DNA of 42,159 nt from Gammaproteobacteria bacterium (GTDB taxonomy: Bacteria > Pseudomonadota > Gammaproteobacteria > Steroidobacterales > Foliamicaceae), in assembly GCA_028821145.1 (NCBI GenBank), contig JAPPHC010000036.1, positions 1 through 42,159 on the forward strand, read 5' to 3'. This document shows positions 1 to 42,159 of this stretch, piece by piece. How positions within the stretch are numbered: position 1 is the stretch's first letter; each line of letters opens with the position of its first letter. The notes under the pieces were generated by a model that searched no databases, had not been told where the DNA came from, and was given only the letters and a program-made list of their open reading frames with translations. A program made the position numbers and the translations under genes.

Positions 1-322
1 AGTCGGGATGCTCCGGCAACACCACCGCGTAGCCGTGCGAGGCCCAGTGATCGGTGAGCCCGGCATAGCTCTCGCGATAGCAACCGAAACCGTGCGAATA
101 CACCACCAGCGGGAACGGCCCCCCGGCATCGGGATAGACGATCCTCGCGCGCAGGCTGCGCTGTCCGGGCTCGGCAGGCAGCACGTGGTTCTCGATAACG
201 TGAACGCCGTGCGGCCCCCAAGCGGTCTTGTAGGCCGCGGGCGCCTCATCGGCCGTTGCCGCAACCGACAACCACATCAAACCCAGGGTCAGCGCCAAAC
301 GTTTCGCGGTGATTGTTTGCAT
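1..322 (-). CDS. Exported alpha/beta hydrolase, N-terminal part (runs off window)
   Basis: Only the first 107 residues lie in the window; the gene continues beyond base 1. The protein begins with a Sec-type signal peptide (about residues 1-24, ending VAATA before DEAP). A beta strand and turn reading PLVVYSHGFGCYRESY follow at about residues 71-86. That is the HGxG oxyanion-hole region of dienelactone hydrolase, PAF-acetylhydrolase and chlorophyllase-like alpha/beta hydrolases. The nucleophile and the other triad residues lie outside the window, so the substrate cannot be given. The ATG start is supported by an AAAGGAG ribosome site about ten bases upstream. It is divergent from the protease gene at 443. 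Family assignment is fairly sure; the exact enzyme is unknown. Confidence 0.8.
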   Translation of the reverse strand, partial: MQTITAKRLALTLGLMWLSVAATADEAPAAYKTAWGPHGVHVIENHVLPAEPGQRSLRARIVYPDAGGPFPLVVYSHGFGCYRESYAGLTDHWASHGYAVVLPEHPD

Positions 323-383
323 GACGGAGATTTCTCCTTTTCCCTGCCGCGCAGTCGATGGGCGGCAGAAACGGTCTCATTGC

Positions 384-389
384 TATACT
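384..389 (+). promoter_or_regulatory. Possible -10 box for the protease gene
   Basis: TATACT lies 54 bases before the ATG at 443, in the 120-bp divergent spacer. No convincing -35 hexamer is visible at 16-18 bp spacing, so this is only a candidate. Nothing else in the spacer is recognisable apart from a short tRNA-like string treated under rejected items. Confidence 0.3.
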
Positions 390-442
390 GCGAAACGGAA
401 TGATAAGCCGGGGTTGGTGGGGTAGTTCAACGGATGTAGAAA

Positions 443-2812
443 ATGACGAAGACGAAAAGAGTAGCCCTGCTCGTGCTATCCACGCTTTTGATTTCCGCCT
501 GCGGAAGCAGCGGCGGAAACCAGATGCCCCCGCCTCCGCCGGTAACGCCCCCGCAGCCCGACCGTCCGGACCCCACCAGCTTTCCGGACGACCCGGGACT
601 GACCGCGGCGCAGGAGGCGGAGCGCATGGCGATCTCCGGTTCTCCCGAGTTCAGCGACCAATGGAGCCTTTCGGAAATCAGGGCCGACTACGCTTATGCT
701 CGCGGCTATACTGGCGCCGGCGTGACCGTAGGAATAATAGACACCGGCGCGGACCCCGATCACGTCGCGTTCGAAGGCAAACTGCACCCGCAGTCCGCCA
801 TCGCATGGCAGTTCTGCACGGACGGCACCTGCTCCTTTTCGGCGATTCGCGATACGGCGACGCACGGAACCGCGGTAGGTGGCCTGATTGCGGGCGCCAG
901 GCTGGGCAACCGGATGCACGGAGTCGCGTACGACGCGGAACTCCTGATGATAGGCATTCAACTGGGCCAAGGGACGCCTGAGTATCGTCCGGTGGACCTG
1001 AGTAACGGACCTTTGTATCGCAGCCTGGATGAGCAGGGCCAGGGCATCTATCGCCGCATCGGCGGACAGACCCGCATCGTCAATCACAGCTTCGGCTACG
1101 AAGGCGTGGTTACCGACTACACAGCCAGTGAAGTCCGGGGCGCTTTCGGGCGCACGATCGACGCTTTGCTGCAGGAAGGGACGCCGGACTCGGAAAAGAT
1201 GATCCTGGTGTGGGCAGCGGGCAATTCCTACGGAAAGTTCGATGCCCAAGGCAACATGGCAGACGCCTCATCACCCAATATCACCGCCGCCACGCCGCAC
1301 CTGTTCCCCGCACTGAGGGGGCATTTCATCACGGTCGTGGCTACGCAGTCCGACGGAACCATTGCTTCGTACTCCAACCGCTGCGGTGTAGCAGCCGATT
1401 TCTGCATGGCGGCGCCCGGGCACGGGGTTCTCGCGCCATGGGCCGGGAGTGAAGACGGCTATGGCCGGATTGGCGGCACGTCGGCGGCCGCTCCGCATGT
1501 AGCGGGCGCCCTGGCGCTGATGGAGGAAGCGTTTCGCGGACAACTGGGGTCCACCGAGATGGTCACGCGCCTTTTCGCCGCAGCCGACAAGGAAGGCATC
1601 TACGCGGACCGCAATACTTACGGTCAGGGGCTGCTGGACGTGGAGAAGGCCACCCGGCCCATCGGCGCCATGAGCGCCTCTCTTGCGCATACCCTGGAAG
1701 GACCGTCCGTGAACCTGGGAGGCAGCGCCGTGGCGGCAGGGCCGGCCTGGGGCGATGCGCTGCAACACGCGTTCGCCGGACGGGAACTGGCGGTGCTCGA
1801 CAGCCTGAACGCGCCGTTCTTCATTCCGATGGAAAGCTTCAATGCGCATTGGCCGCTGGATGACGCCTACAGGGCGGACCGGCAGTTCGCCCGGTTCGTC
1901 GGGCGTGCCACGGAAACCGGCCCGGCGGCCGCCGCGCTATCGGGCGACTGGACGGTTTCGTCGGCCGAAGGTCTTGCCCGCGCGCTCTACGATCGGGAGA
2001 ACGCCCGGCCAGTCTGGGCTCCGCCGGCGCAATTGCGGAACGCCTGGGTGGCGCTCGGGACTCCGGGGGTTGGCGTGGCGCGCGATCTGCTGAGGCTCGG
2101 CGATCATGGAACGCTTCGCAGCGGTTTCTTCCTTCAGAACCCGGGGATTGCGCGCGGCGACCGGTTGGCGGCTGCCGGACGAGCGCAGGGTGCATTCATC
2201 AACCTGGATCTCGGTGGCGGCGCCCGGAGACTGTTCGCGGAAATCGGTCTGCTCGGCGAGTCGGAGCGACTGCTGGGTGCGGGCGCCGAAGGAGCCTACG
2301 GGCGGTTAGCGGGAAGAACCTGGTTCTCGCGATTCCTGGTGGAGCGAGAGTTCGCAGGGGGACTCACGCTTATGGCCGTAGCGCAGGCGGGCTATACCTC
2401 GGGCGAGGCCGGCCGGGGGCTTTTCCGGGGAACGCGGGGCGTACTGAGCAGCGCGTTCAGCACGGGGCTCCAGTGGGGCAGCAAGGGTCCCGGCAAACCC
2501 GAGCGAGCGTGGTTCATGGTTTCGCAACCGCTAAGGAACGAGTCGGGCGGTCTTTACATGGACTATCCGACCGGCAGGACACGCGCGGGCGGCGTGCTGC
2601 GGGAAACGGCATGGATCGGCGCGGAGCCGAGCGGCCGGCAGATCGACCTGACGCTGGGCTACGAAACGGCGCTGCCCTCACCGGTCGCCGGGGGAACGGA
2701 CTGGCGGGTGCGGATTGAAGCCTGGCGCTCCTTCAGGCCCGGGCATCGCGCCGGGGCGCGGCCCGGGAATGCGCTCTACCTGGCGGTCTCCCGCGGCTTT
2801 AGCGGCAGCTGA
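443..2812 (+). CDS. Subtilisin-like (S8) serine protease lipoprotein autotransporter, SphB1-like
   Basis: This 789-residue protein starts with a lipoprotein signal peptide: the lipobox LISAC puts the lipidated cysteine at residue 20. A proline-rich stalk follows (about residues 28-45). The S8 domain spans about 85-400 and has a full triad: Asp100 in IIDTGAD, His141 in THGTAVGG, Ser347 in GGTSAAAPHVAG, with the oxyanion Asn261 in AAGNS. The last 230 or so residues alternate short amphipathic strands and glycines, like an autotransporter beta-domain, and end in LAVSRGFSGS. Bordetella SphB1 is a known protease with this combination of lipid anchor, subtilisin domain and barrel. It probably acts at the cell surface, maturing other secreted proteins or degrading external protein. 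There is no strong ribosome site before the ATG. The protease call is sure; the barrel call is good but not certain because the final residue is not aromatic. Confidence 0.88.
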   Translation: MTKTKRVALLVLSTLLISACGSSGGNQMPPPPPVTPPQPDRPDPTSFPDDPGLTAAQEAERMAISGSPEFSDQWSLSEIRADYAYARGYTGAGVTVGIIDTGADPDHVAFEGKLHPQSAIAWQFCTDGTCSFSAIRDTATHGTAVGGLIAGARLGNRMHGVAYDAELLMIGIQLGQGTPEYRPVDLSNGPLYRSLDEQGQGIYRRIGGQTRIVNHSFGYEGVVTDYTASEVRGAFGRTIDALLQEGTPDSEKMILVWAAGNSYGKFDAQGNMADASSPNITAATPHLFPALRGHFITVVATQSDGTIASYSNRCGVAADFCMAAPGHGVLAPWAGSEDGYGRIGGTSAAAPHVAGALALMEEAFRGQLGSTEMVTRLFAAADKEGIYADRNTYGQGLLDVEKATRPIGAMSASLAHTLEGPSVNLGGSAVAAGPAWGDALQHAFAGRELAVLDSLNAPFFIPMESFNAHWPLDDAYRADRQFARFVGRATETGPAAAALSGDWTVSSAEGLARALYDRENARPVWAPPAQLRNAWVALGTPGVGVARDLLRLGDHGTLRSGFFLQNPGIARGDRLAAAGRAQGAFINLDLGGGARRLFAEIGLLGESERLLGAGAEGAYGRLAGRTWFSRFLVEREFAGGLTLMAVAQAGYTSGEAGRGLFRGTRGVLSSAFSTGLQWGSKGPGKPERAWFMVSQPLRNESGGLYMDYPTGRTRAGGVLRETAWIGAEPSGRQIDLTLGYETALPSPVAGGTDWRVRIEAWRSFRPGHRAGARPGNALYLAVSRGFSGS

Positions 2813-2815
2813 GAG

Positions 2816-3457
2816 TTACTGTCCGGCGGTACCCGCGTCGCGTTCCACCGCGCGCACCCAGACGCGGCCGTCTTCGCCGAGTTCGGATACTTCAAGGCCC
2901 ACTCCGATCTCGTTGGCATAGGCCTGCAGGCGCTGCCGCACCCAGATGTCGTGGACTTCCGCTTCGGTCATGCTGTGTTGGCCGAGCCGCGTGCTCGCGG
3001 TCAGGACGCGCGACCAGGGCGACTGCCAGGCACGATAGCCCGGCTTGCTCTCGGTCTCGAAGATCAACTGGTAGTGGCAGGACGTGCGGTCGATCATGCC
3101 CACCATCACCATTTCCAGGTCGCCGGTGCGCTCGTAGTGCGATCGGATGCGCTTCAAAAGCGGCCGTAGCGTCTCGACCTCGTGCTCGATCAGGTCGTCG
3201 ATCATGCCGCGATCCTTGGCGAACTGCATCTGCGACAGCAACGCCTTCACCAACGCGTCGTTGATCTCATGCACGTAGGACTCGTCCTCGTGCATGGTCT
3301 TGATCACAACGCTCAGCGCCAGGCCCAGTTCGTGCTCACGGCCTTCAAGCCCGCTGCTGGCGCCGGCGAATTGCGCATCGCCGCTTGGTTCGGCTACGGC
3401 CAGCGACGACGCCATAAGCGCTGCGCAGGCAAAAAGAGTAATAGTGGTCTTTTTCAT
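2816..3457 (-). CDS. Periplasmic protein of unknown function
   Basis: I do not recognise this family. The 213-residue product starts with a clear Sec signal peptide (MKKTTITLF..., cleavage near AVAEPS). The mature part is mostly helical and charged (about residues 40-120), followed by a more mixed C-terminal half containing a lone cysteine in TSCHYQLIF. An upstream in-frame ATG would add 21 residues before the signal peptide, but TAGGAGA lies just before the ATG at 3457 and decides the start. The gene begins 10 bases after the stop of the exported SDR gene and is read in the same direction, so the two likely form an operon and act in the periplasm together. It converges with the protease gene, with 3 bases between the stops. 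Confidence 0.75.
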   Translation of the reverse strand: MKKTTITLFACAALMASSLAVAEPSGDAQFAGASSGLEGREHELGLALSVVIKTMHEDESYVHEINDALVKALLSQMQFAKDRGMIDDLIEHEVETLRPLLKRIRSHYERTGDLEMVMVGMIDRTSCHYQLIFETESKPGYRAWQSPWSRVLTASTRLGQHSMTEAEVHDIWVRQRLQAYANEIGVGLEVSELGEDGRVWVRAVERDAGTAGQ

Positions 3458-3467
3458 TGGTTGTCTC

Positions 3468-4307
3468 CTACCAGGGTAGAACCCGACCGTCGACGTTGAT
3501 CGGCAGTCCGGGGTCGTCAAGTGTAGCGTCGGCGATGATTTCCGCCATCCCGGCCGCGCTTTCTTCCGTAGTCAGCGCCTCGCCGGTGTAGCCGGATTCC
3601 CGCAGCAAGCGGGTATCGACCATGCCGGGCGAAATCAGCAGAACGGCTACGCCGCGCGGTTTCAGGTCGGTGCGCAGGGCCCGCCAGCCCATGTTAAGCG
3701 CCGATTTGCTCATGCGATAGAAATACATACCCCGCATGCGGCCCATCAGCGTCAGCGAAGCGACGCCGCTGGTGATCGCGACGATTTTTCCTCCGGCGGC
3801 CTCGACGTTGTCCGCGAGCGCCTCCGAGAGGCGCAGCGGAGCATAGACGTTCACGGCCATGGTCTGCTCGAAGCGGTCGTAATCCAGTCCGCCCAGGCTT
3901 TGTTCGGGCAGGGGACCAAGGACCGCCGCATTATTGATCAGCAGGTCGATGGGCTGGCCCGCGTGGCGATCAACGAGGGCGCGTATATGGTCCTCCCGGG
4001 TCACGTCCAGCAGCTCGACACTCAGGTTGGCGTATTCGGCGGCCAGGGCGTTCAGGTCGTCGGCCCGCTCCGGAGTCCGGCAGGTCGCGACAACATTCCA
4101 GCCCTGCTCCGCATACCATTCCGCAAAGGCCAGTCCGATTCCGCGACTCGTGCCGGTAATCAGGACCGTCGGCGGGGCGTCGTCCGCGGCCTGCGCCTCC
4201 TGTTCGGCGGCGGCAGCGCCCGGCAGGCTGAACACCAACCCCAGGACCATGACCGGCAACGGTGCAGCAAGGCCTGCCCGCACCGTCTTTCTGCGAAGTC
4301 GTTTCAT
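3468..4307 (-). CDS. Short-chain dehydrogenase/reductase with N-terminal export signal
   Basis: A 279-residue classical SDR. The Rossmann glycine motif TGTSRGIG is at residues 51-58, the structural NNAA motif at 125-128, and the catalytic set is Ser180 with YRMSK (Tyr197, Lys201). What is odd is the first 45 residues: a basic start (MKRLRRKTVR), a hydrophobic stretch and an AAAAEQ cleavage-like site. This looks like a signal peptide or membrane anchor, which ordinary cytoplasmic SDRs lack. The RR pair does not fit the Tat consensus well. The start at 4307 is preceded by GGGAGGA; the longer reading frame has no such site. It is the first gene of a two-gene unit with the unknown periplasmic protein. 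The substrate is unknown. A second SDR with a signal peptide lies at 27885-28679. Confidence 0.85.
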   Translation of the reverse strand: MKRLRRKTVRAGLAAPLPVMVLGLVFSLPGAAAAEQEAQAADDAPPTVLITGTSRGIGLAFAEWYAEQGWNVVATCRTPERADDLNALAAEYANLSVELLDVTREDHIRALVDRHAGQPIDLLINNAAVLGPLPEQSLGGLDYDRFEQTMAVNVYAPLRLSEALADNVEAAGGKIVAITSGVASLTLMGRMRGMYFYRMSKSALNMGWRALRTDLKPRGVAVLLISPGMVDTRLLRESGYTGEALTTEESAAGMAEIIADATLDDPGLPINVDGRVLPW

Positions 4308-4447
4308 GCGCAATCCTCCCTGAGCGCATTGTAAGCCAACCGACTTGCAGGTCATTTCAGCGGATTGAGGCTAAACTTGCCCATTCCGCCCGGCCGGGAG
4401 CTTACCGCCGGCGGCAATAAACGGGAATTTCCAAGGGAGTCTTCACA

Positions 4448-5698
4448 GTGGCGCAGACCAAGAGCACGAGCGCGACCGCGGCGCAACCCAGCTACATTCC
4501 GACACGCGAGGAACTGGTACTCGAGGCGCGCAAGCTGGTGCCGGTACTGCGCGAGCGCGCCCAGGCTACCGACGAGCTTCGGACGCTGCCGGATGAAACC
4601 GTGGCCGATCTGAAGGCGGCCGGAATCCACAAGATCTTCACGCCCAGGCGCTACGGCGGATTCGAGATGGACTGGGGCGCGCACGTGGACGTTTCGCGCG
4701 AACTCGGACGCGGCTGCGGGTCCACGTCCTGGGTGGCATCGGTGGTGATGTCCCACACCTGGATACTGGGGCGCTTTCCGGTGCGTGCGCAGGAGGAATT
4801 CTGGCCGGACAAGCCGGACGCGATCATCGCGACCGCCTTTGCCGGCGGCGGAACGATGGAGCCGGTGGACGGCGGCTTCGTGCTGAACGGCCAGTGGCGT
4901 TTCGCCAGCGGCGTGGACCACGCGAACTGCGCCGTCGTGGGCGGGCGCTACAACATCAAGAATCGTACTTCCGAGGGCAGGTTGAGATACCGGATGGCGC
5001 ACCTGCTACCGGAAGACTATGAGATCGTCGACACCTGGCATGCGGAGGGGCTGAAGGGCACCGGAAGCAAGGACATACTGGTCAAGGACCGTTTCGTGCC
5101 GGAGTACCGGACCGTGCGATCGGAGGAGCTGGCCGGCAAGGAACCCCCGGGGGCGAAGCTGCACGAGAGCTATATCTATCGCACCGAACTGGGACAGCTT
5201 TTCTATACGCTGCTGTGCGGGCCAATGCTGGGGGCGACCCGCGGCGGCCTGGAACACTACCTGGAACAGACACGGGAACGCACGGGGCAGATGTTCGGCG
5301 AGAGCATCGTCGAGCAGGTTCCGGTGCAGATCCGGGTCGCGGAATCCTTCGAGGAACTGCGGGTGGCCGACCTGATCACCGACAACCTGATGCAGTTCCT
5401 GCACGAGGCCGGCAGTTCCGGCAAGAGGATTCGCGGAATCGACCGTCTGCGCATCCGCCGGGAACCGGCCATGGCTTCCAAACTCTGCCTTAGCGCCATC
5501 GAGCGGCTGGCCAACATGATGGGCGTGACCGGGCAGACCGGCAACAACCCCGTGCAGCGCCACTACCGCGACATGCGCACGATCTCGACCCATGGCGGCC
5601 TCAACTGGGACACCGGGATGATGCCCACGGGCAAGCTGCTGCTGGGTGTGCCCACCGACGACCCGCTCACCGACGTCGATATCGAAAAGCCCTGGTAG
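4448..5698 (+). CDS. Flavin-dependent monooxygenase of the acyl-CoA dehydrogenase fold (HsaA-like)
   Basis: The 416-residue protein has the acyl-CoA dehydrogenase fold: N-terminal helical domain (about 15-130), beta domain with WRFASGVDHANCAVVGG (about 151-167), and C-terminal helical bundle with RHYRDMRT near residue 375. This pattern fits the two-component group D monooxygenases such as HsaA (steroid degradation) and 4-hydroxyphenylacetate 3-hydroxylase, which hydroxylate with reduced flavin supplied by a separate reductase. No acyl-CoA-type catalytic glutamate is evident. The start is GTG with AAGGGAG upstream. The transporter gene follows after 4 bases, so the carrier probably brings in the substrate. 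No flavin reductase is present in the window. The exact substrate is unknown; a steroid or phenolic compound is inference. Confidence 0.82.
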   Translation: MAQTKSTSATAAQPSYIPTREELVLEARKLVPVLRERAQATDELRTLPDETVADLKAAGIHKIFTPRRYGGFEMDWGAHVDVSRELGRGCGSTSWVASVVMSHTWILGRFPVRAQEEFWPDKPDAIIATAFAGGGTMEPVDGGFVLNGQWRFASGVDHANCAVVGGRYNIKNRTSEGRLRYRMAHLLPEDYEIVDTWHAEGLKGTGSKDILVKDRFVPEYRTVRSEELAGKEPPGAKLHESYIYRTELGQLFYTLLCGPMLGATRGGLEHYLEQTRERTGQMFGESIVEQVPVQIRVAESFEELRVADLITDNLMQFLHEAGSSGKRIRGIDRLRIRREPAMASKLCLSAIERLANMMGVTGQTGNNPVQRHYRDMRTISTHGGLNWDTGMMPTGKLLLGVPTDDPLTDVDIEKPW

Positions 5699-5702
5699 CG
5701 GC

Positions 5703-7028
5703 ATGAACAACACGCTGCAACGGCCCAGCCCGCTGGTGGCCTGGTACGCCGTCGGCGTGCTGATGATCGCCTTCATCTTCTCGTTCCTGGACCGGCTGAT
5801 CCTCTCGCTTCTGGTTCCGCCCATCATGCGGGACCTGCAGATCGACAACTTCGCCATCGGCCTGCTGGGAGGACTGTATTTCGCGGTCTTTTACGCGCTG
5901 ATGGGCCTGCCGATCGGGCGGCTGGCGGACCGCAGCAGCCGGCGGCTGATCGTGGCCGCGGGCATATTCCTCTGGAGCCTGATGACCGCCGCGTGCGGAC
6001 TGGCGCGAAACTTCTGGCACCTGGCGCTGGCGCGGGTGGGCGTGGGCGTCGGAGAAGCCACGCTGTCTCCCTGCGCCTACTCGCTCATCAGCGACTACTT
6101 TCCGAAGGACCGGATCGGAACGGCGCTGGGCGTGTTCCAGTGCGCCGCCTTCATCGGGGCGGGTGTCGCGTTCCTGGTGGGCGCCCAGGTCATCGAGCTG
6201 GTCGCGGCGATCCCCTTCGATCGGCTTCCCGCGGGGCTTGCCGACCTCTTGATGCAGTTCAAGCCCTGGCAGCTCGCGTTCATCATCGTGGGCCTACCCG
6301 GCGTGCTGGTGGCGCTGCTCGCGCTGACGATGCGCGAGCCACCGCGCCAGGGCCTGATGGAGGGCGTGGATCAGAAAATCCCCTGGCCCGTCGTGATCGA
6401 GTTCTTCTCGAAGCGGTGGCGCATGTTCCTGGCGCACTTCTTCGGCTTCGCCATCCTGGCCGCGCCGATCGCCAACCTGCTGCTGTGGGGACCGACGCAC
6501 CTGATCCGCAACCTCGGCTACACGGCATCCGAGGCGGGCCAATACCTGGGATGGATTCTCCTGATCTGCTCGCCGGCGGCGGTGTTCGCGGGCGGCTGGT
6601 TCACCGATTTCCTGAGAAGGCGCGGGCGCGTGGACGCTCCGCTCTGGGTGGGCATCATCGCGGCGGCGGCGCTGACTCCGCTGTGCCTTGTCACGACGCA
6701 ACTCGACAGCCCGTTCTGGACGATGGTGCTTTTCTGTCCCTACGCTTTCTTCGGATGCTTCGCGGTGGCCAGCGGCCCGGCCGCGCTGCAACTGGTGACG
6801 CCCAACCAGTTGCGCGCCACGGTCTCGGCGGTCTGGATGCTGGCGCTGAATATCCTGTCGGCAATCGCGGGTCCCACCGCGGTGGGCTTCGTCATCGACA
6901 GCGTGTTCGGCTACAACGAGGCCGTGGGCAGTTCAATCGCCCTGGTCGGCGCAATCGCTGCGCCCATAGCCGGCCTGTTCCTCTTTTACGGCCTCAAGCA
7001 CTTCCGCGCCGCCGCCCGCAACGCATAA
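5703..7028 (+). CDS. MFS transporter, spinster-like
   Basis: A 441-residue major facilitator protein with about 12 hydrophobic segments. The loop 2-3 signature appears as GRLADRSSRR (residues 76-85 region) after the N-terminal SFLDRLILSLLVPP segment. This spacing is typical of the spinster-like branch common in marine and aromatic-degrading Gram-negatives. The ATG at 5703 is 4 bases after the stop of the flavin monooxygenase gene; an earlier in-frame ATG lies inside that gene and would add a non-hydrophobic tail. The tight spacing implies co-translation and a shared pathway, with uptake or export of the monooxygenase substrate or product. It converges with moeA. The transported compound cannot be read from sequence. 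Confidence 0.85.
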   Translation: MNNTLQRPSPLVAWYAVGVLMIAFIFSFLDRLILSLLVPPIMRDLQIDNFAIGLLGGLYFAVFYALMGLPIGRLADRSSRRLIVAAGIFLWSLMTAACGLARNFWHLALARVGVGVGEATLSPCAYSLISDYFPKDRIGTALGVFQCAAFIGAGVAFLVGAQVIELVAAIPFDRLPAGLADLLMQFKPWQLAFIIVGLPGVLVALLALTMREPPRQGLMEGVDQKIPWPVVIEFFSKRWRMFLAHFFGFAILAAPIANLLLWGPTHLIRNLGYTASEAGQYLGWILLICSPAAVFAGGWFTDFLRRRGRVDAPLWVGIIAAAALTPLCLVTTQLDSPFWTMVLFCPYAFFGCFAVASGPAALQLVTPNQLRATVSAVWMLALNILSAIAGPTAVGFVIDSVFGYNEAVGSSIALVGAIAAPIAGLFLFYGLKHFRAAARNA

Positions 7029-7035
7029 CACTGCT

Positions 7036-8250
7036 TCAGAGGGCGTAGGAGTCGGCGAGGGCGCCTTCTTCGTGGCGGCCGCCGTCGAGGCGGAGCCAGC
7101 AGTGGGCGGCGGCGAGGGCGCCGGCCTGGCCGGGGCGTTGGGGGTGTACCAGCTTCAGCGCTCCTTTGTCGCTGTCGCGGCGGGCCAGCAGGAAGTGTGT
7201 GTAGCCTTCGCGCAAGTCGCAGGTATGCGCAAGCGGCACGGGCCGGGGTTCTTCGGCATTCATAGCGAGGATGGCGCGAATGCCGGGCCAGACAAGGAAA
7301 CGCATGCCCGCGGCCGTGGCCAGCGGATTGCCGGGAAGTCCGAATACAGGGGTCCCATCGTCCAGCAGCGCGAACAGGGCCGGTTTGCCGGGGCGCATGG
7401 CGACGCCGTGAAAGACGATCCGGGCCCCCAGCTCCTCGAGCGACTGCCTCAAGATATCGTGCCTCCCCGCGGAAGCCGACCCGCTAGAGACGAGTACCCG
7501 CGCGCCGGATTCGCGGGCCTCCTGAAACCCGCGCGCCAGGTCGCCGGGATCATCCCGAACGTGTCGCGCAAGCGCCACCGGAACCCCCCGTTCGGCGCAC
7601 CAGGCGGTCATCCAGGCTGCGTTTACGTTGGCTATCTGTCCCGGAACTAGCGGGCCGTCGGGAGGGCGCACTTCATCGCCCGTCGTCAGCAGGCCCAGCG
7701 GGGGCGGCTTGCGAACGTGCAACTCGCCGATTCCGGCGGCGGACAACAGAGCGACATGCCCGGCGTGCAGGCGCTTGCCGGTGAAATCGAAGGCGGCGCC
7801 GGCGGGATACTCCTCGCCCATGATGCGCAGGTTGCGTCCTTTTTCCGCAGGTTTCAGGAAGCGCAACACCGTCGAGCCGGACCGCTCGATCACGTCCGCC
7901 TGCTCCAGGGCCACGACCGTGTCCAGCGGGGGCGGCGTCAGGGCCCCCGTGGCGACGCGAAGGGCGCATCCGGACCCGGGTATCGCGGCCTCCTCGTGCA
8001 CGCCAACCTTCAGCTCGCCGGCAACGGGAAGCTCCACGGGGGAACCCTCCGTGGCGCCGGCCGCGTCCTCGGCGCGTATGGCGAAGCCGTCCATGGCCGC
8101 GTTGTTGAATGCCGGCGAGGCGACTGTGCCGATGACGGGCCGGGACGCAACCGCGCCAAGGGCCTGGCGGGCGGGAACCGCCTCCTCGGGACCCGGCGCA
8201 CAGGCCGCGGCGAGGGTGGTGCAAGCATCGTGATAGGGGATCAACTTCAT
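7036..8250 (-). CDS. moeA: Molybdopterin molybdenumtransferase MoeA
   Basis: A 404-residue MoeA: it inserts molybdate into adenylylated molybdopterin in the cytoplasm to finish the molybdenum cofactor. Visible family marks are NNAAMDGFA (about 49-57), the MoCF-domain segment LLTTGDEV, GVAMRPGKP and FGLPGNP. Length is as usual for MoeA. The loop that normally reads SGGVSVG is here SSGSASAGRHD, a noticeable deviation near the active site. No other molybdenum cofactor gene is in the window, so it stands alone. It is divergent from the RND gene and converges with the MFS gene. The start at 8250 fits the normal N-terminus (KLIPYHDA). Confidence 0.92.
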   Translation of the reverse strand: MKLIPYHDACTTLAAACAPGPEEAVPARQALGAVASRPVIGTVASPAFNNAAMDGFAIRAEDAAGATEGSPVELPVAGELKVGVHEEAAIPGSGCALRVATGALTPPPLDTVVALEQADVIERSGSTVLRFLKPAEKGRNLRIMGEEYPAGAAFDFTGKRLHAGHVALLSAAGIGELHVRKPPPLGLLTTGDEVRPPDGPLVPGQIANVNAAWMTAWCAERGVPVALARHVRDDPGDLARGFQEARESGARVLVSSGSASAGRHDILRQSLEELGARIVFHGVAMRPGKPALFALLDDGTPVFGLPGNPLATAAGMRFLVWPGIRAILAMNAEEPRPVPLAHTCDLREGYTHFLLARRDSDKGALKLVHPQRPGQAGALAAAHCWLRLDGGRHEEGALADSYAL

Positions 8251-8285
8251 TCAACAGCCGGAACAATGGTTTTGAGTCTTTTCGT

Positions 8286-8291
8286 TATACT
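8286..8291 (+). promoter_or_regulatory. Possible -10 box upstream of the RND gene
   Basis: TATACT lies about 45 bases before the RND start, in the spacer divergent from moeA. The same hexamer occurs upstream of the protease gene at 384. No good -35 match is visible at the right distance, so confidence is low. Confidence 0.25.
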
Positions 8292-8335
8292 CCAACTCAA
8301 ACGCGAAGTCAGCGGGGGTGGCGGCGCCATTTCGC

Positions 8336-11300
8336 ATGAAAGACCGGATCATCGATTTATCGCTTGAACGCCGACGGTCCACGCTGCTGGCGATGATCGG
8401 CATCGTGATCTTCGGGATCGTCGCGCGCGTGTCGATCCCGGTCGAGAGCGAGCCCCGCATCGAAATTCCGTTCTACGTCATTACCGTCGTTCACGAGGGC
8501 ATCTCTCCGGAAGACGCCAGGCGGCTGCTGATCCTGCCGCTGGAAATCGAGCTCAAGGCCGTGGAAGGCGTCAGGGAAATTACCGGCACGGGCGCCGAGA
8601 ACATGGCCATGGTGGGGGTGGAGTTCACGACGGGAATCGACCTCGACGTGGCGCTGAGCGACGTGCGCGAGGCCGTGAACCGGGCCAAGCCCGAGTTCCC
8701 TTCCACTACGGAGGAGCCGATTGTCGAGGAAACCGCGACCACCGACTACCCCGTGCTGCAGATCAACCTGGTAGGACGGAATACCCCGGAGGAAACGCTC
8801 TACGCCACCGCGCGCCGGCTGCGCGACCGGATCGAAACGGTGGGCCAGGTGCAGCTGGCGGCGCTGCAGGGACACCGCGAGGAGTTCATGGAAATCCTCA
8901 TCCGGCCGGAGCAGCTCGCGACCTACCGGATGTCCGTGGAGGAGCTGTACGGGGCGCTGACGCGCAACAACCGGCTGATCGCGGCGGGCGCGATGGATTC
9001 CGCCCAGGGGAGCGTCTCGGTCAAGGTGCCCAGCGTCATCGAATCCACGGACGACCTGCTCGACATTCCGGTGCGCATCGAAGGCGACACGGTCGTGACC
9101 TTGAGCGACGTGGCCTCGGTGAGGCGCACGTTCAAGGACCGGGCCAGCTACTCCCACGCCAACGGCGAGCGTTCCATATCGGTGTTCGTGTACCGGCGTT
9201 CGGGCGCAAACAGCATCGAAACGGCCACCGCGGTCCGAGAAGTGGCGGACGGTTTCCGCGATCGGCTGCCCACGGGCGTCAACATGTTCTATTCCCAGGA
9301 CACGTCCCAGTTCGCCGCCAAGCAGATCGTCGAATTGCAGGGGAATATCGTGACCGCGCTGGTGCTGGTGATGCTGGTCATATTCCCGGCCATGGGCCTG
9401 AGGAGCAGCCTGCTCGTGGCCGGCGCCATCCCGGTTTCGTTCCTGTTCGCGCTGATCTTCCTGTGGCTGTTCGGGCACTCGTTCAACTTCATGGTCATGT
9501 TCGGCATGCTGCTGGGCCTGGGCATGCTGATCGACGGCGCCATCGTGGTCACCGAGGATGCCGAAAGGCGAATCACGGAAGGCGAAACCGAACTTGAGGC
9601 ATACGGGGCGGCCGCCAAGCGCATGTTCCTGCCCGTGCTGGCCTCCACCGCGACCACCCTGGCGGCCTTCGTGCCGCTGATGTTCTGGCCCGGCGTGGCC
9701 GGCGCCTTCATGGGATACCTGCCCATTACCCTGCTGTGGGTGCTGATCGGAGCGCTGCTCTACGCGTTGATATTCGCCCCGGTCCTGGGCACGACGTTCC
9801 GGCGCCGAAGCCTCGTATCCGCCGTGGCGGCGGCGGGCGCGGACAGCATGTGGGAACTGGACTGGTCGCGGCTGGGCCGTTTCGCGCGCGGCTACGGCCG
9901 CCTGCTTGCGCTGGCCGTGCGCCGTCCCCTGGTCACGGTCGCCATCGTGATCGCGCTGGTACTGGGCATATTCACGGTGCATGGCTCGCGCGACCTGGGC
10001 GTGCTTTTCTTCAACGAGAACGACCCCACCTACGCCCAGGTGTTCGTGCGCGCCCGCGGCAACCTGGACGTGGAGGAAGCCTACCGGCTGGTGGCCGAGG
10101 TGGAGGCAGCGGTCCTCGAGGTCCCGGGCATCAAGAACCTGAACATGTTCACCACGACCGGCGCGGGCCAGGCCCAGGGGCAGCGGATGCAATACCAGGG
10201 CGGCTCGACCGCGGACCGCATCGGCGCCATGTTCGTCGAGATGGTCGAGAGCAGCCAGCGCGACACGACCGGCATGGAAGTGCTGGAGGAAGTTCGGCGG
10301 CGCACGGAGAGGTTCGGCGGGGTGATCATCGAAGTGCGGCCGTTCGAGAGCCAGATCACCGCCGGCAAACCGATCGCCCTGCAGTTCTCCTCCAATGAGC
10401 GCGAGCGCCTTGTTCCCGTGGTCGAAAGGGTGCGCGAGTACATCGTCAACGAGGTCGAAGGACTGAGGGACATCGAGGACACGCTTCCTGTGCCCGGAAT
10501 CGAATGGCAACTGGAAGTGGACCGGGCCGTGGCGGGCCTGTACGGCGCCGACGTCTCGACCGTTGGACTGGCGACGCAGCTCGTGACGAACGGCGCCAAG
10601 CTGGGCGAATACCGCCCCGATGACGCGGACGATGCGCTGGACATCAGGATCCGCTACCCGACCGAAGACCGCGGCGTCAACGAACTCGACGACCTGAGGA
10701 TCGTCACCCGCAACGGGCCTGTGCCGTTGTCCAATTTCGTCACCCGGCGCGCGACGCCCCGGCTGGACACCATCCAGCGGGCCGACCAGGAGGACATCCA
10801 CATGATCCGGGCCGGCGTGGCGCCCGGCGTGCTGCCAGACGCCAAGATCCGGGAGATCCAGGCGTGGCTGGACAGCCAGACTTTCGATTCGGAGGTGGAT
10901 ATCCGCTTCCGCGGCACGACCGAGGAGCAGGAAGAGTCGATCGACTTTCTCTCCAAGGCCTTTTCCTTTGCGCTGCTGCTCATGTTCGCGTTGCTGGTCA
11001 CGCAGTTCAACAACATTTACCAGAGCTTCCTGATCATGCTGGCGATCGTGCTGTCCACGGCCGGAGTGTTTCTGGGGCTGGTCATCACCAACCAGCCGTT
11101 CAGCGCGATATTGAGCGGGGTGGGCGTGGTGTCGCTGGCGGGCATCGTCGTGAACAACAACATCGTGCTGATCGACACCTACAACGTGGGCCGCAGGGAA
11201 TTTCCCGACCGGGACATCGGCGAACTCATTGTGCTTACCGGCCTGCAGCGCCTGCGGCCGGTGCTTCTCACCACCGTCACCACCGTGATCGGACTGCTGC

Positions 11301-11575
11301 CGCTGGCCAGCCATCAATCGGTGGATTTCATCAACCGAAGGTGGGTCTCCGGAGGCGAGCTTTCGGGTTACTGGGTGCCTCTGGCCCAGGCCGTCGTGTC
11401 CGGACTGACCTTCGCCACGATCCTGACGCTGATCCTGACGCCGGCGCTGCTGGTGCTGCCGAGCCGGCTCAAGGGGATGTTCTCGGGTGTTCTGACGGGC
11501 CTGCGCAGCAGGGCGCCGAAGCCGGTCCGGCTTCGCGGCGGAGACAGTTACGCGGACCGCTCTCCCGGCGTATGA
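8336..11575 (+). CDS. RND-family efflux transporter, inner membrane permease
   Basis: A 1079-residue RND permease of HAE-1/AcrB type: N-terminal RRRSTLLAMI helix, first periplasmic loop (about 40-330), TM2-6, second large loop (about 550-860) and TM8-12. In TM4 the motif reads GMLIDGAIVVTED; AcrB has two aspartates there, so one proton-relay aspartate is replaced by glycine. TM10 reads GIVVNNNIVLID and lacks the AcrB lysine. Both changes are common in divergent RND branches. The membrane-fusion partner is two genes downstream at 13654, with the P450 fusion gene between. No outer-membrane factor is encoded here. A GTG at 8318 is an alternative start six codons earlier; neither has a strong ribosome site. 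The substrate is unknown. Confidence 0.93.
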   Translation: MKDRIIDLSLERRRSTLLAMIGIVIFGIVARVSIPVESEPRIEIPFYVITVVHEGISPEDARRLLILPLEIELKAVEGVREITGTGAENMAMVGVEFTTGIDLDVALSDVREAVNRAKPEFPSTTEEPIVEETATTDYPVLQINLVGRNTPEETLYATARRLRDRIETVGQVQLAALQGHREEFMEILIRPEQLATYRMSVEELYGALTRNNRLIAAGAMDSAQGSVSVKVPSVIESTDDLLDIPVRIEGDTVVTLSDVASVRRTFKDRASYSHANGERSISVFVYRRSGANSIETATAVREVADGFRDRLPTGVNMFYSQDTSQFAAKQIVELQGNIVTALVLVMLVIFPAMGLRSSLLVAGAIPVSFLFALIFLWLFGHSFNFMVMFGMLLGLGMLIDGAIVVTEDAERRITEGETELEAYGAAAKRMFLPVLASTATTLAAFVPLMFWPGVAGAFMGYLPITLLWVLIGALLYALIFAPVLGTTFRRRSLVSAVAAAGADSMWELDWSRLGRFARGYGRLLALAVRRPLVTVAIVIALVLGIFTVHGSRDLGVLFFNENDPTYAQVFVRARGNLDVEEAYRLVAEVEAAVLEVPGIKNLNMFTTTGAGQAQGQRMQYQGGSTADRIGAMFVEMVESSQRDTTGMEVLEEVRRRTERFGGVIIEVRPFESQITAGKPIALQFSSNERERLVPVVERVREYIVNEVEGLRDIEDTLPVPGIEWQLEVDRAVAGLYGADVSTVGLATQLVTNGAKLGEYRPDDADDALDIRIRYPTEDRGVNELDDLRIVTRNGPVPLSNFVTRRATPRLDTIQRADQEDIHMIRAGVAPGVLPDAKIREIQAWLDSQTFDSEVDIRFRGTTEEQEESIDFLSKAFSFALLLMFALLVTQFNNIYQSFLIMLAIVLSTAGVFLGLVITNQPFSAILSGVGVVSLAGIVVNNNIVLIDTYNVGRREFPDRDIGELIVLTGLQRLRPVLLTTVTTVIGLLPLASHQSVDFINRRWVSGGELSGYWVPLAQAVVSGLTFATILTLILTPALLVLPSRLKGMFSGVLTGLRSRAPKPVRLRGGDSYADRSPGV

Positions 11576-11620
11576 TTGACCCGTGTCTTATGGACAACTG
11601 ATTCGACTGCGGGGGTAGTT

Positions 11621-13618
11621 GTGAGATTGGCAGAAGAGTTGGCCCTGGTTCTTCTTAACGAAGACAGCGGCTATTTCGAGCCCGTCGGCGCCTGGAACCT
11701 GTCCTGCGTGATAGCGGGCTCGGTGCTCGCGGACCTGTCGCTCGAATTCCGCATCGACACCGATACGGAGACGCTTACGCTCCTGGACGCCAAGGAGACG
11801 GGCGACCCCCTGCTGGATCCGGTGCTGGAGGAAATCGCCTCGGCGCCCCCGCCGGTGCACAACGCCCAGTACTGGATCGAAAAGACCGCGCAGCGATCGG
11901 ACGACGCGATGGACATCATCCTCGACCGGCTGGTCGAGAAGAACATTCTGGACCACGATTCGGGTGGCTTCTGGTCGCTCAGCCGCCAGGTATCGCGCAC
12001 CGGAACGTACTCCGCGGACGACGGATCGACCAAACTGCAGGTCAAGACGCGCGTCCTTCGCGCCATCCTGGACGACGAGATACCCGATCCCCGGGATGTG
12101 ATCCTGATCAGCCTGATTGCCGCATGCGACGCCCTGCCGCTGTTGCTCACCGAAGAAGAGTACGAGGAATCGCGCGAGCGCATCGATCTGCTCTGCAAAA
12201 TGGACCTGGTGGGACGGGCCATCGGCGCGGCTGTAAGGGAGAGTCAGGGACGCCCGGTGCAGCAGCCCGTGGGGCGCACCCGGCCGATTCCGGTCGCCAA
12301 CCTGCTGAAGCTGATTCCGAATCGAAACCTGAGGCGGGGCAACCTTTCAAGGATCCTGACGGACCTGTACAGGGAATACGGTCCGGTTTTCAGGATCAAG
12401 AAGCCCTTCTCGGAAAAGGGCGTTGTCGTGCTTGCGGGCCCGGACACCAACGCATGGATCAACCGCAACGGCCGCACCTATTTCCGCACGCGGGACCACA
12501 TGGCCGACTTCGAGCAACTGTACGGTGCGTCGCGGACCTTGCCCGGCATGGACGGCACGGAGCATTACCGAATGAGAAAGTCCTTGCGCGCCGGTTATTC
12601 CCGCGCGACGCTGGAGGCGAGGCTGGACGAAGTATATAAATTCTGCCGTGCGTCACTGGAGAAATGGGTCCCGGGCAAACCGATGCCAGGCGCCGCCGCA
12701 TGCCAGGAGCTGATGAGCGTTCAGGTGTCGCAGCTCATGGTGGGCGTGGACGCGTCGGACCATATCGACGATCTCCTCAGCTACGAACACCGGTCGCTGG
12801 TCACGCATGTGCAGAAAGCCCTGCCGAAATTCATGATGCAGACGCCCGGCATGGCCAGGAAGAGGAAGCGCATTTTCGAGATGCTCAACCGGGTATTGAA
12901 TGCGCACACTCCGGCGCAGCGCAAAGGCAAACCCAAGGACCTGGTCGATCATATTCTGAGCCTGCACGCCAGCGATCCTCAGTATTTCCCGGAGACCGAT
13001 CTGAGCTTCATGCTGGTCGCAGGCTTCATCGCCAGCATTTACCTCGGCAGCGGGCTGAGCTTTGCGGTCTATGGAATGGCGAGCCATCCCGAAATCTACC
13101 GCCGGGTCCAGAAGGAAGCCGAGGCTTTGTTCGCCAACGGCGACCCGGGCAGGGACGATTTCAGGATGTCCGCAATCGACGCCGCCCACAGGGTGTTCCT
13201 GGAGTCTCAGCGCCTGTATCCGGTCATCCCCATGCAGCTTCGCACCACGATGAACCACTGCGTGGTGCAGGGCTTCAACATACCGAAGGACACACGCGTT
13301 GTGTTTGCGCACACCGCCGCACACCACCTGGAAGAGACTTTTCCCGATCCCGCAAGATTCGATATCGACCGCTACGCGCCGCCCAGGGAGGAACACAAGC
13401 GCGCGGGAGCATACGTGCCCTTCGGACTGGGGACGCACCATTGCCTGGGATCGAAATGGGTGGAACTGCAAATGACGATCAATCTGCTCCTCATCGCCTA
13501 CTATTTCGACATCAGCGTCGTTCCGAAGGACTATGAGATGGCATTCAATCCGTTTCCCACGAGCGCACCCAACAGCAAGTTTCGATTTACGATCACGAAA
13601 CGGCGCCACGACTTCTGA
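11621..13618 (+). CDS. Fusion of GPP34 (GOLPH3-like) domain and cytochrome P450
   Basis: One continuous 665-residue frame holds two domains. Residues 1 to about 205 match the GPP34/GOLPH3 fold: RLAEELALVLLNEDSGY at the start, then GDPLLDPVLEEI, YWIEK and DRLVEKNIL, and a helical end with LISLIAACDALPLLL. Residues about 225-665 are a P450: ExxR at Glu528-Arg531 (ESQR), and the haem loop FGLGTHHCLG with the ligand Cys608. The I-helix reads AGFIAS (about 467-472) where most P450s have an acid-alcohol pair, so oxygen activation may differ or the activity may not be a standard monooxygenation. GOLPH3 binds phosphoinositide at membranes; here the domain may dock the P450 on lipid. The start is GTG after a GGGGGT site; a TTG 15 codons earlier is possible. 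It lies between the RND permease (45 bases) and the fusion protein (35 bases). No ferredoxin or reductase gene is nearby. Confidence 0.88.
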   Translation: MRLAEELALVLLNEDSGYFEPVGAWNLSCVIAGSVLADLSLEFRIDTDTETLTLLDAKETGDPLLDPVLEEIASAPPPVHNAQYWIEKTAQRSDDAMDIILDRLVEKNILDHDSGGFWSLSRQVSRTGTYSADDGSTKLQVKTRVLRAILDDEIPDPRDVILISLIAACDALPLLLTEEEYEESRERIDLLCKMDLVGRAIGAAVRESQGRPVQQPVGRTRPIPVANLLKLIPNRNLRRGNLSRILTDLYREYGPVFRIKKPFSEKGVVVLAGPDTNAWINRNGRTYFRTRDHMADFEQLYGASRTLPGMDGTEHYRMRKSLRAGYSRATLEARLDEVYKFCRASLEKWVPGKPMPGAAACQELMSVQVSQLMVGVDASDHIDDLLSYEHRSLVTHVQKALPKFMMQTPGMARKRKRIFEMLNRVLNAHTPAQRKGKPKDLVDHILSLHASDPQYFPETDLSFMLVAGFIASIYLGSGLSFAVYGMASHPEIYRRVQKEAEALFANGDPGRDDFRMSAIDAAHRVFLESQRLYPVIPMQLRTTMNHCVVQGFNIPKDTRVVFAHTAAHHLEETFPDPARFDIDRYAPPREEHKRAGAYVPFGLGTHHCLGSKWVELQMTINLLLIAYYFDISVVPKDYEMAFNPFPTSAPNSKFRFTITKRRHDF

Positions 13619-13653
13619 CTTACGGGGCGCCTGCCGAAGAGGACAACGCATCG

Positions 13654-14739
13654 ATGAAAATCAGGAACTCCCTGCGCAAGCCGTTATGGGCAGCGCTGGT
13701 CTTTGTGATTTGCGCCGTATGGCTGCTGTCCGGAATTCTGGGCGGCGGCGACGACGATGGGCAGGCGGCGGTCGCCTCGTCCGCCGAAGCGCAGGATGAC
13801 ATCGTGGTGCGGGTACGGACCAGCCGCGCGTCGGAGCAATCCAGGACGCTGACTCTTCGCGGCCGCACGCGAACCCGGCATGCGGTGACTGTGCGCGCCG
13901 AAACCTCCGGCCGGGTGGACGACCGGCCGATCGATATCGGGGCGCGGGTGTCGGCGGGCGACGTACTTTGCCAGGTGGAAGTCAATGACCGTGCGCTGCG
14001 CGTTCGCGAGGCCGGCGACGCGGTCGAGTTGGCGACGCTGGAGTACGAGGGAATGAAGACCTTGCGCGAACGCGGCCTGCAGCAGGAGATCGCGGTCGCC
14101 CGGGCCAAGGCCCAGTTGAGTTCAGCGCGCCGCCAGTTCCTGGCCAGCGAACTGGCTTTGAAGAACACGGCCGTGGTGGCGCCGTTCGCCGGCTTTGTGG
14201 AAGAGACGCATGCCGAGGTGGGCGACTACCTACAGATGGGCAGCCCCTGCGCCACCGTTCTCGATCTCGATCCCATCTACGTGGAGGCCGCCGTCACGGA
14301 GCAACAGTATCCGCAACTGGACCTGGGCGCCGAGGTGGAAATCACGATGGCGACCGGCGGCAGGGCCCGCGGATCTCTGACCTTTATCGGCAAACAGTCG
14401 GCGGACGAATCACGCACGTATCCCATCGAAGTGACGGTCCCCAATGCGGACTTTTCCATTTCCTCGGGGTTGAGCGCGGAAGTCGAAGTCTCCCTGCATG
14501 CCCAGCCGGCGCACAAGGTCGGGATGTCCTACGTGGTGCTGGACGCCAACGGAGAAATGGGCGTGCGCGCCGTTGACGATGATCAACGGGTTCTGTTCTA
14601 TCCGATCGACGTGGTGCGGGAAGACCCGGACGGGCTGTGGGTTTCCGGATTGCCGGCCGAAGTCACGCTGATTACGGTGGGCCAGGAATTCGTGAGTCCC
14701 GGGCAGCAGGTCAGGGTTCAGCGCGATACCACAGGCTAG
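13654..14739 (+). CDS. RND efflux periplasmic adaptor (membrane fusion protein)
   Basis: A 361-residue HlyD/AcrA-type adaptor. A single N-terminal membrane helix (about residues 12-28) is followed by a low-complexity linker, then a barrel-sandwich half (RTRHAVTVRAETSGRVDD, about 72-89), a short helical hairpin (about 115-165), the second lipoyl half (VVAPFAGFVEETHAEVGDY), and beta-barrel and membrane-proximal domains. It links an RND pump to an outer-membrane channel. GAGGAC lies before the ATG. The gene is read in the same direction as the RND permease at 8336 and is very likely its partner, although the P450 fusion gene separates them. The helical hairpin is short, which may mean direct contact with a particular outer-membrane factor; this is inference. 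Confidence 0.9.
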   Translation: MKIRNSLRKPLWAALVFVICAVWLLSGILGGGDDDGQAAVASSAEAQDDIVVRVRTSRASEQSRTLTLRGRTRTRHAVTVRAETSGRVDDRPIDIGARVSAGDVLCQVEVNDRALRVREAGDAVELATLEYEGMKTLRERGLQQEIAVARAKAQLSSARRQFLASELALKNTAVVAPFAGFVEETHAEVGDYLQMGSPCATVLDLDPIYVEAAVTEQQYPQLDLGAEVEITMATGGRARGSLTFIGKQSADESRTYPIEVTVPNADFSISSGLSAEVEVSLHAQPAHKVGMSYVVLDANGEMGVRAVDDDQRVLFYPIDVVREDPDGLWVSGLPAEVTLITVGQEFVSPGQQVRVQRDTTG

Positions 14740-14751
14740 ACGCCAGCCTTA

Positions 14752-14851
14752 GCCCCTTTGTGTGCCTTCCTCTCGAGGGAGCGTTGAAGCAGGGATAGCG
14801 AGAATCGAGCCAGGATGGCGTCTCCCACGAGAGGAAGGCACACAAAGGGGC
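14752..14851. repeat. Long inverted repeat between convergent genes
   Basis: The arms are 14752-14781 and 14822-14851: 30 bp each with a single mismatch (A opposite A at 14776/14827) around a 40-base loop. The outer 24 bp are perfect. It fills nearly all of the spacer between the adaptor gene and the convergent methyltransferase gene. It could serve as a bidirectional terminator, but has no T-run after either arm. It could also be a small mobile or REP-type element. Confidence 0.8.
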
Positions 14852-14855
14852 GGAA

Positions 14856-15896
14856 TCAAGCAGTCCGCGCTGGTTTGCGCGCCAGAAAACAGTACAGCGG
14901 CGTGAAGATTCCGGTCTTGCCGCCGGCCACGTAAGCGTCCGCAGTCCGGTCCATGAGCCGGACCACGGTGGTGGAACCCTTCGGGAAGAGTCCAACCGCC
15001 TCCGTGAGCCTCAGCATGCCGATCATTGCCTTTCGACCCGCCGGCGTCCTCCGCAGGAGATTCCGGAAGGTCCCGGTTTCTCCCTCCATCGGCTGATACC
15101 AGGGCGTGTACGGATCTTCCTGCATCGCCCTGTCCATTCCCTCGACGACTTCGAAACCGGCCGCCTCCAGCGCCTGATCCACCTCCGCGAAGCTTGCGAT
15201 CTCATTCAACGCGATCCCGCGCATGAGTTCCTGCTTGATGTCCCGGTGGCGGGAGCTGTCGGGATCGAACTTGCTCGTCAGGCACATTTCCTGGCCCCAG
15301 AACAAGGCCCCGGGCTTCAACACGTGGAAGATCTCGGCAAAAGCGCCCTGCTTGTCCGGCGCGTGGCAGGTGGACTCGATCGCATAGCCCGCGTCGAAGG
15401 AGTCGGGCCCGAACCTGCTCATGTCCATGAAGCTGCAGTGGGCGTATTCCGCCATGTGATCAAGACCGGCCTCCACGTTCCTTCGCTTCGCCTTCTCCAG
15501 CTGCTGTTCGTTGTTGTTCAGGCAGACCACGCGGGCGCCGGACTCACGCGCGACCCGGCGCATCGGACCGCCCACTCCGCACCCCACGTCGATGACCGTC
15601 ATCCCCTCCTTGAGCCGGAGCTTGCCGATCATGAGCCGCTGATGCCGGAGGATCGAGTCGTCAAGGCTTTCGCCCGGCCTCAATGGGGCGAAGTGCAGCG
15701 ATTCGTTCCACCCGAACTGCATGAACTCGCTGCACAGCGAGTAGTAGTCATTGACCGTCTCGGCATGGTCATAACCACGGTCTTCGGCGTCGCCGCCTTC
15801 CCGCCTGTCGAGCCAGCCTTCAAACGACTCGACGCGGCTGGCGACGGACCAGCCCCTGTAGGCGTTCCTCAGTGACGTGGGCAGTTTCGCCGGCAT
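14856..15896 (-). CDS. Sterol 24-C-methyltransferase homologue (Erg6/SMT-like)
   Basis: A 346-residue SAM-dependent methyltransferase. The SMT hallmarks are in order: region I as FGWNESLHFAP (residues 61-71), the SAM motif IDVGCGVGGPMR (102-113), LNNNEQQ, and region III as YAIESTCHAP (171-180), then FDPDSSRHRDIK. Length equals that of typical SMTs. In eukaryotes these enzymes add a methyl group to C-24 of the sterol side chain; bacterial homologues are rare. The preceding gene on the same strand is a DAF-36/KshA-like Rieske oxygenase, 45 bases away, so both may act on one sterol-like substrate. No squalene epoxidase or oxidosqualene cyclase is in the window, so the substrate may be imported or made elsewhere. 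A methyltransferase for another isoprenoid is the main alternative. Confidence 0.85.
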   Translation of the reverse strand: MPAKLPTSLRNAYRGWSVASRVESFEGWLDRREGGDAEDRGYDHAETVNDYYSLCSEFMQFGWNESLHFAPLRPGESLDDSILRHQRLMIGKLRLKEGMTVIDVGCGVGGPMRRVARESGARVVCLNNNEQQLEKAKRRNVEAGLDHMAEYAHCSFMDMSRFGPDSFDAGYAIESTCHAPDKQGAFAEIFHVLKPGALFWGQEMCLTSKFDPDSSRHRDIKQELMRGIALNEIASFAEVDQALEAAGFEVVEGMDRAMQEDPYTPWYQPMEGETGTFRNLLRRTPAGRKAMIGMLRLTEAVGLFPKGSTTVVRLMDRTADAYVAGGKTGIFTPLYCFLARKPARTA

Positions 15897-15941
15897 GGCG
15901 CGCGGGTCTCCCTGGAAGTGGTCTTGTGCCGCCGGGAGGGA

Positions 15942-17021
15942 TCAGGCGCCCAGCCTGGCGCCACGCGCGGCATGAATCGGGGCGGGCTTGAGGCTGCGCA
16001 CACGCGCGCGGCTCTCTTCGGCGTCCGGATAGAACTGCTCGCAGTATTTCCGGTAAGTCATGATCTCGCCGTCCGAGCGGCTCAGGATGGGCAGCGGCTG
16101 GTAGCGCTTGTTCTCCCAGATGGCCACGTCCTGGCGCACGTCGTGCTTGACCCGCGATACGAAGAACCGGGTCAGCCAGTTCGCGGGAAGACACCGAAGC
16201 AGCAATGTCGCCAGCCATTTCTGCCCGGGTTCCCAACGCCTGATCTGCAGGGCGACCACGAGCTTGATGTGCGTATCGTCAATGGGCGTGGAAAGGATCC
16301 ACTGGCGCAGTTTCAGCCCGCTTACGCGCTCATGAAACTCGACGAACGAATAGCCGAGACCCCACACATGGGTTGTCGCGGCAACATCGGTAAGAACCGG
16401 CAGGCCAAGCAGCTTAACGTTGCGCCTGAAAACAAACCGGTTGCGCAGGTAGGCGCCGTCCACCTGCACGTCTCCGACCTGCTTCACCGCCGCGTAGCCA
16501 TGCACGTAGCGGAAATGGGCGATATCCACGGAGTTTTCCGCGGTTTCCTGCGGGTGGCCGCGCAGCCGTACGCTCCCGTAGTGGAGGCGGTGCCATTCCC
16601 TGTCCGGCCACTCGGGGAGCTCCCACTGCGGTTCTCGTCCCACCGGGCTCCACCAGGCTAGAACGAGGCCGTTGACTTCGCGTGTTTCATACACGTTCAG
16701 CCGCGCGGTTCTTGGCGGCGGCGCATTCGGCGTGGCCACGCACCGGCCGGTGACGTCGTATTCGAAGCCGTGGAACGGGCAGACCAGCCGCCCGTTTCTG
16801 ACGCAACCGCCGCCGTCCGGACCCAGGTGCCCGCCGAGATGCGGGCAGTACGCCTCGGAGACGCAAATCTCTCCGTCGGCATCGCGCCAGGCCACGATCT
16901 GCCGGCCCATCCATTCCTTCTGGAGCAGACCGCCCTTCGGCAGGTTCCGGGCGATCTCCACGAGATACCAGCCTTCCGGGTACCTGCCCGGCGGGTAATA
17001 CCGTTTATTCGCCAGTTCCAT
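15942..17021 (-). CDS. Rieske non-haem iron oxygenase, DAF-36/KshA-like
   Basis: A 359-residue oxygenase. The Rieske cluster ligands are CPH (Cys59, His61) and CPFH (Cys81, His84). The mononuclear iron site follows as ENSVDIAHFRYVH, with Asp166, His169 and His174. The line NGLVLAWW and the ENSVD/AHF/VHG context resemble cholesterol 7-desaturase (DAF-36/Neverland) and 3-ketosteroid 9-alpha-hydroxylase (KshA) more than the three tandem Rieske enzymes at 30-33 kb. It probably hydroxylates or desaturates a steroid-like ring, needing an external reductase not encoded here. It is the first gene of a probable pair with the methyltransferase. The C-terminus is basic and of no known role. A general aromatic-ring oxygenase is the alternative. 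Confidence 0.85.
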   Translation of the reverse strand: MELANKRYYPPGRYPEGWYLVEIARNLPKGGLLQKEWMGRQIVAWRDADGEICVSEAYCPHLGGHLGPDGGGCVRNGRLVCPFHGFEYDVTGRCVATPNAPPPRTARLNVYETREVNGLVLAWWSPVGREPQWELPEWPDREWHRLHYGSVRLRGHPQETAENSVDIAHFRYVHGYAAVKQVGDVQVDGAYLRNRFVFRRNVKLLGLPVLTDVAATTHVWGLGYSFVEFHERVSGLKLRQWILSTPIDDTHIKLVVALQIRRWEPGQKWLATLLLRCLPANWLTRFFVSRVKHDVRQDVAIWENKRYQPLPILSRSDGEIMTYRKYCEQFYPDAEESRARVRSLKPAPIHAARGARLGA

Positions 17022-17098
17022 TCAAAGCCCCCGCTTGTCTACCAGCTCAAATCTGCTCTGCGTTGTTTGCACAAGCATACAGGAACATTGGCGGCAAG

Positions 17099-17184
17099 GA
17101 GGGCGAGACGCCGCGCGGTGACACGCCCTCTCTCACGGGTTGCGAGTGAGGGCGCGCACGCCGCGAGGGACATGCCCTCGCTCG
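17099..17184. repeat. REP-like GC-rich inverted repeats (two units)
   Basis: The 172-bp spacer between the Rieske start and the receptor stop holds two hairpin units. Unit A has arms GAGGGCG (17099-17105) and CGCCCTC (17124-17130). Unit B has 11-bp arms 17143-17153 and 17174-17184 with one mismatch. Bases 17158-17184 of unit B recur at 33461-33487 with one change in 27, and unit A shares GGCGAGACGCCGCG with that second site. Both sites sit just past stop codons, so they may act in transcript termination or stability. Confidence 0.7.
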
Positions 17185-17193
17185 AGTGTGCGG

Positions 17194-19641
17194 TTAGAAG
17201 CTGTAGCTCAAGCTCACGCCGACCTGGCGGCCACGGGGCAGGGAAATGGCGAAGCCGCGCGGCGTAGTGCTCGCACTGCGGGTCTCTCCCGAATAGCCCG
17301 GCAAGGCAGCGCTGGGGGCCAGCGAACCGGCGCTCCGGTCGATATACCGCAGGATGTCCAGCGGTGCATCGTCATCGAACAGATTCTTGCCCCAAAGCGT
17401 GATTTCGAGCGCATCCCGCCGCACGCCCAGGCGCAGACCCACGCGGGTCATTGCTCCGGTCTCAATCAGGTTGTGGATCTGGGAAAAGCGCGAGCCCTCA
17501 TAGACGACGTCGCCCACCCAGAACCATGAAAAACCGGACGCCATCGTGTCGCCGTCGTAGCGGGCGACCAGCGAAGCCATATGCTCCGGAATCCGCGGCA
17601 CCTGCTTGCCTGCGGCGGAACCCAGGCGAGCGAGATCGGCCAGGGACCCGCTGGCGCCCAGCAGTTCGGCCTGATCAATGTTGATGTATTCCTTGATTTC
17701 CGCATTGGTCCAGGCATAGCCGAGGTTGAGCGTCAGTTTGTCGCTGACGAGTGCCTGCATTTCGACCTCAAGGCCGTTGATTTCCGATTCACCGACGTTG
17801 TCGATGATCGAGGTGGTCGTGCCCCTGCCCGTTTCGATCACTGTCGTGAATTGCTGATCGGTCACTTCGGTTCGATAGGCGGCGACATTCAATGCCAGGC
17901 GCCCGTCCATCAGGCGGGCCTTGTAGCCGGCTTCGAAATTCCACGCCACTTCCTCTTCAACGGACCGGAAGGACTCGTCGGGATTGCCGGAGGCGTCCAG
18001 CGGAACGTCCGCATTGAAATTGCCCGGCTTGGATCCCTTGGAGATGTTCAGATAGAGATTCGTTGCGTCGTCGGGTTTGTAGCTGAGGGTGAAACGAGGA
18101 TTCACGGAGGTAAAGTCGACGCCGTAGTCGCCGGTCATCATGGTTCTTTCGTCCGACGAAAAGACCTGCACGGAAATGTCGTCCTTTGCCCACCGGGCTT
18201 CGGCCGTTCCCGACCACTTCTCGTTGAAATCCATCTCCACGGCGGCGAATACGGCCGTGTTGTCAACTGTCTCATCGGACACGGGACCGTTGGGGAAAAC
18301 ATCAAGCGGCGTCATGCCCCACTTCGCGGCCGAGAACGGAATGACCTTACGGTCCGTGTGCTCGTCCTTGGTGCCCTGATAGTAGTAGAGCCCGACAACA
18401 GCTCGAAACGCCCGATCGGAGGGCGAGGACAGCCTGAGTTCCTGCGAGAAGTCGGTCTGATCATATCCGCCGTAGCGCGTAAACAGACCGCAAAGCGAAC
18501 GGCATATCCCGGCCCCGATGAAACGAGGCAGGAACGGCGGCAAAGCGTCCGCGATAGCGGTCCCGAAATCGTAACCGCCATAGGTCGCGTCAAAATTGCT
18601 GTCGTTCTCGTCGTCGATACTTCCCGTCAGACTGGATACACGCCAGCCGTTGGCCAGGTCGTAGTGCATGGACAGCGAGGCCGAGATTCGGTCGTTGAAG
18701 TTCCCTGCTCCGGCCACCGCATCGATTTCTTCGGTGAGCAGCGCCACCGGCAGGTTGCGTTGCGCTTCGCCCTTGTAGTACTCGCGGGCGCGCGGTCCCG
18801 TTGCGCCTGAAATATCGGGGCTCCCGCTGACGGGTCCCCGGAAGCAGCAATTGTTGTGCTCCCGGCCCTGCAAGGCCATGGCGAAATGGTCGTCTTCGAC
18901 TTTCTGATAACCGACCGAAAGAGTGGCTTCAAAGTCTTCGTTCGGCGTGAAATAGAGCTTGGCGGATACGTTTGTGGTCTCCTGCCCGCCCACTTCGTCT
19001 CCGGTAAGCGTATTGACATGCTCGCCGCCGTACTGGTTGTAGCCCGCCGAAATGCGGAAATAGGCCTTGCCTTCCGACAAGGGGCCGCTGAGCCATCCGT
19101 TGACGTCATAGGTTTCGTGTTGCGCCCCGGTCACCGAGACTTCACCTGCTAGCTCTTCCGTCGGACGCCGGGTGACGTAATTGATCGCGCCGGCGTAGGT
19201 GCCGCGGCCATACTGAGCGGACTGCGGTCCCTTGATGATCTCCACGCGTTCCACGTTCGCCAGATCGACCGACGACACCAGGCCACCGATATAGATGCCG
19301 TCAACGAAAGTCGATACCGCCTTGACGCCGGCGATGCCGTTCAGGATGGTTGTCTGGCCGCGAACGGCAGGACGGTCGAGTGACGGTTGCCGCCCGAAGC
19401 CGGACTGGAACGAGAACCCGGGCGTATACAGCGCAATATCGTCAACCGATCTAAGGCCCAGTTCGCGGATGTCGTCGGCCGTGAAGGCGCTGACCGCGAT
19501 CGGGATGTCCTGCACGGACTCCTCGCGCTTGCGGGCGGTGACGATGATCTCTTCCAGCGCGCCCTCCTGTGCGATCACGGGACGCGGGGCAACGATCACG
19601 CCCGCAGCGAGTACGGAAAAAACGGCAAGTCTGAATCTCAT
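17194..19641 (-). CDS. TonB-dependent outer membrane receptor (copy 1)
   Basis: An 815-residue receptor: signal peptide (residues 1-24, to VIAQ), a TonB-box-like EEIIVTARK, plug domain (about 40-165, with VERVEIIKGPQSAQYGRG) and a 22-strand-type barrel ending in the aromatic SLSYSF. It imports a ligand across the outer membrane using TonB energy; ligands of this subfamily are mostly unknown and need not be siderophores. It is a close paralogue of the next receptor upstream, and the 54 bases before the two starts also match at 47 positions, so the duplicated unit included the leader. Promoter, ribosome site (AGGGAGG) and start are thus well fixed. The Rieske and methyltransferase genes follow on the same strand after 172 bp. 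Confidence 0.93.
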   Translation of the reverse strand: MRFRLAVFSVLAAGVIVAPRPVIAQEGALEEIIVTARKREESVQDIPIAVSAFTADDIRELGLRSVDDIALYTPGFSFQSGFGRQPSLDRPAVRGQTTILNGIAGVKAVSTFVDGIYIGGLVSSVDLANVERVEIIKGPQSAQYGRGTYAGAINYVTRRPTEELAGEVSVTGAQHETYDVNGWLSGPLSEGKAYFRISAGYNQYGGEHVNTLTGDEVGGQETTNVSAKLYFTPNEDFEATLSVGYQKVEDDHFAMALQGREHNNCCFRGPVSGSPDISGATGPRAREYYKGEAQRNLPVALLTEEIDAVAGAGNFNDRISASLSMHYDLANGWRVSSLTGSIDDENDSNFDATYGGYDFGTAIADALPPFLPRFIGAGICRSLCGLFTRYGGYDQTDFSQELRLSSPSDRAFRAVVGLYYYQGTKDEHTDRKVIPFSAAKWGMTPLDVFPNGPVSDETVDNTAVFAAVEMDFNEKWSGTAEARWAKDDISVQVFSSDERTMMTGDYGVDFTSVNPRFTLSYKPDDATNLYLNISKGSKPGNFNADVPLDASGNPDESFRSVEEEVAWNFEAGYKARLMDGRLALNVAAYRTEVTDQQFTTVIETGRGTTTSIIDNVGESEINGLEVEMQALVSDKLTLNLGYAWTNAEIKEYINIDQAELLGASGSLADLARLGSAAGKQVPRIPEHMASLVARYDGDTMASGFSWFWVGDVVYEGSRFSQIHNLIETGAMTRVGLRLGVRRDALEITLWGKNLFDDDAPLDILRYIDRSAGSLAPSAALPGYSGETRSASTTPRGFAISLPRGRQVGVSLSYSF

Positions 19642-19683
19642 TGGATGTCCTCCCTATCGGCCAACCGAGCCGACAGCCGGTCA

Positions 19684-19689
19684 ATTATG
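19684..19689 (-). promoter_or_regulatory. Possible -10 box of receptor copy 1
   Basis: CATAAT on the minus strand, within the conserved leader shared with receptor copy 2. At copy 1 the matching -35 position falls on the stop region of copy 2 and is poor (GCTTCT), so expression of copy 1 may depend more on read-through. Confidence 0.35.
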
Positions 19690-19703
19690 CACAAGCCACG
19701 TGC

Positions 19704-22166
19704 CTAGAAGCCGTATGTGAGGGTTACGCCTATCTGCCTGCCGCGGGGCAGCGAAATGGCGAAACCGCGCGGCGTGCTGGACGGATTACCCAATTGGCCT
19801 GGCACAAATCCGGGGATTCTCGCGTGGCTGGGCAGGCCGCCGGTGCGCCGGTCGATGTAGCGCAGCGTGTCGAGCGGCGCGTCGTCGTCGAACAGGTTTC
19901 TGGCCCACAGCACCACTTCCAGCGCGTCGCGGCGCGCGCCCACGCGCAAACCCACCCGGGTCATGGCGCCCGTTTCGATCAGGTTATGCACCTGGCTGAA
20001 CCGCGAGCCTTCGTACACGACGTCGCCCACGAGGAACCAGGAAAAGCCCGAAGCCATCTCGGCGCCTTCGTAGCGGGCCACCACGGATGCCGAGTGCTCG
20101 GGGATCCGCGGTACCTGCTTGCCGGCTACCGAGCCCAGACGATTCAGGTCCTGCAAGGAACCGTTGGCGCCCAGCAGGTCGGCCTGGTCAACATTGGTCC
20201 ACTTCGCGATCTCCGCATTGGTCCAGGCGTAACCGGCGTTCACCGTAAGCGAGTCGGTCAGCAGCGTCTCGACTTCCACTTCCAGTCCGTTGATCTCGGT
20301 TTCGCCGACGTTGTCGATCAGCGAGGCGCTGCCGCCCGTGGCCGTCTCGATCACGGTCGTGAACTGCTGGTCGGTCACCTCGGTGCGGTAGGCCGCCACG
20401 TTGAGCGTCATGCGGCCATCCAGCAACCGGCCCTTGTAGCCCGCCTCGTAGTTCCAGGCGACTTCCTCGTCCACGGCGCGGAACGATTCGTCCGGCTGGC
20501 CGTCGGGCCCGATGGGCACCTGGGCATTGAAATCGCCCGGCTTGGAGCCCTTGGAGATGTTGAGGTAGAGGTTGGTGTTGTCGTCCGGACGGTAGCTCAG
20601 CGTGACCCGGGGATTGATGGAGTCGAATTTTTCCGTGTGCTCGCTGTTGAGCAGGTTGATGTCGCGAGTGTTGTAGATGCGAACGGTAATGTCGTCCTGC
20701 GCCCAGCGGGCCTCCAGGGTTGCCGCCCACTGATCGTTGATGTCCCATTCCAGGCCGCCGAACACCGCCGTGTTGGTCACGTCGTCGTTATCGAAGGTGG
20801 AATTGGGCAGGACCGTGCCGGCCACCAGGCCATAGCCGAGCGATTCCGACTGTTTGCTCAGTACCTTGGAGTCCATGTCTTCGTGCTTCTTGCCCTTGTA
20901 GTAGTACAAGCCCAGCGTGGCCCTCAGGGGCCTGTCCGCCGGCGAGGACAGCCGCAGCTCCTGGGAGAAGTCGGTCTGTTCGCCGCCGAGCATGCGCTGG
21001 AAGTTTCCGCAGAAGCCGATGGTCACGCAGAAAAGCCGGCCCAGGCTGGGACGCAGAAACGGCGGATAACCATTCACCCAGGCGACGCCGAAGTCGTAGC
21101 CGCCGTACGTGCCGTCAATGAAGCTCTCGGTTTCGTCGGAGATGCTCCCGGTCAGGCTGGACAGCCGCCAGTCGTTGTTCATGTCGTAGTGCATGGTCAG
21201 GGAAGCCGAAAAACGCTCCAGGCGATTGCCCGCTCCGCCGACCGAGTCCAGGCCTTCGGTCAGTAGCGCCACCGGCAGGTTGCGCTGCGCCTCGCCGATG
21301 TAGTACTCGCGGGCCCGGGGACCGGTCACGCCGCTAATGTCCGGACTGCCCGACGGCGGCCCGCGGAAGCAGCAATTGTTGTGTTCGCGGCCCTGCAGCG
21401 CGAGGGCGGGGTGGCCATCGTCCGTTTCCTGATAGCCCAGCGCCAGGGTGGCCTCGAAGTTCTCGCTGGGCGTCAGAAACAGCTTGGCCGCCACGTTCAT
21501 CGTTTCCTGGTCGCCGATCTCTTCGTTCGTTACCGTGTTGACGTATTCACCGCCGTACTGACGATAGCTGGCGGAAACGCGGAAATAGGCCCGGTCGGCG
21601 ACCAGCGGGCCGCTTGCCCAGGCGCTCAGGTCGTACGACTCGTGTTCGGCGGCGCCCAGGGAAACCTCGCCGGCAAACTCGTCGGTCGGGCGCCTGGTGA
21701 CATAGTTGATGGCGCCGGCGTAGGTGCCCCGGCCGTACTGCGCCGACTGCGGTCCCTTGATGATTTCGACGCGCTCGATGTTGGCCAGGTCGACCGACGA
21801 CACCAGCCCTCCTACGTACACGCCATCCACGAAGGTGGAAACGGCCTTTACGTTGGCGATGCCGTTCACGATGGTGGTCTGGCCGCGCACGGCGGGGCGA
21901 TCGATACCGGCGTTGCGGCCGAAGCCGGATTGGAAGGAAAAGCCCGGCGTATAGAGCGCGATGTCATCCACGCTCAAGAGGCCCAGTTCGCGGATGTCGT
22001 CCGCGGTGAAGGCGCTGACCGCGATCGGGATGTCCTGAACGGACTCCTCGCGCTTGCGGGCGGTCACGATGATTTCCTCAAGCATGGCTTCCTGCGTAAC
22101 CGCAGGGCGCGGGGCGACGATCACGCCCGCAGCCAGGACGCAAATAACGGCAAGTCTGAATCTCAT
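19704..22166 (-). CDS. TonB-dependent outer membrane receptor (copy 2)
   Basis: An 820-residue paralogue of the receptor at 17194-19641, with the same signal peptide, EEIIVTARK box, plug and barrel; it ends in LTYGF. Plug regions are almost identical in protein sequence, while parts of the barrel and loops (for example about residues 330-430) differ, which is what one expects if the two receptors take up related but not identical ligands. A longer frame would add 23 residues before the signal peptide; the AGGGAGGA site before 22166 sets the start. It lies 76 bases downstream of the histidine kinase gene on the same strand. Both receptors may be controlled by that two-component system, which is inference from position. 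Confidence 0.93.
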   Translation of the reverse strand: MRFRLAVICVLAAGVIVAPRPAVTQEAMLEEIIVTARKREESVQDIPIAVSAFTADDIRELGLLSVDDIALYTPGFSFQSGFGRNAGIDRPAVRGQTTIVNGIANVKAVSTFVDGVYVGGLVSSVDLANIERVEIIKGPQSAQYGRGTYAGAINYVTRRPTDEFAGEVSLGAAEHESYDLSAWASGPLVADRAYFRVSASYRQYGGEYVNTVTNEEIGDQETMNVAAKLFLTPSENFEATLALGYQETDDGHPALALQGREHNNCCFRGPPSGSPDISGVTGPRAREYYIGEAQRNLPVALLTEGLDSVGGAGNRLERFSASLTMHYDMNNDWRLSSLTGSISDETESFIDGTYGGYDFGVAWVNGYPPFLRPSLGRLFCVTIGFCGNFQRMLGGEQTDFSQELRLSSPADRPLRATLGLYYYKGKKHEDMDSKVLSKQSESLGYGLVAGTVLPNSTFDNDDVTNTAVFGGLEWDINDQWAATLEARWAQDDITVRIYNTRDINLLNSEHTEKFDSINPRVTLSYRPDDNTNLYLNISKGSKPGDFNAQVPIGPDGQPDESFRAVDEEVAWNYEAGYKGRLLDGRMTLNVAAYRTEVTDQQFTTVIETATGGSASLIDNVGETEINGLEVEVETLLTDSLTVNAGYAWTNAEIAKWTNVDQADLLGANGSLQDLNRLGSVAGKQVPRIPEHSASVVARYEGAEMASGFSWFLVGDVVYEGSRFSQVHNLIETGAMTRVGLRVGARRDALEVVLWARNLFDDDAPLDTLRYIDRRTGGLPSHARIPGFVPGQLGNPSSTPRGFAISLPRGRQIGVTLTYGF

Positions 22167-22208
22167 TGGATGTCCTCCCTGTCGGTAAAGCAGGCCGACA
22201 GCCGGCCA

Positions 22209-22236
22209 ATTATGCACAAGTGGGCGGCGATGCAAA
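22209..22236 (-). promoter_or_regulatory. Candidate promoter of receptor copy 2
   Basis: On the minus strand, TTTGCA (22231-22236) and CATAAT (22209-22214) are 16 bp apart and lie in the 76-bp gap between the kinase stop and the receptor start. The -10 part is conserved at copy 1. This suggests the receptor can be transcribed separately from the kinase. Confidence 0.4.
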
Positions 22237-22242
22237 ACCGGA

Positions 22243-23295
22243 TCAGTCCGGCGGTTCGCCGGGTATGCGGGCGGTGATGCAGGCGCCGCTTCCGGGAGGG
22301 CTGGCCACTTCCACCTCGCCGCCGTGCGCCTCGGCGATCAGGCGGCACAGGTAAAGGCCAAGGCCATGGCGTCCGGTTCCCGCGCCGCGGGACGGGTCGG
22401 CCCTGTAGAAGGCGCCGGTAACCCGTTCCAGGTGCTCGGGTTCGATTCCGGGACCGTGGTCCTGCACGCGGATTACCGCCGCGCCTTCGTCCATGCGCAG
22501 GCTGAGCTCGACCGGCATCCCGTCCCGGGGGTTGTAGCGCAGGGCATTCTCCACCAGGTTGCGGACCAGCATTCTCAGGCGGGCGGCGTTCACGCTCAGG
22601 TGTGCCGTAGCCGGCGGCACGCTCAGGGACACGCGGTGGCGGTCGTTGGGGAAATCGCCGCGCAGGACTTCGGCCATCAACTTGTTCAGGTTGACACGCG
22701 AGCGTGACATCCGCCCGACCTGCGTGTTCAGGCGTTCGCCCTCCAGCAGTTCCGTGATCATGCGCTCCATGCTGGACAAGTCGTACTCCAGGTGCGAGCG
22801 CACGTCCTTGTCGTGGATGAACTCCAGCGCCAGCCGGGCTCGGGTCAGCGGCGTGCGCAACTCGTGGCTCATGGCCAGCAGCAACTGGCGCTGGCCGTCC
22901 AGCATCCCCTTCACCTGGTCCGCCATGCGGTTGATGCGTTGCGACAGCCTGCCGAGCTCGTCCTGGCGACGGACCGGGATCCGGTAGTCGAGCTGCCCTT
23001 CCCCGATACGGCGTGTGCCCTGCCGGATGTCTTCCAGCGGATAGAACAGCCGCCGCACCGCCAGGTAGCAGCCGGCGAAAACCACTGCGATCATGGGGTA
23101 ACCATAGATACGTAGCGCGTTCATGTTTTCCGAACTCTCCCAGGGCCGGAATATCACGGTGAGGACCCCCGTGGCCGCCGAAATGACGATAAAACTCGCG
23201 AAGAAGATCAGGATCAGGCGAACGGGAAGCGAGCGCCAGGCGTTCACCGGCTTTCGCTTCAGCCAATTAAGTGCTCGGACGAATCGGTTACTCAT
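22243..23295 (-). CDS. Sensor histidine kinase (EnvZ/CpxA class)
   Basis: A 350-residue inner-membrane kinase. Two membrane helices (about 25-48 and 64-82) enclose a very short periplasmic loop of about 15 residues. A HAMP linker follows (about 83-135), then the H-box AMSHELRTPL with His144, the N-box LVENALRYNP with Asn250, and glycine boxes DHGPGIEP and GRHGLGLYLC. The short loop means that it probably senses the membrane or a membrane partner rather than a soluble ligand. Its ATG overlaps the regulator stop by 4 bases (ATGA), so the two are translated together. The divergent small membrane protein at 24196 is a possible interacting partner (inference). Confidence 0.92.
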   Translation of the reverse strand: MSNRFVRALNWLKRKPVNAWRSLPVRLILIFFASFIVISAATGVLTVIFRPWESSENMNALRIYGYPMIAVVFAGCYLAVRRLFYPLEDIRQGTRRIGEGQLDYRIPVRRQDELGRLSQRINRMADQVKGMLDGQRQLLLAMSHELRTPLTRARLALEFIHDKDVRSHLEYDLSSMERMITELLEGERLNTQVGRMSRSRVNLNKLMAEVLRGDFPNDRHRVSLSVPPATAHLSVNAARLRMLVRNLVENALRYNPRDGMPVELSLRMDEGAAVIRVQDHGPGIEPEHLERVTGAFYRADPSRGAGTGRHGLGLYLCRLIAEAHGGEVEVASPPGSGACITARIPGEPPD

Positions 23296-24041
23296 AGAAC
23301 GATCGTGGTGTTTGAGGGCGGGACGTCCTCGCTTCCGGGGTCACGACTTCCTTCACCCTGTCCCTTAAGGAAGACGTAGCCGGCGCCGCGAATCGTGCGG
23401 ATGAAGCGGGGATTGGTTGGATCGTCGTCCAGTTTCTGGCGCAGCCGGCTGATATTGATGTCCACCGAACGCGAGAAAAAGTTCGGCTCTATGCCGCGCA
23501 GTTCCGAGAGTATTTCGTCGCGCGTATAGACGCGCCCCGGCTCGCCGGCAAGCAGTTGCAGGAGGTTGAACTCCATGGCCGTGAGATCGAGCAGGTCGCC
23601 GTTCAGCTGCGCTTCGCGGCGATCGAAGTCAAGCCGCAGCGGACCGTGTTCCGCCACCCCGGAAGCCGTTGACGAACGCTGGACGCGCCGCAGGATGGTC
23701 TGAATCCGGGCGACCAGTTCGCGCGGTTCGAACGGCTTGGGCACGTAATCGTCGGCCCCGACCTCCAGGCCCACGACGCGGTCGGTCACGTCGCCGCGCG
23801 CGGTGAGCATGATGATCGGCACGCTGCTGGTCTTGCGGATCTCGCGGCACAGCTCGAAGCCGTCCCGCCCCGGCAGCATTACGTCGAGAATCACGAGGTC
23901 CGGTTCGAAGGAGGCCATTTTCCTGAGCCCGGTGTCGCCTTCCAGCGCGGACTCGAGCTCGAGATCGAAACGGCTGAAGTAGGCCCGCAGAAGCATGGCG
24001 AGCTTTGCGTCGTCGTCGATCAGGAAGATGCGGGATGGCAT
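23292..24041 (-). CDS. OmpR-family response regulator
   Basis: A 249-residue regulator: receiver domain (1-115) with acidic pocket Asp9-Asp11, phosphorylation site Asp53 (LVILDVMLPG), Thr80 and Lys102; winged-helix DNA-binding domain about 130-232 (SRSVDINISRLRQKLDDDP, IRGAGYVF). It is the partner of the overlapping kinase gene. OmpR-type regulators bind tandem direct repeats about 10-11 bp apart; three GTTAC repeats with 10-bp period lie 54 bases upstream of its start (24095-24119), in the spacer shared with the small membrane protein gene. Autoregulation is therefore likely. The last 20 residues are unstructured and specific to this protein. Confidence 0.93.
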   Translation of the reverse strand: MPSRIFLIDDDAKLAMLLRAYFSRFDLELESALEGDTGLRKMASFEPDLVILDVMLPGRDGFELCREIRKTSSVPIIMLTARGDVTDRVVGLEVGADDYVPKPFEPRELVARIQTILRRVQRSSTASGVAEHGPLRLDFDRREAQLNGDLLDLTAMEFNLLQLLAGEPGRVYTRDEILSELRGIEPNFFSRSVDINISRLRQKLDDDPTNPRFIRTIRGAGYVFLKGQGEGSRDPGSEDVPPSNTTIVL

Positions 24042-24094
24042 TGCCTGCAGATTTTATGGGTGGTTTTGCCGATTTCGAGGGAAATTCAATCCGC

Positions 24095-24119
24095 GTTACA
24101 AAATGTTACGAATCGTTAC
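24095..24119. promoter_or_regulatory. Triple GTTAC direct repeat, probable OmpR-family operator
   Basis: GTTAC occurs at 24095-24099, 24105-24109 and 24115-24119, exactly 10 bp apart, on the same DNA face. This is the arrangement bound by OmpR/RstA/CpxR-type dimers. It sits between the divergent regulator gene and the 38-residue membrane protein gene and could control both. A TATCTT at 24151-24156 is a possible -10 for the small gene. Confidence 0.65.
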
Positions 24120-24195
24120 CCTGCCGAGAAGAAAAAAACGCCTTCGCCCGTATCTTGTGCAGTGCATCAAGAAGAGATGCAAAGGAGAAAGAGAC

Positions 24196-24312
24196 ATGAC
24201 ACTGATTTCAAGAACGAGCGCCGGAAACCTGGGCGTTTGTGGTGAGGCCGTATTGTTCGCGGTCGCGTTGGTAGCCCCGATCGCCGCGTTCTGGTCCATC
24301 CTGGGCGGATAG
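24196..24312 (+). CDS. Small single-span membrane protein (38 residues)
   Basis: ATG to TAG, 38 residues, preceded by a strong AAAGGAGAAAGAGAC ribosome site; this is the best ribosome site in the neighbourhood and the main reason to call the gene. The protein has a polar first third (MTLISRTSAGNLG) and one hydrophobic segment (about residues 18-36, AVLFAVALVAPIAAFW). A small hairpin (TGCATC 24163-24168 with GATGCA 24176-24181) lies in the leader just before the ribosome site. It is divergent from the two-component system and shares its control region. I do not recognise a family. A role as a stress-induced membrane peptide or kinase modulator is inference. Longer in-frame readings upstream lack a ribosome site. 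Confidence 0.65.
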   Translation: MTLISRTSAGNLGVCGEAVLFAVALVAPIAAFWSILGG

Positions 24313-24388
24313 CCCATCCTCAAACAAGCGGCGCCCTGCTCCCGGATCTCCCCTCCCAAGAGACCTCCCCCCAATCCCGGGACCAGGG

Positions 24389-24967
24389 TCAGGTCGCCCC
24401 CGGATTCTTCCTCCCCCCGGGGGCGGCCCCGCCGCCCTCCAAAGCGCCTCCCAATTCGACCAACAGCGGCGTCGCGGCCGCGTAGAACAAACCCACAGTC
24501 ACGTAAAAGGCGACCTCGGCCTCCGATCCGGCGCCGAGGACAATTCCCGAGAAATACGCAAACGGCGCCCCGGTGGCGCCCAGGACGGCGGCCAGCATGC
24601 GTCTGCCGCGCAGCCAGGCCAGGCCGTCGATGCTCATCAGCGAAAACGCGCCCCACAGGGCCAGAATCCAGGCCGGGGCGAGAATCGAATCAGGCCAGCC
24701 CGGCGCATAGCTGACCCATTCCGCCCGCACCACGACGGTTTCCATGACCAGGCCCATTGCGAGTCCGCTCGCCAGGACCAGCAGCTCCCTTCTGCGATTC
24801 CCCGAAAGGAACGTCTGCACTCCGGCGAAGGCCAGCAGCGCCAGCGGACCGAGCCAGACGTCGCCGCCGGCGGCGCCCAGCACCGTGCACAGCCACACGG
24901 CCTTGAAGCCCACAACACTTCTGACCAGGGTCGCGATGCGGCACCATGAAGGGAAACTTACGGTCAT
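24389..24967 (-). CDS. DUF2878-like integral membrane protein
   Basis: A 192-residue protein with about five or six hydrophobic helices and conserved features of the DUF2878 family: LCTVLGAAGG near the start, the ETVVVRAEW region, APAWILALWGAFS, and a C-terminal PFAYFSGIVLGAGSE. The function of the family is unknown. It is the last gene of a four-gene run; its ATG overlaps the stop of the acetyltransferase gene by 4 bases. The last 20 residues (GGGAAPGGRKNPGAT) are low-complexity. The 76 bases between this stop and the small membrane protein's stop hold nothing recognisable. Confidence 0.75.
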   Translation of the reverse strand: MTVSFPSWCRIATLVRSVVGFKAVWLCTVLGAAGGDVWLGPLALLAFAGVQTFLSGNRRRELLVLASGLAMGLVMETVVVRAEWVSYAPGWPDSILAPAWILALWGAFSLMSIDGLAWLRGRRMLAAVLGATGAPFAYFSGIVLGAGSEAEVAFYVTVGLFYAAATPLLVELGGALEGGGAAPGGRKNPGAT

Positions 24968-25416
24968 GCGCCATGCTCCATGACGTCGTATCCGCAGTGG
25001 TCGAACCCCAGGGCCCGGTATGCCGCGATCGCGCGGCTATTGTCGCGCTCCACGTACAGGCGCACCCGGCACCCCGTCTCGCCGGCTTCGCCCAGGACGT
25101 GTTCGCAGAGCGCCCGGAACACGCCGCTGCCCCGGTGCTCCGGCGCCGTATACACGCTTTGCAGCCACCAGATCATGCAGTTGCGCCAATCGCTCCACTC
25201 GGTCGTGATCATCAACTGCCCCAGCCGTTCCCCGGTGGAGGAAACGGCCATGAAATAGCGCCCCAGGGCCGGGTCGGAGAACATCCGGCGCACGCCGGCC
25301 TCGACCGTCTTCGGATCAAGGCGCAAGCCCTCGGACTCGTCGGCCAGCTCGATATTGAACCGGACGATCGTCGGAGTGTCCGCGGGCCGGGCCGGCCGGA
25401 TGATGGTCTTGCTCAC
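24964..25416 (-). CDS. GNAT-family N-acetyltransferase
   Basis: A 150-residue single-domain GNAT. It begins with the beta-1 IIRPARPADTPTI, has the acetyl-CoA loop EHRGSGVFRAL (about residues 93-103), and ends with the NSRAIAAYRALGF motif typical of the last helix. It transfers an acetyl group from acetyl-CoA to an amine; the acceptor cannot be told. Both ends overlap neighbours by 4 bases (stop inside DUF2878 start, start inside the metallohydrolase stop), so it is translationally coupled within the operon. Confidence 0.9.
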   Translation of the reverse strand: MSKTIIRPARPADTPTIVRFNIELADESEGLRLDPKTVEAGVRRMFSDPALGRYFMAVSSTGERLGQLMITTEWSDWRNCMIWWLQSVYTAPEHRGSGVFRALCEHVLGEAGETGCRVRLYVERDNSRAIAAYRALGFDHCGYDVMEHGA

Positions 25417-26264
25417 TGCGCCGCGCCTTCCGCAAGCCGCCAGGAGTCGCCTTCGCGCCGGGCCCGGCCTTCGCGTTCAAGCTTCAGAAGGTGGGCCTCG
25501 AGAGACAGGGCCGCCACCGGATGCAGGCGGTCGGGCACGTCGTCGTACACCCGGGGAAGGATAGCCTCAAGCGCGGCGGGGCCGAGCGCATCCATGGCCG
25601 AGACCACCTTTTCCTCGCGCCGTTCACGATGCGCGATCAGGCCCCTGATCTCTTCCCTGGGCCGATCGATCCAGTGACCATGCCCGGGCGCCATGGCGCG
25701 TATGGGCAGATCGAGCAGCCGGCCGAGCGAGGCCAGGTAGGCGCTCATGTCGCCGTCGGGAGGCGCAATGACCACGGTCGAGCCCTGCATGATGTGATCG
25801 CCGGTGAACAGCACGCCCCGCGGCGCGTGCCACCAGCAGAAGTGGTTGGATGCATGGCCGGGCGTATGCACGGCCCGAAGCACAAAACCGCCCAGGTCGA
25901 ACTCCTGGCCGTCGTTCGGCTGCACGGCGGGACAAAAACTCGAATCCTGACGGTCGCCAGGCGGAGGAGTCGGGCCGATCAACGAAGCGCCCGTGAGCTC
26001 CGCCAGCAGCGCGGCGCCCGGCGAGTGGTCGGGGTGAGTGTGGGTGACCAGAATCCAGCGCACCTCCCCCGGGGCCTGGTCCACGATGTTCTCGACGTGC
26101 CGGGCCGAAGCGGGCCCCGGATCCAGTACCGCTATTTCCTTTTTCCCGAGAATCCAGGTATTGGTGCCGGGGCCGGTCATGGTCCCGGCATTGAACGCGG
26201 TCAGGCGCCGGATCGAGGGCGCAAGGTCCACCAGGTCCCCGGGCGTTATGGCATCGGCCGGCAT
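25413..26264 (-). CDS. Metallo-beta-lactamase-fold hydrolase (LACTB2-like)
   Basis: A 283-residue MBL-fold protein. The zinc motif is THTHPDH (His75, His77, Asp79, His80); further ligands lie in HTPGHASNH and FTGDHIMQGS. A C-terminal winged-helix-like segment (about 215-275, ALSLEAHLLKLEREGRARRE) is typical of the LACTB2 branch, whose members act as thioesterases or nucleases. Cytoplasmic. The start shares one base with the Nudix stop (TGATG). Coupling with Nudix and GNAT genes suggests handling of CoA- or nucleotide-linked metabolites, which is inference. Confidence 0.9.
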   Translation of the reverse strand: MPADAITPGDLVDLAPSIRRLTAFNAGTMTGPGTNTWILGKKEIAVLDPGPASARHVENIVDQAPGEVRWILVTHTHPDHSPGAALLAELTGASLIGPTPPPGDRQDSSFCPAVQPNDGQEFDLGGFVLRAVHTPGHASNHFCWWHAPRGVLFTGDHIMQGSTVVIAPPDGDMSAYLASLGRLLDLPIRAMAPGHGHWIDRPREEIRGLIAHRERREEKVVSAMDALGPAALEAILPRVYDDVPDRLHPVAALSLEAHLLKLEREGRARREGDSWRLAEGAAQ

Positions 26265-27070
26265 CAGGTCACCGGGTAGTGCTTCATGCTGAACGGGCCG
26301 AGCACTTCGCCGGTCGGCAGACAGGACATCAGTTTTCCGTCAATTCGCCGCACCTCCGGCCGGGTGACGGGGACGGAACCGCGGCCGGCGGAGGCCGCCC
26401 ATGCCATCGCCTTGTCAACATTTCCCATCTCACGCAATGTTCGCAGAAAATGCCGGGTCGGATGAGCCAGCGGGATTTCCTGCCGCAGCGCCCGGTCCGG
26501 CTCGAACCACCGCGCCTGCAAAACCTCCCTTCCGTCCGCTTGGGCTTTCAGGCCGGGCGATGATTCCGCCAAGAAGAAGCGCGTGGAGAATCGTCTCGGC
26601 GCCGCGCTGGGCGTTATCCAGTGAGAAACGTAGCGCATGCGCCTGACCGGCAGTTTCCAGTTTGCCCGACGGCACAGTTCGGCAAACCGGACCCGGCCGC
26701 CAATCAGCGCCTTGCGTTCCATGAGCGGGGCGCGCCGCGCCTGACCGCGGTCGTTCACCGCGAGCAGCAACCCGGCCTCCTCGAAGGTTTCGCGGATGGC
26801 CGCCACCCAGTAGGCCAGTCCGTCCCGGCGTACGGCCAGCAATCGGCTGGCGCGATCGTCCCCGAGCCCGAGGCAGCGGCGGTAAAGCGCCGGATCGCGG
26901 TCCTGGTCATCCAGAACTCCGCCCGGGAAGACCCACGCGCCGCCGAAAGCGCCCCGCTGTATCCGCCGAAGCATCAGCACCTCCAGCCCGGCGCGGCCCC
27001 GGCGAAGCAGCATGAGCGTCGTCGAAGGCAGGGGCGGGCGTGGAAACGGGGAGGCGTTCGCGGCGGGCAT
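26264..27070 (-). CDS. Nudix hydrolase (NUDT19/NUDT7-like)
   Basis: A 268-residue Nudix protein, larger than a bare 130-residue domain. It starts with a proline-rich tail (PFPRPPLPS), then LMLRRIQRGAFGGAWVFPGG (about 32-51). The Nudix box is split: the GG part and RETFEEAGLL (residues 93-102) are separated by an insertion of about 25 residues, as in CoA-diphosphatase-like NUDT19. The C-terminal part holds HPTRHFLRTL. It probably cleaves CoA esters or a nucleoside diphosphate derivative in the cytoplasm. First gene of the operon that continues with the metallohydrolase, GNAT and DUF2878 genes; divergent from the SDR at 27122, with 51 bases between starts. Confidence 0.88.
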   Translation of the reverse strand: MPAANASPFPRPPLPSTTLMLLRRGRAGLEVLMLRRIQRGAFGGAWVFPGGVLDDQDRDPALYRRCLGLGDDRASRLLAVRRDGLAYWVAAIRETFEEAGLLLAVNDRGQARRAPLMERKALIGGRVRFAELCRRANWKLPVRRMRYVSHWITPSAAPRRFSTRFFLAESSPGLKAQADGREVLQARWFEPDRALRQEIPLAHPTRHFLRTLREMGNVDKAMAWAASAGRGSVPVTRPEVRRIDGKLMSCLPTGEVLGPFSMKHYPVT

Positions 27071-27121
27071 GGCGACAAGATGCTAGCATCGCGCATCTTG
27101 CCGGAGATTGAGGGTAGCGGA

Positions 27122-27880
27122 ATGCGATTTGACGAGCGGTCGGTAGTCATTACGGGAGCCGCCGGCGGGCTTGGACAGGCCTACGCGGTGGAATTCGCCC
27201 GCCTGGGCGCACGCCTGATGCTCTGCGACCTCAGGGATTGCGACGAAAGCGAAGCGCTGGCGCGCGAACAGGGCGCGGAGGTCCTGACCGCGAAGGTGGA
27301 CGTGACGTCGCTTTCCGATCTCGAAGCCATGGCCGCCCGGACCGCCGAGGCCTACGGGAGGATCGACGTGCTCGTGAACAACGCCGGCTGGTGGGGCAAC
27401 CTTGAGCTCACGCGATTCGACGAAGTGGAGGAAGAGCTCTGGGACGCAACCATGGCGGTGAACGTGAAGGGCGTATGGCTGGCCAGCCGGGCAGCCGCGC
27501 AGCACATGAAATCGGGCGACGGCGGGTCCATCATCAATATCGCCTCGCTGGCCGCGACCTACGGGATGGCCAATGTCATTCACTACACCACCTCCAAGGC
27601 CGCGGTAATCGGGCTGACGCGCGGCCTGGCGAGGGAAATGGGGCGCTACAACGTGCGCGTCAATGCAGTCGCGCCGAACATCGTGTCGACACAGGCGTCT
27701 GCGGAGTTCTTCGGCGACAAGTACGACAAGGCCATCGGCGCGACCACCTCGCAGCAGGCGATCCGAAGGCCGCTGGACAGCTCGGACGTGGTCGGCGCCG
27801 TTCTGTGGCTGGCCAGCGACCTGAGCGGAATGACCACCGGCCAGACCCTGATGGTGGACGGCGGCGTGACCTTCCTCTAG
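27122..27880 (+). CDS. Short-chain dehydrogenase/reductase (FabG-like, cytoplasmic)
   Basis: A 252-residue classical SDR with no signal peptide: TGAAGGLG (residues 11-18), Asp60 in KVDVT, NNAG (86-89), catalytic Ser142, Tyr155 and Lys159 (YTTSK), and a C-terminal GQTLMVDGG loop. It reduces or oxidises an alcohol or ketone with NAD(P). The upstream frame is open for 500 bases, but the Rossmann fold begins exactly at this ATG and a GAGGG site lies before it. It stands alone, convergent with the exported SDR. Substrate unknown; with its neighbours, a hydroxysteroid- or hydroxyacyl-type compound is possible. Confidence 0.9.
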   Translation: MRFDERSVVITGAAGGLGQAYAVEFARLGARLMLCDLRDCDESEALAREQGAEVLTAKVDVTSLSDLEAMAARTAEAYGRIDVLVNNAGWWGNLELTRFDEVEEELWDATMAVNVKGVWLASRAAAQHMKSGDGGSIINIASLAATYGMANVIHYTTSKAAVIGLTRGLAREMGRYNVRVNAVAPNIVSTQASAEFFGDKYDKAIGATTSQQAIRRPLDSSDVVGAVLWLASDLSGMTTGQTLMVDGGVTFL

Positions 27881-27884
27881 AGAG

Positions 27885-28679
27885 CTAGAAAGGCTGGCGC
27901 TCGCCTGTGTAGCGGATGAATGCGCCGGAATCGTCCGGCGTCAGGTTCTCGATTACCTCGATCATGCCGGCGATACTCTCGGACGGCTCGATAAAGCCCT
28001 TGATTCCCGCCCGTTCGACCATTTCCGCTATCTTTTCCACTTTCACGGTGCCCGGAGAGAGAAGGGTCGCGGTAATGCCCTTGCGCTTCGAATCGGCGGC
28101 GACTCCTACCATCATCATGTTGAGCGCGGCCTTGCTCGAGCGATACCAGTAGATTCCCCCTTTTCCGCCGGACTCGCCTTCAAAGGAGCCGGCCAGTGAA
28201 CTGATGGCCACTATTTTCTTCTGATCGCTGGCCTCCACGTTGTCCATGAAAGCCTCGCTGACCTTGAGCGCGCCCAGGGCGTTGGTGCGGAAGAAATGTA
28301 CCGCCATGTCATAGTCCAGCGTGCCGAGGGTTTGCGGCCTCGGCTTGGTGAAGTCGCCGGTGATGCCGGCATTGTTGATGAGCACATCGATCGGCATGCC
28401 GTCCAGCTTTGCCGCCAGCGCGTCGATACTGGCGTGGTCGGTCACGTCCAGCTTTTCCGCGCGAACATCGGGATACTGCCCCTCAAGCGCCGCCAGGGTG
28501 TCGGGCGTCGTGGCGCGGCGGTGGGTGGCGATCACGGTCCATCCCCGGTCCGCGTACTGCTTGGCGAATTCCAGTCCGATTCCGCTGTTGGAACCGGTAA
28601 TCAGCACTGTCTGCGCCTGCGCGGCGGACATCAGTACGAACGAGGCCAAAAGGCCGGCAGCGATTGTGGCGTTGCGCAT
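27885..28679 (-). CDS. Exported short-chain dehydrogenase/reductase
   Basis: A 264-residue SDR whose first 22 residues (MRNATIAAGLLASFVLMSAAQA) form a textbook Sec signal peptide directly before the first beta strand QTVLITGSNSGIG. The glycine motif is at 28-35, NNAG at 102-105, Ser160/Ser161, and YRSSK with Tyr179 and Lys183. All catalytic parts are intact. The overall layout (SNSGIGLEFAKQYADRGWTVIATHR; TLGTLDYD; FYR/WYR before SSK) closely resembles the exported SDR at 3468-4307, so the two are paralogues. NAD(P) is not normally available in the periplasm, which makes location and cofactor source a puzzle. Divergent from the FAD monooxygenase gene. Confidence 0.88.
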   Translation of the reverse strand: MRNATIAAGLLASFVLMSAAQAQTVLITGSNSGIGLEFAKQYADRGWTVIATHRRATTPDTLAALEGQYPDVRAEKLDVTDHASIDALAAKLDGMPIDVLINNAGITGDFTKPRPQTLGTLDYDMAVHFFRTNALGALKVSEAFMDNVEASDQKKIVAISSLAGSFEGESGGKGGIYWYRSSKAALNMMMVGVAADSKRKGITATLLSPGTVKVEKIAEMVERAGIKGFIEPSESIAGMIEVIENLTPDDSGAFIRYTGERQPF

Positions 28680-28693
28680 AGGTAATTCCCGCA

Positions 28694-28740
28694 GAACATC
28701 AGGGCACGCATTGTATCCCCCGGGGAAACGCCTGATGTTC
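28694..28740. promoter_or_regulatory. Inverted repeat in divergent promoter region
   Basis: Arms GAACATCAGG (28694-28703) and CCTGATGTTC (28731-28740) are perfect and 27 bases apart, with an inner TCCCCCGGGGA palindrome (28716-28726). The spacer is 98 bp between the starts of the exported SDR and the FAD monooxygenase. A likely operator for a dimeric regulator, not encoded next to it. Confidence 0.45.
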
Positions 28741-28777
28741 GCCGAAGCGCATCAACACGAGCATACAATTCCGGCGG

Positions 28778-29947
28778 ATGAGTGACCAGCCCGTCATGTT
28801 GATCGGCGCCGGAATGGGTGGCCTTACGTGTGCGCTGGCCATGCAGCGGGCGGGCATTGCCGTGAAGGTGTACGAGCAGGCGCCGGAACTGGCCGAGGTA
28901 GGAGCAGGGCTTACTCTGAGTCCCAACGGCTCGAAGGCGCTGATCGGCCTGGGCCTGGAAAGCGAACTGGCGGAACTGGCGGACCCTCCGTCCTACCAGG
29001 CCGTGCATCATTATCAGACTGGGCGCGTTCTGGTTCGCATCGATCGCGGAGATTTGACGCTTGAGCAGTATGGTGCGCCCTATTACCAGATCCACAGGGC
29101 GGACCTGCACCGGATGCTCGCCGACGCGGTGCGGGCAAACGACCCGGATGGCATTTGCCTCGGCCATGAATTCGAGCGATTCACCCAGGACGCGACCGGC
29201 GTAACGGCCTACTTCACCAACGGCAACAGCGCTTCCGGGCGCGCCCTGGTCGGCTGCGACGGGGTGAAATCGCCGGTGCGCTCGCAAATGCACGTACAGG
29301 AGTCGCCGAAATTCACCCGTTACGTCGCCTGGCGCGGGCTGGCGCCCGCGGCCAAGGTGCCGGCCGAAGCAGTGGACCCACCTTCGGGCATATACATAGG
29401 ACCCGGGCATCTGTTCGTGCGTTACCTGATCCGCGGAGGCGAAACCGTGAACTACGTCGCTTTCGTGGAACGGGACGACTGGCAGGTGGAAAGCTGGTCG
29501 CAACGATCGACCGTGAAGGAAGTGCTGGACGAATTCTCGGAATTTCATGAACTGGTGCGTGCGATCATCGGCTCCACCCCGCCGGAACTCTGCTACAAGT
29601 GGGGCCTGTTCTCGCGCCGGCCGCTGGAGTCCTGGAGCGTGGGGCGGGTGTCGCTGCTGGGAGACGCCGCGCATCCCACCCTGCCCTTCATGGGTCAGGG
29701 CGCCGTAATGGCGATCGAGGACGGAATCGTCCTGGCGCGATGCATGGCAAAAGCCGACAACCTGTCCGAGGCGTTTCTGCGCTATGAATCCGCCCGCGTG
29801 GCGCGAACCACGATGGTCATGGAGAACTCGGCAAGGATCATCCATCGTTTCTTCGCGCCCGATACCGACCGCTTCGCCGAAGGCAACAATCAGAACGAGG
29901 AGTCGCTGGGCCTGTTCCACTACGACGCCTGGGGGGTTCCGGTATAA
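28778..29947 (+). CDS. FAD-dependent aromatic monooxygenase (salicylate hydroxylase-like)
   Basis: A 389-residue single-component group A flavoprotein monooxygenase. The FAD Rossmann motif GAGMGG is at 10-15, the DG motif GCDGVKSPVR at 159-168, and the second FAD motif LLGDAAHPTLPFMGQG at about 293-308. Such enzymes hydroxylate phenolic rings with NAD(P)H and oxygen, salicylate and 3-hydroxybenzoate being common substrates. It is read in the same direction as the three Rieske oxygenase genes, the first of which starts 31 bases after its stop, so all four likely form one operon for oxidative ring chemistry. Cytoplasmic. The specific substrate is not readable. Confidence 0.9.
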   Translation: MSDQPVMLIGAGMGGLTCALAMQRAGIAVKVYEQAPELAEVGAGLTLSPNGSKALIGLGLESELAELADPPSYQAVHHYQTGRVLVRIDRGDLTLEQYGAPYYQIHRADLHRMLADAVRANDPDGICLGHEFERFTQDATGVTAYFTNGNSASGRALVGCDGVKSPVRSQMHVQESPKFTRYVAWRGLAPAAKVPAEAVDPPSGIYIGPGHLFVRYLIRGGETVNYVAFVERDDWQVESWSQRSTVKEVLDEFSEFHELVRAIIGSTPPELCYKWGLFSRRPLESWSVGRVSLLGDAAHPTLPFMGQGAVMAIEDGIVLARCMAKADNLSEAFLRYESARVARTTMVMENSARIIHRFFAPDTDRFAEGNNQNEESLGLFHYDAWGVPV

Positions 29948-29978
29948 ACTAGGTGCCCTGTAATCCAGGAGCACAGCC

Positions 29979-31124
29979 ATGTTCATCAACTTCTGGTATC
30001 CGGCGGTCGAGTCGGAGAAACTCGAGGACAAGCCGCTCAAACAACGCATGCTGGGTCAGGATTTCGTGCTGTGGCGCGACGAGGAAGGTCAGGCCCATTG
30101 CCTCAGCAATACCTGCTGCCACCGTGGCGGCTCGCTTGGCGACGGAGTGGTGGAAGACAGTTGCGTGCAATGTCCGTACCACGGCTGGCGATTCAACGGC
30201 GACGGGCAGTGCGTGCGCGTGCCGTCCATCGGCATGAAGGCCAAGCCGCCCGGGCGGGCGCGGGTGGACTCCTATCCGGTCATGGAGCGCTACGGCCTGG
30301 TTTTCTGCTTCCTCGGCGACCTCGACGAATCGGAACGGCCGCCACTGCTCGAGATCAAGGAGTGGGGCCAGGAAGGCTGGTCGTCCACCATCCAGTCATT
30401 CGAATGGAACTTCAACTACAAGCGATCAATCGAAAACGGCATCGACCCGGCCCATAACGAGTTCGTGCATCCCACCCATGGCATGAGGGGCATGGACGAG
30501 AACTACAAGGTACGCGAGCTGGACATGCGCGAGACCGACTGGGGCACGGGCTTCTTCAACAAGGTCTATGCGCCGCCTCTGGCCGAAAAGAAGATGCGCG
30601 AGGCGTCCGGCGAAACAAAGAACCGCACGATCAGGGTCGGCACCGGCCATCACGGGCCGGCCTCCGTGTGGACCTTCATCAATCCCACTCCGGTCATGCA
30701 CATCTACCAGTATCTTTACGAATCGCCGATCGACGAGGACAACACGCGGCTGTTCCTGGTCAACATGCGCAACTTCATGCTGGAAGACATCTATGACGAT
30801 ACCATGATGGAGCGGAACCAGTACGTGGCGACCCAGGACCGGGACGTGCTGTACGAACTCCACCCGAAGATCACACCGCGGGTCAATACCAAGGAACTGT
30901 TTACCCCCTCGGACTATCCGATCGGGCGCTACCGGGAATGGCTGAAGGAATGGGAAGCGCGCGGCTGGCGCATCGATCTGGACAAGGTTCGCGAGCAGGA
31001 ACGCCATACGGCGTTCGCCATACCGAGCCCGGAACGGCGCAAGAAGAAGGGCTGGGTGATCGATCCCATCCCGCTGATGCCGGCGACGCCGGCGCGGGCG
31101 GTGGAGACCGACCAGGCCGCCTGA
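29979..31124 (+). CDS. Rieske oxygenase alpha subunit, tandem copy 1
   Basis: A 381-residue Rieske non-haem iron oxygenase. Rieske ligands: Cys46 and His48 in CCHRGG, Cys65 and His68 in CPYH. Iron site: Asp156, His159 and His164 in GIDPAHNEFVH. Length and layout fit the alpha subunits of vanillate-demethylase/phenoxybenzoate-type enzymes that work with a separate reductase, which is not in the window. AGGAG lies before the ATG; copies 2 and 3 lack such a site and depend on coupling. The unit repeats every 1149 bp. From base 30876 to its end and on into copy 2 the DNA is identical to the copy 2/copy 3 junction. Substrate unknown; ring hydroxylation or O-demethylation is likely. Confidence 0.92.
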   Translation: MFINFWYPAVESEKLEDKPLKQRMLGQDFVLWRDEEGQAHCLSNTCCHRGGSLGDGVVEDSCVQCPYHGWRFNGDGQCVRVPSIGMKAKPPGRARVDSYPVMERYGLVFCFLGDLDESERPPLLEIKEWGQEGWSSTIQSFEWNFNYKRSIENGIDPAHNEFVHPTHGMRGMDENYKVRELDMRETDWGTGFFNKVYAPPLAEKKMREASGETKNRTIRVGTGHHGPASVWTFINPTPVMHIYQYLYESPIDEDNTRLFLVNMRNFMLEDIYDDTMMERNQYVATQDRDVLYELHPKITPRVNTKELFTPSDYPIGRYREWLKEWEARGWRIDLDKVREQERHTAFAIPSPERRKKKGWVIDPIPLMPATPARAVETDQAA

Positions 31125-31339
31125 TCCATGTTCATCAACTTCTGGTATCCCGCGGTCGAGTCCGGGAAGCTGGAAGGAGCGCCGCTGAAGAGGCGCATGC
31201 TCGGCCAGGACTTCGTGCTGTGGCGCGACGAGGACGGCCAGGCCCATTGCCTGAGTAACACCTGCTGCCACCGCGGCGGTTCGCTTGGCGATGGCGTCGT
31301 GGAAGACAGTTGCGTGCAATGTCCGTACCACGGCTGGCG
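30876..31339 (+). repeat. 464-bp perfect direct repeat, first occurrence
   Basis: This tract covers the 3' end of Rieske copy 1, the 3-base spacer and the first 212 bases of copy 2. It is identical, base for base by eye, to 32025-32488. The offset of 1149 bp equals the tandem unit. Flanking parts of the genes differ clearly, so the identity is recent. Confidence 0.9.
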
Positions 31340-32273
31340 TTTCAACGGCGAGGGCCAGTGCGTGCGGGTGCCTTCCATCGGCATGAAGGCCAAGCCGCCC
31401 GGGCGGGCGCGAGTGGATTCCTATCCGGTCACGGAACGCTACGGCCTGGTTTTCTGTTTCCTCGGCGACCTCGACGAGTCCGAACGCCCGCCGATCCTTG
31501 AAATTCCCGAATGGGGACAAGAAGGCTGGTCGTCCACTATCCAGTCATTCGAATGGAACATCGACTACAAGCGCTCAATCGAGAACGGCCTCGACCCGGC
31601 GCATAACGAGTTCGTGCATCCCACCCATGGCATGAAGGGTCTGGACGAAAACTACCGTGTCCGGGAGTTGGACATTCGCGAGACCGACTGGGGCACGGGA
31701 TTCTTCAACGAGGTCTTCGCGCCGCCCCTGGCCGAAAAGAAGATGCACGAGGCATCCGGGCGGAACAAGGCTCATACCATCAACGTGGGTGCCGGCCATC
31801 ACGGACCAGCGTCCAAGTGGACCAACATCAATCCCACTCCGGTCATGCATATCTACCAGTACCTCTTCGAATGTCCGATCGACGAGGACAACACATGGAT
31901 TATCCTGATTAACATGCGCAACTTCATGCTGGAAGACATCTACGACGAAACCATGATGGAGCGGAACCAGTACGTGGCGACTCAGGACCGGGACATCCTC
32001 CTGAATCTGCATCCGAGGATCACGCCGCGGGTCAATACCAAGGAACTGTTTACCCCCTCGGACTATCCGATCGGGCGCTACCGGGAATGGCTGAAGGAAT
32101 GGGAAGCGCGCGGCTGGCGCATCGATCTGGACAAGGTTCGCGAGCAGGAACGCCATACGGCGTTCGCCATACCGAGCCCGGAACGGCGCAAGAAGAAGGG
32201 CTGGGTGATCGATCCCATCCCGCTGATGCCGGCGACGCCGGCGCGGGCGGTGGAGACCGACCAGGCCGCCTGA
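31128..32273 (+). CDS. Rieske oxygenase alpha subunit, tandem copy 2
   Basis: 381 residues, with the same Rieske (Cys46, His48, Cys65, His68) and iron (DPAHNEFVH) sites as copy 1. It starts 3 bases after the stop of copy 1 with no own ribosome site, so its translation is coupled. Its first 70 residues are nearly identical to copy 3 and its last 80 are identical to copy 1, while the middle (about 200-300: NKAHTINVGAGHHGPASKWTN...) is its own. Cysteine appears in FECPIDEDNTWI, unlike the neighbours. Catalytic residues are intact, so it is probably active, perhaps on a slightly different substrate or as part of a mixed oligomer. Confidence 0.92.
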   Translation: MFINFWYPAVESGKLEGAPLKRRMLGQDFVLWRDEDGQAHCLSNTCCHRGGSLGDGVVEDSCVQCPYHGWRFNGEGQCVRVPSIGMKAKPPGRARVDSYPVTERYGLVFCFLGDLDESERPPILEIPEWGQEGWSSTIQSFEWNIDYKRSIENGLDPAHNEFVHPTHGMKGLDENYRVRELDIRETDWGTGFFNEVFAPPLAEKKMHEASGRNKAHTINVGAGHHGPASKWTNINPTPVMHIYQYLFECPIDEDNTWIILINMRNFMLEDIYDETMMERNQYVATQDRDILLNLHPRITPRVNTKELFTPSDYPIGRYREWLKEWEARGWRIDLDKVREQERHTAFAIPSPERRKKKGWVIDPIPLMPATPARAVETDQAA

Positions 32274-32488
32274 TCCATGTTCATCAACTTCTGGTATCCC
32301 GCGGTCGAGTCCGGGAAGCTGGAAGGAGCGCCGCTGAAGAGGCGCATGCTCGGCCAGGACTTCGTGCTGTGGCGCGACGAGGACGGCCAGGCCCATTGCC
32401 TGAGTAACACCTGCTGCCACCGCGGCGGTTCGCTTGGCGATGGCGTCGTGGAAGACAGTTGCGTGCAATGTCCGTACCACGGCTGGCG
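32025..32488 (+). repeat. 464-bp perfect direct repeat, second occurrence
   Basis: Covers the 3' end of Rieske copy 2, the spacer and the first 212 bases of copy 3; identical to 30876-31339. The first mismatches outside are at 32024 (G against A at 30875) and 32489 (G against T at 31340). Confidence 0.9.
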
Positions 32489-33422
32489 GTTCAACGGCGA
32501 CGGGCAGTGCGTGCGCGTGCCCTCCATCGGCATGAAGGCCAGGCCGCCCGGGCGGGCGCGAGTGGATTCCTACCCCGTCACGGAACGCTACGGCCTGGTT
32601 TTCTGTTTCCTGGGCGACCTCGACGATTCCGAACGGCCGCCGATACTTGAAATCCCGGAGTGGGGACAGGAAGGCTGGCAGCCCACGCTTCAGTATTTCG
32701 AATGGGAAGTCGAATACAGGCGCGCGGTGGAAAACGGCATCGACCCGGCCCACAACGAATTCGTCCACGACACCCACGGCATGAAGGGGGAGGACGAGAA
32801 CTACAGGGTCAGCGATCTGGACATTCGGGAAACGGACTGGGGCACGGGTTTCTACAATGAGGTGTACGCGCCGCCCCTGCCGGAACGAAGAATGCGCGAG
32901 TCCTCAAAAGTGACCGAGAACAGCACCATTACCGTGGGCACGGGCCATCACGGGCCCGCTTCCGTGTGGACGCATATCAATCCCTCGCCGGTCATGAAGA
33001 TCTATCAGTACTTGTACCGCGTACCCATCGACGAGGTTCTTACGGGCTTGTACATGGTCACGATGCGCAACTTCATGCAGGACGAAGCGCATGACGAAAC
33101 CATCATGAAGCGCAATGAGTACGTCGCGTTCCAGGACCGGGACATCCTTCTTCTCCTGCATCCGAAGCTGGCGCCGCGAACCAGCGCCAAAGACATGCTC
33201 ATGCCGTCGGACTACGCGGTAGGCCGCTACCGCCAATGGCTCGCGGAATGGGAAGCGCGCGGCTGGCTCATCGACACGGAAAAGGTCCGCAAGGCCGACC
33301 CGCATACCGCTTTCGCCATCCCCAGCCCGGGCCGCCGCGTGAAAAAGGGCTGGGTGATCGACCCCATCCCGCTGGTGCCCGCGAAATCCGCGGACGCAGC
33401 AAAGAGCGAGCAGGCCGCTTAG
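32277..33422 (+). CDS. Rieske oxygenase alpha subunit, tandem copy 3
   Basis: 381 residues. The Rieske domain is almost the same as in copies 1 and 2, but the catalytic domain is clearly more diverged (for example EWEVEYRRAVENG, RVPIDEVLTGLYMVTMRNFMQDEA, and KLAPRTSAKDMLMPS), with iron ligands kept in DPAHNEFVH. A pattern of identical electron-entry domain and changed substrate domain suggests a different substrate with the same electron donor. Just past the 464-bp tract the DNA switches to variants shared with copy 1 (GACGGGCAGTGCGTGCGCGT), so the gene is a mosaic. It is followed by a REP-like element and converges with the GPH transporter. Confidence 0.92.
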   Translation: MFINFWYPAVESGKLEGAPLKRRMLGQDFVLWRDEDGQAHCLSNTCCHRGGSLGDGVVEDSCVQCPYHGWRFNGDGQCVRVPSIGMKARPPGRARVDSYPVTERYGLVFCFLGDLDDSERPPILEIPEWGQEGWQPTLQYFEWEVEYRRAVENGIDPAHNEFVHDTHGMKGEDENYRVSDLDIRETDWGTGFYNEVYAPPLPERRMRESSKVTENSTITVGTGHHGPASVWTHINPSPVMKIYQYLYRVPIDEVLTGLYMVTMRNFMQDEAHDETIMKRNEYVAFQDRDILLLLHPKLAPRTSAKDMLMPSDYAVGRYRQWLAEWEARGWLIDTEKVRKADPHTAFAIPSPGRRVKKGWVIDPIPLVPAKSADAAKSEQAA

Positions 33423-33431
33423 CCTGGGAGA

Positions 33432-33487
33432 GAGGGCATCCCGCCCTCCGCGAAGGCGAGACGCCGCGAGGGGCATGCCCTCGCTCG
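33432..33487. repeat. REP-like GC-rich hairpins after the Rieske operon
   Basis: GAGGGC (33432-33437) pairs with GCCCTC (33443-33448). A second unit then follows, whose 27 bases at 33461-33487 match 17158-17184 with one difference. The element lies between the convergent stops of Rieske copy 3 and the transporter. Confidence 0.7.
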
Positions 33488-33490
33488 CAG

Positions 33491-34879
33491 CTACGCGGAT
33501 TCGCGCTTGGCGCGCAACTCCTCCAGGTACTCCCGGGTCAGCGTCCAGCGCAACAGGATGATCCCGGCAATCAGGTTGCAGACCGCCGGAACCACGGCAA
33601 TGGAGATGCGGATTCCGGTGAGCGCGCTGGCATCCTGCTGAATGGCTTCCGTGTCGACGGTCGACTGGTAACCCAGCAGCCATAGAATGAAGCTGATGAG
33701 CATGGGAGCGCCCATGAAGGCGGCCTTCTCCACCATGTTGTACGCGCCGGCAAAGACGCCCTCGCGCCGCAGGCCCGTCTTCAGGTAATCGTATTCCTGC
33801 ACGTCGGGCAAAAGCGACATACCGAGCAGCAGCTTGCCCATGCCGAAAAAGGAAAGGATCAGGGCCCTCAGGAACAGCAGCCAGACGGGTTCGCCGGGCG
33901 GTACGAACCACCACCAGAGCGCTCCCACCATGAAGCCGAAGGTGGCAACCATCAGCGCGCGGTGCTTGCCCACCTTGCGCGAGAACGGCACCCAGAACAG
34001 CGGCGCGGCCAGCAGCGGCATGATGAGATTGCCGCCGAGCGCGTACCACAGCATGACGTCTTGGGAATGCCCCAGAATGTCCACGATAAAGAACAAGACG
34101 CTCCCCGCCGCCACGCCGGTGGCGAGCAGGGTCAGCAGCTTGAAGACCGCCAGTTTCAGGAAGTGCACATTGGATGCGGCCGTGCGGATCTGCCCCCATG
34201 GGCTCTCGCGGGGCTGTACGTGCTCGGTCGCGCGCGCCCCGGCCGTTCCGAAGAAACAGGCAATCATCGCCACCAGCGCCAAGACGCCGAACAGCCAGCC
34301 CACCAGTTCGTAGCCTTCGTTGCCGCCTCCGAACTGCGCGGCCAGCGTAGGCCCGCCTCCGATCACGGTGAAGGTTCCTATCATGATGGCCACGGCGCGG
34401 AACGACATGATGGCCGTGCGCTCGTCGTAGCTGTTGGACATTTCCGCGGGCATGGCGATGTGCGGCACGTTGAAGAGCGTGTATCCGGTATTGAAGACCA
34501 GCAGGCCCGCCAGCACATACGCCGCCTTGTCGAAGTCCGCCCACTCGGCGGGAGTGCTGAACAGCATCACGAATGCCCCGCCGCACACGAAGGCGCCCAC
34601 CAGCAGCCAGGGCCGGCGGCGGCCGAAGCGGCTCCTGGTGCGGTCGCTGATGATGCCCATGGGCAGGTCGGTGACAAGGTCGTAGGCCTTGGCGATCATC
34701 ATCAGCGCCCCGGCCGTGATGACCGCAACCCCCGCCACTCTGGTCAGGTAGAACAGGATGATGGCGGAGTAGGTGTTGAACAGTAGCGCCACTCCCAGGG
34801 CGCCGACGCCCCAGCCCGCGCGCAGGGAAAGGGGAACCGTCCCCTCGACGCGGGTCAATCGGCCTAGCATGGTTTGCAT
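33491..34879 (-). CDS. MFS transporter of the GPH (glycoside-pentoside-hexuronide) type
   Basis: A 462-residue cation-sugar-symporter-like protein with about 12 membrane helices. The GPH signature is plain: GIISDRTRSRFGRRRPWLLVG (about residues 64-84, loop 2-3), preceded by the AYDLVTDLPMG helix. Members carry sugars or other organic acids with Na+ or H+. The ATG at 34879 gives a normal N-terminus; the longer frame adds a non-hydrophobic tail, and no strong ribosome site marks either. Divergent from the aldehyde dehydrogenase gene, with a palindromic operator-like site between. It converges with the Rieske operon, so uptake of that operon's substrate is possible but not shown. Confidence 0.85.
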   Translation of the reverse strand: MQTMLGRLTRVEGTVPLSLRAGWGVGALGVALLFNTYSAIILFYLTRVAGVAVITAGALMMIAKAYDLVTDLPMGIISDRTRSRFGRRRPWLLVGAFVCGGAFVMLFSTPAEWADFDKAAYVLAGLLVFNTGYTLFNVPHIAMPAEMSNSYDERTAIMSFRAVAIMIGTFTVIGGGPTLAAQFGGGNEGYELVGWLFGVLALVAMIACFFGTAGARATEHVQPRESPWGQIRTAASNVHFLKLAVFKLLTLLATGVAAGSVLFFIVDILGHSQDVMLWYALGGNLIMPLLAAPLFWVPFSRKVGKHRALMVATFGFMVGALWWWFVPPGEPVWLLFLRALILSFFGMGKLLLGMSLLPDVQEYDYLKTGLRREGVFAGAYNMVEKAAFMGAPMLISFILWLLGYQSTVDTEAIQQDASALTGIRISIAVVPAVCNLIAGIILLRWTLTREYLEELRAKRESA

Positions 34880-34931
34880 TTGTGTCAGCGCCTCGAAACA
34901 GAGCGTCGCGCGGCAGGATAGCACGCGCCAT

Positions 34932-34956
34932 CCGGTGTCGTGTCGCGCGACACCGG
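34932..34956. promoter_or_regulatory. Palindromic operator-like site between transporter and aldehyde dehydrogenase
   Basis: Arms CCGGTGTCG (34932-34940) and CGACACCGG (34948-34956) are perfect, and a nested 14-bp palindrome GTGTCGCGCGACAC spans 34940-34953. A TATCCT at 34964-34969 could be the -10 of the aldehyde dehydrogenase gene, which puts the palindrome over the promoter core, as expected for a TetR- or similar repressor. No regulator gene is adjacent. Confidence 0.5.
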
Positions 34957-35007
34957 GAGGGTGTATCCTCGCCAACCTGTCCCCATCAACGAAGGAGAGC
35001 GGCAGCA

Positions 35008-36447
35008 ATGGCCGAATACGAGTACCGCAAGTTTTTCATCGGCGGCGAGTGGGTCGAACCGGTCGAGCCGCGGGAGCTGGATGTGATCAATCCGGCTACC
35101 GAGGAACCCGCCGGGGTCATTTCCCTGGGCAGCGCCGCGGACGTCGATCGCGCAGTGGCGGCAGCCCGAACAGCGTTTGCCGCATATTCCCGGACCTCGA
35201 AGCAGGAGCGCCTGGAGTTGATCGACGCGTTCATTGCCGCCTACAAAGCGCGTTACAACGACATCGCGGCGGCGATTACGGCGGAAATGGGCGCACCCAA
35301 AGGCCTTTCCACCAAGGCGCAGGCGGCCATGGGCGTCGTCATCGCCAAAACGGCGCGCCGTTTGCTTGAGAAATTCGAGTTCGAGGAGCAGCGCGGCGGC
35401 ACGCTGATTCGCCGCGAGCCAATCGGGGTTTGCGGATTCATCACGCCCTGGAACTGGCCGGTCAACCAGATCACGCTGAAAGTCCTGCCGGCGCTGGCAG
35501 CCGGCTGCACCATGGTGCTGAAGCCGAGCGAGATCGCGCCCTTGAGCGGCGTGGTGTTCGCGGAAGTCATCGAAGCCGCGGGCGTGCCCGCCGGGGTCTT
35601 CAACCTCGTGAACGGCGACGGGCCAGGGGTCGGTCAGGCCATCGCCGGGCATCCCGACATCGACATGGTGTCGTTTACCGGATCGACCCGCGGGGGTATC
35701 GCGGTGGCCGCCACGGCTGCCGGAACGGTCAAGCGCGTCAGCCAGGAACTTGGCGGCAAATCGCCCAATCTCATCCTGGACGAAGCCTCGCTGGACAAGG
35801 GCGTGATCAACGGCATGCGCAACGTCTGCATGAACACCGGGCAGTCGTGCAACGCGCCCACTCGACTGCTGGTCCCGGCCGAGCTCCACGACAAGGCCGT
35901 GGAGCTGTCGGTAGCCTCCGCCTCGCGGGCTCGAATCGGCGACCCCGCGTCCGAGGAAACAACGATGGGGCCGCTGGTGAGCGAAGTCCAGTTCAACAAG
36001 GTGCAGGGTCTCATCCGGAAGGGCATCGAGGAAGGCGCGACGCTGGCCACCGGCGGTCCGGGCAAGCCCGAGGGCCTGGAAACGGGCTATTTCGTCAAGC
36101 CGACCGTATTCGGCAACGTAAGCAATGACATGACGATCGCTCGCGAAGAGATTTTCGGGCCGGTACTGTCTGTAATTCCCTACGACAACCTGGACGAGGC
36201 GATTGCGATCGCCAACGACACCGAATACGGCCTCGCCGCTTACGTGTGGGGTGGCGACCTCGAACAGGCGAGGAGCGTCGCAGCGCAACTGCGCGCCGGC
36301 CAGGTCTGTATCAACGGCGAATCGGGTGACTTCAGCGCTCCGTTCGGAGGTTACAAGCAGTCCGGCAACGGCCGCGAGTCCGGCCCCGAGGGCCTGGAGG
36401 AATTCCTCGAGACCAAAGCCGTCCTCGGCTACTCCGAAGCCGCCTAG
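35008..36447 (+). CDS. NAD(P)-dependent aldehyde dehydrogenase
   Basis: A 479-residue ALDH of usual length. Oxyanion Asn149 (TPWNWP), the nucleotide-binding FTGSTRGG (223-230), general base Glu247 (QELGGKSPN), and catalytic Cys281 (NTGQSCNAP) are all present, with EEIFGPVLSV near the C-terminus. It oxidises an aldehyde to an acid in the cytoplasm. GAAGGAGAG precedes the ATG; an upstream in-frame start would add 42 residues through the palindromic promoter region and is rejected. Its stop shares a CTAG tetramer with the stop of the convergent FGE-like gene. The natural aldehyde is unknown. Confidence 0.93.
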   Translation: MAEYEYRKFFIGGEWVEPVEPRELDVINPATEEPAGVISLGSAADVDRAVAAARTAFAAYSRTSKQERLELIDAFIAAYKARYNDIAAAITAEMGAPKGLSTKAQAAMGVVIAKTARRLLEKFEFEEQRGGTLIRREPIGVCGFITPWNWPVNQITLKVLPALAAGCTMVLKPSEIAPLSGVVFAEVIEAAGVPAGVFNLVNGDGPGVGQAIAGHPDIDMVSFTGSTRGGIAVAATAAGTVKRVSQELGGKSPNLILDEASLDKGVINGMRNVCMNTGQSCNAPTRLLVPAELHDKAVELSVASASRARIGDPASEETTMGPLVSEVQFNKVQGLIRKGIEEGATLATGGPGKPEGLETGYFVKPTVFGNVSNDMTIAREEIFGPVLSVIPYDNLDEAIAIANDTEYGLAAYVWGGDLEQARSVAAQLRAGQVCINGESGDFSAPFGGYKQSGNGRESGPEGLEEFLETKAVLGYSEAA

Positions 36448-37361
36448 TTCTCGAGGCTAGAGAGGGAGCGGGCGACGCGGAGGCCGAAAAAGGTGTAGTG
36501 AATGTCCTCCGGGTCGCGGCCCCGAAAGGTAAGGCGCTGGCGGTCCGGGCGCGTGATCCAGCCGCCGCCGCGCACGCCGCGCCGCTCGCACTGGCCCGGC
36601 GGGACCTCAAGCGCTGAACCGTCGGTCGGCAACTCCGCCGTGTAGGGTTCAACGTAACAGTCTTCCACCCACTCCCAGACGTTACCGGCCACGTCGTACA
36701 GGCCAAAGGCGTTCGGACGAAACCGGCCGACCGGCGCGAGCGTCGGGTAGCCGTCGTCGCATTCCGCCGCCTGCCAGCCGAAATCATGCACGGGATCCGC
36801 GCTTGCGTCATACACGTTCGCATAGGCGCATGCCGCCTCGGGGTCCTCTCCCCAGGTGAAACTGCCCACGGCGCCGGCACGCGCCGCGTATTCCCACTCC
36901 GCTTCGGTGGGCAGGCGATACGGTTGGCCGCTCATCTCCGCAAGCCAGTCCACATAAGCGCGCGCATCCAGCCAACTGACGCAGGCCACGGGGTGATCCG
37001 GCTGGTGGCCCTGCCCGAGCATCAGATCGGCCCAGTGCGGCTCCGGGTGGTTCTGCCACTCGCCGTCGAATTTCCCGCGACAGCCTTTCTCCACCTCGTA
37101 TCCCGTCGCGGCCACAAAGGCCCCGAACTCTGCGTTCGTTATTTCGTACTTGCCCAACGCAAAATCGCGCTCCACGCGCACTTCGCGGGGCGGTCCCTCC
37201 GGGCGGCCGGGCTCGCCGCCGTGCGCTCCCATCACGAACTCCCCGCCGGGCACCACAATCATTTCCGGGCACCCATCGCAATCGCGAAAAGCCGCCGTCG
37301 GGTCGCCGTCCGCGACCGCCGTCCCGACGGTCAGGCCGAGTAAAACGAACAGAAGCGGCAA
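36444..37361 (-). CDS. Exported FGE-like (SUMF1-domain) protein, copy C
   Basis: About 305 residues. There is no ATG near the start: TTG at 37361, 4 bases after the upstream stop, gives a signal peptide (PLLFVLLGLTVGTAVA) and is the best choice. The mature protein is one formylglycine-generating-enzyme-like sulfatase-modifying domain: VVPGGEFVMGAHGG, RDFALGKYEITNAEFGAF, PVACVSWLDARAYVDWL, RLPTEAEWEYAARAG, GNVWEWVEDCY, RGVRGGGWITRP, and a final FFGLRVARS. True FGEs have a cysteine pair after the RGGS motif; here that stretch (WITRPDRQRLTFRGRD) has none, so formylglycine formation by that mechanism is unlikely. Other cysteines are conserved between the three copies and may form disulfides. Last gene of a five-gene operon. 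Confidence 0.8.
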   Translation of the reverse strand: MPLLFVLLGLTVGTAVADGDPTAAFRDCDGCPEMIVVPGGEFVMGAHGGEPGRPEGPPREVRVERDFALGKYEITNAEFGAFVAATGYEVEKGCRGKFDGEWQNHPEPHWADLMLGQGHQPDHPVACVSWLDARAYVDWLAEMSGQPYRLPTEAEWEYAARAGAVGSFTWGEDPEAACAYANVYDASADPVHDFGWQAAECDDGYPTLAPVGRFRPNAFGLYDVAGNVWEWVEDCYVEPYTAELPTDGSALEVPPGQCERRGVRGGGWITRPDRQRLTFRGRDPEDIHYTFFGLRVARSLSSLEN

Positions 37362-37365
37362 CGCG

Positions 37366-38292
37366 CTATTCGGGCAGGGAGCGGGCGACGCGGAAGCCGA
37401 AAAAGCTGTAGCGCACCTCTTCGGGATCGCGGCCGCGGAATGTGGTGCGCTGCCAGTCGGGGTTGGTGAGCCAGCTGCCGCCCCGCACGCTGCGGTTCTC
37501 ACACTGCCCCGGCGGCGGACCGTAGGCCGAACCGTCGGTCGGCGTGTCTTCCGGATAAAGGACCTCGTAGCAATCCTCGACCCACTCCCAGAGATTGCCG
37601 GTCATGTCATGCAGCCCGAACGGATTCGGCTGGAAACTGCCGACCCGCGCCAGGGTCGAATGACCGTCGTCGCAGTCGATCCAGGGCCAGATAAAGTCGT
37701 GCACGGCGTGCGCGCTCGTGTCATACATGTTGGCGTGCTTGCAACCCTCGTCGGGATCTTCCCCCCAGTGGTACCAGTCACCGGCGCCGGCGCGCGCTGC
37801 ATACTCCCACTCCGCTTCGCTGGGCAGACGATAGTCCTGGCCGCTGATCCCGGACAGCCAGTCAAGGAACGCACGGGCGTCCAGCCAACTGACGCAGGCC
37901 ACCGGATGCTCGGGGTCGGACTCCTGCCCGAGCCGCAAATCGGTCCAGTGCGCTTCGGGGTCGTTCTGCCATTCCTGATCGATATTGCCGCGGCACCCTT
38001 TCGTCATCTCGTGGCCGGTAGCGTCCACAAACTCCTGGTACTGCCGGTTGGTGACTTCGTACTTGCCCAACGCGAACGGCCGGGGAATAGTCACTTCGTG
38101 CGGCGGTCCCATCGGGCGTTCGCTTACGGCTTCCTCGCTTCCCATGACGAAGCTGCCGCCCGGAACAACGACCATCTCGGGACATTGCTCGCAATCCCGG
38201 AACGATTCGGGCTGCGCATCCTCGGCGGCAGCGGGCGCTGCCGCGAACGTGAGGCCGATCAGCACGGCCATTGCTGGTGCATATCTGTTCAT
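37366..38292 (-). CDS. Exported FGE-like (SUMF1-domain) protein, copy B
   Basis: 308 residues with a signal peptide (MNRYAPAMAVLIGLTFAAAPAAAED). It has the same domain order as its neighbours: VVPGGSFVMGSEE, FALGKYEVTNRQYQEF, CVSWLDARAFLDWL, RLPSEAEWEYAARAG, GNLWEWVEDCYE, VRGGSWLTNPDW, FFGFRVARS. The FGE catalytic cysteines are missing. Paired cysteines DCEQCPE near the mature start, GCRG, and DCDDG are shared with the other copies. ATGs at 38292 and 38301 are both possible and no ribosome site decides. It lies 42 bases downstream of copy A. Such domains outside FGE occur in periplasmic maturation enzymes (PvdO-like) and in ligand-binding surface proteins, so the role is open. Confidence 0.85.
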   Translation of the reverse strand: MNRYAPAMAVLIGLTFAAAPAAAEDAQPESFRDCEQCPEMVVVPGGSFVMGSEEAVSERPMGPPHEVTIPRPFALGKYEVTNRQYQEFVDATGHEMTKGCRGNIDQEWQNDPEAHWTDLRLGQESDPEHPVACVSWLDARAFLDWLSGISGQDYRLPSEAEWEYAARAGAGDWYHWGEDPDEGCKHANMYDTSAHAVHDFIWPWIDCDDGHSTLARVGSFQPNPFGLHDMTGNLWEWVEDCYEVLYPEDTPTDGSAYGPPPGQCENRSVRGGSWLTNPDWQRTTFRGRDPEEVRYSFFGFRVARSLPE

Positions 38293-38334
38293 GCCGCGCA
38301 TTCTAGCGCGACCGACCAACGACTCCATCCGCCT

Positions 38335-39255
38335 TCAGTCGAGGGAGCGGGCGACGCGGAAGCCGAAGATCGAGTAGCGCAGGTCCTCGGGATCGCGGCC
38401 GCGGAACGCAAGCCGCTGGCGGCTGATCCGCGAAGTCCAGCTACCGCCGCGGACGCTGCGCCGATCGCACTGGCCGGACGGCGGGCCGTATGCGCTTCCG
38501 TCCGTGGGAATGTCGGCCGGATACGGCGCTTCGTAGCAGTCCTCCACCCACTCCCAGAGGTTGCCGGCCACATCGTGCAGGCCGAATCCATTGGGCTGCA
38601 AGCGGCCGACCGGGGCCAGCATCGGGAATCCATCGTCGCAAAGCGCGGGCTGCCAGCTGTAGCCGTGCATGGCTTGCGCGCTCGAGTCGTACACATTGGC
38701 CTGACTACAGGCCTCGTCCGGTTCCGACCCCCAGGGAAAATCGCCGCTCGCGCCGCCGCGCGCCGCGTACTCCCACTCCGCTTCGCTGGGCAGCCGGTAT
38801 GGCTGGCCGCTGAAGTCGGCCAGCCATGCGACGTAGGCGCGCGCGTCCAGCCAGTTGACGCAGGCCACCGGGTGGTCCGGTTCCCCTGCCTGGCCGGTCT
38901 TGAGATCGGTCCAGACGGCTTCCGGATGCAGCATCCACTCGTCGCCGACCCGCACCGCGCAGGGCGGTTCCGTTTCATAGCCGGTGTCCGCCACGAATGC
39001 GGCGAATTCCCGGTTCGTGACTTCAAACCGTCCGATGGCGAAGGCTCTGGCGATGCTGACCTCGTGCGGGGGACCGTCCGGGCGGCCTTCCTCGCCGCCC
39101 TCCGCGCCCATGACGAAGTCCCCGGGCGGCACTTCGACCATCACGGGGCAGGCTTCGCAGTCCTGGAAGACCCGCGGCGCTTCCGACTCCGCGGCTTTCG
39201 CCGGAAGACCGGCGAACCCCAGTAGTATTAGCGCCGTTGCGGCTAGAACTGCCAT
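38335..39255 (-). CDS. Exported FGE-like (SUMF1-domain) protein, copy A
   Basis: 306 residues from the ATG at 39255, which gives the signal peptide MAVLAATALILLGFAGLPAKA. Domain motifs: VEVPPGDFVMGAEGG, IGRFEVTNREFAAF, PVACVNWLDARAYVAWL, RLPSEAEWEYAARGG, GNLWEWVEDCYEAPY, VRGGSWTSRISRQR, and FGFRVARSLD. It lacks the two FGE cysteines like copies B and C. Its start lies 13 bases inside the end of the Tsx-like gene, so translation is coupled. The longer frame would add a very basic tail and is rejected. The three copies are clearly tandem paralogues and the most similar parts are the domain core and the C-terminus. Confidence 0.85.
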   Translation of the reverse strand: MAVLAATALILLGFAGLPAKAAESEAPRVFQDCEACPVMVEVPPGDFVMGAEGGEEGRPDGPPHEVSIARAFAIGRFEVTNREFAAFVADTGYETEPPCAVRVGDEWMLHPEAVWTDLKTGQAGEPDHPVACVNWLDARAYVAWLADFSGQPYRLPSEAEWEYAARGGASGDFPWGSEPDEACSQANVYDSSAQAMHGYSWQPALCDDGFPMLAPVGRLQPNGFGLHDVAGNLWEWVEDCYEAPYPADIPTDGSAYGPPSGQCDRRSVRGGSWTSRISRQRLAFRGRDPEDLRYSIFGFRVARSLD

Positions 39256-40016
39256 ACCAGCAGGGCCTGCACGGTGTTCTCGTCGGTTGCCCCGTCGCCG
39301 AGCTTGTTCATCCAGTATTGATATTCGATTCCCATCCATAATCGTTCAGTGACCCTCCAGCGAAGTTGAGGCTGCGCAAGCAGCCAGCCGTCGACATTGT
39401 CGCCGAACCGGTTCTTCCGGCCGCCAATGTATTCGATATGACCTTCCAGGCTTAAATCCTGTCCGCCCATCGTGAACGGACGCGCAAAACTCAGGTCCAC
39501 CATAAACGAATCGCTTTCCTTCGGCGCTCCGCCCGATGCGACGCCCTTGCTGTCGTCGATGTACCCGGTGATGTCCAGGTTGGCGAACGCGAATCCGTTC
39601 AGGTCCAGCGAGAGTCGGATTCCCGGAAGGAACTTGACCACGTTCGCGTCGTCGGCCCAGTTGATTCCGAGGACCAGGCCGATGTCCGCGATGAGGCCGC
39701 CGCCGATATTCCTGCCCGCGATCTTCGACAGACTGAAATTGGAGTACCACTCGCCATACAGATCGAAGTCCTGGAAGCCGGACTCCCGGGAGTCCAGCAT
39801 GTCCAGAAAGACGAAGTTGTCGCCGTATTTCCAGCCGTGCGCATGCTGCCCGGTTGTGATCAGATGTTTCGCCCTGCCGCCGCCGGCGAATGAAGGAACG
39901 TCGAGCTGCCCGTACTGCAGGTGCAATTCGGTGTCGCTCCATTCGAACGCATGACCTGAAGGAGCGAATGCAACAAGCAGCAGCGCAATTGCCGCTGCGC
40001 TCGCAAGGGCGCGCAC
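39243..40016 (-). CDS. Outer membrane protein, Tsx-like channel family
   Basis: 257 residues from a GTG two bases after the stop of the membrane protein gene (TAG, CC, GTG), giving the signal peptide MRALASAAAIALLLVAFAPS and cleavage near GHA/FEW. The mature protein alternates amphipathic strands and ends in an aromatic residue (LLVWQF). HGWKYGDNFVFLDMLDS and the FEWSDTELHLQYG start fit the Tsx-like nucleoside channel family and its DUF5020 relatives. It probably forms a small barrel of about 12 strands that passes nucleosides or other small solutes. In the operon it stands between the small membrane protein and the three FGE-like proteins, so these may be its periplasmic or surface partners; that is inference. 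Confidence 0.82.
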   Translation of the reverse strand: MRALASAAAIALLLVAFAPSGHAFEWSDTELHLQYGQLDVPSFAGGGRAKHLITTGQHAHGWKYGDNFVFLDMLDSRESGFQDFDLYGEWYSNFSLSKIAGRNIGGGLIADIGLVLGINWADDANVVKFLPGIRLSLDLNGFAFANLDITGYIDDSKGVASGGAPKESDSFMVDLSFARPFTMGGQDLSLEGHIEYIGGRKNRFGDNVDGWLLAQPQLRWRVTERLWMGIEYQYWMNKLGDGATDENTVQALLVWQF

Positions 40017-40018
40017 GG

Positions 40019-40444
40019 CTATCCGCCTTCGGCTTCGCTCCGCAGCAAGTGAATCCCGGCGGCGCCCGCAAGCAGCGCCACGCCGGCGTCGACGACGATC
40101 CATACCAGGGAAACCGTGTCGTCTCCTATGGCGGTGAAAGCGGGGTTCAACAGGTTGAACCAGTTCCAGAAAAACATGATTCCCACGAACAGGAATCCGT
40201 AAAACAGCGTGTTGGCCGCCACGAACTCACGAGTGACCGTCTCGCCTCCCGCACCCCGCTTGCGCGTGTAGCTGAAAACTGCGCCCAATACAATGGCCAG
40301 CGCGGTCAAAGGGTTCACTATGGTCCAGAATGGACTGTAGGGCTGGCCAGGCCCCGATGCGTGGTACAACGGCTCGACGACCGTATGGACGGCCACCAGT
40401 ACGGCAACGGCAAAGAGATACAAGCCGCAAATCTTCTTCAACAT
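40019..40444 (-). CDS. Small integral membrane protein of unknown function
   Basis: 141 residues with four hydrophobic helices (about 4-22, 42-60, 74-95 and 108-130). I do not recognise a family with certainty. Charged residues are in the second loop (YTRKRGAGGETVTRE). It is the first gene of the five-gene run with the Tsx-like protein and the FGE-like copies and overlaps none of them; the next start is two bases after its stop. A GGGGG stretch lies before the ATG. Divergent from lnt. Confidence 0.7.
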   Translation of the reverse strand: MLKKICGLYLFAVAVLVAVHTVVEPLYHASGPGQPYSPFWTIVNPLTALAIVLGAVFSYTRKRGAGGETVTREFVAANTLFYGFLFVGIMFFWNWFNLLNPAFTAIGDDTVSLVWIVVDAGVALLAGAAGIHLLRSEAEGG

Positions 40445-40465
40445 GTGCGAAAGCCCCCATCTTTC

Positions 40466-40480
40466 CGGGAAGAATTCCCG
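40466..40480. promoter_or_regulatory. Small hairpin/operator-like repeat before lnt
   Basis: CGGGAA (40466-40471) and TTCCCG (40475-40480) form a perfect 6-bp inverted repeat with a 3-base centre in the 68-bp divergent spacer. It could be an operator or a chance repeat. Confidence 0.3.
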
Positions 40481-40512
40481 CTCGGCGTTTCGAGCATAGC
40501 ACGCTGCCGGCG

Positions 40513-42060
40513 GTGAACAGGACGATTCCCACAGGCGCGCTGGCCGGTCTGCTTTGGGCGGCGGCGTTCTGCTTCTACCCGGAGTGGACGCTGGTCCGGT
40601 GGTTCATCGGCGTCGCGGGGCTGACCCTGCTCCTGTCGCTGTGGTCGGGCGAGCGGGCCGCCAAGAGCCCGAGGGCGGCGGCGGCCGGTAGCTTCGCCTT
40701 CGGGCTGTGCGCCTTCGCCGCCGGCTGCTACTGGATCTATCACAGCGTGCGCATCGTCAGCGGGGGGCCGGTGGCGCTGGCCGTCGCGCTGGTGGTCCTG
40801 CTCGCGGCCGTGATAGGCTGCTGGTACGCCCTGGGCGGATATTGGGCGGCGCGCATGCAACCGAAAAGGTCCTGGATGGCTCTGCTTGTCGTGCTGCCCT
40901 GCGTCCTGGTGTTGACCGAGTGGCTCAGGGGCTGGGTTTTCACCGGATTTCCGTGGATGAGCGCCGGATACCTCACCGCCCCCGTATTCGCCGGCCGGAT
41001 CCCGACAATGCTGGCGCCCCTGGGCGGCATGTACCTGGTGGGGCTGACGACGGCATTGCTGGCCGGCGCATGCCTGTTCGTCTGGCGCAGTGCACCAAGT
41101 CCGGTAACCCGGGCAGTGGGCCTGCTCCTGCTGCTCGGCGGCGCCGCGGGGCTGGGGCAGATTTCGCTGCCGGCGCAGGATGGCCCGTCGCGGGGCCAAC
41201 TGCACGCAAGGCTCGTGCAGGGCGGCATTCCCCAGGAGCGGAAGTGGCTGGACGAGGAGTTCCTGCCGACCCTTACCCGCTACGAACTGCTGAGCTTCGG
41301 ACAACCCATGGCGGGCGGCCCTCCGGGGCCGGCGCTGATCGTCTGGCCCGAGGTGGCGGTCCCGCAGACGCAGGATTTCGTCCGCGACTATCTTGACGAA
41401 ATGGACCGCCTGCTGCGCGCCCGGCGGATCGCCCTGGCGCTCGGCATCCTCACCGAAACCGACGCCGGCCGGTTCAATTCCCTGATCGTGCTCGGCAACG
41501 GCCAGGGGACCTATCACAAGCACCACCTGGTGCCTTTCGGGGAGTTCTTTCCCGTGCCCGATGCGATAAGGGACTGGCTGCTGAGCATGAACCTTCCCGC
41601 CAGCGACCTCGTACCGGGGCCGGCCGGACAGGCGCCGATCATGGCGGGGGAAGCGGTTTGCGGCGTGAGCATCTGCTACGAGGCGGCCTTCGGTTCGGAA
41701 CAGCGCGGGTGGGCGCCGGCCGCGGAAGTTCTCATCAACGTCAGCAACGACGGCTGGTTCGGCGACACCGTCGCCCTCGAGCAGCATCTGGACATGGCGC
41801 GCGTGCGCGCGATGGAAACCGGCCGCTACCTGCTGCGCGTGACCGGCACCGGCATTACCGCGGCGGTGGATCCCGGCGGCCGCATCATCGACCGGCTGCC
41901 GAAGTACGAAGCCGGCTTCCTGGACGTCAGCGTAGCGCGGCTGACGGGCACGACGCCCTACGTGCGCTACGGCGAGTGGCCCGTGGTCGTCCTCTGCCTG
42001 CTGCTGGGCATCGCGCTTCCCGTGGTGTTGTGTCACGCCCGTAGAGTCGCATCAGAGTGA
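40513..42060 (+). CDS. lnt: Apolipoprotein N-acyltransferase
   Basis: A 515-residue Lnt that adds the third acyl chain to the N-terminal cysteine of lipoproteins in the inner membrane. The N-terminal half has about six membrane helices; the nitrilase-like periplasmic domain holds the catalytic triad Glu280 (VWPEVAVPQ), Lys336 (YHKHHLVPFGEF) and Cys388 (GVSICYEAAF), close to the positions known from E. coli Lnt. A last membrane helix follows (about 490-508). The start is GTG at 40513 because no ATG occurs in frame before residue 100 and the helix begins shortly after; the ribosome site is weak. Lipoproteins such as the protease at 443 would be its clients. Usual neighbours (ybeX, ybeY) are not seen. 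Confidence 0.93.
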   Translation: MNRTIPTGALAGLLWAAAFCFYPEWTLVRWFIGVAGLTLLLSLWSGERAAKSPRAAAAGSFAFGLCAFAAGCYWIYHSVRIVSGGPVALAVALVVLLAAVIGCWYALGGYWAARMQPKRSWMALLVVLPCVLVLTEWLRGWVFTGFPWMSAGYLTAPVFAGRIPTMLAPLGGMYLVGLTTALLAGACLFVWRSAPSPVTRAVGLLLLLGGAAGLGQISLPAQDGPSRGQLHARLVQGGIPQERKWLDEEFLPTLTRYELLSFGQPMAGGPPGPALIVWPEVAVPQTQDFVRDYLDEMDRLLRARRIALALGILTETDAGRFNSLIVLGNGQGTYHKHHLVPFGEFFPVPDAIRDWLLSMNLPASDLVPGPAGQAPIMAGEAVCGVSICYEAAFGSEQRGWAPAAEVLINVSNDGWFGDTVALEQHLDMARVRAMETGRYLLRVTGTGITAAVDPGGRIIDRLPKYEAGFLDVSVARLTGTTPYVRYGEWPVVVLCLLLGIALPVVLCHARRVASE

Positions 42061-42147
42061 GCGGGGCGGGCCAATGCAAGGCGCAGACCGCAGGGAATAC
42101 TGCCCGTATTGCCCAGGGCTGCAACGCCGCAGTGGCGCGCCCCGCTC
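42059..42147. terminator. Long stem-loop after lnt
   Basis: GAGCGGGGCG (42059-42068) overlaps the lnt stop and pairs perfectly with CGCCCCGCTC (42138-42147). The 69 bases between hold further partly complementary segments. There is no T-run, so it may be a REP-type element that ends or protects the transcript instead of a simple intrinsic terminator. Confidence 0.45.
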
Positions 42148-42159
42148 GCTCCCGAAGGG

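Follow-up and report, generated by a model that had tools for sequence, protein, structure and literature searches.

A GPP34-cytochrome P450 fusion of bacteria apparently resident in marine sponges: a probable sterol-modifying enzyme

A gene joining an N-terminal GPP34 (GOLPH3-like) domain to a cytochrome P450 was analysed in a contig of 42,159 nucleotides from a gammaproteobacterium (JAPPHC010000036.1; hereafter, the whole stretch is called the window). Judged from sequence comparison and gene context, its product is probably a sterol-modifying enzyme that has not been studied before. The reading that we prefer, with a probability of about 0.58, is a sterol-tailoring P450 that would be docked by its GPP34 domain and coupled to methylation by a sterol C-24-methyltransferase (SMT), to a KshA-type Rieske oxygenase and to export by an RND system. 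Features of the window are as follows.

8318..11575, + strand: RND (AcrB/AcrD/AcrF) pump (PF00873, 500.9 bits), ending 45 bp before the fusion
11621..13618, + strand: GPP34-P450 fusion gene, 665 aa, GTG start
11627..12241, + strand: GPP34 (GOLPH3-like) domain (PF05719, 119.7 bits in its own genome)
12284..13609, + strand: cytochrome P450 domain (PF00067; family profile A4)
13007..13066, + strand: I-helix region, residues 463-482, FMLVAGFIASIYLGSGLSFA, Tyr474 invariant, acid-threonine pair missing
13202..13213, + strand: ExxR motif (E528-R531), from the 80-row alignment
13421..13450, + strand: haem-binding loop FGLGTHHCLG (Cys608), from the sequence and the 80-row alignment
13654..14739, + strand: HlyD-type membrane-fusion protein (PF16576/PF13437), starting 35 bp past the fusion
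14856..15896, - strand: SMT homologue (PF08498 Sterol_MT_C, 68.2 bits, cut-off 21.7)
15942..17021, - strand: Rieske oxygenase with KshA_C domain (PF19298, 95.2 bits; PF00355, 68 bits)
17194..19641, - strand: TonB-dependent receptor, candidate member of the system
19704..22235, - strand: TonB-dependent receptor, candidate member of the system
29979..33422, + strand: three tandem 381-aa Rieske oxygenases, 76-90% identical in protein

That both domains lie in one frame, as an earlier note on this DNA had claimed, was borne out by Pfam searches. A longer open reading frame (11576-13618, + strand) runs from a TTG over 680 aa without interruption, and on its numbering GPP34 was matched at residues 18-222 (116.7 bits, E 1.9e-33, profile positions 1-200 of 201, cut-off 29.1 bits) and p450 at residues 249-653 (143.9 bits, E 8.4e-42, cut-off 22.8), both far above their cut-offs. 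The start at 11621, taken from the same note, is backed by relatives of the same genus, which begin with GTG or ATG at the corresponding position. The fused frame was present in eight of the nine genomes of the genus, its own included, the exception being G006, and all 79 loci listed from a wider scan (see below) align from residue 1-17 to residue 658-665 of the 665-residue query. Following a multi-phylum P450 search, frames of at least 666 aa were found open at 47 of 47 matches above 600 bits; the order-level search, which shares some genomes with it, gave such frames at 14 of 15, the remaining match (G027:C38:48340-49548) stopping about 130 bases short of its contig end. An assembly join, the possibility raised in the note, and a frame error were ruled out by these open frames and by the full-length fusion in 79 of 79 listed loci. 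Host DNA is an unlikely source: the neighbours are bacterial, the gene occurs in many bacterial bins, and the GPP34 half is just 21-22% identical to GOLPH3 by structural alignment.

The full-length fusion was modelled by AlphaFold2 with a mean pLDDT of 86.8 and a pTM of 0.80. Hydropathy over 19 residues peaked at 2.0 (residues 159-178) and at 1.8 (in the I-helix); values above 1.6 often serve to flag membrane helices. Because both stretches were modelled as helices within the two folded domains, no separate membrane anchor was seen.

The GPP34 half modelled alone (pLDDT 91.7, pTM 0.88) gave seven Foldseek matches in the PDB at E≤0.001, every one GOLPH3 or Vps74, including 9qpq_B (E 6e-8, TM 0.71/0.64), 3kn1 and Vps74 itself. 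A profile built from 46 GPP34 domains (39 from P450 fusions and 7 others) likewise picked human GOLPH3 and yeast Vps74 out of the PDB sequences (3kn1, E 1.6e-20). Fold and profile are thus common to the fusion and GOLPH3/Vps74 (PF05719) over about 200 residues. Unlike these proteins, the fusion's domain lacks the PI4P-binding arginines, is acidic, is joined to an enzyme and has no Golgi. The arginines, which we take to be residues 90, 171 and 174 of GOLPH3, are aligned with A32, D94 and M97 (alignments read by hand). All 80 family members have a net acidic GPP34 domain (median -18), and the P450 half is mostly basic (median +13). F117 and W118, presumably near the position aligned with the GOLPH3 hairpin, are conserved in at least 90% of the 46 domains.

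In another family of the order (f11), GPP34 was also found heading MFS transporters in seven of the eight scanned frames longer than 400 aa (L009, L027, L030, L031, L032, L036 and L037; exception, L028). A plain anchor would be idle on proteins already in the membrane, so that recruitment to membrane proteins or to particular zones of the membrane would be no less likely than binding to lipid. Three tandem GPP34 genes were observed at G018:C1:183624-188450, and one of their frames (L017) ends early where an MFS part seems to start. A second GPP34 protein occurs in the window's own genome (L001:1486-2658) and two relatives (L015, L016); to the eye, its C-terminal part resembles a membrane-spanning region, and a Pfam scan of L001 returned nothing beyond GPP34.

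The ExxR motif and haem loop of the P450 half, both recognised in the earlier note, are intact, with E528, R531 and Cys608 conserved at 1.00 in 80 alignment rows. The half scored 724 bits against family profile A4, which includes the window sequence. The predicted structure was nearest to CYP120A1 in Foldseek, with fatty-acid P450s also among the nearest folds and CYP51 and CYP46A1 in the best 50. The best NCBIfam matches, all far below cut-off, were ApyO, pentalenene oxygenase and albaflavenone monooxygenase/synthase. The window proteins and neighbour-cluster representatives that were scanned included no ferredoxin or reductase.

Fusions of this family (type 1) read ASIY-LGSG in the I-helix, versus GLDT or GQHT in relatives, and the type-1 stretch is one residue shorter. 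Tyr474 was at 1.00 in 80 type-1 rows and is followed by threonine in some of them. By hand count, it takes the acid's place from the upstream side and the threonine's place from the downstream side, so that the pair is gone either way. An acid-threonine pair is usual, not universal, in the I-helix of P450s; its loss would tip the balance somewhat from plain hydroxylation towards desaturation, ring closure or another non-standard oxidation.

A second tier of P450 matches (299-433 bits) comprised type-2 fusions and unfused P450s of about 464-493 aa. Type-2 fusions L187-L191, in which GPP34 was identified by sequence and tree, retain threonine after an acid or a histidine in the I-helix; among the unfused P450s, L192-L194, as read, retain GLDT. 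The one type-2 fusion scanned with Pfam, the truncated L029, gave 139 bits for GPP34 and 26 bits for p450. In the trees of the two domains, built from 23 and 21 chosen rows, type 1 always formed a single clade, and GPP34 domains of both types clustered together with a support of 95. The simplest reading of these trees would be one old fusion, in which case L192-L194 would be either unfused relatives or cases of loss.

The fusion was also considered as the CYP51 of a sterol cluster. With CYP51 and CYP120A1 it has the P450 fold, the core motifs and a sterol gene context in common. Unlike CYP51, however, it reaches just 82 bits to the nearest CYP51 in the PDB, versus 356 bits to Methylococcus CYP51 for the CYP51 beside the cyclase; the genus has its own separate CYP51, and the AGQHTS-type I-helix is replaced. 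This identity was therefore ruled out.

The gene setting, made up of RND pump, membrane-fusion protein, SMT and Rieske oxygenase, had been overlooked in the earlier note. Pump, fusion and membrane-fusion protein share one strand, and SMT and Rieske genes lie on the other, 45 bp apart. In the PDB, the window SMT was closest to MitM (71 bits), a 24-sterol methyltransferase fragment reaching just 27 bits, and its NCBIfam matches were all far under cut-off. The best PDB match of the KshA-type Rieske protein was a 3-ketosteroid 9alpha-hydroxylase (105 bits). For the first tandem Rieske gene, the only copy scanned, the best NCBIfam match was a distant one to SdmA (92.6 bits, cut-off 600); placing the trio in the same system as the fusion is a guess. 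The window HlyD-type protein and its relatives formed their own cluster, F10 (six loci), separate from the commoner adaptor cluster F4, and TolC was not recognised among the genes of the window. Three adjoining FGE-sulfatase (formylglycine-generating-enzyme-like) genes were observed at 36444-39339 on the - strand.

Neighbours in the listed loci were called greedily as genes and counted after single-linkage clustering by BLAST, with unequal flanks and some short contigs, and were named from one annotated representative per cluster (for TonB, from the window and another locus set). So counted, genes near the fusion in the 79 loci, among them L119 and L120, for which the gene call gave no core gene, encoded RND pumps (53), Rieske oxygenases (42), TolC (34), adaptor F4 (33) and SMTs (30), and more rarely an FAD oxidoreductase of amine-oxidase fold (19), MMPL proteins with a sterol-sensing match (8) and TonB-dependent receptors (7). 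None of the counted partners was found in 4 of 79. The pattern GW..S.HF, which we take to be the sterol-binding region of SMTs, was present in 29 of the 32 SMT-cluster members.

Further proteins with both domains were obtained from a scan of genome contigs over genomes of 84,980 species. Of 122 confirmed stretches, 80 were kept, corresponding to the 79 listed loci, all full length and 43-98% identical. Within the order, the fusion was found in 14 of 396 genomes; in 369 sampled genomes of the class, matches above 600 bits were confined to its own genome and one other. The listed loci carry the NCBI labels of ten phyla: Pseudomonadota (35), Acidobacteriota (23), Rhodothermota (5), Actinomycetota (4), Nitrospinota (3) and, with one locus each, Nitrospirota, Chloroflexota, Gemmatimonadota, Bacteroidota and Latescibacterota; four loci have none. 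A quick tree required six changes for Pseudomonadota and six for Acidobacteriota, forced by starred branches. From these sequences, horizontal transfer is likely, beside possible paralogy or mis-binned contigs. A plasmid search returned 407 records with some match, none covering 80% of the fusion query, and the eight plasmid matches listed touch the P450 part only.

Bin names that we link, in part presumptively, to sponge studies were found in 61 of the 79 listed loci (jk18x/p16x, 27; SB06xx, 16; COS/RHO/APA/CAR, 18); in the other 18, 'sponge' appeared in one title (L083). The SB06xx bins are presumably from Ircinia ramosa, and for p16x we infer an Ircinia origin as well. The name jk18x is used in the consulted part of a study of Caribbean Ircinia (PMC9531527), and Coscinoderma, Rhopaloeides, Carteriospongia and Aplysina aerophoba are among the hosts in that of PMC8163846. 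COS, RHO and CAR would fit the first three of these hosts; APA fits Aplysina aerophoba less well. Carriers of the fusion thus appear to live in marine sponges.

In two genomes, the fusion lies less than 8 kb from a sterol cluster with a fused squalene epoxidase-oxidosqualene cyclase, CYP51, an SdmA-like protein and SMT. In a gammaproteobacterial bin (L199), 13.5 kb hold, in this order, the fusion, SMT, a hydrolase, an SDR (3Beta_HSD/Epimerase), SdmA-like, CYP51, epoxidase-cyclase and SMT; the SDR, of SdmB type by Pfam only, is 2.4 kb from the fusion. The order in L200 is SMT, epoxidase-cyclase, CYP51, ERG24 (241 bits, over its cut-off), SdmA-like, SdmB-like, a reverse-transcriptase fragment, the fusion and a second SMT. 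The SdmA-like proteins (412 bits in L199, 381 in L200) and the SdmB-like protein of L200 (306 bits) have these as their best NCBIfam matches, yet under the cut-off of 600. CYP51 is 1.4 kb from the fusion in L196, and in L201 a type-2 fusion lies about 0.5 kb from an epoxidase-cyclase with an interrupted frame. Other cyclase-bearing genomes examined had cyclase and fusion on separate contigs or hundreds of kb apart, and in the window itself SMT and Rieske are the only sterol-type genes adjoining the fusion. The epoxidase part of the fused protein was seen in L126:49-3411, L195, L197, L199 and L200. Strong cyclase frames measured 1120-1340 aa in the 10 of the order and exceeded 1100 aa in 19 of 20 across phyla; L202 is an exception, with separate epoxidase and cyclase genes.

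Co-occurrence was assessed at a high cyclase bit threshold because weak matches also turned up in 2 of 14 control genomes. Within the order, a cyclase above 700 bits was found in 9 of the 14 fusion genomes versus 1 of the 382 without it (10 of 396 overall; Fisher p 3e-14 with kinship ignored, the genomes belonging to three genera of two families). Across phyla, 50 of the 79 loci were hand-picked to drop near-duplicates, and 41 of these 50 genomes were used in the multi-phylum P450 search. Cyclases above 650 bits were present in 20 of the 50, the other 30 having a weaker match or none; among the latter, G410 carries a truncated cyclase piece at a contig end. Therefore, same-cell sterol would not be the sole substrate, unless many of the metagenome-assembled genomes are incomplete, and imported sterols or another substrate have to be assumed for the 30.

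Sterol is proposed as the likely substrate because of the recurring sterol-type gene partners; the earlier note had offered a lipid or sterol as a possibility, and SMT, KshA-type Rieske and the clusters in L199 and L200 lend weight to the latter. In the preferred scheme, the N-terminal GPP34 domain would dock the P450 at the inner membrane face or at a membrane partner, doing the job of the transmembrane anchor in microsomal P450s. The SMT would alkylate the sterol side chain in one small pathway with the fusion and the KshA-type Rieske oxygenase, and the RND system, with its pump and adaptor genes on either side of the fusion, would export the product. Cyclase-bearing genomes would tailor their own sterols, and cyclase-less genomes would probably tailor those of the sponge or of neighbouring symbionts. 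Substrate, docking, export and use of host sterols are thus what we infer. The scheme is weakened because the window SMT is closer to MitM, the SdmA and SdmB scores are under cut-off, a strong cyclase is absent from 30 of 50 genomes, and a reverse-transcriptase fragment lies in the cluster of L200. Also against it count the distance between cyclase and fusion in the other cyclase-bearing genomes, the few genera behind the order-level co-occurrence, the absence of a redox partner from the scanned proteins and of a recognised TolC gene from the window and, for the docking step, the missing PI4P arginines, the acidic domain and the joining of GPP34 to integral MFS proteins.

An alternative is a P450 whose substrate is some other isoprenoid or lipid (hopanoid, carotenoid or fatty acid), the sterol genes nearby marking general lipid islands of these bacteria. 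The fold near CYP120A1, a retinoic acid enzyme, and near fatty-acid P450s speaks for it, as do the remote NCBIfam matches, the missing strong cyclases and a type-2 fusion adjoining a cyclase-like gene of just 217 bits. The recurrence of an SMT family whose C-terminal domain is of sterol-methyltransferase type, together with a KshA-type Rieske, and the physical linkage to sterol clusters, nevertheless make it rather unlikely. Less probable still is a P450 that would detoxify or modify a metabolite of the sponge, with RND pump, TolC and adaptor as its classic efflux system. Frequent RND genes are in keeping with this, and so is their closeness (median distance of 58 RND genes from the fusion, about 190 bp), but such a system has no need for an SMT or a steroid-type Rieske, and one or both were found in 56 of the 79 listed loci.

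A different question is what the GPP34 half does. Rather than a lipid binder, it could be a protein-interaction module recruiting the enzyme to membrane proteins, a tentative reading of somewhat under even odds that fits any substrate. GOLPH3 binds enzyme tails. The missing PI4P arginines, the acidic domain set beside a mostly basic P450 half and the fusions to MFS transporters are consistent with such a module; the conservation of F117 and W118 near the hairpin position argues against it. GOLPH3 also binds COPI, according to the title of PDB entry 9qpq. A bolder and quite doubtful extension of the preferred sterol-tailoring scheme would make GPP34 a bacterial address tag that collects enzymes and transporters (P450, MFS and other membrane proteins) in certain membranes; sponge symbionts of many phyla would have exchanged a GPP34-addressed factory making and exporting unusual, possibly 24-alkylated sponge sterols. 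If true, a P450 with altered oxygen chemistry, an SMT, a Rieske oxygenase and an RND exporter would work together on compounds whose fossils count as the oldest animal traces.

The pairing, for which the earlier note knew of no described enzyme, was not found in titles and abstract starts of the listed papers on GPP34 or GOLPH3 with P450, bacteria or sponge sterols; matches for GPP34 with P450 or bacteria mostly concerned a Bt toxin named Gpp34. The note's view that bacterial GPP34 proteins are of unknown use was nearly right, save for SCO4440 of Streptomyces coelicolor, a bacterial GPP34 protein like that of the fusion, which the consulted part of PMC12402492 links to peptidoglycan and wall-deficient cells, giving it a cell-wall phenotype; no P450 is described there. 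According to the portions consulted, Ircinia symbionts from ten phyla carry sterol clusters (Kelly et al. 2022, PMC9531527), and 24-isopropyl side chains are made by three SMTs of sponge symbionts (Brown et al. 2023, PMC10070321). The clusters as described in these portions have CYP51, ERG24, cyclase and SMT in many phyla and, unlike the fusion genomes, no second P450. The words 'GPP34', 'GOLPH3' and 'Golgi' are absent from both main texts, as are 'RND' from that of PMC9531527 and 'transporter' from that of PMC10070321. A conserved, undescribed enzyme thereby joins the debate on the makers of unusual sponge sterols (24-isopropyl and others, used as animal biomarkers): a P450 linked to SMT and exporter genes in bacteria labelled as ten phyla. 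Bacterial GPP34, almost unstudied, gains a testable function, and a P450 family without the oxygen-activation pair, having close relatives with it, allows sequence, chemistry and docking to be compared directly.

Minor observations concern gene copies around the fusion. In one gammaproteobacterial group (L090, L091, L093, L096 and L097), two unannotated gene families, with products of about 600 and 306 aa, are present in repeated copies upstream of it; L096 has just one gene of the second. Paired copies of the fusion were seen in L063/L198, with an FAD oxidoreductase gene between the copies in L198, and G436:C60, in the genome of L105, holds two adjoining P450 matches above 660 bits.
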